Shown here: positions 1 to 64,000 of the stretch, one piece after another
Layout of the letters: every line of letters begins with the position of its first letter
Position numbering within the stretch: position 1 is the stretch's first letter
NCBI RefSeq assembly: GCF_003285545.1
Contig: NZ_QLNV01000002.1
Location: 124,001 to 188,000 of the forward strand
DNA length: 64,000 nucleotides
Direction of reading: 5' to 3'
Source: Sinomicrobium soli
GTDB lineage: Bacteria; Bacteroidota; Bacteroidia; Flavobacteriales; Flavobacteriaceae
Made by a program: the position numbers and the translations under genes
The notes under the pieces: generated by a model
Told to the model about the DNA's origin: nothing
The model's input: only the letters and a program-made list of their open reading frames with translations
Databases searched by the model: none

Positions 1-2468
1 TTTATGTCTCCCGGGTCCTGCCCGTAGGACTCCGCCTCCCCGGCTTCGTCCAGCTGCCATATCCCTACTTTTCTGTAATCGTAAAAAGACGAAATGGGAG
101 ACCCTACAAACCAGCCGTTGGCCAGGTCCCTGTCGCCTTCGGGAAGCTCCCTGATCTCTTCCTTATTGGTCGTAAAGGTAATATCGGAACTCCAGCCGAA
201 ACCGTTGTCCTGCGAAACGATGTTCAAGGTACTGATATAAAGTTCCAGTCCCCTGTTACGGGTTTTCCCGATATTGTCCCAGGCCGTACTGAACCCGGAA
301 GACGTAGGCAATGCCCTTTGCATGAGAAGGTCGCTGGTATTCTGCTGGTAAAGATCGAGAGACCCGGAGATCCTGTTATTGAAAAAACCGAAATCCAGCC
401 CCAGGTTGGTCGTTGCGGTAGTCTCCCAGCTCAGGTTACCGGAAGCTATGAGCGACGGGTAATAACCGAATGCCGGGCTTTCATCCGTGCCCTGGTCATA
501 GGCATAGGTACTTTTGGAAAGGCTCCCGAGAGTCTGGTAGGGCGACACCGCACTGTTACCGGATATCCCGTAACTCACCCTGGCTTTCAGCTGGGAAATG
601 GTATTGTTTTCCTTCAGGAAGTTTTCTTCCTTCAGGACCCACGAAAATGCTGCAGAAGGAAAATATCCCCACTTGTTGCCCGGGGCAAGTACCGAAGAAC
701 CATCGGCTCTCATCAGGAGGGTAACCAGGTATTTATCGGCATACTTATAATTTAACCTGCCGAAAAAAGATGCCAGTTGTTTTTCTTCAAGGCTGCTGTT
801 TACACGCACCTGGGTCTGCAATCCGCCAAGGTTGTGAAACAGCATGGTGGCCGATGCAAGGTCCCTTCCTTCGGCCATATAATTTTCTTCCACCGTTTTC
901 CAGATACTGGTTCCGAGCAGGCCGGATATTTCATGTTTTCCGGCGGTATACGTATAATTGGCAAAATTCTCCCAGGTAGTGCGGTTAAAGGTCCCGTTTT
1001 CTGCCCGGGCCAGCGACAGTCCGTCTGCCCCTACTTCCAGGGTATTGGTAGCGGAAAATATACCTCTGCGGAAATTCATATGGTCTATCCCGAGACGGGA
1101 CGTGAACGTAAGGTTTTCAACCGGGGTCCAGTCGAGGCTGATGTTCCCGAAAAAACGCTTGTTGTCTTCATTGTCCGTATAATTTCCCGGTTGCTGGTCT
1201 GCCAGCGGGTTCAGGGTAGAACTATCTCCGACGGGAAACGTAATCACATTTCCCTCATCGTCATAGGGCCTGCCCAGCGGGCTCATCTTGTTGGCCTGGT
1301 TGAGCGGGTCCCTCCTCCGGTCGTGGTCTTTCACGGTATACATTATGTTGGTGGAAAGTTTCAGGTTGTCGAGCACCTTGTGGTCTACGGTCAAACGCCC
1401 GCTGTAACGGTCCAGGTTATCATTTTCTAAAAGACCTTCTTCCCGGAAGTATTCCATGGAGAAATAGTACGTGGTCTTTTCAGACCCCCCGGAAACGCTT
1501 ACCTGGTGGTTTTGCTGGCTCCCGGTTCCCAGAAGCCGGTCTGCCCAGTCGGTCCAGATCCCGTTCTGAAAATTTTCCAGTTGTGTGGGGTTAAAGATAT
1601 TGGCATCATCTTCCGGACCGCTCCATTCCCCTACGGTCCTTCTCGATTCCCTCCTGAGCTGTACCCATTCGGGGCCGCTCATAATATCGGCATATCCCCC
1701 GAGGCTCTGCACACTGTAATAACTATTCAGGGAAACCTTACTTTTCCCCGAACGTCCCCTTTTGGTGGTAATAAGCACCACGCCGTTCGCTCCCAGCGTA
1801 CCGTAAATAGCCGTTGCGGAAGCATCCTTAAGAATTTCCACCGAAGCGATATCATTCGGGTTCACATCGAGTGTGGAACCATAGATCATCCCGTCTACCA
1901 CGACCAGCGGACCGTTATCGGCATTCAGGGAACGGTTCCCGCGAATGGAAAAATTGAGTCCCGCCCCGGCCTGCCCGCTGGTTTTTGTAAGATCGACCCC
2001 GGGCACTTTTCCCTGCATGGTTTCCAGGGCATTGGTTACCGGAATAGAGGTAAGGTCGCGCTCCTTTACAGAAGCCACAGCCCCCGTCAGGTCAGATTTT
2101 TTCACTGCCCCGTAACCGATGACCACTACTTCGTCAAGCGCCTGGGCGTCTTCGCTCATCCGAACATCGACAACATCATTATCGCCTACCGTCCTTTCTT
2201 CCCTTTCCTGGCCGATATATGTAAATACCAGCACTTCTCCCGACGATACTTCTATCGCATATTTTCCGTCAAAATCGGTCTGGGTACCATTGGTAGTCCC
2301 CCTGACGAGAATATTCACCCCGGGTAAAGGCACCCCCTGCTGATCAGTCACCGTACCGGTAACGGTTCTCGTCTGCGCCAGGACCTCCTGCGTGATAAAC
2401 AGGCTTCCCAGCACCATGACAAGCCATACCGGCCTTACAGGTATCGAAATAAGCTGTTTTAAATTCAT
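1..2468 (-). CDS. SusC/RagA-family TonB-linked outer membrane protein, partial (C-terminus off window)
   Basis: Reading the complement from the ATG at 2466-2468 gives an open frame that runs off the left edge, about 822 codons. The N-terminus is a basic and hydrophobic signal ending near VLAQT, followed by a carboxypeptidase-like domain (GTVTDQQGVPLPGVNILVRG) and a TonB-box-like stretch (DEVVVIGYGAVKKSD). A plug domain follows, whose complement reads in GANGVVLITTKRG style around 1740-1800. The edge residues (GQDPGDI) correspond to a segment that usually lies some 150-200 residues before the end of SusC proteins, so most of the barrel is present. SusC proteins import oligomers across the outer membrane with a SusD lipoprotein. 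The partner would lie further left, outside the window. Substrate unknown. Confidence 0.93.
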   Translation of the reverse strand, partial: MNLKQLISIPVRPVWLVMVLGSLFITQEVLAQTRTVTGTVTDQQGVPLPGVNILVRGTTNGTQTDFDGKYAIEVSSGEVLVFTYIGQEREERTVGDNDVVDVRMSEDAQALDEVVVIGYGAVKKSDLTGAVASVKERDLTSIPVTNALETMQGKVPGVDLTKTSGQAGAGLNFSIRGNRSLNADNGPLVVVDGMIYGSTLDVNPNDIASVEILKDASATAIYGTLGANGVVLITTKRGRSGKSKVSLNSYYSVQSLGGYADIMSGPEWVQLRRESRRTVGEWSGPEDDANIFNPTQLENFQNGIWTDWADRLLGTGSQQNHQVSVSGGSEKTTYYFSMEYFREEGLLENDNLDRYSGRLTVDHKVLDNLKLSTNIMYTVKDHDRRRDPLNQANKMSPLGRPYDDEGNVITFPVGDSSTLNPLADQQPGNYTDNEDNKRFFGNISLDWTPVENLTFTSRLGIDHMNFRRGIFSATNTLEVGADGLSLARAENGTFNRTTWENFANYTYTAGKHEISGLLGTSIWKTVEENYMAEGRDLASATMLFHNLGGLQTQVRVNSSLEEKQLASFFGRLNYKYADKYLVTLLMRADGSSVLAPGNKWGYFPSAAFSWVLKEENFLKENNTISQLKARVSYGISGNSAVSPYQTLGSLSKSTYAYDQGTDESPAFGYYPSLIASGNLSWETTATTNLGLDFGFFNNRISGSLDLYQQNTSDLLMQRALPTSSGFSTAWDNIGKTRNRGLELYISTLNIVSQDNGFGWSSDITFTTNKEEIRELPEGDRDLANGWFVGSPISSFYDYRKVGIWQLDEAGEAESYGQDPGDI

Positions 2469-2817
2469 TATTTGTAAAGTTTTAGTTGGAAAATTGATGA
2501 TCGTATTTTTTTTGTAATCGATTGCACTAAATGATATAACTCTTATTATTATCCGGCGTATGCCTTACATTGTACATTTGCTGCCATGCCTCAGGAAACA
2601 TTTCCGGGCTTCGCTGCAGCTCATCTTCTTGTAAAAATGACTATAAGAGGGTTGCTGCCGAAACCCTAATTCTGCATTTAATTGTACTAAAGTATAATTT
2701 TTTATTAAAAAAACATACCGTTTTATTAAAAAAAACAAAAAACCACCCGGAGGTGGTTCTTTTATATCTTAAATATTAACAGGCTTTTCTTCCCGAAAAT
2801 CCCGATATTTGCCCGGA
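2469..2817. other. Intergenic region upstream of the partial susC gene
   Basis: This 349-base AT-rich stretch lies between two minus-strand genes. It holds the terminator of the reductase gene (2730-2758) on the right, and presumably the promoter of the SusC gene on the left. I could not find a clean TAnnTTTG box for that promoter. A short plus-strand open frame at 2570-2779 has no recognisable features and I regard it as chance. Confidence 0.5.
2730..2758 (-). terminator. Rho-independent terminator of the reductase operon
   Basis: The arms AACCACC (2741-2747) and GGTGGTT (2752-2758) form a 7-bp stem with a 4-base loop. Read on the minus strand, the stem is followed directly by a T-rich run (2730-2740). 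It lies 60 bases past the stop codon of the reductase gene. Confidence 0.8.
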
Positions 2818-3870
2818 TCAGTCAATAGCCTTGATCACTGCCTTGGGGGCTTCCTTACGGCTGCCGTCAAACCCGTCCACCCCGCTCACGGTGGTATATT
2901 TCAGCACGTATTTCTTACCGGGATTAATGATCTGGTAGGCACTCTGGCACATCAGGGTAGCTTCGTGAAAGCCGCAAAGAATCAGTTTGAGCTTTCCGGG
3001 ATAGGTATTGACATCGCCGATGGCAAAGATCCCGGGTATATTGGTCTCGTAATCCAGTGCATTGTTTACCTTGATGGCATTCTTTTCTATTTCCAGTCCC
3101 CAGTCGGCTATAGGTCCCAATTTGGGAGAAAGGCCAAACAACGGAATAAAATGGTCTGTTTCCAGGTTTACGGTATTGCCATCGTGTTCGATGGTCAGCA
3201 TTTCAAGCCTGTGGTCTCCGTGTAGCCCCGTAACCTCCGCCGGGGTCATCAGGTTGATTTTCCCCAGTTTTTTCAGTTCCTGTACTTTCTCTACCGAATC
3301 CAGGGCGCCCCTGAATTCGTTTCTCCGGTGTACCAGGGTCACTTCTGATGCCACATCGGCCAGGAAAATGGACCAGTCCAGAGCCGAATCCCCGCCCCCG
3401 GCGATCACCACTTTTTTGTCCCTGTACACTTCGGGGTCCTTAATAAAATAATTTACACCTCTTTCCTCGTAATAATCGATCCGGTCTATAAGCGGTTTTC
3501 TCGGTTCGAAACTTCCCAATCCGCCTGCTATCGCAACTACAGGGGCATGATGTTTTGTCCCTTTATTCGTAGTCACGATAAAACTGCCGTCTTCCAGTTT
3601 TTCAATGGTATCGGCCCGCTCTCCCAGGGTAAATCCGGGTTCGAACGATTCGATCTGCTTCATCAGGTTATCGACCAGGTCACCGGCCAGTACATCGGGA
3701 AAACCGGGGATATCGTAGATGGGCTTTTTCGGATAAATCTCCGCCAGTTGCCCCCCGGGTTGCGGCAGGGCATCGATAATATGACATTTCAGTTTCAGCA
3801 GGCCCGCTTCAAAAACAGCGAACAGCCCTGTGGGACCGGCGCCTATAATCAGTATATCTGTTTTAATCAT
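2818..3870 (-). CDS. NAD(P)/FAD-dependent oxidoreductase, type 2 ferredoxin-NADP+ reductase
   Basis: The 350-residue protein has the thioredoxin-reductase fold without the redox CxxC. An N-terminal FAD Rossmann motif (GAGPTG, residues 10-15) is followed by PQPGGQ near residues 36-41, an NADP Rossmann motif (GGGDSA, 158-163) and the C-terminal FAD-binding AIGDVN. This layout and length match the YumC-type ferredoxin/flavodoxin-NADP reductases, cytosolic enzymes that move electrons between NADPH and ferredoxin. I chose the ATG at 3868-3870, since the 14 residues before it carry no family sequence. The gene ends a run with the NifU-like and Mrp genes, so a role in supplying electrons for iron-sulfur assembly is a reasonable inference. 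General oxidoreductase is the safe fallback. Confidence 0.88.
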   Translation of the reverse strand: MIKTDILIIGAGPTGLFAVFEAGLLKLKCHIIDALPQPGGQLAEIYPKKPIYDIPGFPDVLAGDLVDNLMKQIESFEPGFTLGERADTIEKLEDGSFIVTTNKGTKHHAPVVAIAGGLGSFEPRKPLIDRIDYYEERGVNYFIKDPEVYRDKKVVIAGGGDSALDWSIFLADVASEVTLVHRRNEFRGALDSVEKVQELKKLGKINLMTPAEVTGLHGDHRLEMLTIEHDGNTVNLETDHFIPLFGLSPKLGPIADWGLEIEKNAIKVNNALDYETNIPGIFAIGDVNTYPGKLKLILCGFHEATLMCQSAYQIINPGKKYVLKYTTVSGVDGFDGSRKEAPKAVIKAID

Positions 3871-3943
3871 GGTATATGTATTTAGTATATTCCGAATTGT
3901 TCCGGTTCCCATCCGATCGTTACAGGCAACACTCGTCCGCCCT

Positions 3944-3963
3944 CCCGGATCTCACGATCCGGG
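3944..3963. other. Intercistronic hairpin between the NifU-like and reductase genes
   Basis: CCCGGATC (3944-3951) and GATCCGGG (3956-3963) form a perfect 8-bp stem with a 4-base loop. No T-run follows on the minus strand, so it looks more like an mRNA-processing or stabilising hairpin inside the operon than a terminator. Confidence 0.4.
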
Positions 3964-3991
3964 AAGATCTGCCATCTGCCGTACGAAGTTC

Positions 3992-4231
3992 CTATTTTAC
4001 GCCCAGGACCTGCTCGATCTGCGGAGCGTATTTCTTGATCGTAGTCTCCACTCCTGCCTTGAGTGTCATATGGTTTACATGACAATCCGTACAGGCTCCT
4101 TCCAGGCGTACCTTTACCAGTTTACCTTCATCTATGGAAACGAGGGATATGTTACCGCCGTCACTTTTGAGAAACGGCCGTATTTCTTCCAAGGCTTTTT
4201 CTACATTGCTCCTTAATTCTTCTGCTGTCAT
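3992..4231 (-). CDS. NifU-like C-terminal domain protein (Fe-S cluster scaffold/carrier)
   Basis: This 79-residue protein is a stand-alone NifU C-terminal domain. LKSDGGNISLV near the N-terminus is the DGG signature, and GACTDC (residues 45-50) carries the CxxC that binds a cluster between two monomers. Such proteins hold and hand on Fe-S clusters in the cytosol. The gene lies 74 bases downstream of mrp and 121 bases upstream of the ferredoxin reductase, all on the same strand, which supports an Fe-S/redox operon. The other frame open across its end (3882-4085) is a shadow. Confidence 0.9.
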   Translation of the reverse strand: MTAEELRSNVEKALEEIRPFLKSDGGNISLVSIDEGKLVKVRLEGACTDCHVNHMTLKAGVETTIKKYAPQIEQVLGVK

Positions 4232-4305
4232 CTTTCCGTGTTTAGATCTCGGGGAAACGCAGCTTTCGCCCTGTTACGCCTCTCCCCGGGTAGTTTGTAT
4301 ATATG

Positions 4306-5439
4306 TTATTTTCCCTTCACCGCCGAACAACCGGCCATGGTTGTTATTTTTACGGCTTCGGTAGGCGGCAGGTCTTCATTTCTTCTCACCACTTCCCGCA
4401 CTACGTTCTTTGTGAGCTCTTCAAAAGCCTCCTCCAGCGGTGTTGCCGTCTGCAATGCCGCCGGCCTCCCGACGTCCCCCGCTTCTCTTATGCCCTGTAC
4501 CAGCGGTATCTCTCCCAGAAAGGGGATATCGAGATCTTCCGAAAGGTTTTTGGCCCCCTCCTGCCCAAAGATATAATATTTATGGTCGGGTAACTCTTCA
4601 GGCGTAAAATAGGCCATATTCTCCACAATTCCCAGTACCGGCACCCTTATACTCTCCTGCCGGAACATGGCCACTCCCTTACGGGCATCGGCCAGGGCTA
4701 CATTCTGGGGCGTACTTACTACCACCGCACCCGTAACGGGAAGCGACTGCATAATGCTAAGGTGAATATCTCCCGTACCCGGGGGAAGATCCACCAGCAG
4801 GAAATCCAGCTCGCCCCAGGCAGCGTCAAATATCATCTGGTTCAATGCTTTTGCAGCCATAGGTCCCCGCCAGATCACCGCCTGGTTGGGCTGGGTAAAA
4901 AACCCGATAGACAGTACCTTGACCCCGTAATTCTCCACCGGTTTCATCTTCGATTGCCCCCCGGCCTGTACGGCGAGCGGACGTTCCCTTTCCACATCCA
5001 GCATTATGGGAGCCGAAGGTCCGTAAATATCGGCATCGAGCAGGCCTACATTAAAGCCCATCTTTGCCAGGGTCACCGCAATGTTTACGGTAATGGTAGA
5101 CTTCCCTACTCCTCCTTTTCCGGAAGCCACGGCCACGACATTCTTTATTCCCGGAATAGCCTTGCCTTTGATCTGCGGTTTTTTTTCCGGCGCATCCACC
5201 TTGATATTTACCTTGATCTTGGCCTTCTCATAGACCTCCTTATGAACAGCCTTCAGTATCTCTACCTCGGTTTTCTTTCTCGCCTGGAGACTCGGGTTCT
5301 TTATGGTAATATCCACTACCACCTCATCGCCAAAAGTCATTACATTGGTCACTGCACCGCTCTCCACCATGTTTTTACCCTCTCCGGGAACCGTAATGGT
5401 TTCCAATGCTTTCAGTACTTCCTTTTTATCTAACTTCAT
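4306..5439 (-). CDS. Mrp/ApbC-family P-loop ATPase, iron-sulfur cluster carrier
   Basis: The 377-residue protein starts with a MIP18/DUF59-type domain (about residues 5-80), followed by an Mrp ATPase domain with a deviant Walker A (GKGGVGKS, 107-114) and LLDADIYGPS. Family members bind and transfer Fe-S clusters and use ATP for this. The CxxC that many homologs carry after the ENM motif is absent: here ENMAYFTPEELPDHKYYIFG reads through without cysteine. One cysteine remains six residues before the C-terminus (AGCSAVKGK). I believe this is usual for Bacteroidota Mrp. A promoter-like sequence lies just upstream (5480-5510), making this the likely first gene of the mrp-nifU-reductase operon. 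Confidence 0.92.
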   Translation of the reverse strand: MKLDKKEVLKALETITVPGEGKNMVESGAVTNVMTFGDEVVVDITIKNPSLQARKKTEVEILKAVHKEVYEKAKIKVNIKVDAPEKKPQIKGKAIPGIKNVVAVASGKGGVGKSTITVNIAVTLAKMGFNVGLLDADIYGPSAPIMLDVERERPLAVQAGGQSKMKPVENYGVKVLSIGFFTQPNQAVIWRGPMAAKALNQMIFDAAWGELDFLLVDLPPGTGDIHLSIMQSLPVTGAVVVSTPQNVALADARKGVAMFRQESIRVPVLGIVENMAYFTPEELPDHKYYIFGQEGAKNLSEDLDIPFLGEIPLVQGIREAGDVGRPAALQTATPLEEAFEELTKNVVREVVRRNEDLPPTEAVKITTMAGCSAVKGK

Positions 5440-5479
5440 GTAGTCTGGATTCTTTCTAAATTAAATTCATTCTAAATTA

Positions 5480-5510
5480 CAAAGATAAGGTTTCGCTTTC
5501 ATATTTTAAA
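5480..5510 (-). promoter_or_regulatory. Bacteroidota-type promoter of the mrp operon
   Basis: On the minus strand the -7 box is TATCTTTG (5480-5487), which fits TAnnTTTG exactly. TTTA (5507-5510) lies 19 bases upstream, a 3-of-4 match to the -33 TTTG. Transcription would begin about 35 bases before the mrp start codon. Confidence 0.6.
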
Positions 5511-5564
5511 GCGATTGCATAGAAATGCTCAATCCGAAGATAAGAATACTCTATGCCCGGCCTG

Positions 5565-5927
5565 CTATTGATCTTCTGCGAATTTATCCCCGGGTTCTTC
5601 AGACGGGTCCCAGAAAAGTTCATCGAAATTCACCACCTGGTTCTCATATACCTCCACCCCTTCGCTTTCAAGCAGTTGCTGCATGAGGTTCGTGCCCCCG
5701 AAATGGAATTTTCCGGTGAGTATTCCCTTGCGGTTTACTACGCGGTGTGCCGGAACGTCTTCCCTCCCGTTACAGGCATTCATGGCCCACCCCACCATAC
5801 GTGCGGAACGCCGGGTTCCCAGGTATCCGGCTATGGCTCCGTAAGATGTTACCCTGCCATAGGGAATTTTCCGGGCCACGGCGTATACCTTCTCGAAAAA
5901 ATTATCATTTTCTTTAGTTGACGACAT
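5565..5927 (-). CDS. Alkyltransferase-like protein (MGMT family, no acceptor cysteine)
   Basis: The 120-residue protein has the DNA-binding domain of O6-alkylguanine-DNA alkyltransferases: IPYGRVTSYGAIA (residues 21-33) as the helix-turn-helix part, and MNACN. The active-site PCHRV motif reads PAHRV (residues 59-63), with alanine 60 in place of the alkyl-accepting cysteine. Known alkyltransferase-like proteins of this type bind O6-alkylguanine lesions without repairing them and hand them to nucleotide excision repair; that role is inferred here. A C-terminal acidic tail of about 25 residues follows. It lies between lysE and mrp on the same strand. Confidence 0.88.
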   Translation of the reverse strand: MSSTKENDNFFEKVYAVARKIPYGRVTSYGAIAGYLGTRRSARMVGWAMNACNGREDVPAHRVVNRKGILTGKFHFGGTNLMQQLLESEGVEVYENQVVNFDELFWDPSEEPGDKFAEDQ

Positions 5928-5945
5928 ATGTCACAGCTTTGTATC

Positions 5946-6590
5946 CTAATTTACGTATCCGCCATAAAAAATACGGATCAGGGTGATGATGACCAGTACC
6001 AGCATCAGCACACTGAGTATATAATCGGAATATTTCGTGAAACTCCCGTTACGCTCCTGGAGCCGGTTGAAATACACCACATACACATACAGCGTCCCGA
6101 AAGTGCCCATCCCTGCCGCAAAGACAAAGACGAGGATATCTGTCCACTCGAACTTGATCCATCCCGACACGTTCCAGGCTGCGTTCAATCCGCAGAAATA
6201 CGGAATGGGCAATATGTTGAGCGCCGACAGCAACATGCCTTTAAAAAAGCTTTTCCGTTTGCTGAAATAGGCGGTCCGCACCCTTCTTTTTTCCTTTTTT
6301 TTCCTTCCGGCCATAAAAAAATACACGGCAAAAAAGGCAAACACCAGCACGGCTATTTTGAGCAGGCTGTCGATAACCTGCGGATTCCGGTACAGGTACT
6401 TGGAAAAAAGTACTCCTATATAGGCCTGCAATACCACGACCAGTGAAGCTCCCGTGGAAAACAGCATACCGTTTACCCTGCCCTTTTGCGCACTGGTTTT
6501 CGCTGCTGTCATGTTTACCAGGCCGGGAAGCATAACGCCCATGGCCGCTGCTGAAAAGGTGGCAAAGAAAAGGATTAACGCATGTACCAT
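5946..6590 (-). CDS. LysE-type membrane transporter
   Basis: The 214-residue protein is mostly hydrophobic, with about six membrane segments. It begins with an exporter-like first helix containing MGVMLPGLVNMTAAK, which matches the PGP-containing start of the LysE/RhtB family. A basic loop (GRKKKEKRRVR) lies mid-protein between helices. Family members export amino acids or other small molecules; nothing in the sequence tells the substrate. It overlaps no neighbour and sits between trmB and the alkyltransferase-like gene, a neighbourhood I associate with flavobacteria generally. Confidence 0.78.
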   Translation of the reverse strand: MVHALILFFATFSAAAMGVMLPGLVNMTAAKTSAQKGRVNGMLFSTGASLVVVLQAYIGVLFSKYLYRNPQVIDSLLKIAVLVFAFFAVYFFMAGRKKKEKRRVRTAYFSKRKSFFKGMLLSALNILPIPYFCGLNAAWNVSGWIKFEWTDILVFVFAAGMGTFGTLYVYVVYFNRLQERNGSFTKYSDYILSVLMLVLVIITLIRIFYGGYVN

Positions 6591-6621
6591 TCCGGTTGGT
6601 TGTTTTTTGTGTGTTGTCTGC

Positions 6622-7311
6622 TTATTCAGGTCCGCTGTCCGGGAACGTGAATTTCACATAGGTAATCGCCTTTTGCTGTTCAAGATACTGTTTTTCATAG
6701 AAAGTCTGTATCCCGGTGACTTCCTGCGGACTGTATTCGTTCCTGTAAACATCGTGATGGGCATACAAAACCTCAACCCCGAGCCCGTGAAGCAGCCCCA
6801 GGGTATAACCGTGCATAAACTCGCTGTCGGTCTTCAGGTGTACTACCCCGCCTTTCCTGAGTATACTGCGGTACTTCTCCAGGAAAACCGCATTGGTAAG
6901 CCGGTGCTTGGTCCGTTTGTATTTGATCTGCGGGTCGGGAAAGGTAATCCAGATCTCATCGACCTCGCCCCGGTCAAAAAAAAGGTCCACGAGCTCTATC
7001 TGTGTCCGCAGAAAGGCTACATTCTCCAGTCCTTCTTCCAGGGCGGTCTTGGCCCCTCTCCAGAACCGCGCCCCCTTGATGTCTATCCCTATAAAATTCT
7101 TTTCGGGATATTTTCGCGCAAGGCTCACACTATATTCCCCTTTACCGCATCCGAGTTCCAGTATTACGGGACGGTCATTTTTAAAGAAGCCGTTCCGCCA
7201 TTTTCCCTTCAGTGGAAAACCACCGGACACTACCTCATCCCTTTCGGGCTGCAGGACATTGGAAAAGGTCTCGTTTTCCCTGAACCGCTTCAGCTTGTTT
7301 TTGCTACCCAC
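6622..7311 (-). CDS. trmB: tRNA (guanine(46)-N(7))-methyltransferase
   Basis: The 229-residue protein carries the SAM-binding motif ILELGCGKGEYS (residues 50-61), the acidic FIGIDIKGAR, and the TrmB signature around WITFPDPQIKYKRTKHRL. It methylates N7 of G46 in the variable loop of tRNAs. Length is normal for the family (about 210-240). The start ATG at 7309-7311 leads directly into a basic N-terminus (MGSKNKLKRF) typical of Bacteroidota homologs. A TAnnTTTG box lies 22 bases upstream. Confidence 0.95.
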   Translation of the reverse strand: MGSKNKLKRFRENETFSNVLQPERDEVVSGGFPLKGKWRNGFFKNDRPVILELGCGKGEYSVSLARKYPEKNFIGIDIKGARFWRGAKTALEEGLENVAFLRTQIELVDLFFDRGEVDEIWITFPDPQIKYKRTKHRLTNAVFLEKYRSILRKGGVVHLKTDSEFMHGYTLGLLHGLGVEVLYAHHDVYRNEYSPQEVTGIQTFYEKQYLEQQKAITYVKFTFPDSGPE

Positions 7312-7332
7312 AACAATTATTTAAGATTTTCG

Positions 7333-7340
7333 CAAAATTA
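7333..7340 (-). promoter_or_regulatory. -7 promoter element of trmB
   Basis: On the minus strand the sequence reads TAATTTTG, an exact TAnnTTTG match, ending 22 bases before the trmB start codon. TTTC at 7361-7364 is a 3-of-4 match to the -33 element at about the right spacing. Confidence 0.5.
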
Positions 7341-7380
7341 AGGAAATATTTATCGGTTTCGAAAAGACTTACTTTGTAAT

Positions 7381-8457
7381 ATGAATCACCGAATACTTGT
7401 CGCTCCGCTCAATTGGGGACTCGGGCATGCCACCAGGTGCATACCTGTGATCCGCGCCCTGCTACAACACGGTTTTTGCCCGGTCATTGCCTCAGACGGC
7501 ATTGCCCTGGAACTACTCCGCCAGGAATTCCCGCAGCTCGAGAGCCTCTATCTCCCGTCTTACCAGATAGAATATGCCAAGGAAGGGCAGTATTTCAAAC
7601 TCAAGATGATATGGGATTCTCCCAAGATGATAAAAGCCGTAGCCAGGGAAAAAAAGCTGGTCAAAAACATCATCAGGGAACGGGCCATCGACGGTATTAT
7701 TTCAGACAACCGCCTGGGGGTATACCACAAGAGCATCCCTTCGGTCTTTATGACCCACCAGCTCAATGTACTTACGGGAAGTACAACCTGGCTAAGCTCA
7801 AAGGTCCACCGCAAATTTATCCGGAAATTCGATCAGTGCTGGGTACCTGATGTAGCAGGAAAACCCAATCTCAGCGGGAAACTGGGACACCTGAAAAAAG
7901 CCTCCTTCCCCGTACGCTATATCGGTCCGCTGAGCAGGCTCCGGAAACAGGAAACCGATATCCTGTACGACCTGGCCATTGTCCTTTCCGGCCCGGAACC
8001 CCAGCGCAGCCTGCTTGAAAACAAGCTTATCAGTGAAATCGAGCACTATGAAGGGCGCATCCTCTTTGTGAGAGGTGAAATAGAACACGTCCAGACCATA
8101 CGTCAGGACAAACATATCACCGTATATAATTTTATGCGGTCGGACCAGCTGGAAACTGCCCTGAACCAGAGTGCCGCGGTACTGTCGCGATCGGGTTACA
8201 CCACCATCATGGACCTCGTAACCCTCGGAAAGAAAGCCTTTTTTATCCCTACCCCCGGGCAATACGAGCAGGAATACCTGGCCCGGAGGCTCGATAAAAA
8301 AGGAATGATCCCTTGTGCCTCACAAAAAAAATTCAGGATACAGATGCTTTCGGAAATCAATAATTACGACGGCCTCCCCCCTGTTCCCGTCAACGATTTC
8401 GATTTCAGGGAACTCTTCGATATTTTCCTGTCCCCTACCGAGAATAAGGTGTTGTAG
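7381..8457 (+). CDS. MurG/GT28-like glycosyltransferase
   Basis: The 358-residue protein starts with RILVAPLNWGLGHATRCIPV, the GHxxR-type first motif of MurG/GT28-like glycosyltransferases. A C-terminal half of the GT-B kind includes SRSGYTTIMDLVTLGKKAFFIPTPGQYEQ, which resembles the UDP-sugar-binding region of GT28 enzymes. The acceptor and product are unknown. It is not MurG itself, which has a different length and lies in the division cluster. The start codon lies 4 bases after a near-consensus -7 box (TTACTTTG, 7369-7376), so the transcript may have almost no leader. It is transcribed away from trmB and converges with the histidine kinase gene. Confidence 0.8.
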   Translation: MNHRILVAPLNWGLGHATRCIPVIRALLQHGFCPVIASDGIALELLRQEFPQLESLYLPSYQIEYAKEGQYFKLKMIWDSPKMIKAVAREKKLVKNIIRERAIDGIISDNRLGVYHKSIPSVFMTHQLNVLTGSTTWLSSKVHRKFIRKFDQCWVPDVAGKPNLSGKLGHLKKASFPVRYIGPLSRLRKQETDILYDLAIVLSGPEPQRSLLENKLISEIEHYEGRILFVRGEIEHVQTIRQDKHITVYNFMRSDQLETALNQSAAVLSRSGYTTIMDLVTLGKKAFFIPTPGQYEQEYLARRLDKKGMIPCASQKKFRIQMLSEINNYDGLPPVPVNDFDFRELFDIFLSPTENKVL

Positions 8458-8588
8458 TAACAGATGGTTGTAACTTACCGGCTACATGCTATTTTTAGCC
8501 TGCCCTACACTGGGTTCCTTTCCTGGTACTTTGTACAGACTGATGCGGCATGAACAGGATTGCCGTTCCGACCGCAGCGCCTGCCGCC

Positions 8589-9680
8589 CTAATGATCAAC
8601 CTCTCCCGTATCACCACCGGGGTATGCTATTTTTTCGAGGGTGAAGGAAAACTCCGAACCGATACCGAAAACACTTTCCACATAGATACGCTCGTTATGG
8701 GCTTCCATGATGTGTTTTACGATGGATAACCCGAGCCCGGAACCGCCTTCTTTACGGCTTCCGCTTTTATCGACGCGGAAAAAGCGTTCGAAAAGCCGGG
8801 GGATATATTGTTTTTCGATCCCTTCCCCGTTGTCGGTGATCCTTATGATAACCTTGTTTCTGATCAGGTTCTCTATACTCACCTCGGTGGTGCCGTCGGG
8901 CTTTCCGTACTTTATGGAGTTGACTACGAGATTGGACACGACCTGCTGTATCCGTTCCTTGTCGGCCCGTACCATTACAGGAGTTTGATAATTCATGTCA
9001 AAAGTGAGGGTGATATTCTTTTTGGCTGCTTTCATTTCGAGCAGGTCGAAGACATTTTGTATGAGCTCCACGATATCGAATTCTTCGTAAACGAGGTGCA
9101 GGTCGCCGAGCTCCAGTTTGGTGATCATGTCCAGGTCTCTTACGATATAGATAAGCCTGTCTACCCCCTTGGAGGCCCGTTGCAGGTATTTTTTCCGGAT
9201 GTTCTTGTCCTTGATGGCCCCGTCCAGCAAGGTAAGGATATATCCCTGTACGGTAAACAGGGGGGTTTTCAGTTCGTGAGACACATTGCCGATAAACTCC
9301 TTGCGGTAGGCCTCCCTCACCTTCAGGGTTTCTATTTCCAGTTTTTTGCCTTCCGCAAACTTTTCGATCTCCCGGGTCAGGGTAGCCATATCGGTAGTAA
9401 TAGGCTGCCGCTGAAAAGACGTAGACTCCAGCAGGGATACATCGTCGTATATTCTTTTTACCCGCTGGTAGATAAACCGTTCCACCCTGAACTGGATGAT
9501 GAAAAAACAGATCGCAAAATTAATCGCGGCAAACAACAGCACGGCCTTCACATAATCAGGAACTGTACCGGGTGCCGCAATCCAGTGCAACAGGAGTACA
9601 AAAACCACACTCAGGGTCAGGGTGATATACAACGATGACCGCAGTGCGAACTTATATGATTTTTTCAGCTTTGTGGCCAT
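8589..9680 (-). CDS. Sensor histidine kinase (PhoR-like)
   Basis: The 363-residue kinase has two membrane helices (about residues 17-34 and 46-64) with a very short periplasmic loop. A HisKA domain follows with NVSHELKTP (His135), then a HATPase domain with ITDNGEGI and GGSGLGLSIV. The membrane layout resembles cytosol-sensing PhoR-type kinases. An upstream ATG at 9764 would add 28 residues, but that stretch is translated intergenic repeat, so I use the ATG at 9678-9680. It lies downstream of its response regulator in the same operon, separated by a hairpin-forming repeat. The inducing signal is not visible; phosphate is only a guess from the kinase type. Confidence 0.9.
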   Translation of the reverse strand: MATKLKKSYKFALRSSLYITLTLSVVFVLLLHWIAAPGTVPDYVKAVLLFAAINFAICFFIIQFRVERFIYQRVKRIYDDVSLLESTSFQRQPITTDMATLTREIEKFAEGKKLEIETLKVREAYRKEFIGNVSHELKTPLFTVQGYILTLLDGAIKDKNIRKKYLQRASKGVDRLIYIVRDLDMITKLELGDLHLVYEEFDIVELIQNVFDLLEMKAAKKNITLTFDMNYQTPVMVRADKERIQQVVSNLVVNSIKYGKPDGTTEVSIENLIRNKVIIRITDNGEGIEKQYIPRLFERFFRVDKSGSRKEGGSGLGLSIVKHIMEAHNERIYVESVFGIGSEFSFTLEKIAYPGGDTGEVDH

Positions 9681-9682
9681 GG

Positions 9683-9790
9683 GATAATGTGTCAATGGGA
9701 TAATGTGCCAATGAGATAATGTGATAATGTGATAATGGGGATACATTAATTTGCTAATTGGCACATTAGCTAATTATCTCATTGACAAGA
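9683..9790. repeat. GATAATGTG-type intergenic repeat, imperfect inverted repeat
   Basis: Several short units of the kind GATAATGTG and GTCAATG are followed by units of the kind CTAATTGGCACATTAG and ATCTCATTGAC, which are their near reverse complements. The whole block can fold into a long imperfect hairpin. It sits between the regulator and kinase genes. Related blocks lie at 53163-53333 and 57729-57794. Confidence 0.85.
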
Positions 9791-9797
9791 GGGGCGA

Positions 9798-10484
9798 TTA
9801 CAGAACAAATTTATAGCCCACTCCCTTTACGGTATTGAAATGATCGTCCCCGATCTTTTCCCGGAGTTTTCGGATATGAACATCGATGGTCCTTCCTCCC
9901 ACGATCACCTCGTTGCCCCAGACCTTGTCCAGTATTTCCTCCCGCTTGAATACCTTTCCCGGCCGGGAAGCGAGGAGAGACAGGAGTTCGAACTCCTTGC
10001 GGGGCAGGATGATCTCCTTGCCGCTCTGTACGATCTTGTATTCGTCCCGGTTTATGGTGATATCACCGACCCTTACAATACTCTCTTCCGGCTCCTGCTG
10101 GTCTTTTAAACGCCTCAACAGGGCCTTTACCTTGCTCACCAGCACCTTGGGCTTTACGGGTTTGGTGATATAGTCGTCCGCTCCCGCATCAAATCCGGCC
10201 ACCTGGGAATAATCTTCTCCCCTTGCGGTAAGAAAGGTGATGATCGTACCGGACAGTTCCGGTATCCTCCGCAACTGCTCACAGGCCTCCATCCCGTCCA
10301 TTTCGGGCATCATCACATCCAGAATGATCAGATGCGGACGCTCCTTCTTTGCCCTGGCGACAGCCTCGGCTCCATTACCTGCCACCGATACGTTATATCC
10401 TTCGGCAGAAAGATTATAACCTACGATCTCCAGAATATCCGGCTCGTCATCTACAAGTAGGATCCGGATGTCTTTTTTTTTCAT
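9798..10484 (-). CDS. OmpR/PhoB-family response regulator
   Basis: The 228-residue protein has a receiver domain with the acidic pair in VDDEPD (residues 11-16), phospho-acceptor Asp56 (LDVMMP) and lysine in TKPVKP, then a winged-helix DNA-binding domain ending IDVHIRKLREKIG and GVGYKF. This is the full OmpR/PhoB layout. An ATG at 10514 would add 10 residues but lies directly beside the -7 promoter box (10517-10524) and would be at or before the transcript start, so the ATG at 10482-10484 is preferred. The gene is first in an operon with the kinase and is divergent from a lipoprotein and TonB-dependent receptor pair, which makes those genes candidates for its regulon. Confidence 0.93.
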   Translation of the reverse strand: MKKKDIRILLVDDEPDILEIVGYNLSAEGYNVSVAGNGAEAVARAKKERPHLIILDVMMPEMDGMEACEQLRRIPELSGTIITFLTARGEDYSQVAGFDAGADDYITKPVKPKVLVSKVKALLRRLKDQQEPEESIVRVGDITINRDEYKIVQSGKEIILPRKEFELLSLLASRPGKVFKREEILDKVWGNEVIVGGRTIDVHIRKLREKIGDDHFNTVKGVGYKFVL

Positions 10485-10516
10485 TTCTATGTGAGTTTTC
10501 GTGAAGTATTTCATGC

Positions 10517-10524
10517 CAAAAGTA
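10517..10524 (-). promoter_or_regulatory. -7 promoter element of the two-component operon
   Basis: The minus strand reads TACTTTTG, an exact TAnnTTTG match, 33 bases upstream of the chosen start of the response regulator. It argues against use of the in-frame ATG at 10514. Confidence 0.55.
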
Positions 10525-10664
10525 AAGATAATATTAAAAAATTAAAGCGATTAACATTCTTTTAATCCCGTAACATTAAAACAACATACCGGTTACATAC
10601 ATTTAATTTTCAGGTAACACCACCTTTACAAGCCGGTTCTTTCTTTGCGGCAGAACAAATTCAA

Positions 10665-10688
10665 ACACATGTTCTGACACATGTTCTC
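10665..10688 (+). promoter_or_regulatory. Tandem 12-bp repeat, possible operator
   Basis: ACACATGTTCT occurs at 10665-10675 and again at 10677-10687, a period of exactly 12 bp, with ACATGT palindromic inside each copy. It lies about 40 bases before the lipoprotein gene in the region divergent from the response regulator. A binding site for that regulator is a possible reading. Confidence 0.4.
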
Positions 10689-10726
10689 GAAAAGTAATGA
10701 AAACCAAATTTTAAACTAAAATCAAG

Positions 10727-12007
10727 ATGAAGAAAATCAAATTTTTCCCCATTATTGCTTTATTGGCAGTGTTCTTCACGGCATGTTCCAGTGATGATGA
10801 CAACAATGGACCCGGAACTGACGATGACGGAGGAGATGACTATATTGTTGAGAAAAGCGGTATCCTCACGGAAGATGAGACCTGGACAGCAGACAATATA
10901 TACCTGCTGGATGGTAAGGTTGTGGTAGACGACGGGGTGACCCTCACCATCGAGCCCGGTACCATTATAAAGGGTATGCCCGGCCAGGAAGCTCAGGCCT
11001 CGGCACTGGTAGTGGACCAGGGAGGAAAACTCATGGCGGAAGGTACAGCGGAAAACCCCATTATTTTCACGGCAAACTCCGACAACATACAACCTGGAGA
11101 ACTCTACGGAAGTAATCTGGATCAGAATGATACAGGGCTTTGGGGCGGTGTTATTGTTCTGGGAAAAGCACCGATTTCGGTTGCAGGAGATAACCAGACC
11201 TTTCAGATCGAAGGCATTCCCGCGACTGCATCTTACGGGCAATACGGAGGAGATGATCCTGAAGACAATTCCGGTTCCTTAAAATATATCTCTATCCGTC
11301 ACGGTGGTATTACCATTGGCCAGGACAATGAGATCAACGGTCTTACCCTCGGTGGTGTAGGTCGTGGTACTACTATTGAAAACATAGAGGTTGTTGCCAA
11401 CCAGGATGATGGTATAGAATGGTTTGGCGGAACCGTTAATGTGAAAAATGCCTTGATCTGGGCCCAGGGAGACGACGGTTTTGACACCGACCAGGGATGG
11501 TCCGGAACCATGGATAACGGACTGGTTATCATGGGGGCTGAATCCGGAACCGCTCTCGAAATGGATGGTCCCGAAGGAACTACAAAACATCCTGATCCGG
11601 ATCAGCAACACACCCTGAAAAACATCACGCTGGTAGGTGCCGGAACTTCCAGTGATTATGCAGACCTGAGAGATGGCCTCCTGGTAAGCCTCGAAAATGT
11701 ATATGCTTACGGATTCGGAGCAGGCGCCTCTGTGAAGATCAATGGTGAGGATTCCCGGGATGAACTGGCAGACGACAATATTGTCTTCTCTAACTGGGAG
11801 ATCGTATTGCCGGAAGATGTGACCATTGCAGATATTATTGTAGGTAAAAGACCGGACCCGGAAGATCCGGACAACGAACTGGATATGGAAATAGCATCGG
11901 AGAAATTCACCGACAATGCCCAGGGTGTCGAAACCGGAACTGTTGGTGCCGATACTTCCGTATTCAGCAGCTGGACGTATGCTGCTGCCATGGAAGTTGC
12001 ATTCTAA
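10727..12007 (+). CDS. Surface lipoprotein with predicted parallel beta-helix
   Basis: The 426-residue protein begins with a lipoprotein signal (lipobox FFTAC, Cys20) followed by an acidic SSDDDNNGPGTDDDGGDD tract, which in Bacteroidota is typical of surface-exposed lipoproteins. The rest is made of glycine- and asparagine-rich short strands (for example TIEPGTIIKGM, AENPIIFTANSD, GTTIENIEVVANQDDGIEWFGG) that look like a right-handed beta-helix. No catalytic motif stands out. It is followed by a TonB-dependent receptor 101 bases downstream, so it may capture a ligand for that receptor. Homologs are mostly annotated as hypothetical. Confidence 0.75.
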   Translation: MKKIKFFPIIALLAVFFTACSSDDDNNGPGTDDDGGDDYIVEKSGILTEDETWTADNIYLLDGKVVVDDGVTLTIEPGTIIKGMPGQEAQASALVVDQGGKLMAEGTAENPIIFTANSDNIQPGELYGSNLDQNDTGLWGGVIVLGKAPISVAGDNQTFQIEGIPATASYGQYGGDDPEDNSGSLKYISIRHGGITIGQDNEINGLTLGGVGRGTTIENIEVVANQDDGIEWFGGTVNVKNALIWAQGDDGFDTDQGWSGTMDNGLVIMGAESGTALEMDGPEGTTKHPDPDQQHTLKNITLVGAGTSSDYADLRDGLLVSLENVYAYGFGAGASVKINGEDSRDELADDNIVFSNWEIVLPEDVTIADIIVGKRPDPEDPDNELDMEIASEKFTDNAQGVETGTVGADTSVFSSWTYAAAMEVAF

Positions 12008-12035
12008 GCATCAATACAGGATCCAACATTTCAGT

Positions 12036-12075
12036 ACAAAATGTCCAGGGGAATATCTGCCTTTGGACATTTTGT
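12036..12075 (+). terminator. Intercistronic hairpin, partial terminator
   Basis: ACAAAATGTCCA (12036-12047) pairs perfectly with TGGACATTTTGT (12064-12075) in a 12-bp stem, followed by TTTAATTAAAA. It lies between the lipoprotein and receptor genes and could lower expression of the receptor relative to the lipoprotein. Confidence 0.6.
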
Positions 12076-12108
12076 TTAATTAAAAAACTAAAATTATCAC
12101 TTAACATA

Positions 12109-14937
12109 ATGTTGAAGAAACTCTTTTCAATTGTCGTTATTTCTGCCATTACCCAACTGATGTCTGCCCAGTCGGGCACGGTTACGGGAAAAATTATGGA
12201 TGGCGAATTTAACGATGTGCTGCCTTTTGCCAATGTCGTATTAAAAGGCGCCGCCACCGGGGCTACTTCTGATTTTGACGGAATTTACTCCCTGGAACTT
12301 GAAGCGGGAAGCCATACATTGGTCTTCTCTTTTCTGGGCTATGAAACCAAGGAAATTACCGGAGTGGAGATCATACCCGGCAAGACCGTAGAACTGAATG
12401 TAACCCTCACCCCTTCTTCGACTACCCTGGAAGAAGTAGTTGTAACCACAACCTCCAGGAAAAACACTGAAGCTTCGGTACTTGGCCTTCAGAAAAATTC
12501 TGTTACCCTGTTAGACGGGCTCTCTTCGGAAGGAATAAAAAAAACCGGGGCCAGTGATATTGCTTCCGCAGTAAAACGGGTACCCGGTGTTTCGGTACAG
12601 GAAGGTAAATATGTATATGTACGTGGTTTAGGCGACCGGTACACCAAATCCATCCTGAACGGAATGGATATCCCGGGGTTGGATCCCGATAAAAATACCG
12701 TACAAATGGACATTTTTCCTACCAACATCCTGGAAAATCTTATTGTCCAGAAATCTGCTGCTGCCGAACTTCCTGCGGATTTTACCGGAGGGGTTGTAAA
12801 CATTATAACCAAGGACTTTCCTTCCTCAAAACAGATGTCGTTTTCGGTATCGGGCGGACTTAATCCCGATATGCATTTTAAAGATAATTACCTGACCTAT
12901 GAAGGGGGAAATACTGATTTTCTCGGTTTTGACGACGGGACACGCAAATTGCCTGTTTCATCCAATCTCAACATCCCTATCCCTCCTTCTGATAACGGTA
13001 CCCTGGAAGGGATTAGCCGGTCTTTCGATCGCAATATGGGAACAAAGCAGAAAAGTTCCATGCCCAATTTAGGTTTGAGCTTTAGCTACGGTAATCAGTT
13101 CAACCTGAATAACGGCAATACATTAGGGGTTATAGCCTCATTAGATTATAAAAACACTACTTCCTTCTACGAAAACTTCGACGAAGGAGTCTATCAAAAA
13201 CGGAATGAGGCCGATGAGTACGAAATGCGATATGACCGCAGAAGAGTTGGAGATCTCGGAATAAACAACGTACTCCTTTCCGGACTGGCCGGCCTTTCGT
13301 ATAAGACGGGAAGATCAAAATACCGGTTCAATGTGCTCCACCTTCAAAACGGGGAAAGCCAGGCTTCTTTATACAATCAGGCCACAAATATTTCCAATCA
13401 GATCAGGGTCACCAAACACTATCTTGAATATAAGCAGCGTTCCGTAACCAATCTATTATTTTCCGGTAAACATTCCAGTGAGGATGCCTCCTTTACCACA
13501 GAATGGAGTGTGGCCCCTACACGGGCCAGTATTCAGGACAAGGATGCCAGGCTTACTACCTTTATCCCCAATGACGACGGTACCTACCGTATAAGTTCGG
13601 ATGCCGGGTATCCGGTACGGCTCTGGCGGGACCTGGTAGAGAACAATATTGTGGGGAAAATAGATTTTACTAAAAATTTCTCCCTGTTCGACAGAAAGTC
13701 CGTACTGAAATTCGGAGGACTATACAGTTACAAACAAAGGGATTACGGTATTTACAGCTATGATATCGGGATCAGAACTGTGCCCGGTGAATTCGGTACG
13801 GGAGATTTTAATGGTGATCCCAATGCCATCCTGGCTCCGGAAAATATCTGGACCCCCGAAACCAACTACGGTTCGTATATCCGGGGTAATCCCCAGCCGG
13901 CCAATACCTTTGATGCCAGCCAAAACACAGGGGCCCTTTATATCTCCGGTGAATTCAAACCCCTGGATAAGCTGCGCACCGTGGTCGGGTTAAGAGGGGA
14001 ATATTTTACCCATATATTTACCGGGCAAAACAGTGACGGAACAAGAGAACTGGACAATGAAACAGTTTCAGATAATTTTGACCTGTTCCCGTCGGCTAAC
14101 CTGATATATGAACTAAATGACAACATGAACCTGCGCGGGTCGTACTCCAGGACCATTGCACGCCCGAGTTTTAAGGAAAAATCACTGGTCGAGATCTCTG
14201 ATCTCCTTACCGGATTGATTTTTATCGGAAACCTGGACCTCGTTCCTTCCAAAATAGATAATCTTGACTTAAGATGGGAATTATTTGGCCAGGATGCACA
14301 AATGTTTGCCATCAGCGGTTTTTACAAATATTTTAAAAACCCCATAGAAATCGTAGCTTACAACAGTACGGCTCCGACCAATTACACCCCCCGGAATTCA
14401 CCTTCTGCCGAGGTCATGGGATTAGAACTCGAAGCACGTAAACACTTCGGTTTTATCACAGACGGATTAAAAGACCTGTCTTTAAATCTGAACGTCTCTT
14501 TAATAGACTCTAAAATAGACATGGCCCAGGAAGAATACGAAGCCCGGAGCCTTTATCCGAAAGAAGGGGAAACCATAGAAAAAGAAAGAGAACTACAAGG
14601 ACAATCCCCCTATTTGATCAATATAGGTCTCAATTACAAAAAAGATGAAATAGGCCTGGAAAGCGGCCTGTTTTATAACGTTCAGGGCAAAACCCTTGAG
14701 GTCGTAGGCTCGGCAGGATTAAATCCCGACGTATATACCATGCCGTTCAACAGCCTGAACTTTAATTTCTCAAAAACCCTGGGTAAAGAACAGCGTTCCA
14801 AAATAAGTATCAAGGCAGATAACCTGCTGGGCGATGACCGGCAAAGTCAATACGAGGCGTTCCGTGCAGAAAACCAGAATTTTTCGTTCCGCTCACCCGG
14901 GAGGGAATTCTCTATCGGCTATAGCTATAGCTTCTGA
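12109..14937 (+). CDS. TonB-dependent receptor with N-terminal carboxypeptidase-like domain
   Basis: The 942-residue outer-membrane receptor has a signal peptide (cleavage after about LMSAQ, residue 21), a carboxypeptidase regulatory-like domain (TGKIMDGEFNDVLPFANVVL), a TonB-box-like LEEVVVTT, a plug domain (KRVPGVSVQEGKYVYVRGLGDRY and FTGGVVNIITKDFP) and a long beta-barrel ending FSIGYSYSF with a terminal aromatic residue. It is not of the SusC type. The upstream lipoprotein is its likely partner and the divergent PhoB-like regulator its possible controller. The substrate cannot be read from the sequence. Confidence 0.92.
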   Translation: MLKKLFSIVVISAITQLMSAQSGTVTGKIMDGEFNDVLPFANVVLKGAATGATSDFDGIYSLELEAGSHTLVFSFLGYETKEITGVEIIPGKTVELNVTLTPSSTTLEEVVVTTTSRKNTEASVLGLQKNSVTLLDGLSSEGIKKTGASDIASAVKRVPGVSVQEGKYVYVRGLGDRYTKSILNGMDIPGLDPDKNTVQMDIFPTNILENLIVQKSAAAELPADFTGGVVNIITKDFPSSKQMSFSVSGGLNPDMHFKDNYLTYEGGNTDFLGFDDGTRKLPVSSNLNIPIPPSDNGTLEGISRSFDRNMGTKQKSSMPNLGLSFSYGNQFNLNNGNTLGVIASLDYKNTTSFYENFDEGVYQKRNEADEYEMRYDRRRVGDLGINNVLLSGLAGLSYKTGRSKYRFNVLHLQNGESQASLYNQATNISNQIRVTKHYLEYKQRSVTNLLFSGKHSSEDASFTTEWSVAPTRASIQDKDARLTTFIPNDDGTYRISSDAGYPVRLWRDLVENNIVGKIDFTKNFSLFDRKSVLKFGGLYSYKQRDYGIYSYDIGIRTVPGEFGTGDFNGDPNAILAPENIWTPETNYGSYIRGNPQPANTFDASQNTGALYISGEFKPLDKLRTVVGLRGEYFTHIFTGQNSDGTRELDNETVSDNFDLFPSANLIYELNDNMNLRGSYSRTIARPSFKEKSLVEISDLLTGLIFIGNLDLVPSKIDNLDLRWELFGQDAQMFAISGFYKYFKNPIEIVAYNSTAPTNYTPRNSPSAEVMGLELEARKHFGFITDGLKDLSLNLNVSLIDSKIDMAQEEYEARSLYPKEGETIEKERELQGQSPYLINIGLNYKKDEIGLESGLFYNVQGKTLEVVGSAGLNPDVYTMPFNSLNFNFSKTLGKEQRSKISIKADNLLGDDRQSQYEAFRAENQNFSFRSPGREFSIGYSYSF

Positions 14938-15022
14938 TACATTACAGAAAACACAGGGTATTAAGTATAAAACAGAAAAGCTGATTTCTGAGTTAACAAA
15001 CAAGAAATTTCAGTAAAACACT

Positions 15023-15060
15023 AAGAGACTGTCTTCTAAAAAGGTAGTCTCTTTTTGTTT
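15023..15060 (+). terminator. Rho-independent terminator of the TonB-dependent receptor gene
   Basis: AAGAGACT (15023-15030) pairs with AGTCTCTT (15046-15053) and is followed by TTTTGTTTT. It lies about 85 bases after the receptor stop codon. Confidence 0.8.
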
Positions 15061-15146
15061 TAACCTTTTAATATTAAAACAACTTTTTATTAACCCTCAA
15101 TGAGAATATACTCCTGAAATTAGTTGCACTTAACCATAAAAAAATT

Positions 15147-15263
15147 ATGCAAAAAATTTATTATTCGGGGTGCCTACTCCTGCTAACCTTGTCTATAGGT
15201 TATTCTCATAAGATACCGGGAAAGCTTTTAAACTTTCGATCCAAAAAACATTTGAACAAATAA
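15147..15263 (+). CDS. Short ORF with signal-peptide-like N-terminus, possibly a remnant
   Basis: An ATG at 15147 opens 38 codons reading MQKIYYSGCLLLLTLSIGYS and then a short basic tail (KIPGKLLNFRSKKHLNK) before a stop at 15261-15263. The first 20 residues look like a secretion signal, but little follows. It ends 20 bases before the next lipoprotein gene. It could be a genuine small exported peptide, the 5-prime remnant of a secreted protein, or chance. Confidence 0.3.
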   Translation: MQKIYYSGCLLLLTLSIGYSHKIPGKLLNFRSKKHLNK

Positions 15264-15283
15264 AAAACAATAACTTCTATATC

Positions 15284-15808
15284 ATGAAAACAACATTCAC
15301 CATATACATCGGCATACTTCTTTTAAGTCTGGGCCTTACCGCCTGCTCCAACGACGACGATCACAATACCGGTATGCCCAAAACCCGGATTGGCAACGAC
15401 GCTGTCGTATTCAATTTTGAAAACCAGTCTTTCCGCGACAGCCTGGAGCTTCAGCTCACTTTTCCCGATTCCGTAAAAGAGATACCCGAAAACGGATTCT
15501 GGCTCTATCTTCCGTTCTACCAGACCTCCGGAAACCAAACATGGTACCCCATTCCCGGAGTACGTGAAGATCTGCAATACAAGGTATACCACCAGTTTTC
15601 CCCAATAGGCGAAACAACCCGGCAAACAAGCCTTCAAATAAAAGTTGAGGAAGACAAGAGCATGAAGCCCTACGGTAAGGAACTCAGTTATTCCAGACTG
15701 GAGATCATAGCCATAAACCCCGAAGCCATCCGCAACCTCACCCCGGAAGACCTCAATCTCAGGGATTACAATGAAGTAGTCAGGCATTTCGACCTCGATC
15801 AGAAATAA
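15284..15808 (+). CDS. Lipoprotein of unknown function
   Basis: The 174-residue protein has a lipoprotein signal with lipobox LTAC (Cys21) followed by an acidic SNDDDH tract, which suggests export to the outer face of the outer membrane. The remainder has no motif I recognise; it is rich in beta-type hydrophobic alternation (VVFNFENQSFRDSLELQLTF) with a proline- and tryptophan-containing middle (TWYPIPG). It follows the TonB-dependent receptor by 346 bases, with a terminator in between, so it is probably a separate unit. Its own terminator lies at 15855-15893. Confidence 0.7.
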   Translation: MKTTFTIYIGILLLSLGLTACSNDDDHNTGMPKTRIGNDAVVFNFENQSFRDSLELQLTFPDSVKEIPENGFWLYLPFYQTSGNQTWYPIPGVREDLQYKVYHQFSPIGETTRQTSLQIKVEEDKSMKPYGKELSYSRLEIIAINPEAIRNLTPEDLNLRDYNEVVRHFDLDQK

Positions 15809-15854
15809 AACCGTTGTGATAAGGGCAACACCATTGCCTCAACAGCTATATGAA

Positions 15855-15893
15855 ACCCCGTTCCGGCTTTACCGGAACGGGGTCGATTTTTTT
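15855..15893 (+). terminator. Strong Rho-independent terminator
   Basis: ACCCCGTTCCGG (15855-15866) pairs with CCGGAACGGGGT (15872-15883) in a 12-bp perfect stem, followed by CGATTTTTTT. It ends the lipoprotein transcript. Confidence 0.9.
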
Positions 15894-16054
15894 CATTATA
15901 TCTTGCATTCTTTAAATAATATGGACTATTTTTGCACAATGCATTTAATGCTTTGACCGGAAAAAGCAAAAGTCATTGCCGGAATCCCAACCTATTTCCA
16001 CCGGAAATGTGACGCTATTAACAAAATATTAGTACCACAAAACTTATTTTTTAA

Positions 16055-16062
16055 TAAATTTG
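16055..16062 (+). promoter_or_regulatory. -7 promoter element of the T9SS-signal protein gene
   Basis: TAAATTTG is an exact TAnnTTTG match 21 bases before the start codon at 16084. No clear -33 TTTG was seen at the usual distance. Confidence 0.5.
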
Positions 16063-16083
16063 TAGTATATGTAAGGTTGGCGG

Positions 16084-16458
16084 ATGAAAAAAATTTACCT
16101 ACTTATTCTGATGTTCGCATGCTTCTTTTCCGGGTACTCCCAGGAGAAAGTAGCTAAGAAACAGCGATATACCAATTACAGGGCGTTACTTACCAGGCCC
16201 GGGAAGGATACTATTCCCCAAAAAGACATAGAAGATCTCCGTTTATATCCCAACCCGGTAACCAAGGGCACCGTAGCCATACATTCCCGGAAAAATCTCC
16301 CCAAGGAAATTTCAATTTACGATGTATTGGGCAAGGAAGTACTGCGCACGAGGATCAACGGCAAGACCCTTAATGTCTCCGAACTCAATTCGGGGATCTA
16401 CATTATCAAGGTCACCGAGATCAACAATACCTCTACCAGGAAACTGGTCATCAAATAA
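16084..16458 (+). CDS. Small secreted protein consisting mainly of a type IX secretion C-terminal domain
   Basis: The 124-residue protein has a signal peptide (cleavage after about GYSQ, residue 20), a 30-residue basic linker, and then a complete type A sorting domain of the Por/type IX system: LYPNPVTKG, ISIYDVLGKEVLR, LNVSELNSGIYIIKV, RKLVIK. In the family this domain directs large cargo across the outer membrane and is cleaved off. Here there is almost no cargo. It may be a stand-alone surface-attached peptide, a competitor for the sortase, or the survivor of a larger gene. Confidence 0.85.
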   Translation: MKKIYLLILMFACFFSGYSQEKVAKKQRYTNYRALLTRPGKDTIPQKDIEDLRLYPNPVTKGTVAIHSRKNLPKEISIYDVLGKEVLRTRINGKTLNVSELNSGIYIIKVTEINNTSTRKLVIK

Positions 16459-16493
16459 ATATTTTCCCGTTTTCTCCACACCACCTATCCTTT

Positions 16494-16516
16494 CCGATAC
16501 AGGTATCGGGGCATTT
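16494..16516 (+). terminator. Weak terminator after the T9SS-signal protein gene
   Basis: CCGATAC (16494-16500) and GTATCGG (16503-16509) are inverted copies that give a short stem, followed after GGCA by TTTTTATT. Confidence 0.45.
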
Positions 16517-16686
16517 TTATTCCCTTTTATGAAAAAAGTACGCGTTATCTTCTCTTTCCTTTAGTTGGTAGTTCTTTGCAGTTCTTAATTACAGGTTGCA
16601 AACTCATAACTGCCTTTGACAGGAAAATGTACTAAAATGCATATGGGTATTTCGGAGCGACCGGTTCTTCGTCAAATTTGGGGGAG

Positions 16687-16830
16687 CTATACGGTTTGAG
16701 AGCGAATCACCTTTTTTCTTAGCAGCTCAAAGCTGGTTCGTCCATATGATTGACGTGACCTTCGGTAAAGCCTTTATAAGATTTTTCATCCAGGAATTTC
16801 AGAAAAAAACACTCCAGGTTAAAAAATACT
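16687..16830 (-). pseudogene. Remnant of an ISL3-family transposase C-terminus
   Basis: The minus strand encodes FLKFLDEKSYKGFTEGHVN in one frame (to 16749). The next frame gives SYGRTSFELLRKKVIRSQTV and a stop at 16687-16689. In intact ISL3-type transposases these two blocks are joined by a basic stretch of the kind RLKTIKR (EGHVNRLKTIKRxxYGRxxFxLLRxKV); here that linker is missing and the frame shifts. No other transposase part or terminal inverted repeat was found, so this is an old remnant. It marks the left edge of the accessory block that follows. Confidence 0.65.
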
Positions 16831-16977
16831 TCCTATAGGCCATACATTGACCGGGCTATATTTTACATCTTTATACCGCCCAAAGGATAAATCTCTTTAG
16901 ATGGTATTGCTCCCGGACAGGATACTTGTGTACGTTTTCCCGTTTTTGGTGTCCTTTTCCTCGTTAACCGTTGAACC

Positions 16978-17661
16978 ATGAATACCCAAAAAGATCACTA
17001 CAATATGGTACTTATAGGTGATAACCCACTGCTGACTTTGGGGCTCCGTAATTTGTTACTTCGCATAGGAAACAGAGAACATATGTCCTTTAATTTTATT
17101 GAAGTGGACACCATGGAGCAGGCACCACAGATACTCGAACATACATTTTCTTTACACACTATAGATTACATATTCGTATTCCTGCACCCTCCGCAGATCA
17201 CAAACAGCACCATAAAATACGGTACAAAACTCACCAGGTATATCCGTAAACACTCTCCGGAGACCAAGATCATTATAGCGACTACCTACAGTAATCCGTT
17301 TCATATTCGGGTCATATTAGAAGATATCGTACCGGAAGGGTTTCTGGTAGATGAAGATCTATCTCATGGTAAAGCCTTTATGGTACTTCGCCAAATTATT
17401 CTACACCCTCCTTATTTCAGTCCCGTCGTGACAAAGGTGATACATGAAGATCTAAGTCATCGCCATCACCTGGATAAATGGGACTATCATATTTTATACG
17501 AACTCTCGCAAGGGGCATCACTCTCCGACCTGGTACTTCTTCTCCCTATCGGCCGGTCCGCAATCGTTAAACGTAAAAGGAAACTGAAAGCCTATTTCGG
17601 CATCCAGGGAGAATCCGATCGCAGTCTGGTGCTTATGGCCCGTAAAAAAGGGCTGATTTAA
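16978..17661 (+). CDS. LuxR/NarL-type transcriptional regulator with degenerate receiver domain
   Basis: The 227-residue protein has an N-terminal receiver-like domain (VLIGDNPLLTLGLRNLL at residues 11-27) and a C-terminal LuxR-type helix-turn-helix region (about residues 165-227: YHILYELSQGASLSDLVLLLPIGRSAIVKRKRKLKAYFG, ending VLMARKKGLI). The strand where the phosphorylated aspartate should lie reads IFVFLHPP (about residues 65-72), so the acceptor is missing. It is probably not controlled by ordinary phosphotransfer. No kinase gene is adjacent. It precedes the MauE and DUF6520 genes on the same strand by 230 bases, and is a candidate regulator of them. Confidence 0.78.
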   Translation: MNTQKDHYNMVLIGDNPLLTLGLRNLLLRIGNREHMSFNFIEVDTMEQAPQILEHTFSLHTIDYIFVFLHPPQITNSTIKYGTKLTRYIRKHSPETKIIIATTYSNPFHIRVILEDIVPEGFLVDEDLSHGKAFMVLRQIILHPPYFSPVVTKVIHEDLSHRHHLDKWDYHILYELSQGASLSDLVLLLPIGRSAIVKRKRKLKAYFGIQGESDRSLVLMARKKGLI

Positions 17662-17796
17662 ATGCATTTATACGTATCTCACTCCCAAAATATCGAACAT
17701 CATGATGCCGTAATAATAGGTTTATTAACCCATATTGAAAGGTATTTCTTAAACCAAATCAGGACAAAAATCGAATTCTTACAAAACTTTCCCCTA

Positions 17797-17817
17797 TCGG
17801 GTACTACAAGTACCCGA
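17797..17817 (+). promoter_or_regulatory. Inverted repeat upstream of the MauE-like gene, possible operator
   Basis: TCGGGTACT (17797-17805) and AGTACCCGA (17809-17817) form a perfect 9-bp inverted repeat with a 3-base centre, and CGAGTACC follows. No T-run follows, so an operator is more likely than a terminator. It lies between the LuxR-type regulator and its downstream genes, about 75 bases before the MauE-like start. A near-consensus -7 box, TAATTTTA, lies at 17848-17855. Confidence 0.45.
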
Positions 17818-17891
17818 TCGAGTACCAATTTTAACATTTTCCCGTCCTAATTTTATCTCAACGAAAAAAGTCAAACCTTAAACTACCCGTT

Positions 17892-18365
17892 ATGAAACTG
17901 TGGACGATCAGTTATAAGAAAGTTTTGGTAGAGATGATCTGCCTGTTGTTTATCCTGCTGTTTGTGTATGCAGCGGTAAGTAAGCTGACAGATTATGGTA
18001 AGTTTAAGGCCCAGTTGGGGCAGTCTCCTATACTGACGGATTTTGCGGGTATTATTGCCGTTATGGTTCCTGCTATAGAAATAGCCATTGCCGTCTTACT
18101 GGTCTTTCCATCCATGCGACGTTTAGCCCTGTATACCAGCTATTATCTCATGACCCTGTTTACCGTATATATTATTGCGGTACTCAATTTCAGTAGCCAT
18201 GTGCCCTGCTCCTGCGGGGGTATCCTGGAAAAACTGGGATGGATCGAGCATATTGTCTTTAACCTCATTTTCGTAGGATTAGCTCTTACAGGCATCTACC
18301 TGGTTAATGATAAAAATATGGATTCCAAATTTTCCTTTAACTCCTTAACACCAAAACTGCGATGA
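17892..18365 (+). CDS. MauE/DoxX-family redox-associated membrane protein
   Basis: The 157-residue protein has four hydrophobic segments (about residues 12-30, 50-72, 78-100 and 119-137). The conserved YAAVSKLTD region and the VPCSCGG motif (Cys106 and Cys108) near the third/fourth segment match the MauE branch of the DoxX/MauE family. MauE is needed for disulfide formation in methylamine dehydrogenase; other members are assumed to act in periplasmic thiol redox. The stop codon overlaps the next start (ATGA), so the two are translationally coupled. With a four-cysteine peptide encoded just downstream, disulfide handling of that peptide is an attractive inference. Confidence 0.85.
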   Translation: MKLWTISYKKVLVEMICLLFILLFVYAAVSKLTDYGKFKAQLGQSPILTDFAGIIAVMVPAIEIAIAVLLVFPSMRRLALYTSYYLMTLFTVYIIAVLNFSSHVPCSCGGILEKLGWIEHIVFNLIFVGLALTGIYLVNDKNMDSKFSFNSLTPKLR

Positions 18366-19480
18366 TGACCAAGACACTATACCTGATACTCAGTGCTCCT
18401 ATAGGGAGTGTCCTCATTATAGCTACACTATTCCTGCTTGCCGACAACAAGCCGGACCGGTTACAACGGGATTACAGTGTAGGCAGAGCACTTATGGCCG
18501 ATGCCATAATCCAAGATACGGTATTGGATATACAGTACAATTCCTATTATATTGCCGGTACTACAGACGACAGGCTTTACCTGGGGAACGTGACCAGCTT
18601 TTTACACTTGTTAAGCATAGATACCACACTTACCGATACTACTCATATAAGTGTACGTATTAAAAATGGGGATGGACTGGTATTCCGCTCTCCTTCCTTT
18701 AAAATACAAGCCCCCTATGTCTACCTGACCGATGGAGTAATGCCCGGCCTGTTCCGGGGAAGGCTGGGGCAATGGGAAGTCCAAAAGTTTATGGTTGACA
18801 GCGCTTATTTTACCAAAATAGTACCTACCGGGCCCAAAAACTTTGTCATAAGGGCCATGCAGGCCAGTAGCCGGCAATACGTTTTGGGAACCTTACAGGA
18901 TGTTCCGCCGTACCTAAACCTCGCCTCACTGCTACAAAAGCAGGTAGACGGTGTCTTTGATGTAGACGGTAACCTGCTCTATAACCGGGAACGGGACCAG
19001 GTGGTGTATGTCTATTATTACCGTAACCAGTTCCTGGTGACCGACCCGGAGTTAAACTTGATTTACGAAGGTAAAACGATTGACACCTTTAGCCGGGTAC
19101 AACTCAACCCGGTGCATGTTTCTTCAGGAAAGACCCACATGCTGGCAGCTCCGCCGAAAATGGTGAATGGCAACAGCACAACAAAAGGAAATTTCCTGTT
19201 GGTAAACTCCAAGATCATGGGAAGGAATGATGATGAAGACCTTTATAGCCGCTCCTCGGTTATCGATGTGTATGGCCTGGAACAGGGCGCATACCGTTTT
19301 AGTTTTTACCTGCCGGGATATAACGGCAGGTCTGCCCGGGATTTCAGGATTGTGGGTAACAAGCTCATAGCCCAATACGAGCACCATATCGTTACCTATA
19401 CTTTAAATAAAAAATACTTCCCGCAAAGGGAACTGAACAATATTCATCCGGAGGAATCAGGAGATTCGCTGAACACCTGA
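18362..19480 (+). CDS. Membrane-anchored protein, probably a six-bladed propeller of BF3164 type
   Basis: The 372-residue protein starts with one hydrophobic helix (about residues 5-26) that serves as a signal anchor, then an extracytoplasmic domain. That domain has repeated strand patterns, for example YIAGTTDDRLYLGN, VFDVDGNLLYN, NQFLVTDPELNLIYEG, SVIDVYGLEQGAYRFSFYLPGY and FRIVGNKLIAQYEHHIVTYTL. These resemble the blades of TolB/BF3164-like propellers, but I cannot assign a family firmly. The start overlaps the MauE stop, and the DUF6520 peptide gene follows 39 bases later, so the three form one unit. Function unknown. Confidence 0.6.
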   Translation: MMTKTLYLILSAPIGSVLIIATLFLLADNKPDRLQRDYSVGRALMADAIIQDTVLDIQYNSYYIAGTTDDRLYLGNVTSFLHLLSIDTTLTDTTHISVRIKNGDGLVFRSPSFKIQAPYVYLTDGVMPGLFRGRLGQWEVQKFMVDSAYFTKIVPTGPKNFVIRAMQASSRQYVLGTLQDVPPYLNLASLLQKQVDGVFDVDGNLLYNRERDQVVYVYYYRNQFLVTDPELNLIYEGKTIDTFSRVQLNPVHVSSGKTHMLAAPPKMVNGNSTTKGNFLLVNSKIMGRNDDEDLYSRSSVIDVYGLEQGAYRFSFYLPGYNGRSARDFRIVGNKLIAQYEHHIVTYTLNKKYFPQRELNNIHPEESGDSLNT

Positions 19481-19519
19481 GAGAAAGTAGGCATAGTATT
19501 AACATAAAAATTAAACATT

Positions 19520-19798
19520 ATGAAAACAAAAAATTGGATGTTAAGCGTAGCCATGTTTGCTATCGCTATCGTTGGAGCGTTTGCGATTTCGTCAACAGCG
19601 CAAACAGATTACCAGTACATAAGTAATGTACTAACACCTCCTTGTCAGAATGTAAATGTACCATGTGACAGAGTTGAATCATTTCAGTGTCGAGTAGATA
19701 AAGGAGCTGAAGGAGTGAAAGATGTATGGGAAACTGGTTGTGCTCAAGCAGTATTTCATTCAACATCTGATATTCTTCCTGAAATTACTGAGCCTTAA
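19520..19798 (+). CDS. DUF6520-type small exported peptide with four cysteines
   Basis: The 92-residue peptide has a conserved-looking leader (MKTKNWMLSVAMFAIAIVGAFA) that can act as a signal peptide, with cleavage likely after TAQ near residue 28. The mature part carries four cysteines (Cys42, 49, 57 and 74) in a QNVNVPCDRVESFQC context and an acidic C-terminus. I recognise the pattern as the DUF6520 family of Bacteroidota, which has no known function. The gene is AT-rich, lies directly after the MauE and propeller genes, and is followed by a strong hairpin terminator. A secreted disulfide-containing effector or signal is one possibility. Confidence 0.75.
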   Translation: MKTKNWMLSVAMFAIAIVGAFAISSTAQTDYQYISNVLTPPCQNVNVPCDRVESFQCRVDKGAEGVKDVWETGCAQAVFHSTSDILPEITEP

Positions 19799-19828
19799 TA
19801 CATTCTGAATCAAAATTAGGTTTACTTC

Positions 19829-19862
19829 AGAAAGGAGCCTAAAACGAAAAAGGCTCCTTTCT
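19829..19862. terminator. Bidirectional terminator between convergent genes
   Basis: AGAAAGGAGCCT (19829-19840) pairs with AGGCTCCTTTCT (19851-19862) in a 12-bp stem. An A-rich run follows on the right and a T-rich stretch lies on the left, so it can serve both the DUF6520 gene and the convergent amidohydrolase operon. Confidence 0.75.
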
Positions 19863-19875
19863 CCATAAAAAAAAA

Positions 19876-22800
19876 TTATAGCTCATCTCCCTCTTTATTT
19901 CCTTCATTCCATGGCCAAGGCTTAAGCTTCTTATAGGATGGCCAAATACGTGTCATGGTCTCTCCTTCATAAATATACCCATTACTTATGATATATTGAA
20001 TGTCTGCCGTATTATGAATATCCTCTAAAGGATCATTTTTTAAAATAACCATATCTGCTAATTTACCCGGCTCAATAGAGCCGAGATCTTTCTCCAGCCC
20101 CAATTTTTCCGCACCTCGTAAGGTGGCACAGTATAATGCTTCAAATTCCGACATCTTCCCTTCGGTAAAAGCCCAAAGTTCCATATGTGTGGATAATCCA
20201 GCGGGTAGCGATCCATGCCCGCCAACACTTACTTTCCCTCCCTTTCTTACAATATCTGTTAATATGTTACTCGAAATATCGATATTATCCTTATATTTTT
20301 GCTGCCCAAAAGCGCTTGCAGTAGCATCTTCCCATAAAAATTTTGGATTAAAAGCCAATATTTTTTTATTATATTCCTTATGCTTTTTGGCATAGAAAAT
20401 ACCATCCTTATGTGCCGTATGCACTATACATATCGTTGGTGTATAATGAACCTTACTTTTTGCAATAAAAGATATGATATCATCATAAATAGCTCCCTTA
20501 AATACTTCGTGTTCAATTCCTGTATAACCGTCTACGACCCTTGTTAAAGCATCATATATGGTAGTGGTCTCCAAACCGGAACCATAATGCGAGGTAATAC
20601 CTAAACCATTCTCCTTGGCTGCTCTCCGTAACCATTGCCGTTGATTTCTATGCTTTTGTAAGTATTCTTTAACAAGACTGGGGTGGTACTTCCTCTTTTC
20701 CTTTATCAATCGCTCTGCATCTTGTAGAGAAGATATTTTAAGAAAATCAGGCAGGACTTGGAGCCCTAAAATAGGAGCTCCGGAGGAATAGATTCTTGGT
20801 CCTAATGTTAAGCCTATTTTGACCATTTCCGAATAGCCAAAGACCTCTAAATCGCTAATAGAAGGATCATAAAAGGTGGTTACCCCCCAGGCGAGATTAC
20901 CAATTAAGTCCCGGTTTTGACTTTGCCAAAGTTCTACACCACTTCTGAGGTAATGGGCATGTGTATCGATCAATCCCGGAATGGCTGTTTTTCCTTCAAG
21001 ATCAAATACTTTCGAATCCTTCGGAATATGTATTTTATTAGTTTTTCCTACTCCTATAATGCGATTATTTTCTACCAGAATAGTTCCATCTTCTATTATT
21101 TTTCCTTTTTTCTTCATCGTCAGGATTCTCACATGCGTTAAAGCATAAGACCCTTGGGGCATATCTATGGGTGCCCGAATATCAATATCTGCCAGTAGTG
21201 TTGCATTTTTTTTTGGATGCTCTATTGACTTCATATATATCTTATTCGTATTGGCACAAAGAAGTGTGTGCTCATCCATCCAGTTGACATGAGTCCCATT
21301 CATGGAAGTTAAGGCATACGGATTCATCTCCTCCCAGCTTTTCATTGTACCATCCTCTGGAATATCAGCTATATAAATCCGGTCATTTCTTATAATGGCT
21401 ATATGCTTTCCTCCAGGGGATGCCAATAGTTCATCAGCATAAGGAACTTCTATTAAAGGTTTTATGTCTGTCCTTTCCAGATTGGCTGTGAATAAAATGG
21501 CTCCATTCCCTTTTAAACCAAGCGTAAAAGCCGCAGTGGATGAATAAACCTGATTACCCTCAGTTGAAAAAGTAATTGAAGGAAAAAATCTGCCATGTGT
21601 ATTATTTATAGGTTGTACCCTTATTATTTCTTGAAAAGAAGGTTTTTTTTCAAAAGCAGGCATCCACATTAACCATAAATCCAAATTTTTAACTCCTTTC
21701 TCTTTAATGTATTTGTCAAATGATGTATTATTAAAATAAAATGCCAGTTTATCGCCTTGGGGAGACCAAGTTAAATTTGTATATTTTCCCTTGTGGTTTG
21801 TTAGTTGTTTCGGAGTGCCACCATGTGAAGGTATCAACATAATATTGCCATTTCCAAAATCATCACATGCTACATACGCAACCCATTGGCCATCCGGAGA
21901 AATGGCAGGACTATATTCCAGGCTATTGCTATCGGTTAATCTCCTGCTTACTTTTGTATCCGTATTTGTGATATATACTTTACCAAAGGCACTATATGCT
22001 AATATCGATTTCTCTTTATTATAGGTGGGCCAGCGTATAATCCGGGATCGAATACTTGCTGTATCCGCAATCCGTTCCGTTTTTTTTGGTCTTAGCCGGC
22101 GACGTATGGTCTTCCGTACCGGAACTTTTACCGGTATTACAGATTGTTGCCCGGTTTGTATATTAATCTTTAATAATTTCCCTTTATAACCTAACACAAT
22201 ATATTTACTATCTCCTGTAAATCCATACCCAGAATGCAGATCACGCGAAATAGAATCCAGGAGGTTACGTGTTGTTTTTTCCTTTATATCAAGAACTTTA
22301 AGGGCAAAATCTCCGTTTTCCAAACGTTGCAAAAACGCCATGTATTTACCGGAAAGATCTACTATTAAATCTTTTATGAAGCCAGATTCAGCTTGATCTT
22401 GCCAAACTGTCGAAACTTCAAGAGCACTATCGGTAGAGATATTATAACCAAAAATAGTATGACCATCACTAAAATATATAGTACCGTTTTGAGATATTAT
22501 ACCTCCTCTATACATCATAGGGTCATATTTAGAGGGCATGTATAAACTTGTATTATCAGCCCTTCCTTCTGTTAACTTAGACCACTGCCCATGCTCATAC
22601 TCCAGCAAATATCCTTCAGCACTCCATAATACCCGGATATCTCGCCAGGTTTTAGGCATAGCACTTTTTTGTTTTTGCAAGTGCAAGCCATCGCTATGAA
22701 CAGTCCATAAACCGATAGAACCATCCCGGTCACTTAAAAAAGCAATCTGTGTACCATCCGGAGAATACTTAGCCTTGACATTCCAGGAGCCATCTCCCCC

Positions 22801-23034
22801 CAGTAATAATTTAGCTGTGCCTCCTTCTACTGGAACCGTATATAAATCACCCAATACATCAAATAATATCGTCTTTCCATCCGGAGAGATATCCACATTG
22901 GGATAGCTCATTTCGGTAGTGTCAAAACCAATCTTTACAAAGTCTTCCCCAATTTCGTTAGACATAAATACCTTACAGCTACTCCAAAGCAGTAGCATAC
23001 TTAGTCCTACAAGAAAATTTACTCTGAGTCTCAT
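19876..23034 (-). CDS. Lipoprotein with N-terminal TolB-like propeller and C-terminal amidohydrolase domain
   Basis: The 1052-residue protein has a lipoprotein signal (lipobox LLLWSSC, Cys20). Propeller repeats with the PDG signature (ISPDGKTILFD, YSPDGTQIAFLSD, ISPDGQWVAYVA, WSPQGDKLAFYF) fill about residues 40-580. A metal-dependent amidohydrolase follows, with HxH in LIDTHAHY (His692, His694), a candidate carboxylated lysine in SLVKEY (Lys789), His816 (TSHYG), His842 (IEHEV), and GGHGSLPAGLSTHMELW in the place of the usual catalytic aspartate region, as in other propeller-fused members. It ends with GSIEPGKLADMVIL. Such fusions are taken to be periplasmic peptidases or cyclic-amide hydrolases; the substrate is unknown. 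It is the last gene of the susC-susD operon and is strikingly AT-rich. Confidence 0.88.
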   Translation of the reverse strand: MRLRVNFLVGLSMLLLWSSCKVFMSNEIGEDFVKIGFDTTEMSYPNVDISPDGKTILFDVLGDLYTVPVEGGTAKLLLGGDGSWNVKAKYSPDGTQIAFLSDRDGSIGLWTVHSDGLHLQKQKSAMPKTWRDIRVLWSAEGYLLEYEHGQWSKLTEGRADNTSLYMPSKYDPMMYRGGIISQNGTIYFSDGHTIFGYNISTDSALEVSTVWQDQAESGFIKDLIVDLSGKYMAFLQRLENGDFALKVLDIKEKTTRNLLDSISRDLHSGYGFTGDSKYIVLGYKGKLLKINIQTGQQSVIPVKVPVRKTIRRRLRPKKTERIADTASIRSRIIRWPTYNKEKSILAYSAFGKVYITNTDTKVSRRLTDSNSLEYSPAISPDGQWVAYVACDDFGNGNIMLIPSHGGTPKQLTNHKGKYTNLTWSPQGDKLAFYFNNTSFDKYIKEKGVKNLDLWLMWMPAFEKKPSFQEIIRVQPINNTHGRFFPSITFSTEGNQVYSSTAAFTLGLKGNGAILFTANLERTDIKPLIEVPYADELLASPGGKHIAIIRNDRIYIADIPEDGTMKSWEEMNPYALTSMNGTHVNWMDEHTLLCANTNKIYMKSIEHPKKNATLLADIDIRAPIDMPQGSYALTHVRILTMKKKGKIIEDGTILVENNRIIGVGKTNKIHIPKDSKVFDLEGKTAIPGLIDTHAHYLRSGVELWQSQNRDLIGNLAWGVTTFYDPSISDLEVFGYSEMVKIGLTLGPRIYSSGAPILGLQVLPDFLKISSLQDAERLIKEKRKYHPSLVKEYLQKHRNQRQWLRRAAKENGLGITSHYGSGLETTTIYDALTRVVDGYTGIEHEVFKGAIYDDIISFIAKSKVHYTPTICIVHTAHKDGIFYAKKHKEYNKKILAFNPKFLWEDATASAFGQQKYKDNIDISSNILTDIVRKGGKVSVGGHGSLPAGLSTHMELWAFTEGKMSEFEALYCATLRGAEKLGLEKDLGSIEPGKLADMVILKNDPLEDIHNTADIQYIISNGYIYEGETMTRIWPSYKKLKPWPWNEGNKEGDEL

Positions 23035-23047
23035 ACAATGCTTTCAA

Positions 23048-24478
23048 TTAGTAGGCGTACCCATCCGTGGGTTCCAAATTCGGGTTGTTCAAATATTCAT
23101 GTTGTGGTATGGGAAACATGGCCTGGTAGGATTGCCAATTGGGTTTTTCTTCGGATAATACGGCATCTATATTCCCGGTCCGTTTTATATCCAACCAGCG
23201 ATGTCCCCATTCGGCAAAAAGTTCCTTTTTCCTTTCCTCCCATATTGCGGCTAAAAGCTCTTCCCGGTCAATACCAGGATGGGTATCGGCTATCAACGGC
23301 AGGTCTGCCCGCTCCTTAATGGCATCGAGGTCTGTTATGGCATTCGTCAGATTACTTTGCATGGCCCGTGCCTCTGCCCGGATCAGGTATTGTTCGGCTA
23401 ACCGGAATACTACGGAGTATTCGGAAAGGTTACTATCCAGCTTGACTTTATATTTGTAAGGGTAATAATAGGTGTCGGATATGCCTTCTACTTCTCCTAT
23501 CCAATGTGTTTTTCGCAGGTCCGGCTCTTCCAAAGACGCCATAAAAGAATCCGTTAAGCTGGTGGAGAATTGGCTATTGGGCACTTGTTCTAAGATAAGA
23601 TAATACCCTTCCCAGGTATTATAGCGGGAGTCTACCGGTAATAAATGCCAGATGGTTTCCGTGCTTTCCTTAAGGAACACCTGGTCCAGATCCGGGAGGA
23701 GGGTATATAACGGATCGTTAATGACCATTGTCGCATAACGCTCCGCCTGTTCCCAGTTTTCCATAAATAAATACACCCTGGCCAGCATAGCCCGTACCGT
23801 ACCTTTATTGACCCGGGTACGTAAATCTCCGTGATAGTCATTGTCCAGGAGTGTTTCACTATCGGTTAGATCTGCAACAATCTGTTTATAAATCTCAGAA
23901 GGATCGCTTTGGGGCATTACCGCATTGGACTGGTACTCCGTAGCTGTAATTAAGGGAACTCTTCCATATAAATTAACCAGGTAGAAATAACTAAAGGCCC
24001 GTATAAATTTGGCTTCGCCTTGTAACTGCTTCCTGACCGTTTCAGATAAAGACGATGAACTTTCAATGCCTTCAAGAATAGCGTTAACTTCATAAATCCG
24101 TTGGTAAAGAGAACTCCATAGCGAAAGGATCGTAGCATTATCAGAAGTTATCACATTTTCATAAAACGGATTGGTATTAAAGCTTTTTAATATATCTGCT
24201 GTCGCTGCACATAGTATTGTTATACTGTTTGTTCTCCCACTGGAGAACCCGGAATACTGTAAATTGTGATATACCGCGTCTATAGCGGACAGGGCTACGT
24301 CATCACTGGTAAAGACCATTTCCTGGACTATTTCCGAATCCGGTGGATCTATTTGTACAAAATCTTTACAGGAGACCAGCATGGATACGATGAGTATTAC
24401 CAGTATAATGGTCCGGAACCGGTTTTGGTATGGAACCTTAGTCAACATCTTAACGATGGTATTATATATATTTTTCAT
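23048..24478 (-). CDS. RagB/SusD-family nutrient-binding outer membrane lipoprotein
   Basis: The protein is 476 residues from the ATG at 24476-24478, with lipobox VSMLVSC (Cys37). An in-frame ATG at 24451 is an alternative start. Frames upstream of 24478 only overlap the SusC end. The body has SusD features: FIRAFSYFYLVNLYGRVPLI, the helical TPR-like region VRAMLARVYLFMENWEQAERYA, and the C-terminal WEERKKELFAEWGHRWLDIKRTG that typifies the family. SusD caps the SusC barrel and binds substrate at the cell surface. The gene starts 12 bases after susC ends and stops 13 bases before the amidohydrolase begins, so the three form one operon. Confidence 0.93.
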   Translation of the reverse strand: MKNIYNTIVKMLTKVPYQNRFRTIILVILIVSMLVSCKDFVQIDPPDSEIVQEMVFTSDDVALSAIDAVYHNLQYSGFSSGRTNSITILCAATADILKSFNTNPFYENVITSDNATILSLWSSLYQRIYEVNAILEGIESSSSLSETVRKQLQGEAKFIRAFSYFYLVNLYGRVPLITATEYQSNAVMPQSDPSEIYKQIVADLTDSETLLDNDYHGDLRTRVNKGTVRAMLARVYLFMENWEQAERYATMVINDPLYTLLPDLDQVFLKESTETIWHLLPVDSRYNTWEGYYLILEQVPNSQFSTSLTDSFMASLEEPDLRKTHWIGEVEGISDTYYYPYKYKVKLDSNLSEYSVVFRLAEQYLIRAEARAMQSNLTNAITDLDAIKERADLPLIADTHPGIDREELLAAIWEERKKELFAEWGHRWLDIKRTGNIDAVLSEEKPNWQSYQAMFPIPQHEYLNNPNLEPTDGYAY

Positions 24479-24489
24479 AACTATTCCGA

Positions 24490-27400
24490 TTAAAATTGAA
24501 GATGTACACTGGCAGTTACCATACGTAAAGCAGGCAAGGTCGTACGAGAACCCGGAGATTGCGGGTCCAGACCAAAGTAGTTGGTCCAGGTCCAAAGGTT
24601 TTGTGCCTGTATGGATACTCCCAACTGATTCAGGTTTAACTTTTCTAATAGTTGTCCCTGAAAATTATATGCCAGGGAAATATTCTTCAGCCGGATAAAC
24701 GAAGCATCCACTACATTCAAAGTACTTTCACGAGCCAAATTATATGGAGTTAGATTAGACGCAGCCTGGCTATATTTTTGCACATTTGTTAAATCTCCAC
24801 TTTTTTGCCATCTCTTTATAAATTCTATGGGCACATTTCCTCCAATGTCATATACTGGGGTAAAACCTGGAAAATAATTTCCTAATTCTCCAAGCCCTTT
24901 TTGTTTGACAAATTCCAACAGAAAATCCACCCTAAATCCTTTATAATTGAAGGTGTTCTGAAATCCACCATAATAGTTTCGATCCATAGTTATAATAGCT
25001 ACACGGTCATCTATGGTATATCTTCCATCCTCATTAATATCCACCACCTCATACAAACCGGTTTCAGGATTAACCTCTTGAAATTGGTATAGTTTGCGGA
25101 TGTTTAAGGATTTCCCTATTTCGTATGTGCTTGCATAAGGTGTGACTTCAATATTAGGATAATCCACCAATTTATTTTTTGGAATGGTCAAGTTTACATT
25201 GGTCGTCCATGCCACATCCTGAGACCGGATATTGGTTGTGGTTAACTGAAATTCCCAACCCGTGTTTTGTACGGTTGCGGGTAGATTGGCCTGTACACTA
25301 TTAAACCCGGTAATATAGGGTAAGCGGTAGCCTACCAACTGGTTGGAAGAGCGGTTGCGGTACCAGTTTACAGATAACAGGATGCGGTCCTTTATAAAGC
25401 CCAGGTCTAAAGCCCCTTCAAGTTTTTTATTGGTTTCCCAGCTATAATCCGAGTTTGCCAGCCGGGTAGGATATAACCCACCATTTCCTCGGAAATTGAG
25501 AGGTTGCGTTATAGCACTATAAGTAGATAAAAACCCATAATCCCCTATCCCGTCATTACCGGTAGTACCATAGCTTCCCCGGATCTTCCCAAAACTTAAA
25601 AAAGGAATCGTATTTTTAATTAAAATTTCCTCGGAAAATATCCACGCTGCTCCTACGGCCCCGAAATTGGCAAATTGCTTGCCTGGTCCAAAACGGGATG
25701 ATCCGTCCCTACGCCCGGTAAGGTTAATAAAATAACGCTTTTTATAATTATACCCTATTCGACCATATATGGCATTGTATTTATATTCGTTTTGAAAATC
25801 TCTTAAAATGGAAGATTCTAAAGCGGCATTAATATTGTTTAATAGAACTTCACTACTATACCCGTAAGCATCTATTCCAAAGACAACATTTAGTCTCCGT
25901 TGCCAGGTAGCGCCTATGAGAAAGTCAAAGTTTGAATTCTTAATACTTTTAGAGTAATTGAGTTGTGGCTCTATAATCCAGGAATTTCCTTCCTGGTTAA
26001 GCCGACGATGGCTGTAGTCTCTATAGGGTCTCAGCTCTGGTTTATAAGAATCTTTGGTAGTCAATATGGTTTCGTGCTGTTTAAAATCTGTGTACCCTGC
26101 GCTTACCTTTAGCTGTAGGTCCTTTAACAGTTCGTAAGACAAAACCGAATTAACGATAAGATTGTTACTTAATACCTCTTGGGTATTCAGCATGGGCGCC
26201 AGGGGATTCAGAAAGGTAGTAATCCCCTCGTCGTTGACTTCCCAGTTCAGGTTTCCTTCGTTATCATACAAGCCCGGTGCATTAGGGGCCAGTTTTAAAG
26301 CGTTTTCCACCAGGTTATTATTAAAGAGGTTGTTTTTATCTTTACCATACGTAATGGATAGTTCGGCACGTAACCTTTGGTTCTCCGACCTATGCGAAAG
26401 GTTTAAACTCCCCATGATCTTACGATACCCGAAGTCTCCCGGAAATACGGTGTTCTCTTTGCGTACTCCACCACCAAAACGAAATGACGTTTGCTGGTTA
26501 CCCCCGGATACAAAACCCTGGATATCGGTAATGCTTGCCGCACCGCCAAAGAGTTTTTCCTGCCAGTCGGTGTACCGGTTCTGGTCCCATAGTAACAGGT
26601 CGGGATCTATATTTTTTACAGGCTCCGCCCCGTCGTTGGCCAGGGCTTCGTAGCGCATCTCCAAATACTGCTCTGTGTTGAGCAATTTCATTTTATTGGA
26701 GGCTTCTCCTATACCCGTCTGTACATTGATGTCTATTTGGGTTCTGCCGGCCTTTCCTTTCTTTGTGGTTATCAGCACCACCCCGTTAGCCCCACGGCTA
26801 CCGTAAATGGCTGTGGCATCGGCATCTTTTAATATTTCTATACTCTGTATATTGTTGGGATTAATAGTATTCAGGGGATCGACACCTATTTCATACGGAA
26901 ATATGCTGCTATAAGAGTCCAATCGTTCTGAAGACACCGGAACCCCATCAACAATATACAGCGGGTTATTCCCGGCTGCAATACTGTTCCTACCCCGTAT
27001 CTGGATGTTAAACCCACCTCCCGGTATCCCGGTAGTTTGCCGGATATCCACACCCGTCATTCTACCTTGCAGAGCCGCAAGAGGGTTATTTACCGGTTGC
27101 TTTTCGATATCCTCGGCAGTGACGCGCACTATACTCCCCGTCCTCTCTCTTTCCTTTACGGAGTAGTACCCTGCGTTTACCACCACTTCATCCAGGGAGG
27201 CGACATCCTCTGCCATTTGTACATTCAAAACCTCAAGCCCATTTACAGAAACCTCTATTTTCTTAAATCCTACATACGAAAACACAAGAATGTCCGCAGA
27301 GCTGACACGTAAACTAAATGCTCCATCTGTATCAGACATAGTGCCACTTTTCGTTCCCTTTATAATGATATTAACCCCTGGAAGCGGCAAGCCGCTCTCA

Positions 27401-27543
27401 TCGATAACTGTTCCTGTCACTAAGTATTGTTTATTTATTTGCAAAGGCAGCGATGCCCTAATTGGCACTGGTAGGTTAAGTAAAATCAAGGCAATAGTTA
27501 TGGAGCACCAGCAGGACAGGCCTGCTAATGTTGCGTGTTTCAT
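24490..27543 (-). CDS. SusC/RagA-family TonB-linked outer membrane protein
   Basis: The 1017-residue protein has an N-terminal hydrophobic signal, then a carboxypeptidase-like domain (VTGTVIDESGLPLPGVNII), a TonB-box-like ASLDEVVVNAGY, a plug domain (VNNPLAALQGRMTGV, ATAIYGSRGANGVVLITTKKG) and a beta-barrel ending RMVTASVHLQF with a terminal phenylalanine. It forms the TonB-driven outer-membrane channel with the SusD encoded next. No carbohydrate-active enzyme is encoded nearby; the third operon gene is an amidohydrolase, so peptides or modified peptides are more likely cargo than glycans. That is inference. Confidence 0.94.
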   Translation of the reverse strand: MKHATLAGLSCWCSITIALILLNLPVPIRASLPLQINKQYLVTGTVIDESGLPLPGVNIIIKGTKSGTMSDTDGAFSLRVSSADILVFSYVGFKKIEVSVNGLEVLNVQMAEDVASLDEVVVNAGYYSVKERERTGSIVRVTAEDIEKQPVNNPLAALQGRMTGVDIRQTTGIPGGGFNIQIRGRNSIAAGNNPLYIVDGVPVSSERLDSYSSIFPYEIGVDPLNTINPNNIQSIEILKDADATAIYGSRGANGVVLITTKKGKAGRTQIDINVQTGIGEASNKMKLLNTEQYLEMRYEALANDGAEPVKNIDPDLLLWDQNRYTDWQEKLFGGAASITDIQGFVSGGNQQTSFRFGGGVRKENTVFPGDFGYRKIMGSLNLSHRSENQRLRAELSITYGKDKNNLFNNNLVENALKLAPNAPGLYDNEGNLNWEVNDEGITTFLNPLAPMLNTQEVLSNNLIVNSVLSYELLKDLQLKVSAGYTDFKQHETILTTKDSYKPELRPYRDYSHRRLNQEGNSWIIEPQLNYSKSIKNSNFDFLIGATWQRRLNVVFGIDAYGYSSEVLLNNINAALESSILRDFQNEYKYNAIYGRIGYNYKKRYFINLTGRRDGSSRFGPGKQFANFGAVGAAWIFSEEILIKNTIPFLSFGKIRGSYGTTGNDGIGDYGFLSTYSAITQPLNFRGNGGLYPTRLANSDYSWETNKKLEGALDLGFIKDRILLSVNWYRNRSSNQLVGYRLPYITGFNSVQANLPATVQNTGWEFQLTTTNIRSQDVAWTTNVNLTIPKNKLVDYPNIEVTPYASTYEIGKSLNIRKLYQFQEVNPETGLYEVVDINEDGRYTIDDRVAIITMDRNYYGGFQNTFNYKGFRVDFLLEFVKQKGLGELGNYFPGFTPVYDIGGNVPIEFIKRWQKSGDLTNVQKYSQAASNLTPYNLARESTLNVVDASFIRLKNISLAYNFQGQLLEKLNLNQLGVSIQAQNLWTWTNYFGLDPQSPGSRTTLPALRMVTASVHLQF

Positions 27544-27978
27544 AATTTAAATGTTTTGAGTGTTAGTATATAAAGTGGCTATACCTCAGGTTGCGCAAAT
27601 CCTGGTATAGCATGTTATTAAACGAAGGTCTGTTTGGGTTTTGGTTGTTACTTTTCCTTATGCGTCGTTCTCACCTGAACAAAGAAACTTTTACAGAAAA
27701 TCCTATATCCCGCCTGAACAAAATTTTAAAATATGGAATACAATCAAAGCCGGTTGTATCCCGTAGCAAAAAAGAATCGCCGATCAATAGTGCCAGGGAG
27801 ATACTGTTTAAGAGCAGTTTATACCGGGTTTTTAGGTTTTTTCCTAAAGAGTAGATCGAATGTAGAGACCAAGTAGTTGAACATTATGGTAACAGTATTT
27901 TTGGTTGGTATTTTCATAATACACGGGTATTAATACGTGTTATGGTTATTGGCTAAGAAGAGTACTAAAAACACCACC

Positions 27979-28178
27979 AAAAAAGTGGGCGTGGAACTCA
28001 ACTTATTGTATCAGAGGTACTGGCATACCCGCACACAGATAAGAGAGCCCACGCCCGGGTCGTGAGCCTTCGACTTATCCTCTTGTGTGCTTGAAAAGTG
28101 CCAGTTTTCTGATACAAGATTCAAAGCGAATAGCTTCTAATATTTTGCTCCATTTAGAAGTTTCGCAATTTATGCAAT
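27979..28178 (-). ncRNA. ssrS: Structured small RNA of about 200 nt, candidate 6S RNA (6S-Flavo type)
   Basis: Nested arms form one long interrupted hairpin: TTGTATCAGA (28006-28015) with TCTGATACAA (28108-28117), ACTGGCA with TGCCAGT, GCACACA (28031-28037) with TGTGTGC (28084-28090), and GATAAG (28038-28043) with CTTATC (28074-28079). On the minus strand a near-consensus promoter starts it at about 28178. The 3-prime end is CCACGCCCAC followed by six T (27979-27984). That end can pair with GGGCGTGG in the top of the long hairpin (complement of 28049-28056), giving a terminator or an alternative fold. Length, rod-like shape and a terminator suit a 6S RNA, which binds RNA polymerase. The family name rests on shape and partial memory; a long attenuating leader of susC is the alternative. 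Confidence 0.5.
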
Positions 28179-28184
28179 AAGGAC

Positions 28185-28215
28185 CAAATATAGCAAAATA
28201 ATTTTTTAATACAAA
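28185..28215 (-). promoter_or_regulatory. Consensus Bacteroidota promoter of the small RNA
   Basis: The minus strand reads TTTG (28212-28215), exactly 19 bases, then TATATTTG (28185-28192), matching both consensus boxes. It faces the structured RNA and lies upstream of and divergent to the XRE gene. Confidence 0.75.
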
Positions 28216-28257
28216 TATGTATCGAATAAATATATCATTTTTCTCAAATTTTACTGT

Positions 28258-28620
28258 ATGAGAAGATACAGTGAGGCAGAATTGGACCTGTTAAATGTGC
28301 AGATAGGATGTGTTTTAAAGCTGGCCAGGTTGAAAGAGGACCTGTCACAGTTTGTACTTGCTGAAAGATTGGATTCCAACCCTACAATGATAGGGAGAGT
28401 GGAAAGATATGAACACGCCAGTCCGTGGGACAAGATATATTTGATAAGCCAGGAATTGAATATTGAGTTTTGTGACTTATTCGTCCTAAAGAGCAAAGAA
28501 GAGTTATTATCGATTGTCAAGGATAGTTTTAATCTCGAAAAGAAATTGACAAAAGAAAAGGAACGGTATTATAAATCCCTGGAGCAGGTTATCATAAGAA
28601 AATACGAAGCCCTTGAATGA
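28258..28620 (+). CDS. XRE-family helix-turn-helix regulator
   Basis: The 120-residue protein has an N-terminal helix-turn-helix of the Cro/CI type (LKLARLKEDLSQFVLAERLDSNPTMIGRVERYEHAS, about residues 21-56) and a C-terminal basic, coiled-coil-like helix (EKKLTKEKERYYKSLEQVIIRKYEALE). It is short enough to be a simple repressor or activator without a ligand domain. It is divergent from the small-RNA promoter and from the susC operon, so it could regulate either. Its targets are not evident. Confidence 0.78.
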   Translation: MRRYSEAELDLLNVQIGCVLKLARLKEDLSQFVLAERLDSNPTMIGRVERYEHASPWDKIYLISQELNIEFCDLFVLKSKEELLSIVKDSFNLEKKLTKEKERYYKSLEQVIIRKYEALE

Positions 28621-28928
28621 AAATAACCCGACTGCGGCCCTTCTGAGCACAGCGGAAACAAGTATGCCGGAACGATCGCATCCCTTATCAGCTGTAAAAC
28701 CGACTGGTTTCTGTTAGAGACCGACCGGTTTCTATGAGTATATGTGGTGAGAAGGTTCGTTAAGCAATAACACGCAGAACTTATTGGCGCCATCAGGAAT
28801 TATCCGGCTTATCCTGACGGAGACTTACCAAATAAAAAAGTAAATTTTAACCACATAACCAACCTTCTTTTTTAGAATAAGATTTTATTTTATATATTGT
28901 AGTAATTTTCTTTAAAAACTACAACTCA
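28621..28928. other. Intergenic region with paired direct repeat
   Basis: This 308-base stretch contains two 14-bp near-identical repeats 21 bp apart (28699-28733) and, near its right end, TAATTTTC (28913-28920), a 7-of-8 -7 box for the zinc-ribbon gene. No gene was recognised; small frames here have no protein-like features. Confidence 0.5.
28699..28733 (+). promoter_or_regulatory. Two direct repeats with 21-bp period, possible operator
   Basis: ACCGACTGGTTTCT (28699-28712) and ACCGACCGGTTTCT (28720-28733) differ at one base and are spaced exactly two helical turns apart; each is itself partly palindromic (ACCGNCYGGT). They lie between the XRE gene and the zinc-ribbon gene. Confidence 0.35.
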
Positions 28929-29279
28929 ATGCCGGCAAGAAAATGTCTTGAATGCGGACAGCCTGTTTCCGGGCGTATGGACAAGAAGTTCTGCGGAGAC
29001 TATTGCAGGAACTCCTATAACAACAGGCTCAACAGGGACAGCAGGAACCTCATGAGAAGTATTAACAATAAACTGAGAAAAAATTACCGTATACTGGCAG
29101 CATTAAACCCGCAGGACAAGACGAGGACCACCAAGCTCAGGTTGCTGGAAAGAGGGTTTGATTTCGGGTATTTTACACATACCTACACCACCAGGAACGG
29201 TAAAACCTATTACTTCCTGTACGACCTGGGATACCTGCCCCTCGGGAACGACCTTTACATGCTGGTAAAACAATTATAA
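28929..29279 (+). CDS. Small zinc-ribbon protein of unknown function
   Basis: The 116-residue protein begins with a zinc ribbon (CLECGQPV at residues 5-12, then KKFCGDYCRNSYNNR), the pattern of DUF2116-like zinc-ribbon proteins, where the second pair is followed by RNSYNN. The middle is basic and helical (RSINNKLRKNYRILAALNP) and the end is rich in aromatic residues (YTTRNGKTYYFLYDLGYLPL). Such proteins are widespread in Bacteroidota without known function; nucleic acid binding is plausible. The gene converges with the CBS gene, with only 2 bases between the stops. Confidence 0.7.
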   Translation: MPARKCLECGQPVSGRMDKKFCGDYCRNSYNNRLNRDSRNLMRSINNKLRKNYRILAALNPQDKTRTTKLRLLERGFDFGYFTHTYTTRNGKTYYFLYDLGYLPLGNDLYMLVKQL

Positions 29280-29281
29280 GA

Positions 29282-29746
29282 TCATCTCCAGTTATGCCCG
29301 CTGATACGCAGCGCTGCCAGCATCACGTCTTTCCGGCTGATCTGCCCGATAAGATACCCGTTTTCCACCACGGGAAACCGACGGTGCCTGGTCCGGTAAA
29401 ACTGTGAAGCCGCATCAAAAATATTGGCATCCGCAGCGATGGTCATGACATCCGTAGACATATATTTGCCCACTGTCATGTCGCATATCGGCATATTGAA
29501 ATAGCGCCCCTCGGATATCTGCTTCATGCAATCACTGTCGGAAATGATTCCTATAAGCTTTCCCCTGTCATCCACAATCGGGGCACCGGTAATCCTGTTC
29601 TTCATAAAACCCTCCATTACCTCCAGTAATGTCTGTTCCGGTGAAAAAGTCACCAGTTTCCTCGTCATGTGATCCGCCACATTGATGGAATGGAAATAAT
29701 CTCTCTTTATTTCCTCCCTTGCTCCTTGAAAACTTTTAATTGCCAT
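29282..29746 (-). CDS. CBS-domain protein
   Basis: The 154-residue protein consists of two CBS motifs after a short N-terminal extension: DHMTRKLVTFSPEQTLLEVMEGFMKNRITGAPIVDDRGKLIGIISDSD (about residues 25-72) and KYMSTDVMTIAADANIFDAASQFYRTRHRRFPVVENGYLIGQISRKDV (about 93-141). Paired CBS motifs form a Bateman module that binds adenine nucleotides such as AMP or ATP and usually regulates a partner. There is no enzyme domain attached and no obvious partner gene adjacent. Cytosolic. Confidence 0.9.
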   Translation of the reverse strand: MAIKSFQGAREEIKRDYFHSINVADHMTRKLVTFSPEQTLLEVMEGFMKNRITGAPIVDDRGKLIGIISDSDCMKQISEGRYFNMPICDMTVGKYMSTDVMTIAADANIFDAASQFYRTRHRRFPVVENGYLIGQISRKDVMLAALRISGHNWR

Positions 29747-29991
29747 GGTCGTTTAGTTTATCGGGTTAAACAATAAATATAACAATTTTTAATTAATTAT
29801 ACTAATAAATAAACATAATAAATCATAAAAAAATAACATATTATTACAATAATCAGGTTATATCCCTAAGAAAAGAGACAGTGTCATCCCAACCACAGTG
29901 CCGGTCCCGGCTCCGTGCTTCACACCTCCAACTCCACATAATAATTCGTATTTTGTAACCTGAAATCACTAATCTCTAAAGGGCTACATCC

Positions 29992-32280
29992 ATGAAACGT
30001 TACGCTGCTCCGCTTTCACTACTGCTCCTCTGTGCCGCCGTGTACTGGTCGTTCTACAGTATAATGCCACAGGCTTATACCAAGGTAAATGCTCCCGAAA
30101 ACAGCTTTTCCACAGAACGGGCCCTGCTTCACGTACGTGCCATATCGAAAAAACCGCATTACGTCGGGGCTGAAGCCCATGAAGAAGTCAGGGACTACCT
30201 GGTCTCCGAACTGGAAAAACTCGGTCTGGCCCCGGAGATACAGGAAGGTTACACCTCGGGAAACTGGGGCAATATCAGTAAAGCTGATAATATTATCGCT
30301 ACGATAAAAGGGAGCGGCAATGGCAATGCCCTGATGTTGTTATCACATTACGACAGTGCCCCGCATTCGTCGTTCGGGGCCAGTGATGCCGGCAGTGGCG
30401 TTGCTGCGATCCTCGAAGGAATAAGAGCCTATCTTTCGGAAGGTCTCGCCCCGGAAAACGACATTATCATCATGTTTTCCGACGCAGAGGAACTGGGGCT
30501 CAACGGTGCAAAATTATTTGTTTCCCGGCATCCCGTAGCCAAAGAGGTAAAACTCGTCCTCAATTTCGAGGCGCGGGGCAGCGGGGGCCCCAGCTTCATG
30601 CTTCCGGAGACCAACAGGGGGAATTCCGGGCTCATAAAAGCCTTTGCCCAGGCACGCCCCCGCTATCCCGTAGCCAGCTCGCTGATGTACAGCGTCTATA
30701 AAATACTCCCCAATGACACCGATCTGACCGTATTTCGCGAAGACGGCGATATCGATGGGTTTAACTTTGCCTTCATAGATGACCACTACGATTACCATAC
30801 CGCACTGGATACCGGACCGAGGCTCGACCGGACCACTCTCGAGCATCAGGGTGCCTATCTTATGCCCCTGCTCCGCTTTTTTGCCGATTCGGATATAGCA
30901 AACCTGAAAGATGACCGCGACCATGTCTTTTTTAACGCTCCCGGGGCCGTTGTCATACATTATCCCTTCTCCTGGATATGGCCTGTGAATATACTGGCCC
31001 TCATTCTTTTTATAGGTGCTCTCGTTTACGGATTCCGGAAGAAAGTACTCCGTGCCGGTGAAATTTTCCGGGGGGCCATTCCCTTCCTCTCCGCCCTGCT
31101 CCTCTGCGGACTTACAGGATATTTCAGCTGGCCGGTACTGCTGAGCCTGTATCCGGGATATGCCGACATCCTTCAGGGGTTTCCCTATAACGGCCACACC
31201 TATATCGCTGCATTTGCCCTGTTGAGTACGGCAATCTGCCTGATACTGTATCACGGTTTCCGAAAGCTTAAAGCTGCCAATCTGCTCGTTGTTCCCATCC
31301 TGGTTTGGCTGCTGCTCTGTACCGCCCTCGGGCACTATCTGAAAGGGGCCTCCTTTTTTATCATACCCGTATATTTCGCATTGTTTTCCTTATTCGCCCT
31401 TATCCGCCGGGAAAAGCCCCGGATCCTCCTGATGACGCTGCTGGCCCTGCCGGCCATATGGCTGTTCTCTCCCCTGATCCGGATGTTTCCGGTAGGGCTC
31501 GGACTGAAAATGATCGTGGCATCCACACTGCTTACCGTATTGCTTTTTGTACTCCTGCTCCCGGTCATCGCCTCTTACCGCCAGAACCATAAACTCGCAC
31601 TCCTCACGGCAGTCATTGCTGCCGTACTTCTAACCGTGGCCCATACCACCTCGGATTTTGATAAGGAACATCCCAGGCCCGACAGCCTGGTATACCTGCT
31701 GGACACCGATACCGGGAAAGCCCACTGGGCTACCTACGACCAGGTTCCCGGAAAATGGATCTCCTCCTATTTTCCTCAAAAGGACAGCCTGAAGGCAGAT
31801 ACCACCTGGGTGACATTCGGCAGCAAGTACCTCAATACATTTACCCATACGGCAGAGGCCCCCGCTAAGAACATCCTTCCCCCGGAGGTCGAGATACTGC
31901 ACGACACCGTTGCAGGTAACGAACGTCTCATAGAGGTCTGCATCACTCCGGAACGGCACGTAAACCGGCTCGATGTCTTCTCCGCCGCCATCATCCTTTC
32001 CTGTACGGTAAACGGTGCTGCACTGCCTGCTGCCTACCTGGAGGACAAGCGAAGGGGTGAACGGCTTTTCTCCCATTTTATTACCGGTGATACATACACC
32101 GAAATACAACTGCGCCTGCCCCCGGGCGAAAAACCACAGCTCACCCTGTACGAGTCGTCCTTTGACCTCCTGGAACACCCCCTGTTCTCGGTAGCTCCCA
32201 GGCCCGAAGGCCATATCCCGAAACCTTTTGTACTCAACGATGCCGTTATCCTTCGAAAAACCGTAAATTTCGGCCATTAA
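29992..32280 (+). CDS. Membrane-anchored M28-family metallopeptidase
   Basis: The 762-residue protein has an N-terminal membrane helix (residues 5-25), an extracytoplasmic M28 peptidase domain and then about eight membrane helices (residues 320-560) and a C-terminal soluble domain. Zinc ligands of the M28 kind are visible: His119 in LLSHYDS, Asp132 in SDAGSG, the Glu166/Glu167 pair in DAEELG, and a histidine in DDHYDYHTALDT near residue 263. The layout resembles the ER metallopeptidase branch of M28. It is probably an aminopeptidase acting in the periplasm. It is monocistronic. Confidence 0.9.
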   Translation: MKRYAAPLSLLLLCAAVYWSFYSIMPQAYTKVNAPENSFSTERALLHVRAISKKPHYVGAEAHEEVRDYLVSELEKLGLAPEIQEGYTSGNWGNISKADNIIATIKGSGNGNALMLLSHYDSAPHSSFGASDAGSGVAAILEGIRAYLSEGLAPENDIIIMFSDAEELGLNGAKLFVSRHPVAKEVKLVLNFEARGSGGPSFMLPETNRGNSGLIKAFAQARPRYPVASSLMYSVYKILPNDTDLTVFREDGDIDGFNFAFIDDHYDYHTALDTGPRLDRTTLEHQGAYLMPLLRFFADSDIANLKDDRDHVFFNAPGAVVIHYPFSWIWPVNILALILFIGALVYGFRKKVLRAGEIFRGAIPFLSALLLCGLTGYFSWPVLLSLYPGYADILQGFPYNGHTYIAAFALLSTAICLILYHGFRKLKAANLLVVPILVWLLLCTALGHYLKGASFFIIPVYFALFSLFALIRREKPRILLMTLLALPAIWLFSPLIRMFPVGLGLKMIVASTLLTVLLFVLLLPVIASYRQNHKLALLTAVIAAVLLTVAHTTSDFDKEHPRPDSLVYLLDTDTGKAHWATYDQVPGKWISSYFPQKDSLKADTTWVTFGSKYLNTFTHTAEAPAKNILPPEVEILHDTVAGNERLIEVCITPERHVNRLDVFSAAIILSCTVNGAALPAAYLEDKRRGERLFSHFITGDTYTEIQLRLPPGEKPQLTLYESSFDLLEHPLFSVAPRPEGHIPKPFVLNDAVILRKTVNFGH

Positions 32281-32378
32281 CAACCCGTATGAAAGCCCAT
32301 AATGGGCATTTAGCAAAAATGGCCAATACTAACCAATATAAACAAAGCCAAACCAATGGCTTATGATTTTTTGTATAG

Positions 32379-33173
32379 ATGAAAATAGCTATTTTAGGCT
32401 GCGGATGGCTGGGGCTACCCTTAGGCAGCGTATTACATCAGAAAGGAGATACCGTGAACGGCTCGGTAACTTCGCCGGAAAAGACAGGAGACCTGGTCAG
32501 GAAAGGTATTGTTCCCTTTGTCATACGGGTATCCCGAAACGGTATCGAAGGGCCTTTTTCAGATTTTATGCGCAGCGCGGATGTGCTCATTATTGCCCTT
32601 CCGCCCCGGCTGAGAAAGGCGGAAAGCGGGAGTTTTGTACAAAAGATCAGCACGGTACTCGAAGCCCTGGACGAAAACGGGACAGACAAAATACTTTTTA
32701 TAAGCAGTACTTCGGTATATGCCGATAACAATACCACCGTTACCGAACATACCCGGCCCGAGCCGGAAAGGGAAAGCGGGAAACAGTTGCTGGCCTGTGA
32801 GACGCTGATAAGGAATTACAGCAACAGGGCCACCATACTGCGTTTCGGCGGACTGATAGCAGAGGACCGGCAACCGGTATACCACCTGTCGGGAAAAACC
32901 GGGATCCCCAATGGTATGGCCCCGGTAAATCTCATTCACCGGGACGATTGTATCGGCATCATCCGCGAGATTCTCCGGCAGGAACAGTGGGGCATGACAT
33001 TTAATGCTACATACCCCAGGCACCCGTCCCGGAAAGCATACTACACGGAAAAAGCCATAGAACTCGGGCTCGTCCCGCCGGACTTCTCCGGCAGTACAAC
33101 GGTACGCGGCAAGATCATATCCCCGGCGTATTTGTCCGATACCCTGCAATATGAATTTCAAAGGGATATCTGA
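32379..33173 (+). CDS. NAD(P)-dependent epimerase/dehydratase-like protein (YeeZ type)
   Basis: The 264-residue protein begins with an NAD(P)-binding motif in KIAILGCGWLGLPLG (GxGxxG, residues 7-12), then LIIALPP, a YISSTSVY-like ILFISSTSVYADN region and the short C-terminal part found in the YeeZ/YbjT-like branch of the extended SDR superfamily. The reduced length compared with sugar epimerases (about 310) and the lack of a clear YxxxK make the reaction uncertain. It follows the M28 gene by about 100 bases, with a small inverted repeat (GCCCATAATGGGC) in between. Confidence 0.78.
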   Translation: MKIAILGCGWLGLPLGSVLHQKGDTVNGSVTSPEKTGDLVRKGIVPFVIRVSRNGIEGPFSDFMRSADVLIIALPPRLRKAESGSFVQKISTVLEALDENGTDKILFISSTSVYADNNTTVTEHTRPEPERESGKQLLACETLIRNYSNRATILRFGGLIAEDRQPVYHLSGKTGIPNGMAPVNLIHRDDCIGIIREILRQEQWGMTFNATYPRHPSRKAYYTEKAIELGLVPPDFSGSTTVRGKIISPAYLSDTLQYEFQRDI

Positions 33174-33178
33174 GTGCA

Positions 33179-33214
33179 TTCCCGCCCGGCAGACAGGTTT
33201 TTCCGGGCCGGGAA
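33179..33214 (+). terminator. GC-rich hairpin after the epimerase-like gene
   Basis: TTCCCGCCCGG near 33179 pairs, with one bulged base, with CCGGGCCGGGAA ending at 33214. There is no T-run after it, so it is a weak terminator candidate. Confidence 0.35.
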
Positions 33215-33382
33215 GACCGTAAGCAGAAGATGGCCGCAGAGCGGGAAAACAGCCGGAATACAGTTGCCATACCTCCAGGAATATGACCGAAAAAACACAT
33301 AAAGTGACCCGGGGCAATACCCGGAGCCGGCCGGAAGGATAAAATTTAGATCGTTTCTGTACATTCCAATGCTATTTTTTTT

Positions 33383-33390
33383 TAGTTTTG
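33383..33390 (+). promoter_or_regulatory. -7 promoter element of the TPR-like periplasmic protein gene
   Basis: TAGTTTTG is an exact TAnnTTTG match 24 bases before the ATG at 33415. It overlaps an upstream in-frame ATG (33388), which therefore cannot be the start. Confidence 0.6.
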
Positions 33391-33414
33391 GAAACCTTAA
33401 TACGATCGCATCTT

Positions 33415-34128
33415 ATGAAAAAAATTGCAATTCTGGCCGTTTTCTCATCATTTCTCATGGCAAACGGACAAAACGATCTCAAAAAGCACTACGAAGATTT
33501 CTACAAGCAGATGAGGGTACAGGGAGATATCCGGGGAGCCATCAACGCCCTTACGCACCTGTATGTTATCGCCCCTTCCGATGAACGAAAAGATACACTG
33601 GCCTTTCTCTATGCCAATTCAGGACAATACATGCAGGCCATTAACCTTCTCGGCACCGAAAAAGATGCCGCCGCATCCGACATGGCCGTAGACATCAAGG
33701 CACTTTCCCTGAAATCGCTCGACCAGCCGCAACTGGCCGTACAACAGTACGAAATACTTTTCGACAGAAAGCCCGATGCCTTTCTCGCTTATGAACTGGC
33801 CGACCTGAACCTGCAGATCGGAAAACTGGACGAGGCCCGAAAGAACATAGATTACGGACTTCAGAATGCCGAAGACGACATGAAGGTGCCCTTTTACGAA
33901 AGTAAACCTCCTTATGAAGTGCCGATAAAAGCCGCACTGACCTACGAAAAGGGTTTGCTTACTTACAATGAAGACAAGACCAATATAGATGAAGCCATAC
34001 AACTCATAGACCAGGCACTGACCCTGGCTCCGAACTTTAACCTGGCCAGGCAGATCAAACAGGCACTGACCAACCAGAAAAGCCAGTCGGAACAAAAAGC
34101 CCAGGCCGACGGAGAGGAAAAGGAGTAA
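33415..34128 (+). CDS. Periplasmic TPR-like repeat protein
   Basis: The 237-residue protein starts at the ATG at 33415, where MKKIAILAVFSSFLMANGQ forms a signal peptide. The mature part consists of helical repeats of TPR kind: AINALTHLYVIAPSDERKDTLAFLYANSGQYMQAINLL, AVQQYEILFDRKPDAFLAYELADLNLQIGKLDEARKNI and IDEAIQLIDQALTLAPNFNLARQIKQAL. The C-terminus is polar and charged. Such proteins serve as protein-binding scaffolds in the periplasm. The specific role is unknown. Two hairpins follow the gene. Confidence 0.82.
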   Translation: MKKIAILAVFSSFLMANGQNDLKKHYEDFYKQMRVQGDIRGAINALTHLYVIAPSDERKDTLAFLYANSGQYMQAINLLGTEKDAAASDMAVDIKALSLKSLDQPQLAVQQYEILFDRKPDAFLAYELADLNLQIGKLDEARKNIDYGLQNAEDDMKVPFYESKPPYEVPIKAALTYEKGLLTYNEDKTNIDEAIQLIDQALTLAPNFNLARQIKQALTNQKSQSEQKAQADGEEKE

Positions 34129-34196
34129 CCGACACGACACTTTTCCTGGCAAGCCCGTAAGGCAAACCGGAAAACTCCGTGAAGCACAAGAATACC

Positions 34197-34216
34197 CGAA
34201 GCAGAATGCTTCGGGA
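34197..34216 (+). terminator. Hairpin after the TPR-like gene
   Basis: CCGAAGCA and TGCTTCGG enclose a GAA loop in an 8-bp stem just after the TPR-like gene. There is no T-run, but together with the next hairpin it may end that transcript. Confidence 0.4.
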
Positions 34217-34231
34217 GTATATGGCATTAAA

Positions 34232-34264
34232 AACGGGCTGACCCTACAATAGGTTACGCCCGTT
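34232..34264 (+). terminator. Second hairpin before the 802-residue lipoprotein gene
   Basis: AACGGGC (34232-34238) pairs with GCCCGTT (34258-34264) over a 19-base loop, 30 bases before the next start codon. It could be a terminator part or a leader element. Confidence 0.35.
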
Positions 34265-34293
34265 GTACGTTATAAAATACAAGCCGAGGTCAA

Positions 34294-36702
34294 ATGGAAT
34301 ATACCCTGATACGAAAAACGATTGTTGTTTTCACAGTTTCCCTCCTCCTTATCGCCTGCGGTGCCCCGGAGCAACGTACAGGCAGACTCACCTCCCATAT
34401 TCCGGAAACCGCTTCCGTCATCGTAAAAATACCCAATCCCCAGGCCTTCTTCAACAGCCTTAAAAACAATGATTTCCTCAAAGACAATACCCTGCTGCCC
34501 CCCGGACTATCACGGAAACTGGAAACATTGAAAATACTCGAAAGCAACAGTGAAGCCCTGTTGTGTATCCGGCAGGAAGCAGACAGTATTTACGATTATG
34601 TCTACCTGTCCCGCGACGTCCTTCCCGATTCCATTCCGGGATGGGAAGTCAAAACCTCGTCCCGCAACGGCGTTTCTTTCCGGGAACTCACCTCAAAAGA
34701 CAAACATTTTTTCAGTGCGGTTACAGACAGTGTGTCCATAATATCATCATCCGGAAAACTGATGGAAGAAAGCCTCCTGCCCCGGGATAACGCCCCGGAA
34801 AGTTTTCAGAAAATATTTGCCCTGTCCGAAGGCAACACCCAGGCCGCCCTGTTCCTGAAAAATGACGGGTTCAATCCGGGAAACCCCCTCCTGGCCGTAA
34901 CGGACACCGTTCCGCAGCCCGTGGCATGGACCATGTACGACCTGGCCCTCTCACCGGGGGAATTGCTACTGTCGGGGATCGTCCCGGAAACGGATTCACT
35001 GGCCCCCGGAGAAGTCCCGCCACTGCTGAGGCGTTCACCCGAGATCACCCCTTCGGCATTCAGGGGCATGGTATCGCTCACCCCCCGGAACTTTTCAGGC
35101 AACCGGGATTCGCTTTCTCCAGAAATAAAGGAACTCCTGGCCATCACCGACGAAATAGGCCTTATATTTACGGAAAACTACGACGCTGCCGCCTTTCACA
35201 CTTTCGATACGGAAATGGCGGAAAATGCTTTCTCTTCCTCTGCAGTACTGCACAGTACCTTCAGGGACCACGACATATACCAGATAAGTCCGATAGCGCC
35301 TTTTGAAGAAACCCTCCCCCCTTTCGGCCGGGGAAAAACCGCAGCGTTCTACACCACGCTGAACGATTTCCTTATCCTTTCGGAACACCCGGAAGCACTG
35401 ACCGACCTGATAAGCCACTACCAGAATAAATCCACACTGTCTGCCCGTAACTTTTTTCAGCAGATATCCGCCAGCCTCCCCGACGCCTCCTCCACGCTCG
35501 CCGTGGCCTCGGATACCAGGTTCAAGGAATTGCTGTTCGGCAGGGTCGTATCCCGCAATACCCCGGAAATGTCATTTACCGAAACGGAAGCCTTTCCCTA
35601 CCTGGTCATCCAGGGACTGGACGATCACCGTTTCACTCATACCAATATCCTGCTCCGGAAACCGGGAAGCAGTATCACCACGCAAGGGATCTCGGAAAAA
35701 TTCAACATCGCCCTGGATGCAGACATCGCCCTGCCGCCCCGGTGGGTGACCAACCACCTCAACAAACAGAACGAGATCGTCGTTCAGGATGTAGAACACA
35801 ACCTCTACCTCATATCCGGGGAAGGCAAGGTGTTGTGGAAAAAGAAACTGGGCGGTCCGGTCCTGGGCGGTATCAGCCAGGTAGACCTTTTCGGGAACGG
35901 AAAACTGCAACTGGCCTTTGCGCTGTCGGACGGGATATATATCGTAGACCGCAACGGAAACGACGTAGCCCCTTTTCCGGTTAAGGTAGACCATCCCATC
36001 ACCAGGGGGCTGGCGGTCTTTGACTACGACCGGAACAAAAAATACCGGTTTTTCATTACACAGAACAATACCCTGGTCCCTTTTGATTCCGGGGGAAAAC
36101 GCGTCAACGGTTTCGTTTTCGGAGGAACGGGTTCCGCCATTATCAATCCGCCCCGCCATATCAGGGTCGGAAGGCGCGACTATATTGTAATCCAGGAAGA
36201 AAACGGCACCCTTCACCTGCTGCACCGCACCGGGCGTACCCGGGTGAAGGTGAACGGCAAAATAGACTTTTCCGGTAATGAGGTGTTCCTGTATGAAGAC
36301 AAGTTTACCACCACCAATACATCCGGCGACCTCATACAGGTTGACGAACAGGGAAGGCTTAACAAGATCTCACTCGGGCTCGCCGGGGAACACGGAATAT
36401 ACGCTACTTCCAGAACACTCGCCACCATGTCTGACAATCTCTTTACGGTAAAACAGAACAAACACGAACTGGACTACGGTATTTACACCACCCCCGAAAT
36501 TTTTTATATCAACAACAAAATATATGTGGGGCTCACCGATATGCAGGTCAAAAAAGTCTATATCTTTGACAGCAATGCGCAACTGCTGGGCAACAGCCCT
36601 GTTTACGGCGCCTCCGCCATTGACCTCAGGGAAGGCAGCAACGGGGGGCTGGAATTTGTTACCCAGGGCGAAAAAGACAAGATCATCGTATATCAGATGT
36701 AA
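34294..36702 (+). CDS. Large lipoprotein with C-terminal propeller-like repeats
   Basis: The 802-residue protein has a signal with lipobox LLLIAC (about Cys22). The N-terminal half (to about residue 460) has the shape of DUF3352-like proteins (IPETASVIVKIPNPQAFFNSL at the start, later FFQQISASLPDASSTLAVA). The C-terminal 330 residues carry blade-like repeats, for example VVQDVEHNLYLISGEGKVLWKKKLGG, AFALSDGIYIVDRNGND, FITQNNTLVPFDSGGK, YIVIQEENGTLHLLHRTG and KKVYIFDSNAQLLGNSPVYG, as in PQQ- or FG-GAP-type propellers. I do not know the function. The alpha/beta hydrolase gene starts 14 bases later, so the two are probably cotranscribed. Confidence 0.7.
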   Translation: MEYTLIRKTIVVFTVSLLLIACGAPEQRTGRLTSHIPETASVIVKIPNPQAFFNSLKNNDFLKDNTLLPPGLSRKLETLKILESNSEALLCIRQEADSIYDYVYLSRDVLPDSIPGWEVKTSSRNGVSFRELTSKDKHFFSAVTDSVSIISSSGKLMEESLLPRDNAPESFQKIFALSEGNTQAALFLKNDGFNPGNPLLAVTDTVPQPVAWTMYDLALSPGELLLSGIVPETDSLAPGEVPPLLRRSPEITPSAFRGMVSLTPRNFSGNRDSLSPEIKELLAITDEIGLIFTENYDAAAFHTFDTEMAENAFSSSAVLHSTFRDHDIYQISPIAPFEETLPPFGRGKTAAFYTTLNDFLILSEHPEALTDLISHYQNKSTLSARNFFQQISASLPDASSTLAVASDTRFKELLFGRVVSRNTPEMSFTETEAFPYLVIQGLDDHRFTHTNILLRKPGSSITTQGISEKFNIALDADIALPPRWVTNHLNKQNEIVVQDVEHNLYLISGEGKVLWKKKLGGPVLGGISQVDLFGNGKLQLAFALSDGIYIVDRNGNDVAPFPVKVDHPITRGLAVFDYDRNKKYRFFITQNNTLVPFDSGGKRVNGFVFGGTGSAIINPPRHIRVGRRDYIVIQEENGTLHLLHRTGRTRVKVNGKIDFSGNEVFLYEDKFTTTNTSGDLIQVDEQGRLNKISLGLAGEHGIYATSRTLATMSDNLFTVKQNKHELDYGIYTTPEIFYINNKIYVGLTDMQVKKVYIFDSNAQLLGNSPVYGASAIDLREGSNGGLEFVTQGEKDKIIVYQM

Positions 36703-36716
36703 TAAAGACAACACCA

Positions 36717-37487
36717 ATGCAACACCTTCATTCAAAAATACTCGGCCAGGGAGCCCCCCTGATCATTCTGCACGGATTTCTCGGAATGTCTGACAACTGG
36801 AAAACCCTGGGTAGCCGGTATGCGGAAGACGGTTTTGAAGTACACCTTGTCGACCAGCGGAACCACGGCCGCAGTTTCCACTCCGGCAATTTTTCATACG
36901 ACCTGCTGGCGGAGGACCTGAAAAACTACTGTGAAGAAAAGAAATTATCCTCCGTAAACATCATAGGCCATTCGATGGGGGGCAAAACCGCCATGCTGTT
37001 TGCTACGCGCTACCCCGGGATGACAGAAAAACTCGTTGTCGTGGATATCTCCCCGAAATATTATCCCGTACACCATCAGACCATTCTCAACGGACTGCTT
37101 TCGATCGATTTCGGGGTCACCGGGACCCGCAAGGAAGCCGATGAGCAACTGGCCCGATACGTCCCGGAAAACGGGGTACGTCAATTCCTGTTGAAAAACA
37201 TATACCGCAAAGACAGGGACGAACTCGGGTTCCGCTTTAACCTCACGGCCCTGAACGACCGTATAGAGGAAATAGGCCGGGCACTTCCCGACGACGCCGT
37301 CTACAACGGCAACACCCTCTTTATAAAAGGAGAAAATTCGGAATACATCACTCCTCAGGATGAAGCGCTCATTCAAAAGCACTTCCCGAAAGCCGGGATC
37401 TCGGTAATCCCCGGGGCAGGCCACTGGATACAGGCCGAACAACCCGCATTGTTTTTCTCCGTCTCTTCAGAATTCCTGAAACGTTAA
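36717..37487 (+). CDS. Alpha/beta-fold hydrolase (YbfF-like esterase)
   Basis: The 256-residue protein has the oxyanion-hole motif LHGFLG (residues 18-23), DQRNHGRS typical of the YbfF/ABHD11 branch, the nucleophile elbow GHSMGG (Ser86), an acidic residue in the LFIKGENS region and the catalytic histidine in GAGHWIQAEQP near residue 240. These enzymes are cytosolic esterases or thioesterases of short-chain substrates. There is no signal peptide. It is close behind the 802-residue lipoprotein gene. Confidence 0.88.
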   Translation: MQHLHSKILGQGAPLIILHGFLGMSDNWKTLGSRYAEDGFEVHLVDQRNHGRSFHSGNFSYDLLAEDLKNYCEEKKLSSVNIIGHSMGGKTAMLFATRYPGMTEKLVVVDISPKYYPVHHQTILNGLLSIDFGVTGTRKEADEQLARYVPENGVRQFLLKNIYRKDRDELGFRFNLTALNDRIEEIGRALPDDAVYNGNTLFIKGENSEYITPQDEALIQKHFPKAGISVIPGAGHWIQAEQPALFFSVSSEFLKR

Positions 37488-37503
37488 ATTTTGAAATAAA
37501 TTT

Positions 37504-37517
37504 ACTATGCATGCATA
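37504..37517. promoter_or_regulatory. Palindromic motif ACTATGCATGCATA upstream of the FadL-type gene
   Basis: TATGCATGCATA is a perfect 12-bp palindrome. The same 14 bases, ACTATGCATGCATA, occur again at 46448-46461 before the dienoyl-CoA reductase-like gene. Two genes of fatty-acid metabolism sharing it suggests an operator, probably of a TetR- or MarR-type repressor. Confidence 0.55.
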
Positions 37518-37671
37518 ATTTTATGCTCTAAAAATTGCATATTTCATAATTTATAACAAAATTTGTTAATACCGTTACGTATACCATACCCGTATTGCCC
37601 CTTCCCTACCCCCGAAATACGGCATCCCGGGTATTCGCGAATGTCTGCAGAACATAAAACAGATAAAAACA

Positions 37672-38919
37672 ATGATGAAACGAACCTACATTTCAGTGAT
37701 GGCGGTACTGATCACAGCCTGTGCCTATGCAGGAGGTTATCGTGTCGCCCTGCAAGGCCAGAAGCAGCTTGCCATGGGACATACTGGGGTCGCCGTGATC
37801 AACAGTGCGGAATCCGTATTCTTTAATCCGGGCGGAATTTCCTTCCTGGAAAAAAAAGTAACCATAAGTGCAGGGGTAAGCCCGGTAATCAGTAACATCC
37901 ATCTTCAGAACAGCCGGTACGGATGGAGTGAAAAAGCCGACAACCCGGTAGCGACACCGTTTAACGTATATGCAGCCGTAAAGATCAACGATTGGATGAG
38001 CGCAGGTATAGCCGTATACACCCCTTACGGTAGCGGGGTGGAATATCCCAAAGACTGGGAAGGGTCTCACCTGATCAACAATATAGAACTGCAATCCATC
38101 TATATACAGCCCACGGTCTCCTTCAGGATCAACGACAAGCTCAGTATCGGAGGGGGCCCCATCCTCGCTATCGGAAGTGCCAACTTTAACCGTAACATAG
38201 ACCGGACCACCACCAATGCGGAAGGAGAACGGGCCAATGTAACCATAGACGACAGCGGCGTTACCGCCTGGGGCTATTCCCTCGGGCTGGCCTTCCGCGC
38301 TACGGACGACCTTACCCTGGGGGTGAGTTACAAGTCGGAAATGAAAATGAAAGCCAAAGACGGCAAGGCCGAATTCAGGAACCTCCCTTCCACCGCCCTG
38401 GGAGATTTTGACAATACCACCTTCAATGCCACCCTGCCGCTCCCGGCAGAACTCGCTGTGGGTGCATCGTATACCATAGACGAAAAGTGGATGGTGGCCT
38501 TCGATTACAACAGGGTGTACTGGGATGCCTATGAATCGCTCGATGTCTTTTTCAGCAACGGGCAGGAATCCCACAACCCCAGGAACTACAAGAATTCGTC
38601 CGTATACCGTTTCGGCCTGCAGTATATCGCCAGCGAGAGATTTACGCTCAGGGGAGGATATTACTACGATGAATCTCCCGTACAGCCGGGTTACTTTGCC
38701 CCGGAGACCCCGCGTAACGATTCCAACAACTTTACTGGGGGGCTTACCGTAAACATCTCCGAACGCTTTGCCATTGACGCTGCCTTTCTGTATATCCATT
38801 TCGACGAAGTGGATGCCACATACGATCATTACCAGGAAAACGGACAGAACGTTCCTTTCGGGGGAACCTATAAGAACAATGCCTTTGTGCCGAGCATCGG
38901 GGTTTCTTATGCCTTTTAG
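37672..38919 (+). CDS. OmpP1/FadL-family outer membrane transporter
   Basis: The 415-residue protein has a signal peptide (cleavage after about CAYA, residue 20), followed by GGYRVALQGQKQLAMGHTGVAVINSAESVFFNPGGISFL. This is the FadL/OmpP1 N-terminal hatch region with the NPA-like NPGG motif. Repeated amphipathic strands and an aromatic end (PSIGVSYAF) indicate a beta-barrel. Family members let long-chain fatty acids or other hydrophobic compounds cross the outer membrane. Two adjacent ATG codons (37672 and 37675) are equally likely starts. It is followed 73 bases later by an SGNH hydrolase lipoprotein, a pairing I know from other Bacteroidota. Confidence 0.88.
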   Translation: MMKRTYISVMAVLITACAYAGGYRVALQGQKQLAMGHTGVAVINSAESVFFNPGGISFLEKKVTISAGVSPVISNIHLQNSRYGWSEKADNPVATPFNVYAAVKINDWMSAGIAVYTPYGSGVEYPKDWEGSHLINNIELQSIYIQPTVSFRINDKLSIGGGPILAIGSANFNRNIDRTTTNAEGERANVTIDDSGVTAWGYSLGLAFRATDDLTLGVSYKSEMKMKAKDGKAEFRNLPSTALGDFDNTTFNATLPLPAELAVGASYTIDEKWMVAFDYNRVYWDAYESLDVFFSNGQESHNPRNYKNSSVYRFGLQYIASERFTLRGGYYYDESPVQPGYFAPETPRNDSNNFTGGLTVNISERFAIDAAFLYIHFDEVDATYDHYQENGQNVPFGGTYKNNAFVPSIGVSYAF

Positions 38920-38992
38920 AACAACGACATAGCTGGAAGCTGGAAATCGGAAGTAAATATACTTCGGACTTCAATCCTCAAAAACAAACAAT

Positions 38993-40474
38993 ATGAAAAA
39001 CAATATAACATTCCTGATATTTTCGGCCCTGGCGCTGGTAGCCTGCGAGCCCGAATTTGACAAGTCGGTAGACGATGCCGGGTTTTACTCCGCGGGAGAA
39101 GCTGATTTTTCCAATTATATAGCACTGGGAAATTCGCTTACTGCGGGGTATGCGGATGATGCCCTCTACCTACAGGGGCAGGAGAACTCCTATCCCAATA
39201 TCATGGCCATGCAATTTGCTCATGCGGGGGGCGGTGATTTTGTACAGCCCCTGGTCGATGACAATACGGGAGGGCTGCTTGCCGGAGGCACTAAAATTGC
39301 CGAGCCCAGGATGATACTGGCTTTTGAAGGCGAAAACCCTTCCCCCGTGATCCTGGACCGCGAACCGACCACGGATATTACAAACCATATCGGGGAGCCT
39401 GTGAACAATATGGGAGTTCCCGGAGCCAAGATATATCACCTGGTTGCCGAAGGTTACGGCAATATCTCCGGGGTCGGCACTACGGCAAATCCGTATTTCG
39501 TCCGTTTCGCATCTTCGGCCGAAACTTCTGTCATTGCAGATGCCGCCGCACAGGACCCTACATTTTTCTCCTTGTGGATAGGCAACAACGACATTCTGAG
39601 CTATGCCACTTCGGGAGGGGTCGGGGAAGACCGCACGGGCAATACCAACCTTCAGGAATACGGGAGTAACGACATTACCGACCCCAATGTTTTTGCAGCG
39701 GTATACAAGCAGATGCTGGATGCCCTTACTGCCAACGGGGCCAAAGGTGCCGTGGCCAATATTCCGGATGTGACTTCCATCCCCTTCTTTACCACAGTTC
39801 CCTATGCTCCCGTTCCTCTCGGGGAGGCTGAAGCGGCACAGCTCAACCAGGGATATGCTGAATACAACCAGGGCGTAATGCTGCTCGCCGGTTTCGGCCT
39901 GGTTTCACAGGAAGAGGCCGAGAGAAGACAGATCAGTTTCCAGACCGGGCAAAACCCGGTAGTCATCATTGATGAAGACCTTACCCCGCTTTCCAATCCC
40001 CGCACGGGGGAAGAGATCCCCAGTCTCCGGCAAACCACCCCGGAAGACCTCATCGTACTCCGGGCCAGCAGTTTTATAGGAACCACTGTGGGTGACGACC
40101 CGCAACAGGTAAACGGCGTTTCCGTTCCGCTGGACGACCAATGGGTGCTGACCCCTGAAGAACAGGAACTGGTAAGCAATGCCCAGACACAGTACAATGC
40201 CACCATAAAAGCACTTGCCGGGGAATACGAACTGGCCTTTATAGATGCACAGGCCATGATGCAGCAGGTGGCAGACGGCGGCATCCCCTTCGACGGTGGA
40301 GTGCTCACCAGCGTATACGCTACCGGAAAGGCGTTCTCCCTCGACGGTGTGCATCCTACGGCCAAGGGATACGCCATGGTGGCCAACGCCTTTATCGATG
40401 CCATAAACGACCGGTACCAGGCTACCGTGCCCGGGATCAACCCGGGGGCATATCCTGATGTGTTTGTGAAATAG
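38993..40474 (+). CDS. SGNH/GDSL-type hydrolase lipoprotein
   Basis: The 493-residue protein has lipobox ALVAC (Cys18). The nucleophile block reads IALGNSLTAGYADD, so the usual GDS is GNS (Ser48). Later blocks are GNNDILSYA (the N block) and DGVHPTAKGYAMVANA near the C-terminus (the DxxH block). It is longer than typical SGNH lipases because of insertions in the middle. It is likely an esterase or lipase on the outer membrane. With the FadL-type channel just upstream, release and uptake of fatty acids is a reasonable joint role. It converges with the VanX-type gene. Confidence 0.88.
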   Translation: MKNNITFLIFSALALVACEPEFDKSVDDAGFYSAGEADFSNYIALGNSLTAGYADDALYLQGQENSYPNIMAMQFAHAGGGDFVQPLVDDNTGGLLAGGTKIAEPRMILAFEGENPSPVILDREPTTDITNHIGEPVNNMGVPGAKIYHLVAEGYGNISGVGTTANPYFVRFASSAETSVIADAAAQDPTFFSLWIGNNDILSYATSGGVGEDRTGNTNLQEYGSNDITDPNVFAAVYKQMLDALTANGAKGAVANIPDVTSIPFFTTVPYAPVPLGEAEAAQLNQGYAEYNQGVMLLAGFGLVSQEEAERRQISFQTGQNPVVIIDEDLTPLSNPRTGEEIPSLRQTTPEDLIVLRASSFIGTTVGDDPQQVNGVSVPLDDQWVLTPEEQELVSNAQTQYNATIKALAGEYELAFIDAQAMMQQVADGGIPFDGGVLTSVYATGKAFSLDGVHPTAKGYAMVANAFIDAINDRYQATVPGINPGAYPDVFVK

Positions 40475-40483
40475 GCTATTCCG

Positions 40484-41221
40484 CTATTCGCAGTCCCAGC
40501 GGAAATTGGCTACCCTCGCATTGGACGCATCCGACAGGTTGTAATGCCACCACTCGGTACGGATAGACCAGAAACCGTGCTTTTCCATTGTGTTTTTCAG
40601 CAATCTCCTGTTAGACAGCACTACTTCCGGAAGACCGGTATAATCGTGATGGGCTTCTTTTCCGAAAAAATCGAAGCCCGTCCCCATATCGAGTTCGTTC
40701 CCGTCCTGGTCTACCAGGGTGATATCTACGGCACCTCCCTTATTGTGAATGGAGCCTTTGGCCGGATCGGCCACATACTGCGGATTGGATACGATCTTCC
40801 ACATTTTTTTCTGAACGTCCAGGGGGCGGTAGCAATCAAAGAACTTGATCCGGTACCCCTCCTTTAAAAATGCCTTATTGGCCGCGATCAATGCCCGGGC
40901 CGTCACAGCCCTTACATAGCATTCGGCACAATCGTATACCTTGCTCTTTAAAAAATTGTCTTCGGTGGCATACTTCATATCGTATACAAAATCCGCACTG
41001 TAATCCCGGAGCCTCACAAAAGTACTGTCGGCTACACCGTCCAGCGACAGCAATTCCGGGGTTTCCTTGTTTTCCGGTGTTCCGGCAACGGTGTCCCTTA
41101 CGGTGCTCACCGTATCCCCGGACTGTCCTGGCTGTTCCCGGGCAGCTCCCTTCCGGTCCTGCCCCTGCCGGCATGACATCATACCAAGCACGGCGATAAG
41201 AGGTATTATAAAATGCTTCAT
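40484..41221 (-). CDS. VanX-type D-alanyl-D-alanine dipeptidase lipoprotein
   Basis: The 245-residue protein has lipobox LGMMSC (Cys17), a low-complexity linker, and an M15D peptidase domain with the zinc-binding SIHNKGGAVD (SxHxxGxxxD motif) and EWWHY near the end (the ExxWH-type motif). VanX-like dipeptidases hydrolyse D-Ala-D-Ala. Outside glycopeptide-resistance clusters they salvage peptidoglycan dipeptides. No vanA, vanH or vanS neighbours are present, so resistance is not indicated. The lipoprotein signal puts it in the periplasm. Confidence 0.9.
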   Translation of the reverse strand: MKHFIIPLIAVLGMMSCRQGQDRKGAAREQPGQSGDTVSTVRDTVAGTPENKETPELLSLDGVADSTFVRLRDYSADFVYDMKYATEDNFLKSKVYDCAECYVRAVTARALIAANKAFLKEGYRIKFFDCYRPLDVQKKMWKIVSNPQYVADPAKGSIHNKGGAVDITLVDQDGNELDMGTGFDFFGKEAHHDYTGLPEVVLSNRRLLKNTMEKHGFWSIRTEWWHYNLSDASNARVANFRWDCE

Positions 41222-41365
41222 CCCACAAACTTATAAGTATTTTTTTGAATGATCACTATTTGTTTTTAGTTCTTAGTTGGTAGTTCGTAGTTTGGATTTT
41301 TAACAAATTGGTAATGTACTGATTGTAAAATTATCTCATAAACCTAAGCTGGATTATCCAGGTTA

Positions 41366-41416
41366 TATTCTAAAAAATACGCCTCATATTTAGATTGTAT
41401 TCTAAAAAATACGCCT
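41366..41416. repeat. Two 19-bp direct repeats, 32-bp period
   Basis: TATTCTAAAAAATACGCCT occurs at 41366-41384 and identically at 41398-41416. It is AT-rich and lies between the VanX-type gene and udk. Confidence 0.8.
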
Positions 41417-41487
41417 ATTTTTATGATTTATAATCTGCCAAATGCGAATGTTTATGACTTCCCAGTGTACTATAATCGGTAAAAAGC

Positions 41488-41520
41488 AGATACCGCTACG
41501 CTTCGGTCTGAATGACAGGA
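41488..41520. repeat. Dispersed-repeat-like intergenic element
   Basis: The segment contains CGCTACGCTTCGGTCTGAAT and then GACAGG. Its reverse complement is of the TCATTCxGACCGAAGCG kind that is scattered between genes in many bacterial genomes. Only one copy is seen in this window, so its repeat status rests on general knowledge. Confidence 0.4.
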
Positions 41521-41717
41521 CTGCCACCACGTCCTGAATGTCTGTGACACTGCAAATGCCCTGCGAACGTCTTCGACTTCGCAGTTTTTAATGTGATTGA
41601 GGTTCCGATATGCCAATCCCCTCCCGAAGGGGAAGACAAAACCATATTCCGGACAGCTCCGTTTGTTTTTTATGCTTACAAAGCAGGTTGATAAACTGCG
41701 AATTTCCAAACTTTCGT

Positions 41718-41725
41718 TAAATTTG
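41718..41725 (+). promoter_or_regulatory. -7 promoter element of udk
   Basis: TAAATTTG is an exact TAnnTTTG match 18 bases before the ATG at 41744. It also argues against earlier in-frame starts at 41597 and 41672. Confidence 0.55.
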
Positions 41726-41743
41726 CCCCCAAAATACCTGTTC

Positions 41744-42352
41744 ATGCTAATCATCGGAATCGCCGGCGGCACAGGCTGTGGCAAAACCACGGTTGTAAAC
41801 CAGATCATAAATGAGTTACCCGAAAATGAAGTGGGGGTCATTTCCCAGGATTCCTATTACCGGGACCTCTCCCATCTCTCCCATGAGGAGCGTATCAAGA
41901 TCAATTTCGACCATCCCAGGGCCATAGATTTCGACCTGCTGGTCAACCATCTCGGGGCATTGAAACAGGGAAAGGACATCCATCAGCCGGTGTATTCCTT
42001 CGTAGAACACAACAGAACAAAAGACACCATACGCACCAGCCCCAGGAAGGTCATGATCGTCGAGGGCATTCTCATCATGACCCACAGCCCGCTAAGGGAA
42101 ATGTTTGATATCAAGATCTATGTCCACGCCGATTCCGACGAAAGACTGATCAGAAGATTAAAAAGGGACATACACGAGCGGGGGAGAGACCTGGACGAAG
42201 TACTGCACAGGTACCAGACCACGCTGAAGCCCATGCACCAGCAGTTTATTGAACCCACCAAGGAATTTGCCGATATTATCATCCCCAACAACAAATACAA
42301 TACGGTAGCCGTGGATATCGTCAGAACCATTATCAACGAGAAACTGGCCTGA
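41744..42352 (+). CDS. udk: Uridine kinase
   Basis: The 202-residue protein has a P-loop GGTGCGKTT (residues 8-16), DSYYRDLSHL, NFDHPRAIDFDLLVNHL, PVYSFVEHNRT and IVEGILI, all in the order found in uridine kinases. It phosphorylates uridine and cytidine in pyrimidine salvage. The listed frame extends 49 codons upstream, but the -7 box at 41718 and the lack of homology there point to the ATG at 41744. The udk-divIC-mutA-mutB order is one I know from flavobacteria. Confidence 0.95.
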   Translation: MLIIGIAGGTGCGKTTVVNQIINELPENEVGVISQDSYYRDLSHLSHEERIKINFDHPRAIDFDLLVNHLGALKQGKDIHQPVYSFVEHNRTKDTIRTSPRKVMIVEGILIMTHSPLREMFDIKIYVHADSDERLIRRLKRDIHERGRDLDEVLHRYQTTLKPMHQQFIEPTKEFADIIIPNNKYNTVAVDIVRTIINEKLA

Positions 42353-42441
42353 AAAACCCGGAAACAGTATAAACTACCTCCGAAAATACGTATTTTAGCA
42401 AACGTGTAACCTGCAACTTGTAATCTGATCCGAAGGTGAGC

Positions 42442-42777
42442 ATGAACTTTTTAAACAAAATAAGACAAAACAGGTGGATGGCCTTTTTCGGGAACATCTA
42501 TGTCATCATACTCACTGTTTTTGCCGTATGGATGATCTTTTTTGATACCAATTCCCTGCTCACGCACCGGGAGCTGGAAAAGGAGATCGACAAACTCCGG
42601 AAACAGAAAGATTATCTCCAAAAGGAAATAGAACAGGACAAGGCCATTATACGGAACCTCAGGGATGACAATAATATAGAGAAATTTGCCCGTGAGGAAT
42701 ATTTCTTTAAAAAGGAAGAAGAAGAGATCTATATCATAGAAAAGGACAGTACACAAAAGAAAGAGGACCGGGATTGA
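42442..42777 (+). CDS. Septum formation initiator family protein (DivIC/FtsB-like)
   Basis: The protein is about 111 residues from the ATG at 42442; a GTG two codons earlier is also possible. It has a single membrane helix (about residues 16-35), a leucine-rich coiled coil (HRELEKEIDKLRKQKDYLQKEIEQDKAIIRNLRDD) and the short conserved end IEKFAREEYFFKKEEEEIYII. This is the layout of DivIC/FtsB, bitopic proteins that link the divisome to septal peptidoglycan synthesis. Confidence 0.88.
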   Translation: MNFLNKIRQNRWMAFFGNIYVIILTVFAVWMIFFDTNSLLTHRELEKEIDKLRKQKDYLQKEIEQDKAIIRNLRDDNNIEKFAREEYFFKKEEEEIYIIEKDSTQKKEDRD

Positions 42778-42847
42778 CGTCCTTTACCGTCTGAAAAATA
42801 CCTCCCGGGCCTCACACGACCATTAACCGCTAAAAACCCGTACGGAC

Positions 42848-44248
42848 ATGGACCAGCACCTGTTTGACGAGTTTCCCTGGGTTTCCGCCAAAATGTGGAA
42901 ACAGAAGATACAGTTCGATCTGCAGGGCGACGATTACAATACCCTGATCGGGAAAACCGCAGAAGGCATCAACATCAAACCCTTCTACCACGCCGACGAC
43001 CTGCCCGGACCGCTGCCCGGCATTACACCGGGGCAACCCTGGCAGATCTGCCAGAAAATATATGCCGGTAACGAAAAGGCAGCCAACAAAAAAGCGCTCA
43101 GGGCCCTGGAAAACGGTGCCGAAAGCCTCTGGTTTGTCATTCCGCGGGAGGATACCGATATCTCCCTGCTTCTGCGTGATATCGACAGGGAGCGGACAAC
43201 ACTTCACCTGGAACCGGAGTTTCTTTCCGCCTCATTTCCCGGAATTGCCGGGAAAGGCTCCGGCATATACCTGCACAACGACAGCATAGGCCGCCTCGCC
43301 CGGAGCGGTAACTGGTATTACAACCTGGGAAAGGATTTTGAGATCCTGTCCGCAACGGCAGGCCACTCTGAAAAAGCCTCTTTACTTTCGGTCGATGCCG
43401 CCCTATACCACAATGCAGGAGCTACCGCAGCACAACAGCTGGCCTATGCCCTGGCCCATGCCAACGAATACCTCAATACCTTACAGCATTCCGACGCCCT
43501 GAAAACGCATCAATTCCTGTTCAGGGTAGCCCTCGGACCTGATTATTTCCTTGAGATCGCAAAACTCAGGGCATGGCGGATACTCTGGAAAACCCTTGCC
43601 TCCGAATACAACGCCCGGGCAGACTGCCATATTCTCGCTTTTCCCGGCACGCGGAACAAGACCCTGTACGATTACAATGTAAACATGCTCCGCACCACCA
43701 CCGAATGTATGAGTGCAGTACTCGGGGGAGCAGATACCATATGCAACCTGCCTTACGACAGTATATACCACAAAGACAATGAATTCGCAGAACGCATAGC
43801 GAGAAACCAGCTGCTCATCCTCAAACACGAAAGTTATATGGGTGAAGTGCTCAATCCCGCAGACGGCACTTATTATATAGAGGAACTCACCCTGCAGCTG
43901 GCCGGAAAAGCCCTGGATATCTTTAAACAGATAGAAGCAGGTGGCGGTTTCCTGAAACAGCTGAAAGACCATGTTATCCAGAAAAAGATACGGGAAAGTG
44001 CCGCAGAAGAACAAAAAGCCTTTGACGAAGGCCGGAAAATCCTGGTCGGTACCAACAAATACCCCAACCCGGACGACCGTATGAAAGACGAACTGGAGTT
44101 GTTCCCTTTCACAAAAACCAACCGGAGAAAGACCCTGATAGCCCCCGTCGCAGAACGACGGCTGTCAGAAAAAACAGAACAGGAACGACTGCAGACCGAA
44201 AACCCCGCCTCGCCGTCACCACAACAAACCGGATCAGACCGATCATGA
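42848..44248 (+). CDS. mutA: Methylmalonyl-CoA mutase small subunit
   Basis: The 466-residue protein resembles the catalytic barrel of the mutase but lacks the cobalamin-binding domain, as the small (beta) subunit of the heterodimer does. [11 protein letters not shown] near residue 45, [29 protein letters not shown] and the later [32 protein letters not shown] match this family. It ends with a polar tail and overlaps the large-subunit start by ATGA, so the two are coupled. The complex interconverts (R)-methylmalonyl-CoA and succinyl-CoA in propionate metabolism. Confidence 0.93.
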
Positions 44249-46398
44249 TAAAACGCAAAAACATACAGCATATCGCCATCCCTTCCGCAGAAACACATGT
44301 TGATGCGTCTCTGCGGGGGGACAAAAACGGTGCGCCCCCTTTTACCTTTGCGGAAGGTATAGACGTCAAACCCGTATTTTCCGAAAAGGATATCGAAAAT
44401 GCCGGCCACCTCGATTTTGCCGCGGGTATTCCCCCTTTTCTCCGGGGGCCGTACAGCACCATGTACGTACGGCGCCCGTGGACCATACGGCAGTACGCCG
44501 GGTTCTCCACGGCAGAAGAGAGCAATGCCTTTTACCGCCGTAACCTCAGGGCCGGGCAGAAGGGGTTGTCGGTAGCCTTTGACCTGGCCACGCACCGGGG
44601 GTACGACAGCGATCACGAAAGGGTGGTAGGCGATGTCGGCAAGGCCGGGGTTGCCATAGATACCGTAGAAGACATGAAGATCCTCTTCGACGGGATCCCT
44701 CTCGACCGCATGTCCGTATCCATGACCATGAACGGGGCAGTACTCCCGGTTATGGCATTTTATATCGTAGCCGCAGAAGAACAGGGCATCACTCCCCGGC
44801 AATTGTCGGGCACCATACAGAACGATATCCTCAAGGAGTTTATGGTGCGCAACACCTATATCTATCCTCCATCACCATCCATGAAGATCATAGCCGATAT
44901 TTTTGAGTATACCAGCAAACACATGCCCCGGTTCAACAGTATCAGTATTTCCGGCTATCACATGCAGGAAGCAGGAGCTACCGCCGATATCGAACTGGCC
45001 TATACCCTCGCAGACGGACTGGAATACATCAGGACAGGACTGAAAGCAGGCATGAATATCGATGCCTTTGCCCCGAGATTATCTTTTTTCTGGGCCATAG
45101 GAATGAACCACTTCATGGAGATCGCCAAGATGAGGGCCGGGCGGATGTTATGGGCCAAACTCGTCAAACAGTTCGCCCCCGAAAATGAAAAATCGCTCGC
45201 CCTGCGTACCCATTGCCAGACCAGTGGATGGAGCCTTACCGAACAGGACCCTTTCAACAATGTGGCGCGAACCTGTATCGAAGCCGCTGCCGCTGCTTTC
45301 GGGGGTACCCAGTCCCTGCATACCAATGCCCTGGACGAGGCCATCGCGCTCCCCACGGATTTTTCGGCGCGCATAGCGCGCAATACCCAGTTGTACCTGC
45401 AGGAAGAGACCGGTATTACCAAAACCACAGACCCCTGGGCCGGGAGTTACTATGTGGAATATCTCACGGGAGAACTCGCCGAAAAAGCCTGGAAACTCAT
45501 TGAGGAGATAGAAGAACTCGGGGGGATGACCAAAGCCATTGAAGCCGGTATCCCGAAAATGCGTATCGAAGAAGCCGCTGCCCGGAAACAGGCCCGTATA
45601 GACAGCGATCAGGATATCATTGTAGGGGTCAACAAATTCCGCCCCGAAGTGAAAGAGTTGCTGCAGATACTGGAAGTAGATAACCAGAGCGTCAGAAGGC
45701 AGCAAATACGGCGCCTGCAGGAGGTCAGGGAGAAAAGGGACCCGGAAGCCGTCAAAACTTCCCTGAACAAACTAACCGAAGGTGCCCGTACGGGAAAAGA
45801 AAATTTATTAGCTTTAGCCATAGAAGCCGCCAGGAACCGGGCTACGCTGGGAGAGATCAGCCATGCCCTCGAGGCCGCTTACGGCAGGCATAAGGCAAAA
45901 ATCCAATCTTTTACAGGAGTGTATTCGGGAGCAATAAAGAACGACGATAGTTTTGACATGGCCAGGAAACTGGCCGATACCTTTGCAGAACAGGAAGGAA
46001 GGAGGCCGCGTATCATGATCGCCAAGATGGGGCAGGACGGTCACGACCGCGGTGCCAAGGTAGTGGCTACCGGTTATGCCGACGTAGGGTTCGACGTCGA
46101 TATCGGCCCGCTGTTCCAGACCCCGCAGGAAGCGGCAAAACAGGCGGTGGAAAACGATGTGCATATCCTTGGTGTCTCTTCCCTGGCCGCCGGCCACAAG
46201 ACCCTGGTACCCCAGGTGATCGAAGCGCTGAAAGCCTACGGACGGGAAGACATCATGGTGATCGTGGGCGGGGTCATCCCGCAGCAGGATTACGAATTCC
46301 TGTTCGAGACAGGGGCCACAGCCATATTCGGCCCCGGCACCCGGATCAGTGAGGCTGCCATACAGATACTCGAAATACTCATGGCGGCTTCGGAATAG
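44245..46398 (+). CDS. mutB: Methylmalonyl-CoA mutase large subunit
   Basis: The 717-residue protein has the TIM-barrel substrate domain ([53 protein letters not shown]) and a C-terminal cobalamin-binding domain with the DxHxxG motif in GQDGHDRG (His600 is the lower cobalt ligand), followed by GVSSLAAGH and VIVGGVIP. The length matches the family (about 710-730). With the small subunit it needs adenosylcobalamin. No epimerase or MeaB gene is next to it in this window. Confidence 0.96.
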
Positions 46399-46447
46399 CC
46401 CGGTTTCCGGACCACAGTCTCATGACCACAGATTCCGGGACAAAACT

Positions 46448-46461
46448 ACTATGCATGCATA
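46448..46461. promoter_or_regulatory. Palindromic motif ACTATGCATGCATA upstream of the dienoyl-CoA reductase-like gene
   Basis: It is identical over 14 bases to the site at 37504-37517. It lies in the -33 region of the likely promoter whose -7 box is at 46471-46478, a position where a bound repressor would block RNA polymerase. Confidence 0.55.
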
Positions 46462-46470
46462 CTATTTTCG

Positions 46471-46478
46471 TATCTTTA
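46471..46478 (+). promoter_or_regulatory. -7 promoter element of the dienoyl-CoA reductase-like gene
   Basis: TATCTTTA matches TAnnTTTG at 7 of 8 positions and lies 17 bases before the ATG at 46495. No clear -33 box was seen; the palindrome occupies that place. Confidence 0.45.
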
Positions 46479-46494
46479 CGAAAAACAGCAGCTT

Positions 46495-47373
46495 ATGTAT
46501 ACCGACAAAATGCTTCGCGACGATGCCTTAAAAGGTAGAAATATCGTAGTGACCGGTGGCGGAAGCGGCCTGGGGAAGGCCATGACCCGCTATTTCCTGG
46601 AGCTGGGCGCCAAAGTGGCCATCACTTCCCGCAACCTGGAAAAACTACAGAACACCGCCGGCGAACTGGAACAGGAAACCGGGGGCACCTGCCTGGCCGT
46701 ACCCTGCGATGTACGCCATTACGACCAGGTAGAATCCATGCTGCAACAAGTGGTCAGCGCCTTCGGCAAGGTGGATGTATTGCTCAACAATGCGGCGGGA
46801 AACTTTATCGCCCCTACCGAAAGGCTATCGGCCAATGCTTTCGACACCATCATCGATATCGTGCTCAAGGGCAGTAAAAACTGTACGCTGGCTTTCGGAA
46901 AACACTGGATTGCACAGAAACAGGACAATACCGTAGTACTCAATATCGTCACCACCTATTCCTGGACCGGTTCGGCCTATGTAGTACCCAGCGCCACCGC
47001 CAAGGCAGGCGTGCTGGCCATGACCCGGAGCCTGGCCGTGGAATGGGCAAAATACGGGATCCGGTTTAATGCCATAGCCCCCGGCCCTTTCCCTACCAAA
47101 GGCGCATGGGACAGGCTGCTTCCCGGCGAACTCAGGGAAAAATTCGACCTGGCCAAAAAAGTGCCCCTGCAACGCGTAGGCGAACACCAGGAACTGGCCA
47201 ACCTCGCCGCTTACCTGGTTTCCGATTTTGCAGCCTACCTCAACGGCGAGGTCATCACCATAGACGGCGGCGAGTGGCTCAAAGGAGCCGGACAGTTTAA
47301 CATCCTGGAAAAGATCCCCCCGGAAATGTGGGACATGCTGGAAGAAATGATCCGTAAGAATTCGGGAAAATAA
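46495..47373 (+). CDS. SDR-family oxidoreductase, 2,4-dienoyl-CoA reductase-like
   Basis: The 292-residue protein has the SDR cofactor motif TGGGSGLGKAM (residues 20-30), NNAAGNF, and features of mammalian-type 2,4-dienoyl-CoA reductases: APTERLSANAFDTIIDIVLKG, a catalytic region without the usual YxxxK tyrosine context (TTYSWTGSAYVVPSATAKAG), and NLAAYLVSDFAAYLNGEVITIDGGEWL. Such enzymes reduce 2,4-dienoyl-CoA with NADPH during breakdown of unsaturated fatty acids. A second in-frame ATG at 46510 is possible. The shared palindrome with the FadL-type gene supports a fatty-acid role. A general SDR function cannot be excluded. Confidence 0.85.
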   Translation: MYTDKMLRDDALKGRNIVVTGGGSGLGKAMTRYFLELGAKVAITSRNLEKLQNTAGELEQETGGTCLAVPCDVRHYDQVESMLQQVVSAFGKVDVLLNNAAGNFIAPTERLSANAFDTIIDIVLKGSKNCTLAFGKHWIAQKQDNTVVLNIVTTYSWTGSAYVVPSATAKAGVLAMTRSLAVEWAKYGIRFNAIAPGPFPTKGAWDRLLPGELREKFDLAKKVPLQRVGEHQELANLAAYLVSDFAAYLNGEVITIDGGEWLKGAGQFNILEKIPPEMWDMLEEMIRKNSGK

Positions 47374-47484
47374 GTTCCCCGCTCCCCCGGTCCCGGGCCG
47401 GCAACTCCCGGTAATTCGCATAAAGACACTGCCGGTACGGAAACGGTGTTAACAATTTTCATTTTCAAAACCAGGAAATAGTTG

Positions 47485-47492
47485 TATTTTTA
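47485..47492 (+). promoter_or_regulatory. Possible -7 promoter element of parAB
   Basis: TATTTTTA matches TAnnTTTG at 7 of 8 positions and lies 26 bases before the parA start. A weak TTTT sits at the -33 distance. Confidence 0.35.
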
Positions 47493-47517
47493 CCTGTCTA
47501 AATCCAATTAAAACTAC

Positions 47518-48291
47518 ATGGGTAAAATAATAGCAATTGCAAATCAGAAAGGTGGTGTAGGAAAGACCACTACTTCTGTAAACCTGGCGGCCTCCCTCGG
47601 GGTTTTGGAAAAAAAGGTATTGCTTATCGACGCTGATCCCCAGGCCAATGCCACTTCCGGACTCGGGCTGAACGTAGATGAGATCGAGGTTGGCACCTAT
47701 CAGTTGCTTGAACACACACTGAACGCCGGGGATGCGGTCATAAAGACCGATTCTCCGAATGTAGACCTTATTCCGGCTCATATAGACCTGGTAGCCATAG
47801 AAATAGAACTGGTAGACAAGGAACGCCGTGAATATATGCTCAAGGAAGCCATCGAGGATATGCGTGATCATTACGATTACATCCTGATAGACTGTGCTCC
47901 CTCCCTCGGGCTGCTTACCCTGAACGCCCTGACCGCTGCCGATTCGGTGATCATACCGATACAGTGTGAATATTTTGCCCTCGAAGGCCTGGGCAAACTG
48001 CTCAACACCATAAAAAGCGTACAGAAGATACACAACCACAACCTGGACATCGAAGGGCTGCTGCTCACCATGTACGATTCGAGGTTACGCCTTTCCAACC
48101 AGGTCGTGGAAGAAGTTCAGAAGCATTTCAACGACATGGTATTCGATACCATTATCCAGCGCAACGTGCGCCTTTCGGAAGCTCCGAGTTACGGGGAAAG
48201 CATTATTAATTACGATGCGGGCAGCAAGGGTGCTACAAATTACTTAAATTTGGCCCATGAAATCATAAAAAAGAATAAGGAGAAGGTTTAA
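47518..48291 (+). CDS. parA: Chromosome-partitioning ATPase ParA (Soj)
   Basis: The 257-residue protein has the deviant Walker A motif of ParA proteins in NQKGGVGKTTTS (residues 9-20), LLIDADPQANATSGLG and the Walker B region YILIDCAPSLGLLTLNAL. It lacks an N-terminal DNA-binding extension, so it is the chromosomal Soj type. It works with ParB bound near the origin to segregate chromosomes. It overlaps parB by one base (TAATG). Confidence 0.96.
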   Translation: MGKIIAIANQKGGVGKTTTSVNLAASLGVLEKKVLLIDADPQANATSGLGLNVDEIEVGTYQLLEHTLNAGDAVIKTDSPNVDLIPAHIDLVAIEIELVDKERREYMLKEAIEDMRDHYDYILIDCAPSLGLLTLNALTAADSVIIPIQCEYFALEGLGKLLNTIKSVQKIHNHNLDIEGLLLTMYDSRLRLSNQVVEEVQKHFNDMVFDTIIQRNVRLSEAPSYGESIINYDAGSKGATNYLNLAHEIIKKNKEKV

Positions 48292-49190
48292 TGGCAAAAG
48301 CGACTAAAAAACAGGCACTGGGAAGGGGATTATCGGCATTACTGAAAGATCCGGAAAACGACATCAGGACGGCTTCCGACAAAAATGCCGACAAGGTGGT
48401 AGGCAATATCGTAGAACTGGATATTGATGCCATTGAAGTAAACCCTTTTCAGCCGCGTACAAATTTTAATGAGGATACGCTCAAGGAACTGGCTACATCG
48501 ATCAGGGAACTCGGGGTCATTCAGCCCATTACCGTCCGTAAGATCGATTTCAACAAATACCAGCTTGTTTCCGGTGAACGCCGTTTTCGCGCTTCCAGGC
48601 TGGTCGGGCTGTCTTCGGTTCCTGCCTATATCCGTATTGCCAATGACCAGGAATCCCTGGAAATGGCCCTGGTGGAAAATATCCAGCGGCAGGATCTCGA
48701 CCCCATAGAGATCGCCCTTTCCTATCAGAGGCTGATCGATGAGATACAGCTCACCCAGGAACAACTCAGCGACCGGGTCGGGAAAAAACGCTCAACCATT
48801 GCCAACTACCTGCGCCTGCTCAAACTGGACCCCATTATCCAGACCGGAATGCGCGATGGTTTCGTAAGCATGGGGCATGGCCGTGCCCTTATCAATATAG
48901 AGGACAAGGACGCCCAGCTGGCCATATACGAAAAGATCATTTCCAATGCCCTGTCGGTAAGGGAAACTGAGAAACTCGTCAAGGGGCTCCAGGAAAAAGG
49001 GAACAAGGGCAATGCAGCCTCATCTTCCGGAACACTCCCTTCCTATATCGATGACAAAATGAACGGCCTCACCGAGTACCTGTCTACCAAAGTAGACGTT
49101 AAAGTATCCAAAAACGGGAAAGGAAAACTCATCATCCCCTTTCATTCCAGGGAAGACTTTATACGACTGGCCAAACTCCTGAAATCCTGA
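48291..49190 (+). CDS. parB: Chromosome-partitioning protein ParB (Spo0J)
   Basis: The 299-residue protein begins with the ParA-activating basic motif (KKQALGRGLSALL), followed by the ParB/Srx N-terminal domain (VNPFQPRTNFNEDTLKELATSIRELGVIQPITVR, and YQLVSGERRFRASRLVGLSSVPA with the CTP-binding GERRFRA), then a helix-turn-helix DNA-binding core (LTQEQLSDRVGKKRSTIANYLRLL) and a C-terminal dimerisation domain. It would load at parS sites; none was recognised in this window. Confidence 0.96.
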   Translation: MAKATKKQALGRGLSALLKDPENDIRTASDKNADKVVGNIVELDIDAIEVNPFQPRTNFNEDTLKELATSIRELGVIQPITVRKIDFNKYQLVSGERRFRASRLVGLSSVPAYIRIANDQESLEMALVENIQRQDLDPIEIALSYQRLIDEIQLTQEQLSDRVGKKRSTIANYLRLLKLDPIIQTGMRDGFVSMGHGRALINIEDKDAQLAIYEKIISNALSVRETEKLVKGLQEKGNKGNAASSSGTLPSYIDDKMNGLTEYLSTKVDVKVSKNGKGKLIIPFHSREDFIRLAKLLKS

Positions 49191-49402
49191 AACACCCACT
49201 ATCAGAACATACACAAAATATACAATTTTTCCCGGCAGCTGAAACAGGCCGGACCTAAAAACAAGGAGCCCGAATGCCACATACCAGTCGTTATGTATTA
49301 CGCCGAAGCAGGAATACCGGGTACCGGTCTTCGGATACGCCCTGCCCCTGTTCCAACGGGGCTCATTCTCCTCATCACAGACCGGGTTTTCCGGAAATAC
49401 CA

Positions 49403-50047
49403 TTGAAGAACAAGGCCGTACACCTTGTTTTTGCATTTATTTTTCTCCTTGCGGCCAGCGCTCCGCTCAATGCACAGGAGGAAGAAGACAAAGGGCAGGC
49501 AAAAGACAGTACTGCCACCGAAAAACCGGTGGTCATACGGGATACGGTACTGCCTGAAAAACACGTTATCGATCCGCTGGCCCCCAGTAAGGCCGCCTTC
49601 TACTCGGCCATACTGCCCGGCCTGGGACAGATATACAATAAACGTTACTGGAAAGTGCCCATCGTATATGGTGCCATAGGAACCGGAATGTATTTCTATA
49701 TTACCAACAAAGATCAGTATCACCGCTATCGCGATGCCTATAAACGGAGGCTCGCCGGATATACCGATGACGAATTTTACGACATGGACGGCACGCCCAA
49801 TGCCGACGGCAGCCCCGATGTATCTACCGATGCCCTGCGCCGCGGTCAGGAATATTACCAGAGATACAAAGACCTCTCCCTGCTGATCACTATCGGGCTT
49901 TACGCTCTTAATATCATCGACGCCAATGTGGATGCCCACCTGAAACAGCACAATATAGGCCAGGACCTGACCCTGAGGCCCCTTATCGTGCCCAACGACA
50001 TTACCACCGGGACCACTTTCGGGCTGTCGCTAAGCTTTGATTTTTGA
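49403..50047 (+). CDS. DUF5683-family membrane protein
   Basis: From the TTG at 49403-49405 the protein is 214 residues: KNKAVHLVFAFIFLLAASAPLNA is a signal peptide, then a charged stretch, then the DUF5683 core LAPSKAAFYSAILPGLGQIYNKRYWKVPIVYGAIGTGMYFYI, and a barrel-like end TFGLSLSFDF. An ATG at 49274 would add 43 residues of arginine-, serine- and proline-rich sequence that does not resemble a signal, so a TTG start is preferred. Function unknown. The parA-parB-DUF5683-dapB-lepB order is shared by flavobacteria. Confidence 0.82.
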   Translation: MKNKAVHLVFAFIFLLAASAPLNAQEEEDKGQAKDSTATEKPVVIRDTVLPEKHVIDPLAPSKAAFYSAILPGLGQIYNKRYWKVPIVYGAIGTGMYFYITNKDQYHRYRDAYKRRLAGYTDDEFYDMDGTPNADGSPDVSTDALRRGQEYYQRYKDLSLLITIGLYALNIIDANVDAHLKQHNIGQDLTLRPLIVPNDITTGTTFGLSLSFDF

Positions 50048-50160
50048 GTAGTGAGTAGTGAGTAGTGAGTAGTGAGTAGTGAGTAATGAGTAGTGAGTAA
50101 TGAGTAATGAGTAGTGAGTAGTGAGTAATGAGTATCTAATATCTAACATCTAATATCTAA
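50046..50160. repeat. GAGTAGT/GAGTAAT heptamer array and 14-bp tandem pair before dapB
   Basis: Twelve 7-bp units of GAGTAGT or GAGTAAT run head to tail from 50046 to about 50129, directly after the DUF5683 stop. ATCTAATATCTAAC then occurs twice in tandem, ending 3 bases before the dapB ATG. The whole dapB leader is therefore repeat sequence. Confidence 0.9.
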
Positions 50161-50162
50161 CA

Positions 50163-50864
50163 ATGAAAATAGCATTACTGGGATACGGCAAAATGGGAAA
50201 AATGATAGAACAGACCGCCCTTTCCCGTAACCATGAGATCATAGCGAGAATTGACGACAAATTCAGTCCGGAGGACATCAGGGAGGCCGATGCCGCCATA
50301 GATTTCAGTATTCCCTCGGCAGCTTTCAACAATATCAGCAGTTGTTTCACGCAGGGTGTTCCCGTCATTTCGGGAACCACTGGCTGGCTGGACCGGTATG
50401 ACGAGGCCGTAGAATTATGCCGGCAGCATGAAGGGGCCTTTATATATGCATCCAACTTCAGCCTGGGGGTCAATATCTTCTTTCAGCTCAACGAATACCT
50501 GGCCCGTATGATGGGCGGCCTGCCGGACTACAACATAAGCATGGAAGAAATACACCACACCCAGAAACTGGATGCCCCCAGCGGTACCGCAATAACACTG
50601 GCCGAAGGTATTATCCGCAATACTTCCAGGACCGGATGGAAACTCGACACGGCCGGGGAAAATGAGGTCCCGATCACCGCAAAACGCATAGAAAACGTTC
50701 CCGGAACGCATAGCATAAAATACTCCGGCAAGGTCGATGATATCGAGATCACCCATACTGCGCACAATCGCGAAGGTTTTGCCCTCGGGGCCGTGATCGC
50801 TGCCGAATGGATACAGGGAAAAACCGGTGTCTTCAGCATGAAGGACGTATTAAATCTGCAATAA
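50163..50864 (+). CDS. dapB: 4-hydroxy-tetrahydrodipicolinate reductase
   Basis: The 233-residue protein has the NAD(P)H-binding motif LGYGKMGKMIE (GxGxMG, residues 7-12), IDFSIPSAA, the substrate loop EIHHTQKLDAPSGTA and HTAHNREGFALGA. This is DapB of lysine and diaminopimelate synthesis, cytosolic. The length is slightly short of the usual 240-270, as known for Bacteroidota. The leader consists of simple repeats. Confidence 0.95.
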   Translation: MKIALLGYGKMGKMIEQTALSRNHEIIARIDDKFSPEDIREADAAIDFSIPSAAFNNISSCFTQGVPVISGTTGWLDRYDEAVELCRQHEGAFIYASNFSLGVNIFFQLNEYLARMMGGLPDYNISMEEIHHTQKLDAPSGTAITLAEGIIRNTSRTGWKLDTAGENEVPITAKRIENVPGTHSIKYSGKVDDIEITHTAHNREGFALGAVIAAEWIQGKTGVFSMKDVLNLQ

Positions 50865-50959
50865 AACCCTGAAATAAGCAAGCTTTTATGTAATTTGCAC
50901 TCCGGCTGTCCGGCAGGGCAGCGAACAAAGTTACATTACAAGAATACAACAACACGACA

Positions 50960-52501
50960 ATGACAGCAACAGCGTGGTTTATATTTTTCCTTATCCTGCA
51001 ACTCATTCACTTTGCGGGAACCTGGAAACTGTACCAGAAAGCAGGCCGGAAAGCCTGGGAAGCTCTTATTCCCGTATACAATGCCGTGATACTGATGAAG
51101 ATCATCAACAGGCCCTGGTGGTGGGTCATCCTGTTATTCATCCCTATCATCAACCTGATCATGTTCCCGGTAATATGGGTGGAAACGGCCCGGAGCTTCG
51201 GGCGGAATTCGACAGCCGATACCTGGCTGTGTATCCTGACACTGGGCTTTTATATCTATTACATCAACTATGTACCCGATGTTTCCCACATTAAAGACAG
51301 GAGCCTTAAACCCACTACCGCCACAGGGGAATGGATCAGCTCCATCCTCTTTGCCATTGTAGCGGCAACACTGGTACATACCTATATCATGCAACCGTAT
51401 GTGATACCCACATCTTCCCTGGAAAAATCGCTGCTCGTGGGCGATTTCCTCTTCGTGAGCAAGTTTCATTACGGGGCGCGGCCCCCCATGACTGCCGTGG
51501 CTGCTCCCATGGTACACGACACCATACCCGGCCTGAAGATCAAATCGTATCTCAACAAACCGCAACTGCCCTATTTCCGGTTCCCGGCATTCCAGGATAT
51601 CAAACGGAACGATATCGTGGTATTCAACTGGCCTACGGATACCGTTCGCTATTTCGGCGACCGGGCGAGCCGTAACATCCGGAAACCCATTGACAAGAAA
51701 TCCAATTATGTAAAACGCTGTGTAGGCATCCCCGGTGATTCCCTGGAGATTCGTGACGGGTATGTGTACATCAACGGAAAACAGACACAACTGCCCGACC
51801 GGGCCAGGACGCAGTATTCCTACTGGGTAACGCCGAAAAGGGGCAGCGAACTGAGCCCGGCCTATATGTATGAGCGGTTCGGGGTTACCGATAATTTTTA
51901 CCAGCAGGGTGACGGCAGGTATTTTTTTCAGTCACTCACCGAAGAAAGTGCCGCACGGCTCGGCAAAAACCCCAATATAGAAAGCGTGGAACGCCGGATT
52001 ACACCGGCCGGACAGCCCAATCCTTCCATTTTCCCCAATACCGCGGACACCCAGTGGAGTACGGATAATTTTGGCCCTGTCTATATCCCGGAAAAGGGTA
52101 AAACCGTAGCCCTGAACGCGGAAACATTACCGCTGTACAAACAGATTATCAGCGAATACGAAGACAATACCCTCGAAGTAAAGGGAGATGCCATACTCAT
52201 AAACGGCAGGCAGGCGGATTCCTATACTTTTAAGCAGGACTATTTCTGGATGATGGGAGACAACCGGCACAATTCGGAAGACAGCCGCTACTGGGGGTAT
52301 GTTCCCGAAGATCATATCGTGGGGAAGCCGGTCTTTATCTGGATGAGCTGGGATAAATTTGCCGGGAAGGTACGCTGGGACCGTGTGTTTACCACGGTTG
52401 GCGGATCGGGAGAAAGGATCTCCTACCTGAAATATGTACTGATCGCAATAGCGGCATGGCTGATATTCGGGTTTATAAGAAAGAAACGCAAGAAACAGTA
52501 A
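50960..52501 (+). CDS. lepB: Signal peptidase I, first paralog
   Basis: The 513-residue protein has four hydrophobic segments in an N-terminal extension of DUF5684 type (residues 5-20, 55-75, 88-104, 126-142), then the S26 peptidase domain. Catalytic Ser153 lies in PTSSLEKSLLVGD, where the usual Met after the serine is leucine. The catalytic lysine is in NYVKRCVGIPGD (Lys252), and box E reads GDNRHNSEDSRYWG, with histidine where aspartate is usual. It removes signal peptides at the periplasmic face. A close paralog lies 930 bases downstream (53431-55008). Confidence 0.92.
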   Translation: MTATAWFIFFLILQLIHFAGTWKLYQKAGRKAWEALIPVYNAVILMKIINRPWWWVILLFIPIINLIMFPVIWVETARSFGRNSTADTWLCILTLGFYIYYINYVPDVSHIKDRSLKPTTATGEWISSILFAIVAATLVHTYIMQPYVIPTSSLEKSLLVGDFLFVSKFHYGARPPMTAVAAPMVHDTIPGLKIKSYLNKPQLPYFRFPAFQDIKRNDIVVFNWPTDTVRYFGDRASRNIRKPIDKKSNYVKRCVGIPGDSLEIRDGYVYINGKQTQLPDRARTQYSYWVTPKRGSELSPAYMYERFGVTDNFYQQGDGRYFFQSLTEESAARLGKNPNIESVERRITPAGQPNPSIFPNTADTQWSTDNFGPVYIPEKGKTVALNAETLPLYKQIISEYEDNTLEVKGDAILINGRQADSYTFKQDYFWMMGDNRHNSEDSRYWGYVPEDHIVGKPVFIWMSWDKFAGKVRWDRVFTTVGGSGERISYLKYVLIAIAAWLIFGFIRKKRKKQ

Positions 52502-52537
52502 CAATAAAAGATTCCGGAAAAAACAGCCCCTTGTACT

Positions 52538-53167
52538 ATGGAAACAAAAGTTTTGATCCATCCCACCTATTTCCCGTCGATCATGCACATGGTCGCCATG
52601 GCAAATTATGATGTCGTCTTTGAAATTCACGACAACTTTCAGAAACAGACCTATCGCAACCGCATGTACATATACGGTGGCGGGGGCAAACAGCTGCTCA
52701 GCATTCCGGTAAAACACCTCAAAACGGGAGAACACCAGAAATACAGGGATGTGAGAATAGAACAGGATTCCGGATGGGCAAAGTCACACTGGAAAAGCCT
52801 GCAAATGGCCTATCGGTCGTCCCCGTTTTTCGAATTTTACGAAGATGAGCTGGCAAGGCTCTTTCACAGGAAATACGATTTCCTGATAGACTTCAACCTC
52901 GCAACCATCGACCTGCTGTATAATATCCTTGAGATCGGGTTTACCCGGACGTTTTCCATCAGATACCAGGAAGAAGCCACCGGGGCCGATGACTACAGGT
53001 ACCTGGTCAATGCCAAGGCAGAGCCTTATTACGACATAAGCTCATACACCCAGGTATTCTGGGAAAAGCACGGCTATATCCCTAACCTCAGCGTACTCGA
53101 CCTGCTCTTCAACGAAGGCCCGAATACCCTGCCCTATCTCGAAAGCCAGGATCTTCCTTTGGGATAA
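52538..53167 (+). CDS. WbqC-family protein
   Basis: The 209-residue protein begins with VLIHPTYFPSIMHMVAMANYDVVFEIHDNFQKQTYRNRMYIY, the WbqC signature with its histidine- and tyrosine-rich strand, then LLSIPVKH and SGWAKSHWKSLQMAYRSSPFFEFYEDEL. WbqC proteins occur in polysaccharide loci and next to signal peptidase genes in Bacteroidota; their activity is not firmly known. The gene sits between the two signal peptidase paralogs on the same strand, 36 bases after the first. A GATAATGTG-type repeat follows its stop codon directly. Confidence 0.88.
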   Translation: METKVLIHPTYFPSIMHMVAMANYDVVFEIHDNFQKQTYRNRMYIYGGGGKQLLSIPVKHLKTGEHQKYRDVRIEQDSGWAKSHWKSLQMAYRSSPFFEFYEDELARLFHRKYDFLIDFNLATIDLLYNILEIGFTRTFSIRYQEEATGADDYRYLVNAKAEPYYDISSYTQVFWEKHGYIPNLSVLDLLFNEGPNTLPYLESQDLPLG

Positions 53168-53333
53168 TGTGATAATGTGTCAATGTGATAATGTGCCAAT
53201 TTGATAATGTGATAATGTGATAATGTGTCAATGTGATAATGTGTCAATGTGATAATGTGGAAATTGACTAATTGGCTAATTGGCTAATTGACTAATTGAC
53301 TAATTGGCACATTGGCTAATTAACTAAGTTATC
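53163..53333. repeat. GATAATGTG-type intergenic repeat, second copy
   Basis: Units of GATAATGTG and GTCAATGTG fill the first half. Units of CTAATTGG and CTAATTGAC fill the second half, as rough reverse complements of the first. It begins right at the stop codon of the WbqC gene and can form a long imperfect hairpin, as in the copy at 9683-9790. Confidence 0.88.
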
Positions 53334-53430
53334 CAACTGTTAAAACCACGTTAAGCAGTAACCGTCCTGTAACACTTTTGCATAATTTAATACTATTTAG
53401 AATATAAAAACGATCTAAAAGTACATATAC

Positions 53431-55008
53431 ATGACGCTATCGGGATGGTTACTGTTCTTTACTGCAATTCAATTACTTCATTTTGCCGGGACCTGGAAAC
53501 TCTATCAAAATGCAGGCAGAAAATCCTGGGAAGCCGTTATCCCCGTATACAATGCCCTGGTGCTGATGAAGATCATCAACAGGCCCTGGTGGTGGGTTAT
53601 ACTATTATTCATCCCTGTTGTTAACCTGATCATGTTTCCCGTCGTCTGGGTAGAGACAGCCAGAAGCTTCGGTAGAAACTCCGCTATCGACACCTGGCTG
53701 GCCGTACTCACCCTGGGACTCTATATCTACTACATCAATTACGCCCTCCGGGCCCCGTACATAAAGAACAGGAGCCTCAAACCCACCTCTGCTACGGGAG
53801 AGTGGATAAGTTCGGTCCTGTTTGCCATAGTGGCAGCCACACTCATTCACACCTATATCATACAACCCTATGTAATTCCCAGTTCTTCCATGGAAAAATC
53901 CCTGCTGGTAGGAGATTTCCTTTTCGTAAGTAAATTTCACTACGGGGCAAGGGTTCCCATGACTGCCATAGCTGCTCCCATGGTACATGATACGATCCCC
54001 GTACTCGGTGTCAAATCATACCTGTTCGACGACAAGGTTGAAAACAAGAAATCGTCATGGGCCAACAGGTTTCAATTACCTTATATGCGCTTTCCGGGTT
54101 TCCAGAAGATCAGGCGCAACGACATTGTCGTTTTTAACCAGCCCGCGGATACGCTGAAAGACATGAACGACTTTCATCCGGACCGGAACTATTACAAGCC
54201 TGTAGACAAAAAGACCAATCTCATAAAACGGTGTGTGGGCCTGCCCGGCGACTCGCTTGAAGTACGTGACAGCCGCGTATATATCAACGGGAATAAAACC
54301 GGGATGCCGGACCGCGCAGAGATACAGTTTGCCTATATCGTAAAAACAAACGGAAATCCGCTGACCAGCGAATACATGTATGAAAGATTCGGCGTTACAG
54401 ACCCTTTTTACCGCATCGGTACAAATGCATACCGCTTTGTATCCCTGTCTGAAGAAACGGCTTTCACACTCTCTAAAAACCCGAATATCACCAGTGTGGA
54501 GAAAACCAACGAAATTTCCGGTACGCACCACCCCGGGATCTTCCCCAATACTGCAGAAAACCTGTGGAGCGCCGACAATTTCGGGCCTGTTCTCATCCCG
54601 GAAAAAGGGATGACCGTATCCCTGACCAGCAGAAACCTTCCCCTGTATCAAAGAATTATACGCGAGTATGAAAACAACGACCTGAAGGTCACTGACACAG
54701 GGATATATATTAACGGAACCGTCTCTTCTTCCTATACATTCAAACAGGACTATTACTGGATGATGGGCGACAACCGCGACAACTCCATCGATAGCCGTTA
54801 CTGGGGTTTTGTCCCTTATGACCACATCTTCGGCAAAGCTGTTTTTATATGGCTGAGCTGGGACCGTACAGGCCATAAGGTCAGATGGGACAGAATGTTT
54901 ACCACCATAAACGGGACCGGCAAGGCGAGATCATACCTTCCGCATTTCCTCGTGGTCCTCGCCGCCGGCCTGGTCTTTAACTACTTCCGAAAGCGAAAAA
55001 AGAAATAA
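53431..55008 (+). CDS. lepB: Signal peptidase I, second paralog
   Basis: The 525-residue protein is alignable along its length with the first paralog, including the four-segment N-terminal extension (TWKLYQNAGRKSWEAVIPVYN versus TWKLYQKAGRKAWEALIPVYN). Its active-site boxes are canonical: PSSSMEKSLLVGD (Ser153), LIKRCVGLPGD (Lys266) and GDNRDNSIDSRYWG. A short insertion (KVENKKSSW, about residues 202-210) distinguishes it from the first. It is probably the main housekeeping enzyme, judged by the cleaner motifs; that is inference. Confidence 0.93.
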   Translation: MTLSGWLLFFTAIQLLHFAGTWKLYQNAGRKSWEAVIPVYNALVLMKIINRPWWWVILLFIPVVNLIMFPVVWVETARSFGRNSAIDTWLAVLTLGLYIYYINYALRAPYIKNRSLKPTSATGEWISSVLFAIVAATLIHTYIIQPYVIPSSSMEKSLLVGDFLFVSKFHYGARVPMTAIAAPMVHDTIPVLGVKSYLFDDKVENKKSSWANRFQLPYMRFPGFQKIRRNDIVVFNQPADTLKDMNDFHPDRNYYKPVDKKTNLIKRCVGLPGDSLEVRDSRVYINGNKTGMPDRAEIQFAYIVKTNGNPLTSEYMYERFGVTDPFYRIGTNAYRFVSLSEETAFTLSKNPNITSVEKTNEISGTHHPGIFPNTAENLWSADNFGPVLIPEKGMTVSLTSRNLPLYQRIIREYENNDLKVTDTGIYINGTVSSSYTFKQDYYWMMGDNRDNSIDSRYWGFVPYDHIFGKAVFIWLSWDRTGHKVRWDRMFTTINGTGKARSYLPHFLVVLAAGLVFNYFRKRKKK

Positions 55009-55023
55009 GAAACCGTTTTTCAA

Positions 55024-55332
55024 ATGCTTCGATTTGTCATCCATTACGGACTTCATTTTATTTTTCCCGTACTGATCGCCTACTGGTTTTTCAGGCCCCG
55101 TTTTACACGGGTAAGCATCATACTGCTGTCGGGAATATTCATCGATCTCGATCACCTGCTTGCCGACCCGATCTTTGATGCAAACCGGTGCAGTATAGAT
55201 TTTCATGTACTTCACAGCTATCCGGCCATTGCCATCTATGCATTGCTCTTCCTGTACCGCCCCACACGCCTTGCAGGACTGGCCCTATTATTACATATCC
55301 TTGCAGACACTGCCGATTGTTTACTTATGTAA
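55024..55332 (+). CDS. DUF6122-family small membrane protein
   Basis: The 102-residue protein has about three hydrophobic segments and a repeated pattern of polar residues in membrane context: FVIHYGLHFIFP, GIFIDLDHLLADP, HVLHSYPA and HILADTADCL. The histidines and aspartates (IDLDHLLAD, HILAD) resemble those of membrane-bound metal-dependent hydrolases. I recognise it as DUF6122-like; no function is known. It is 15 bases after the second signal peptidase and converges with the SelW-like gene. Confidence 0.75.
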   Translation: MLRFVIHYGLHFIFPVLIAYWFFRPRFTRVSIILLSGIFIDLDHLLADPIFDANRCSIDFHVLHSYPAIAIYALLFLYRPTRLAGLALLLHILADTADCLLM

Positions 55333-55349
55333 AAAATATCAGCGTACAA

Positions 55350-55634
55350 CTATCCAGACCGGTCTGTATGCCCCAGATCCTTTCCGGGAAGTATACGGTC
55401 GCGGAGCCGCTGCTTCAACTCCCTGATCCCGGCAAAACCGCCGTATTGCTTTCTGTCGAACAATACCTCGTCATTGACATAAATACGATACATCCCGGCC
55501 GTTTCTGCAGGTTTCAGCGTCACTCCTCCGAGATCATCCTCAAACGTAGAGAGAAATTCCTGGGCCATATATGCCGCCCGGAGCAGCCATTTACACTTCG
55601 GACAGTATTCGATAGTTACGTAAGCCTTATTCAT
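55350..55634 (-). CDS. SelT/SelW/SelH-type thioredoxin-fold protein (Rdx family)
   Basis: The 94-residue protein starts at the ATG at 55632-55634 with KAYVTIEYCPKCKWLLRAAYMAQEFLSTF. This is the SelW/Rdx signature in which the selenocysteine of some homologs is cysteine (CxxC: Cys10 and Cys13). The rest (GGVTLKPAETAGMYRIYVND, LFDRKQYGGFAGIRELKQRLRDRI) is typical as well. It is a small cytosolic redox protein of unknown partner. An ATG at 55703 would only add sequence overlapping the upstream gene. Confidence 0.85.
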   Translation of the reverse strand: MNKAYVTIEYCPKCKWLLRAAYMAQEFLSTFEDDLGGVTLKPAETAGMYRIYVNDEVLFDRKQYGGFAGIRELKQRLRDRILPGKDLGHTDRSG

Positions 55635-55647
55635 GGCATAAACTCTT

Positions 55648-56715
55648 TTATTCCTTGTGCTCCTGTAGTTCTTTATCCTCTTGTTCTCTTCCTGCGATAT
55701 CAATCGTGGCCATCACGGGGTAATGATCCGAAAGCCGTTCGTCATAATTCTTATGGGCGGTAATCTTCATATCCCGGTCGGTAAGGATAAAGTCGATACG
55801 CATCGGAAAATAATCAAAATCGTACGACCTTCCGAACCCGCTTCCCTTTTCCACAAAGGAGTCCTTCATATCTCCCCTGATCCGCTTGTACACATAGGAA
55901 TAGGGGGTATTGTTGAAATCGCCCGCCACGATCATCCTGTGCCTGCACGTCTTGCGGTGCCGGTCGAAGATCTCTACCTGGTCGTGCTGCAGGGCAAAGG
56001 CATTCCCCATCCGCTTGTACAGCGCCTCCGGATCTTCTACGGTGATATGTTCCTTTCTCGGTACGATATGAAGCGATTCCAGGTGCAGGTTATATACCCG
56101 AAAGGTATCCCTGTCCTTAACCACATCGACATACAGCGCATTATTTCCCGTTTCCGGGAACTCCAGTGACCCCCGTTCCACAATGGGATATTTGGAGAAT
56201 ACAGCCTGCCCCGTACGGTTATTTGCCGTGGTATATTTTATAAACTGGTAGGGATAATCACTGTTAAACGCATCTTTCTGTGTGTAATAGAACTCCTGTA
56301 CACATAATATATCAGGAGACTCTTCCTCCACCAGTTTCTTTATGCGCTCCGGAATATCTTTTTGCGGCAACCAGTCGTAGGCATTGAATATACGTACATT
56401 ATAGGTCATCAGCTTCACATGCCCCTGTGCCTTGTCTTCGGAAACCCCCGAAAACCTGTACATCGCTTCCACATGTTTATAGCCTATAAGCAATATGACC
56501 AGCGACAGCAGGAACTGCCTTCTGAACTGCACGAGCCAGTACAGCATAAAAAGCACATTGACCGCTATAAATACCGGCAAGGTAAGGCTCAGTACCGATA
56601 TCAGCGGAAAGCTTTTAGGAAATACATAAGGCAATATATACGACAGCAGCAACAACACTGCAAAAAGTGTATTGAGAAAGAATATGACCTTATGGAGTGC
56701 TCCCAGTTTTCTCAC
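55648..56715 (-). CDS. Endonuclease/exonuclease/phosphatase-family membrane protein
   Basis: The 355-residue protein has three hydrophobic segments (about residues 9-32, 38-60 and 68-82), then an EEP domain: VKLMTYNVRIFN, DILCVQEFYY, NLHLESLHI, IVAGDFNNTP and ERLSDHYPVMATIDIA, with the metal- and catalysis-associated N, E, D/N and DH residues intact. Its substrate could be nucleic acid, phospholipid or a phosphorylated sugar. It lies downstream of the two rhomboids on the same strand. Confidence 0.88.
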   Translation of the reverse strand: MRKLGALHKVIFFLNTLFAVLLLLSYILPYVFPKSFPLISVLSLTLPVFIAVNVLFMLYWLVQFRRQFLLSLVILLIGYKHVEAMYRFSGVSEDKAQGHVKLMTYNVRIFNAYDWLPQKDIPERIKKLVEEESPDILCVQEFYYTQKDAFNSDYPYQFIKYTTANNRTGQAVFSKYPIVERGSLEFPETGNNALYVDVVKDRDTFRVYNLHLESLHIVPRKEHITVEDPEALYKRMGNAFALQHDQVEIFDRHRKTCRHRMIVAGDFNNTPYSYVYKRIRGDMKDSFVEKGSGFGRSYDFDYFPMRIDFILTDRDMKITAHKNYDERLSDHYPVMATIDIAGREQEDKELQEHKE

Positions 56716-56805
56716 CTTAATGTATTAACCCCGTTCTGACCGGAAATTTCATACAGATCACCGGATAATCCGGTATTGCCCGAATAACACAGTAACCTAT
56801 CCCCC

Positions 56806-57693
56806 TCAATCTTCCTTCCCCGCTTTAAAAAGAAAATCCTTTTCTTCCCGGGTCAGGCTCTCATAACCGCTTTTACTGATCTTGTCAAGAATACTGTCTA
56901 TCTTTTTCTGCCGGTCGTCCCCGCTCTGACTGTAATTTACCGAAGAAGCCGTACCGGCTTTTGTTCCCCGGTTGCGGTGTACTGTCTTAAACGGCTTGTC
57001 CTGGCGTTTTTTAAAGAGGTTGACCACCGCAGATACCATACGCTCAAAACCGGTCCCGATATCTTTTCCGTCGTATAGTTTCCGCGCATAGACATATCCC
57101 AGCAATGCCCCCCCGAGGTGTGCAAGGTGCCCCCCGGCATTGGATATGGGGATCTGTACCAGGTCGATCAGTACCACCCCGAGGCCGATATACCACAATT
57201 TCACATTAAAGAGAAAGAACAGGCGCACTTCCTGGTTGGGCATATAGGTACACACAAATATCAGGATGGCCATAACCGCCGCAGACGCTCCTATAAGCGA
57301 GGTGTTAACCCCCGAAAATGCCGGGAATATATTGTAGCTGAGCATAAAGATAACCCCTCCCGCAATGGCTCCGAGGAAATACACATTCAGAAACCGCCGC
57401 CCCCCGAAGAGGCTTAAAAAGATCCGCCCCGAAAAATACAGGAGCAGCATATTCCAGAAGATATGCGACAGCCCCCCGTGAAAAAAGGCATAGGTGATAA
57501 CAGACCAGGGCTGGGTAATGAAATCGCCAAACCCCTTGGGCAGTTCAAACCACCGCATGAAAAAATCGGGACGCAGCTGAAACAGGGCTACGGCCAGTGT
57601 ATTCAGTATATACACCGCCACATTGATCACAATGAGCCTGTCGGCCACATTGAGGGTGTTGTACTTGTATTTTATATCGTTGCTTATGCTCAT
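56806..57693 (-). CDS. Rhomboid-family intramembrane serine protease with C-terminal extension
   Basis: The 295-residue protein has six membrane segments, with the rhomboid signatures HGGLSHIFWNM, catalytic Ser137 in GASAAV and His192 in HLAHLGGALLGY. A 90-residue cytosolic tail follows, ending YESLTREEKDFLFKAGKE, a conserved end (DUF6576-like) known in Bacteroidota rhomboids. It cleaves membrane proteins within the bilayer. It is the second of two tandem rhomboids, separated from the first by a GATAATGTG-type repeat. Confidence 0.92.
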   Translation of the reverse strand: MSISNDIKYKYNTLNVADRLIVINVAVYILNTLAVALFQLRPDFFMRWFELPKGFGDFITQPWSVITYAFFHGGLSHIFWNMLLLYFSGRIFLSLFGGRRFLNVYFLGAIAGGVIFMLSYNIFPAFSGVNTSLIGASAAVMAILIFVCTYMPNQEVRLFFLFNVKLWYIGLGVVLIDLVQIPISNAGGHLAHLGGALLGYVYARKLYDGKDIGTGFERMVSAVVNLFKKRQDKPFKTVHRNRGTKAGTASSVNYSQSGDDRQKKIDSILDKISKSGYESLTREEKDFLFKAGKED

Positions 57694-57728
57694 AAAGGTA
57701 ATTAATCACAAATAACACTCAACAACTC

Positions 57729-57794
57729 ATTCCCAAATTATCACATTATCCCATTGACACATTATCACATTATCACATTGACACATTATCCCCC
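57729..57794. repeat. GATAATGTG-type intergenic repeat, third copy
   Basis: Read on the minus strand it consists of GATAATGTG and GTCAATG units like those at 9683-9790 and 53163-53333, but without the long CTAATTGG half. It lies between the two rhomboid genes. Confidence 0.85.
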
Positions 57795-57796
57795 TC

Positions 57797-58540
57797 TTAA
57801 TCCCACCTGTTGTTCCTGAACTGGTTTCTCTTCCAGTACCACATCATGATAAAACCGAAAAGGGCACCCCCCACGTGTGCAAAGTGGGCGATCCCTCCCC
57901 CGAAAATGGAGTAGCCGGTAAGCCCGGAAAACAGGTCCATCGCGATCAATGCCGGCATAAAATATTTTGCCTTGATGGGTATGGGAACAAAAATAAGAAA
58001 CAATTCGGCATTCGGAAACATCATGGCAAAAGCTACCAGGATACCGTAAACCGCTCCGGAAGCCCCTACGGCAGGGGTGAGGAAACTGCTCAGGAAATTA
58101 TCTATCGTGCCTTTCGGGGCTACCTGGTACCAGTATTCGCTGTATTTGCCTTCGTTCAGGGCAGCCAGGATATCCCCGGGATCCAGTCCGGCCTGGGTCA
58201 GGGCATTCATTCCCTCATTGAAATGATAATATCCTACGGCAGAATGTATCAACGCGGCTCCCAGTCCTGCCGAAAAATAGAAAAACAGGAATTTATTACG
58301 CCCCCACATCTGTTCCAGGGGCGACCCGAAGGCCCACAAGGCATACATATTGAAAAATATATGCATGAACCCACCGTGCATAAACATATAGGAAACGATC
58401 TGCCACCACTCAAAATGCCCGTTTTTGAAAAACCACAGGGAAAACAGTTCCAGCATCTGGTCGTGATACAGTTGAGTGGCTATAAAGAAGAGCACATTGA
58501 TGATTAGCAGGTGCTTGACGGCTTCGGTGATTCTGAACAT
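57797..58540 (-). CDS. Rhomboid-family intramembrane serine protease
   Basis: The 247-residue protein has six membrane segments, HGGFMHIFFNMYALWAFG, catalytic Ser161 in GASGAVYG and His222 in HFAHVGGALFGF. It has an extra 40-residue insertion between helices 3 and 4 (about residues 105-150). The start codon directly abuts the mutL stop (TAAATG), so the two are translationally linked. Substrates unknown. Confidence 0.93.
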   Translation of the reverse strand: MFRITEAVKHLLIINVLFFIATQLYHDQMLELFSLWFFKNGHFEWWQIVSYMFMHGGFMHIFFNMYALWAFGSPLEQMWGRNKFLFFYFSAGLGAALIHSAVGYYHFNEGMNALTQAGLDPGDILAALNEGKYSEYWYQVAPKGTIDNFLSSFLTPAVGASGAVYGILVAFAMMFPNAELFLIFVPIPIKAKYFMPALIAMDLFSGLTGYSIFGGGIAHFAHVGGALFGFIMMWYWKRNQFRNNRWD

Positions 58541-60460
58541 TTACAAAAATTTTTTCTCGAGGTCTTCTACGGTTATGGTAATATAGGTGGGCCTGTTAAA
58601 GGGCGACATTCCCGGCTCCTTACAGGCAAAAAGATTATTGACAAGAGCCTCCTGGGCCGCTTCATTGAGCACCTCTCCCGTTCGTACGGCCAGGGTCTTG
58701 CCCAGAGACTTCGCCATACGGTCGGTCTGGGAAAAACTGCTGTCGGGGATCTCGTCCTTAAAGTCGGCAATCAGCTGTTCCAGGATGATACTCACTTCAC
58801 TTTCCGAAACCCCCGAGGGGATACCGGTAATGGTAATTTCCTCTCCCCTGAAAGGATCTATGGCAAACCCGATAAATTCCATCGAGCCCTTTAATTCGGA
58901 CAACAACGCCATATCTGACGGGGAATAGTGCAGGACGATGGGAAAGAGCAGTTGCTGGCTGATACCTTCCTTAACCGTCATCTGCCGCAGGAAACGCTCG
59001 TAAAGTACCCGCTGATGCGCCCGGTGCTGGTCGATGATCACCATACCGGATTTTATGGTGGTTACAATATATTTGCGGTGTAACTGATAGGTGGTCACGG
59101 AAGGCAGTTCTCCCTGCCGGTGATCGAAAAGCTGCTGTCCCGGCATGCTTGTTCCCCCCACCTCGTCCGATTCTATTTCCACCGAGCTGAAATTCCCCGA
59201 AGCCTCATCATCGTCACCCAGGCCTATATACAGGCTCTCCCAGCCCGAAGGATCTTCCTTTCTTGCCGTGCGTCCCCACGTATTTCCGGGTTTGCCCCCG
59301 CCTGTGGAGAAACTACCCGGGGAAACCGGAATACCCGCCTCTCCTTCCTCATCCCTGAAAGGATTAAAGTCGGCATCGACCTCTATGGTCGGGGCACTTG
59401 CCGGCCTGTCCTTGTAACCGTATGGTGTATCCAGCCCCGTATCTTTTTCAAAATCGAGGAGCGGCGCAATATTAAACTGCCCCAGGCTGTGCTTTATGGC
59501 CGAACGGAGGATGGCGTACAGGGTGTGTTCGTCATCGAACTTGATCTCCGTCTTGGTAGGGTGTATATTGACATCTACCGATTTCGGGTCTATCTCCAGG
59601 TACAGGAAATATCCCGGGTGGGTCTGTTCGCGGATAAGTCCTTCGAATGCAGCGACAACCGCATGGTGGAGATACGGGCTTTTTATAAAACGGTTATTGA
59701 CAAAAAAGAACTGCTCCCCCCTGCTTTTCCGGGCGTGTTCCGGTTTGTATACAAATCCGGAAAGCTTCAGCACTTCGGTATTTTCACTTACCGGAACCAG
59801 CTTTTCATTGGTCCGGCTTCCGAAGATATTGACCACCCGCTGCCGGTAATTGGAAGACGGCAGGGTAAAGAGGTCATTGCCGTTGTGGTACATGGCAAAC
59901 TGTATGTCCGGATGCGCCAGTGATACCCGCTGGAATTCATCGATCACATGCCGCAGTTCTACCTGGTTCGACTTGAGAAAGTTCCTCCTTGCAGGGATAT
60001 TGAAAAACAGGTTTTTCACCGCGACGGATGTTCCCGCAGCGGTCACCGTCACTTCCTGTGAAGTGAGTTTTCCCCCTTCCATACAGATACGCGTACCTAC
60101 CTCATCGTCATGCGGTCTCGTGTTCATTTCCACATGCGCTATCGCCGCAATGGAAGCCAGGGCCTCTCCCCTGAACCCCTTGGTCCCGAGGCTGAACAGG
60201 TCCTCGGCCGAACGTATTTTTGAAGTAGCGTGCCTTTCGAAGCTAAGCCGGGCATCCGTAGCAGTCATCCCCGCCCCGTTATCCACCACCTGGATCAACG
60301 TTTTTCCCGCATCCTTGACAATAAGCCTGATCTCCGTGGCCCCGGCGTCCACGGCATTTTCCACAAGTTCCTTCACCACAGAAGCCGGCCTCTGTACCAC
60401 CTCTCCTGCCGCGATCTGGTTCGCTACATGATCCGGTAAAAGCTGTATGATATCTGCCAT
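58541..60460 (-). CDS. mutL: DNA mismatch repair protein MutL
   Basis: The 639-residue protein has the GHKL ATPase domain (LPDHVANQIAAGEV, ELVENAVDAGATEI, DNGAGM, TKGFRGEALASI) and a C-terminal dimerisation domain. In the C-terminal part, the DQHAxxE-type endonuclease motif reads DQHRAHQRVLYE and the CPHGRP-like motif reads SPFNRPTY, both degenerate, so nicking activity is doubtful. It links MutS recognition to downstream repair. The small membrane protein gene lies 6 bases upstream and a rhomboid follows directly. Confidence 0.96.
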   Translation of the reverse strand: MADIIQLLPDHVANQIAAGEVVQRPASVVKELVENAVDAGATEIRLIVKDAGKTLIQVVDNGAGMTATDARLSFERHATSKIRSAEDLFSLGTKGFRGEALASIAAIAHVEMNTRPHDDEVGTRICMEGGKLTSQEVTVTAAGTSVAVKNLFFNIPARRNFLKSNQVELRHVIDEFQRVSLAHPDIQFAMYHNGNDLFTLPSSNYRQRVVNIFGSRTNEKLVPVSENTEVLKLSGFVYKPEHARKSRGEQFFFVNNRFIKSPYLHHAVVAAFEGLIREQTHPGYFLYLEIDPKSVDVNIHPTKTEIKFDDEHTLYAILRSAIKHSLGQFNIAPLLDFEKDTGLDTPYGYKDRPASAPTIEVDADFNPFRDEEGEAGIPVSPGSFSTGGGKPGNTWGRTARKEDPSGWESLYIGLGDDDEASGNFSSVEIESDEVGGTSMPGQQLFDHRQGELPSVTTYQLHRKYIVTTIKSGMVIIDQHRAHQRVLYERFLRQMTVKEGISQQLLFPIVLHYSPSDMALLSELKGSMEFIGFAIDPFRGEEITITGIPSGVSESEVSIILEQLIADFKDEIPDSSFSQTDRMAKSLGKTLAVRTGEVLNEAAQEALVNNLFACKEPGMSPFNRPTYITITVEDLEKKFL

Positions 60461-60466
60461 TATTTC

Positions 60467-60751
60467 TTAAAAGGTGAATATACTTAGATCAAAATCGATA
60501 ATAAAGAGGAACAGAAGTATCAGGATGATCACGATAATAAAGACATTCCTGTTGGCCTTATGGCCGGGATCCCGCTTCAGGTCGTCCCAGGCATTGGTAA
60601 TCTTCTTTTTCAGCCCCTTGTTGTCTCCTGTCGTTTTCCTGAACTGGTCGAAGCGCCCCTCCATTTTAAAGGGGCTCCCTTCCTTGTCACTCTTGTAGTA
60701 ACGAGGGGTATAGCTGTACTTTTTATTTTTTCGCGATCCGAATACTCCCAT
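60467..60751 (-). CDS. Small membrane protein of unknown function
   Basis: The 94-residue protein has a basic, tyrosine-rich N-terminal half (GSRKNKKYSYTPRYYKSDKEGSPF) and a single C-terminal membrane helix (VFIIVIILILLFLFIIDF), so it is tail-anchored with most of the protein in the cytosol. Homologs next to mutL and ribH have been labelled riboflavin synthase subunit beta, but nothing here supports an enzyme role; I take that label to be spill-over from the neighbouring ribH. The gene is 6 bases upstream of mutL. Confidence 0.75.
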   Translation of the reverse strand: MGVFGSRKNKKYSYTPRYYKSDKEGSPFKMEGRFDQFRKTTGDNKGLKKKITNAWDDLKRDPGHKANRNVFIIVIILILLFLFIIDFDLSIFTF

Positions 60752-60900
60752 AACCCTTCAAAATTACTGAAAATACTACAAAAACGTAAGGAGGGAGCGG
60801 TTAAAATTTTCATAACCGCAACGGGATATCCCGGATTCCGCCCGCAAGCGGTCCCCGTTCAGCAGATAAAAATAAGATTATTGTTTCCGAACGACTGAAA

Positions 60901-61383
60901 TCACTGTCCCAGGACAGCCATTTTTATGGCGGCTATCGCAGCTTCGGTACCTTTGTTCCCGTGTTTTCCCCCGCTGCGGTCTGCGGCCTGTTGCACAGTA
61001 TCATCGGTAAGTACACAGAATATCACCGGGCAGTCGTAACGTACATTGAGGTCTTTTATCCCCTGGGCAGCTGCACTGCAGACAAAATCAAAATGACTGG
61101 TCTCTCCTCGGATAACACTTCCAATGGCTATAACGGCATCCACTTCATGGGTTTCCAGCATCTTCCTGCAGCCAAAAGTCAGCTCAAAACTTCCGGGAAC
61201 ATTCCACCTGATGATATTTTCCGGGAGCGCACCACAATCCAGAAGCGCTGCCTGCGCCCCTGAAAACAGCCCTTCCGTTATCGTATCATTCCATTCCGAA
61301 ACCACGATCCCGAACCGTAAAGAGCCCGCGTCCGGAATACCGGTCTTGTCGTACTGTGACAGGTTTTTGTTTTCGGTAGCCAT
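60901..61383 (-). CDS. ribH: 6,7-dimethyl-8-ribityllumazine synthase
   Basis: The 160-residue protein has the lumazine synthase features: GIVVSEWNDTITEGLFSGA at the N-terminus, VPGSFELTFG, AIGSVIRGETSHFDFVC with the catalytic histidine region (GETSHFD), and CPVIFCVLTDDTVQQAADRSGGKHGNKG. It condenses 5-amino-6-ribitylaminouracil with dihydroxybutanone phosphate in riboflavin synthesis. It forms icosahedral or pentameric assemblies in the cytosol. The start is 1 base after the end of the TPR gene. Confidence 0.96.
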   Translation of the reverse strand: MATENKNLSQYDKTGIPDAGSLRFGIVVSEWNDTITEGLFSGAQAALLDCGALPENIIRWNVPGSFELTFGCRKMLETHEVDAVIAIGSVIRGETSHFDFVCSAAAQGIKDLNVRYDCPVIFCVLTDDTVQQAADRSGGKHGNKGTEAAIAAIKMAVLGQ

Positions 61384-61384
61384 A

Positions 61385-62149
61385 TTATTCTGAACTTTCT
61401 ATCCTTCCGATGTATATATCTATAGTCCTTCCTTCTTCCGAATCCGGATATTCGTTCTTAACCCGGTTAAAATACTTTAATGCCAGGTCTTTTTTACCCA
61501 GTTCCACAGCGGTAATACCCGCTTTAAAAAGGAACCTGGGCGTCGTAAAATCATTACTGTTTGCCGCAAATGCCCTCTCGTAATAGTCCAGCGCCTCTTC
61601 CGGCTGGTCGAGTTGCATAAACGCATCTCCTATCCCTCCCTTGGCCAGGGGAGCCAGTATCGCATCATCGGAGGAAAATTCCTGAAGGTGTGAAATAGCT
61701 TCCTGATACTTGTTCATGTTCAGATAGGCCATTCCCGCGCTGTAACTGGAAAGGTTGGCAGCATCGGTGCCCTTGTATTTTTCTATGATATCGAGAAAAC
61801 CGTATTTCCCTTCTGCCCCGTTGAGGGCAAGGGTATAGAGGGAGTCCTTGTTAGTGCTGTTTATCGCCTCGTTAAAGAGTTGCTGCGCAAAGAACACCTC
61901 GTCGGAAGCTTCTGCATTGCGGGGATTTTTCACAAATTCCTGGTACCCCAGAAATCCGAGTGCCGCTACCGCTACCACCCCGATACCGGCAATGATATAT
62001 TTCTGGTTCCTGGCTACCCATGCTTCTGTTTTCGAGGCACTTTCATCAAGCGTGCCGAAAACTTCCGCAGTAGTACTCTGCATCTCCTCTGCCTGTTGCG
62101 CTTCCTTCTTGTTCTGTGGTTTATGTCCTCGTTTCTTGTACGTTGCCAT
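61385..62149 (-). CDS. Membrane-anchored TPR-repeat protein
   Basis: The 254-residue protein has a charged N-terminus, one membrane helix (KYIIAGIGVVAVAALGFLGYQEFV, about residues 50-73) and TPR-like repeats in the extracytoplasmic part: SSYSAGMAYLNMNKYQEAISHLQEF, KGGIGDAFMQLDQPEEALDYYERAF and AVELGKKDLALKYFNRVKNEYPDSEEGR. The architecture resembles YfgM-like ancillary chaperone proteins. It heads the minus-strand run that continues through ribH and mutL. Confidence 0.82.
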   Translation of the reverse strand: MATYKKRGHKPQNKKEAQQAEEMQSTTAEVFGTLDESASKTEAWVARNQKYIIAGIGVVAVAALGFLGYQEFVKNPRNAEASDEVFFAQQLFNEAINSTNKDSLYTLALNGAEGKYGFLDIIEKYKGTDAANLSSYSAGMAYLNMNKYQEAISHLQEFSSDDAILAPLAKGGIGDAFMQLDQPEEALDYYERAFAANSNDFTTPRFLFKAGITAVELGKKDLALKYFNRVKNEYPDSEEGRTIDIYIGRIESSE

Positions 62150-62171
62150 CTTAGAGACTTTGATTGTGCCG

Positions 62172-62179
62172 CAAAAATA
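62172..62179 (-). promoter_or_regulatory. -7 promoter element of the TPR-ribH-mutL run
   Basis: The minus strand reads TATTTTTG, an exact TAnnTTTG match, 23 bases before the TPR gene start. No clear -33 TTTG was seen. Confidence 0.5.
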
Positions 62180-62281
62180 TAATTTTTATTGATATATGGA
62201 AGCGTATTTATTCGAATATTTTAATTAGTTTAGGTAACTTTCGGGCCGAAAATACGGTAGGAATCCACAGTACTAAAGGGC

Positions 62282-63358
62282 ATGTTTCTAAAAAAGCTAT
62301 CACTGGTCAACTATAAGAATTTCAAGGCAAAAGATTTTGAGTTCGACGAAAAGATCAATTGTCTCGTAGGCAATAACGGGATCGGGAAGACCAATGTCCT
62401 GGACGCGATCTATCACCTTTCATTCGGCAAAAGCTATTTCAACCCCATCGCCATACAGAACATAAGGCACGGGGAAGACTTTTTTGTAGTGGATGGTCTT
62501 TTCCGTAAATCGGGACATGAAGAACATGTGATATGCAGCCTTAAAAAAGGGCAGAAAAAAAGTATCAAACGCAACGGCAAGGCCTATGACAAGTTATCCG
62601 ACCATATCGGGTTTCTCCCCCTGGTGATCATATCTCCCGCCGACCGCGACCTTATCGTGGAAGGCAGTGAAACCCGGCGGAAGTTTATGGACAGCGTTAT
62701 TTCCCAGTCCGACAAGACCTATCTCAACCACCTCATCCAGTACAACAGGGCACTCAGCCAGCGGAATTCCCTTTTAAAATATTTCGCCCTGAACCACACC
62801 TACGACCACGACACCCTGGGCATCTATAACGAGCAGCTTCACCTCCACGGTTCCGCGATATTCCGGGCCAGGGTAGAATTCCTGAAGGTATTCGTCCCCA
62901 TCTTCCTGGAGCGCTACCGTTCGATTTCCGACAGTGATGAAAATGTAAACATCGCATACAGCAGTGCACTTTCTGAACAGCCGCTGGACGAACTGCTCAA
63001 AAACACCATCAACAAAGACAGGGCCCTGCAGTATACCAGTACGGGAATACACCGCGATGACCTCAGCCTGGAGATTGACGGTTTCCCGATAAAGAAATTC
63101 GGCAGCCAGGGACAACAGAAGTCTTTCCTGGTCGCCCTGAAACTCGCACAATTCGATTTCATAAAACAACAGGCCGGCGTATCCCCCATCCTCCTGCTCG
63201 ACGATATTTTTGACAAACTCGATGAAAACCGTGTAACCCGTATTGTAAAACTGATGGAAAACAACTTCGGACAACTGTTTATCAGCGATACCCATGCCGA
63301 CAGAACCGAGGCCGTAGTGCAGAAAACCGCCCGGTCGTATAAGATGTTCCGGCTGTGA
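62282..63358 (+). CDS. recF: DNA replication and repair protein RecF
   Basis: The 358-residue protein begins with [19 protein letters not shown] and the P-loop GNNGIGKTN (about residues 30-38), continues with [10 protein letters not shown] and [15 protein letters not shown], and ends with the ABC-type signature [19 protein letters not shown] and [11 protein letters not shown]. RecF helps load RecA at gapped DNA. In many bacteria it lies beside dnaA and dnaN, but not here. It is divergent from the TPR gene. Confidence 0.96.
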
Positions 63359-63461
63359 TAGCCGGGGAGCCGGGAGTCGGAAGTACGGAGTTGGAGTGAC
63401 GCTACAAAACTGTAACTTGAAACCCGCAACATGACTAACCGTTAAACCTAAATCCATTCGT

Positions 63462-63908
63462 ATGAAACGCGCTAATACCATAATGATCTTCCTGGTGTGC
63501 CTGTCGATAGTACCTACAGGCTGCACCCCTCCTCCCGGGGAGCAACTGCATCACCTTAACGGCTACTGGGAAATAGAGAAAGTGGAATTTCCCGACGGCG
63601 CCGTGAGGGAGTACGACATCAATACCACCATCGACTATATGGAGATCACGGCAGACAGCACCGGGTTCCGAAAGAAAATGCAACCCCGTATCGACGGTGG
63701 TTATTACACTTCGGACGACCGGGAAGACTTTTCGGTAACCCGGGAAAACGATCGTCTCTTCCTCCGGTATCACACACCGCTGAGTACCTGGAAGGAAGAA
63801 GTGATCAGTATAACGGAAGACCGGCTTATACTTCGGAATGCGGATAATTTGAATTATCTTTACAAACGGTACGAACCCCTGGACCTGGAAAGTTTACGGG
63901 AAGAATAA
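63462..63908 (+). CDS. Lipocalin-like lipoprotein
   Basis: The 148-residue protein has a lipoprotein signal (lipobox VPTGC, Cys21) followed by prolines. The rest has lipocalin/fatty-acid-binding-like strands: LNGYWEIEKVEFPDGAVREYDI, TIDYMEITADSTGFRKKMQPRIDG, DRLFLRYHTPLSTWKEEVISITEDRLILRNADN. No catalytic residues are seen. It lies between recF and a DUF721 gene, an arrangement I have seen in other flavobacteria. Function unknown. Confidence 0.75.
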   Translation: MKRANTIMIFLVCLSIVPTGCTPPPGEQLHHLNGYWEIEKVEFPDGAVREYDINTTIDYMEITADSTGFRKKMQPRIDGGYYTSDDREDFSVTRENDRLFLRYHTPLSTWKEEVISITEDRLILRNADNLNYLYKRYEPLDLESLREE

Positions 63909-63924
63909 CACAAAAAAGCAGCCA

Positions 63925-64000
63925 TGGCAAAACGATACAGTGACCATATATCCCTGTCTGAAGGACTGAAGGCCTTTATCGAGGAGAACAAGCTGCAGCC
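63925..64000 (+). CDS. DUF721 (DciA-like) protein, partial (C-terminus off window)
   Basis: Only 25 full codons are present: AKRYSDHISLSEGLKAFIEE and NKLQ after the initiator. This matches the short N-terminus of Bacteroidota DUF721 proteins. DciA-type DUF721 proteins load the replicative helicase. The gene starts 16 bases after the lipoprotein gene. Confidence 0.65.

Follow-up and report, generated by a model that had tools for sequence, protein, structure and literature searches.

A DUF6520 cysteine peptide, a MauE-family protein and a membrane-anchored propeller recurrently encoded opposite a SusCD operon in Bacteroidota

Analysis of a 64,000-nucleotide stretch of Sinomicrobium soli DNA (the window) points, with a probability of roughly one half, to a recurrent locus of Bacteroidota dedicated to cooperation between a small endogenous exported peptide and one lineage of SusCD importer. 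SusCD importers, the signature route of nutrient entry in Bacteroidota, are generally interpreted as scavenging glycans or peptides. The lineage described here is nearly always paired with an exported cysteine peptide of the same cell and with a MauE-propeller pair that may fold the peptide, which suggests an endogenous SusCD partner or ligand. DUF6520, listed in Pfam as of unknown function, and a propeller family without a Pfam or NCBIfam model thereby gain a concrete, testable context. A literature search outside most subscription journals returned nothing on DUF6520, NVEALA or "redox-associated membrane protein".

Gene content of the locus

As listed below, a plus-strand unit of regulator, MauE, propeller and DUF6520 genes converged on a minus-strand unit of SusC, SusD and propeller-amidohydrolase genes.

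16978..17661, plus strand: response-regulator-like orphan protein (LuxR/RcsB-type; PF00072 and RcsB matches, both weak)
17796..17818, no strand: perfect 10-bp inverted repeat in the regulator-MauE gap (inverted-repeat search)
17892..18365, plus strand: MauE-family membrane protein with a CSCGG motif (PF07291, E 5.9e-33, 114 bits)
18362..19480, plus strand: beta-propeller with a membrane anchor (predicted model with pLDDT 92, Foldseek propeller matches)
19520..19798, plus strand: DUF6520 peptide with an export signal and Cys42/49/57/74 (PF20130, 30.7 bits)
19829..19862, no strand: perfect 12-bp hairpin in the convergent gap (within inverted repeat 19814-19840/19851-19877)
19876..23034, minus strand: lipoprotein with a TolB-like propeller and an amidohydrolase (PF07676, PF01979)
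23048..24478, minus strand: SusD-family lipoprotein (PF14322, PF07980)
24490..27543, minus strand: SusC-family TonB-dependent transporter (TIGR04056, 736.6 bits)

The first-pass annotation had proposed a MauE-like redox membrane protein and a propeller-like protein in the plus-strand unit, facing an operon of SusC, SusD and a lipoprotein fusing a TolB-like propeller to an amidohydrolase, and these assignments held. The MauE score lay far above the Pfam gathering threshold of 27 bits, and its family suggests a role in thiol redox; no PDB relative of the protein was found. The propeller gene, whose 5' end shares 4 nt with the MauE gene, gave no Pfam or NCBIfam match and no PDB relative by sequence. 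Its AlphaFold model showed an N-terminal helix followed by strands, and comparison with solved folds in Foldseek returned only generic beta-propellers (TM about 0.4-0.5). The peptide belonged to DUF6520 by its PF20130 score (gathering threshold 25.4 bits); its predicted model was weak (pLDDT 72) and matched no solved fold in the PDB, and no PHROGs match was obtained.

Adjacent SusC (TIGR04056) and SusD (Pfam) matches, both above cut-off, identified a SusCD importer. The SusD open reading frame as listed extended to 24595, with 24478 the likely ATG start. The lipoprotein status of the propeller-amidohydrolase was judged by eye from its lipobox; this protein scored 92 bits against NF051886, far under the cut-off of 500. 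The best PDB matches of the amidohydrolase included 2qs8, 3mtw and 3feq, and its closest named solved relatives were an Xaa-Pro dipeptidase and an Arg carboxypeptidase. As stated in the first-pass annotation, a profile search of 11 genes (15284 to 29279) detected no carbohydrate enzyme family, and a polysaccharide utilisation or glycan locus was rejected on this ground. An Rfam search gave no match.

The RagAB and BT2263-2264 transporters likewise consist of SusC and SusD, which here come with peptidase-type hydrolases and no carbohydrate enzymes among the scanned genes. An endogenous cysteine peptide, a MauE protein and an anchored propeller are not known from the RagAB and BT2263-2264 loci. 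These SusCD pairs import oligopeptides, according to one report (PMC10132118), and the peptidase company of SusCD is suggestive of oligopeptide import of the RagAB type.

Recurrence of the arrangement

All seven DUF6520 matches in this genome faced SusC-SusD. We further compiled a propeller-centred set (n=87, comprising the best 80 of 172 relatives and the loci of this genome), in which 71 propeller genes faced SusC-SusD, 82 had MauE adjoining or fused (fused in 47), and 80 were followed by a signal-bearing small open reading frame. The C.CGG motif was present in all 84 MauE domains of this set. Six propeller loci whose downstream sequence spans at least about 9 kb (L057, L062, L072, L084, L090 and L107) had no convergent SusCD.

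A census of DUF6520 neighbours, set beforehand as the refuting test of the first-pass annotation, did not refute the linkage: SusC-SusD was faced by 81 of 87 evaluable peptides, and MauE was present in 79 of 90 rows and absent in 11. The six evaluable peptides without SusCD all came from a single genome, and genome G652 carried four orphan peptides without SusCD, MauE or propeller. The number of DUF6520 matches reached 14 per genome, some additional copies being tandem and some orphan. The earlier proposal of one system made of DUF6520, MauE, propeller, SusCD and amidohydrolase stood as to linkage but not as to fixed composition, since the propeller was found in 42 and the amidohydrolase in 2 of 91 rows. 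The amidohydrolase was one of several interchangeable hydrolases; the hydrolase varied between loci and was mostly a peptidase, whereas SusCD was more constant. The data thus support the conservation of DUF6520, MauE, the propeller and SusCD as one unit that includes a peptide-type hydrolase and in which MauE and the propeller are frequent and non-universal.

It is very improbable that the window holds an ordinary oligopeptide-scavenging SusCD locus with the peptide unit as an unrelated chance neighbour. SusC genes are common (at least 56 in this genome), and the operon hydrolases would suit peptide scavenging; however, the arrangement recurs far above expectation from SusC density, with the genes converging in the same way across many genera and at seven loci of a single genome. 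In addition, our own profiles for MauE, propeller and peptide matched none of 20 control SusCD stretches of 10 kb. In a quick SusD tree, 19 of the 20 control SusDs taken from this genome fell apart from the 81 DUF6520-linked SusDs, with 2 changes of label (linked or control) against 18.4 with shuffled labels, the controls being the top of the SusC list of a single genome and some branches being long.

Cysteines, covariation and possible roles of the peptide

Cys42, 49, 57 and 74, singled out in the first-pass annotation, were exactly the sole invariant columns among 64 aligned linked peptides, 59 of which matched PF20130 at E <=0.01. The description as a four-cysteine peptide applied to the window and to this alignment but not to the family at large, as 46 of 91 DUF6520 peptides had two cysteines only. 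Four cysteines were found in 40 of 42 peptides with a propeller and in 5 of 49 without (Fisher p 8e-18; 36 of 37 versus 5 of 41 in the family sample alone). On the SusD tree this association amounted to about four changes, three one way and one in the opposite direction (p 0.6), and on the MauE tree to as few as one change on supported branches. Propeller-linked peptides are thus usually four-cysteine and the others mostly two-cysteine, but the association is unproven because it reflects few independent evolutionary events.

Covariation was measured as partial r over 35 loci with 1000 permutations. Peptide distance best followed the propeller (0.48, no permutation as high), then SusC (0.26, none as high) and the S9 peptidase (0.21, three as high); the values for SusD and MauE were -0.25 and -0.09. 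Peptide divergence therefore follows the propeller and SusC, not SusD, which argues mildly against the peptide being cargo under the SusD lid.

We favour a periplasmic disulfide peptide that is handled by MauE and the propeller and serves a dedicated peptide importer. The signal sequence would take the peptide through the inner membrane, where MauE, membrane-held beside the propeller, would oxidise or proof-read the one or two cysteine pairs of the peptide while the propeller binds it. The folded peptide would be a periplasmic partner of SusC and/or the peptidase, and may gate or tune the uptake and breakdown of external oligopeptides. A bolder version is tentative: the second cysteine pair would have co-evolved with a MauE-fused propeller acting as a peptide-folding machine, and the whole SusCD lineage would depend on the peptide, either as a component needed for its work or as a self-ligand, phylum-wide and so far unreported.

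Disulfides in the peptide, suggested by the conservation of its cysteines, are conjectural, as are its export beyond the periplasm and the first-proposed uptake or processing of it by SusCD and the hydrolase. Possibly, though we consider it doubtful, the peptide leaves the cell as a signal or as a metal or nutrient carrier and is retaken by its own SusCD, the peptidase destroying or maturing it. Its fast-changing core behind a conserved leader would resemble secreted ligands (mean column entropy 1.89 in the leader versus 3.09 in non-Cys core columns, although signal sequences are of restricted composition in any case). The more constant retention of SusCD than of the hydrolase and the additional peptide copies would also agree with re-uptake. 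So would the Bacteroidota MNIO peptide clusters of the ChrH/DybH type, which, according to one report (PMC12636315), encode secreted or lipidated peptides, frequently co-occur with SusCD and in one case include a prolyl oligopeptidase; unlike these, the window had no MNIO enzyme among its scanned genes. In contrast, no exporter was noticed by eye in the open reading frame lists of the loci of this genome, no type IX tail family occurred among the matches of the 64 peptides, and no positive covariation with SusD remained after allowing for the other proteins.

Two further roles can be weighed against the favoured periplasmic partner. MauE and the peptide could act as a thiol relay, opening the disulfide bonds of peptides imported by SusCD and so enabling peptidase cuts. 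The presence of MauE in most loci, the frequent peptidases and a thioredoxin-like (TlpA) gene, which 15 of 91 rows have in their SusCD unit, would suit such a relay; it is nevertheless unlikely, given that the aligned four-Cys peptides have variable spacings (5-13, 6-9 and 14-27 residues) without CxxC and a remaining core poorly conserved for a redox carrier. The small cysteine peptide also adjoins peptidases of several families, and the S9 covariation would be consistent with the peptide inhibiting the adjoining peptidase in the periplasm or serving as its propeptide. This too is unlikely, as loci exchange the hydrolase or, in 13 of 91 rows, show none of the five types looked for, yet SusCD mostly stays, and the peptide is retained where the SusCD unit has only the thioredoxin-like gene.

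Related systems and regulatory elements

Methylamine dehydrogenase combines a propeller subunit with a disulfide-rich subunit. Its MauE/MauD maturation shares with the window a MauE-family protein near a small exported cysteine protein and a beta-propeller, but MauD and the enzyme subunits were not found among the scanned window genes. A quinone enzyme of this kind was rejected: MauA and MauD families were lacking among those genes, and no Trp is invariant across the peptide family, which thus has no tryptophan-quinone cofactor. MauE also occurs in candidate Streptomyces peptide clusters, where disulfide formation is its speculated role (PMC7794033).

The peptides of NVEALA loci (PF14055) are likewise small, exported and cysteine-bearing and share a conserved leader; by eye, these loci have lipoprotein-like neighbours of about 350 aa, which we take to be propellers. 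Five NVEALA stretches gave no match to our own profiles for MauE, SusCD or DUF6520. Kinship was rejected, as this genome had no PF14055 match and the neighbours differ.

The "LuxR-type regulator" of the first-pass annotation was retained as a response-regulator-like protein at that position; the LuxR label is weak because the Response_reg match (PF00072, E 0.0052) lies under the Pfam cut-off, and the RcsB match was similar (E 0.004-0.005). The protein was 42% identical to the product of the same-position gene of locus L023 and would switch the peptide unit. Across the 91 census rows, this slot held AraC in 58 and LuxR in 8, with neither detected in 25. The inverted repeat at 17796..17818 is a candidate operator or hairpin and was a single site genome-wide, allowing <=3 mismatches; as a regulator site common to relatives it was rejected, being not found in the matching gap of loci L020-L023. 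The hairpin at 19829..19862, with a 10-nt loop and A/T tracts on each flank within the 77-nt convergent gap, is a candidate two-way terminator for both converging units; it is missing from the results of the terminator scan, whose loop limit was 8.

Sigma-70-type promoters were no more numerous than in shuffled sequences. A Bacteroidetes-type promoter consensus matched three times in the window against 1.9 expected by chance and not at all in the peptide unit. One match lay about 640 nt upstream of SusC. FecR genes were present in 19 and ECF sigma genes in 14 of 88 loci, and these may switch the SusCD unit in some relatives.

Gene layout of the locus

Open reading frame and profile checks of window positions 16978-27543 confirmed the genes named in the first-pass annotation at their coordinates, with two corrections: the "LuxR-type" regulator was response-regulator-like, but the family label was weak (Pfam below cut-off, RcsB at E ~0.005), and the SusD gene was present but its listed start lay too far upstream. 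The two facing units read as follows.

Plus strand, in order: response-regulator-like gene, MauE gene, propeller gene, DUF6520 peptide gene
Minus strand, in order: SusC, SusD, propeller-amidohydrolase

The MauE and propeller genes overlapped by 4 nt, and 39 nt separated the propeller gene from the peptide gene. The 77 nt convergent gap between the peptide gene and the minus-strand unit contained a two-way terminator-like hairpin. The propeller protein gave no Pfam or NCBIfam match; a confident structure model (pLDDT 92) predicted a membrane helix and a beta-propeller. Among solved structures, relatives of the amidohydrolase part included an Xaa-Pro dipeptidase and an arginine carboxypeptidase, all at modest scores, so that peptides could be its substrate.

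A perfect inverted repeat lay at 17796-17818, in the gap between regulator and MauE (17662-17891), and had no second copy in the genome even when up to 3 mismatches were allowed. At 16084-16458, a short protein of 124 aa consisted of little else than a type IX secretion sorting tail (PF18962) in its second half. The locus and its surroundings (14000-30000) were AT-rich, with a GC content of 0.41 versus 0.50 in the remaining window. Among four other cassettes of this genome, GC was clearly below the flanks in L020 and L021, slightly lower in L023, and not lower in L022. The AT-rich stretch of the window may therefore be imported DNA.

Conservation of the gene neighborhood

The genome carried seven DUF6520 matches, seven MauE matches, and five propeller genes. 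It had five complete loci of regulator, MauE, propeller, DUF6520, and opposite SusC-SusD. Outside the window, the four complete loci each had an M16 peptidase as the hydrolase and a FecR gene ahead of SusC; an ECF sigma gene was found in two of them. The remaining two DUF6520 genes also faced SusC-SusD, one (L024) with a thioredoxin-like gene and without MauE or propeller, the other (L025) with an M16 gene at a contig end.

The genome_contigs collection was scanned for propeller relatives, and the best 80 of 172, from Flavobacterium and its kin, Cytophagales, Chitinophaga, and Pedobacter as judged by record title, were combined with two extra copies in their stretches and the five own genes (n=87). 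MauE was fused in 47, separate in 35, and not found in 5. A convergent SusC-SusD pair was present in 71 and SusD alone before the stretch end in 3; of the 13 with neither, the stretch ended within 3 kb of the propeller in 7 and not in 6. The commonest kind of gene between propeller and SusD (45 of 89 listed) was S9 prolyl oligopeptidase (44) or met-zincin (1), and ten further or overlapping examples included M16, met-zincin, thioredoxin-like, S8, and M1 families.

DUF6520 occurred in 55 of 397 genomes of the family sample, at 85 places above cut-off by our own tally. Our census of 91 peptides drew on 80 of these places; the absent ones were one of genome G496, at a contig end, and four of G005, which adjoin propellers. 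Thirteen peptides were added from the relatives and class samples, three of them (G002 twice, G003) chosen for having no propeller nearby, and two of the 80, larger proteins without the peptide core (G737, G742), were dropped. The peptides of stretches L210 and L211, the remaining G002 and G003 peptides, and G028 stood outside the census. The proposed co-occurrence was borne out for SusC-SusD, opposite the peptide in 81 of 87 rows with at least 7 kb downstream (family sample by itself, 68/74), and for MauE, in 79 of 90 rows with at least 3 kb upstream (68/77); for the propeller it held in part (42/91). All six rows that did not face SusC-SusD came from genome G652, which had 11 DUF6520 matches. 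Four of its loci (L231, L232, L234, and L235) were lone peptides: neither SusCD nor MauE nor a propeller was found in their vicinity. At L210:8701-12854, one MauE-propeller pair lay amid four different DUF6520 peptides.

The genome contained at least 56 SusC genes besides that of the window. As a control for SusC density, 20 of the listed loci were taken as 10-kb stretches, and none contained MauE, propeller, or peptide by profile search. In a quick SusD tree, 19 of the 20 control SusDs fell apart from 81 DUF6520-linked SusDs; the twentieth (L290) grouped with five of these on a long branch. L290 (own genome, C5:36001-46000) was a SusCD pair without DUF6520, flanked on both sides by amidohydrolase-like genes.

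Cysteine pattern and candidate partner of the peptide

A small signal-bearing ORF lay within 700 nt downstream of 80 of the 87 propeller genes. Cysteine content was not a selection criterion, and after residue 22 these ORFs contained exactly four cysteines in 73 cases, six in 5, and three in 2 (one doubtful, L056; one truncated by a contig end). With two own-genome peptides from outside the list of 80 added, and near-copies, the contig-cut ORF, and the doubtful ORF removed, 64 peptides were aligned. Cys42, 49, 57, and 74 were the only invariant columns, and 59 of the 64 matched DUF6520 at E <=0.01. In the census, propeller-linked peptides had more than two cysteines in 40 of 42 cases (exactly four in 37), compared with 5 of 49 without a propeller, four of those five being G652 orphans. 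This association is only suggestive, because the trees permit few independent changes.

Protein distances were compared across 35 loci with a MauE-propeller fusion and an S9 peptidase (median identities: peptide 0.24, S9 0.33, propeller 0.38, SusD 0.49, SusC 0.55, MauE 0.58). With the other proteins allowed for, the peptide distance tracked the propeller most closely (partial r 0.48), followed by SusC (0.26) and S9 (0.21), and showed no positive tracking with SusD (-0.25) or MauE (-0.09). This points to the peptide touching the propeller. The first-pass annotation inferred that SusCD and the hydrolase take up or process the exported peptide or a relative of it; since the peptide distance tracks the propeller and not SusD, we rank a putative role as periplasmic partner of SusC and/or the peptidase above capture by SusD. 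Covariation is weak evidence for both points, because linked genes have a common history. We infer that MauE would oxidize the peptide cysteines, and in the same way we infer where the mature peptide resides, that it may touch SusCD or the hydrolase, and what the regulator would control.

Relation to known systems

MauE and oligopeptide SusCDs are already known, and no report of a SusCD lineage paired with an endogenous cysteine peptide was found in the literature searched. The nearest published remark found concerns the frequent co-occurrence of Bacteroidota MNIO peptide clusters with SusCD (PMC12636315). NVEALA was not named in any paper of that literature. Unlike DUF6520 loci, NVEALA stretches of other Bacteroidia (L204-L208) had no MauE or SusCD by profile search. 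Small cysteine peptides that share a conserved leader recurred in them, adjoining lipoprotein-like proteins of ~350 aa and, as judged by eye, a signal-peptidase-like protein.
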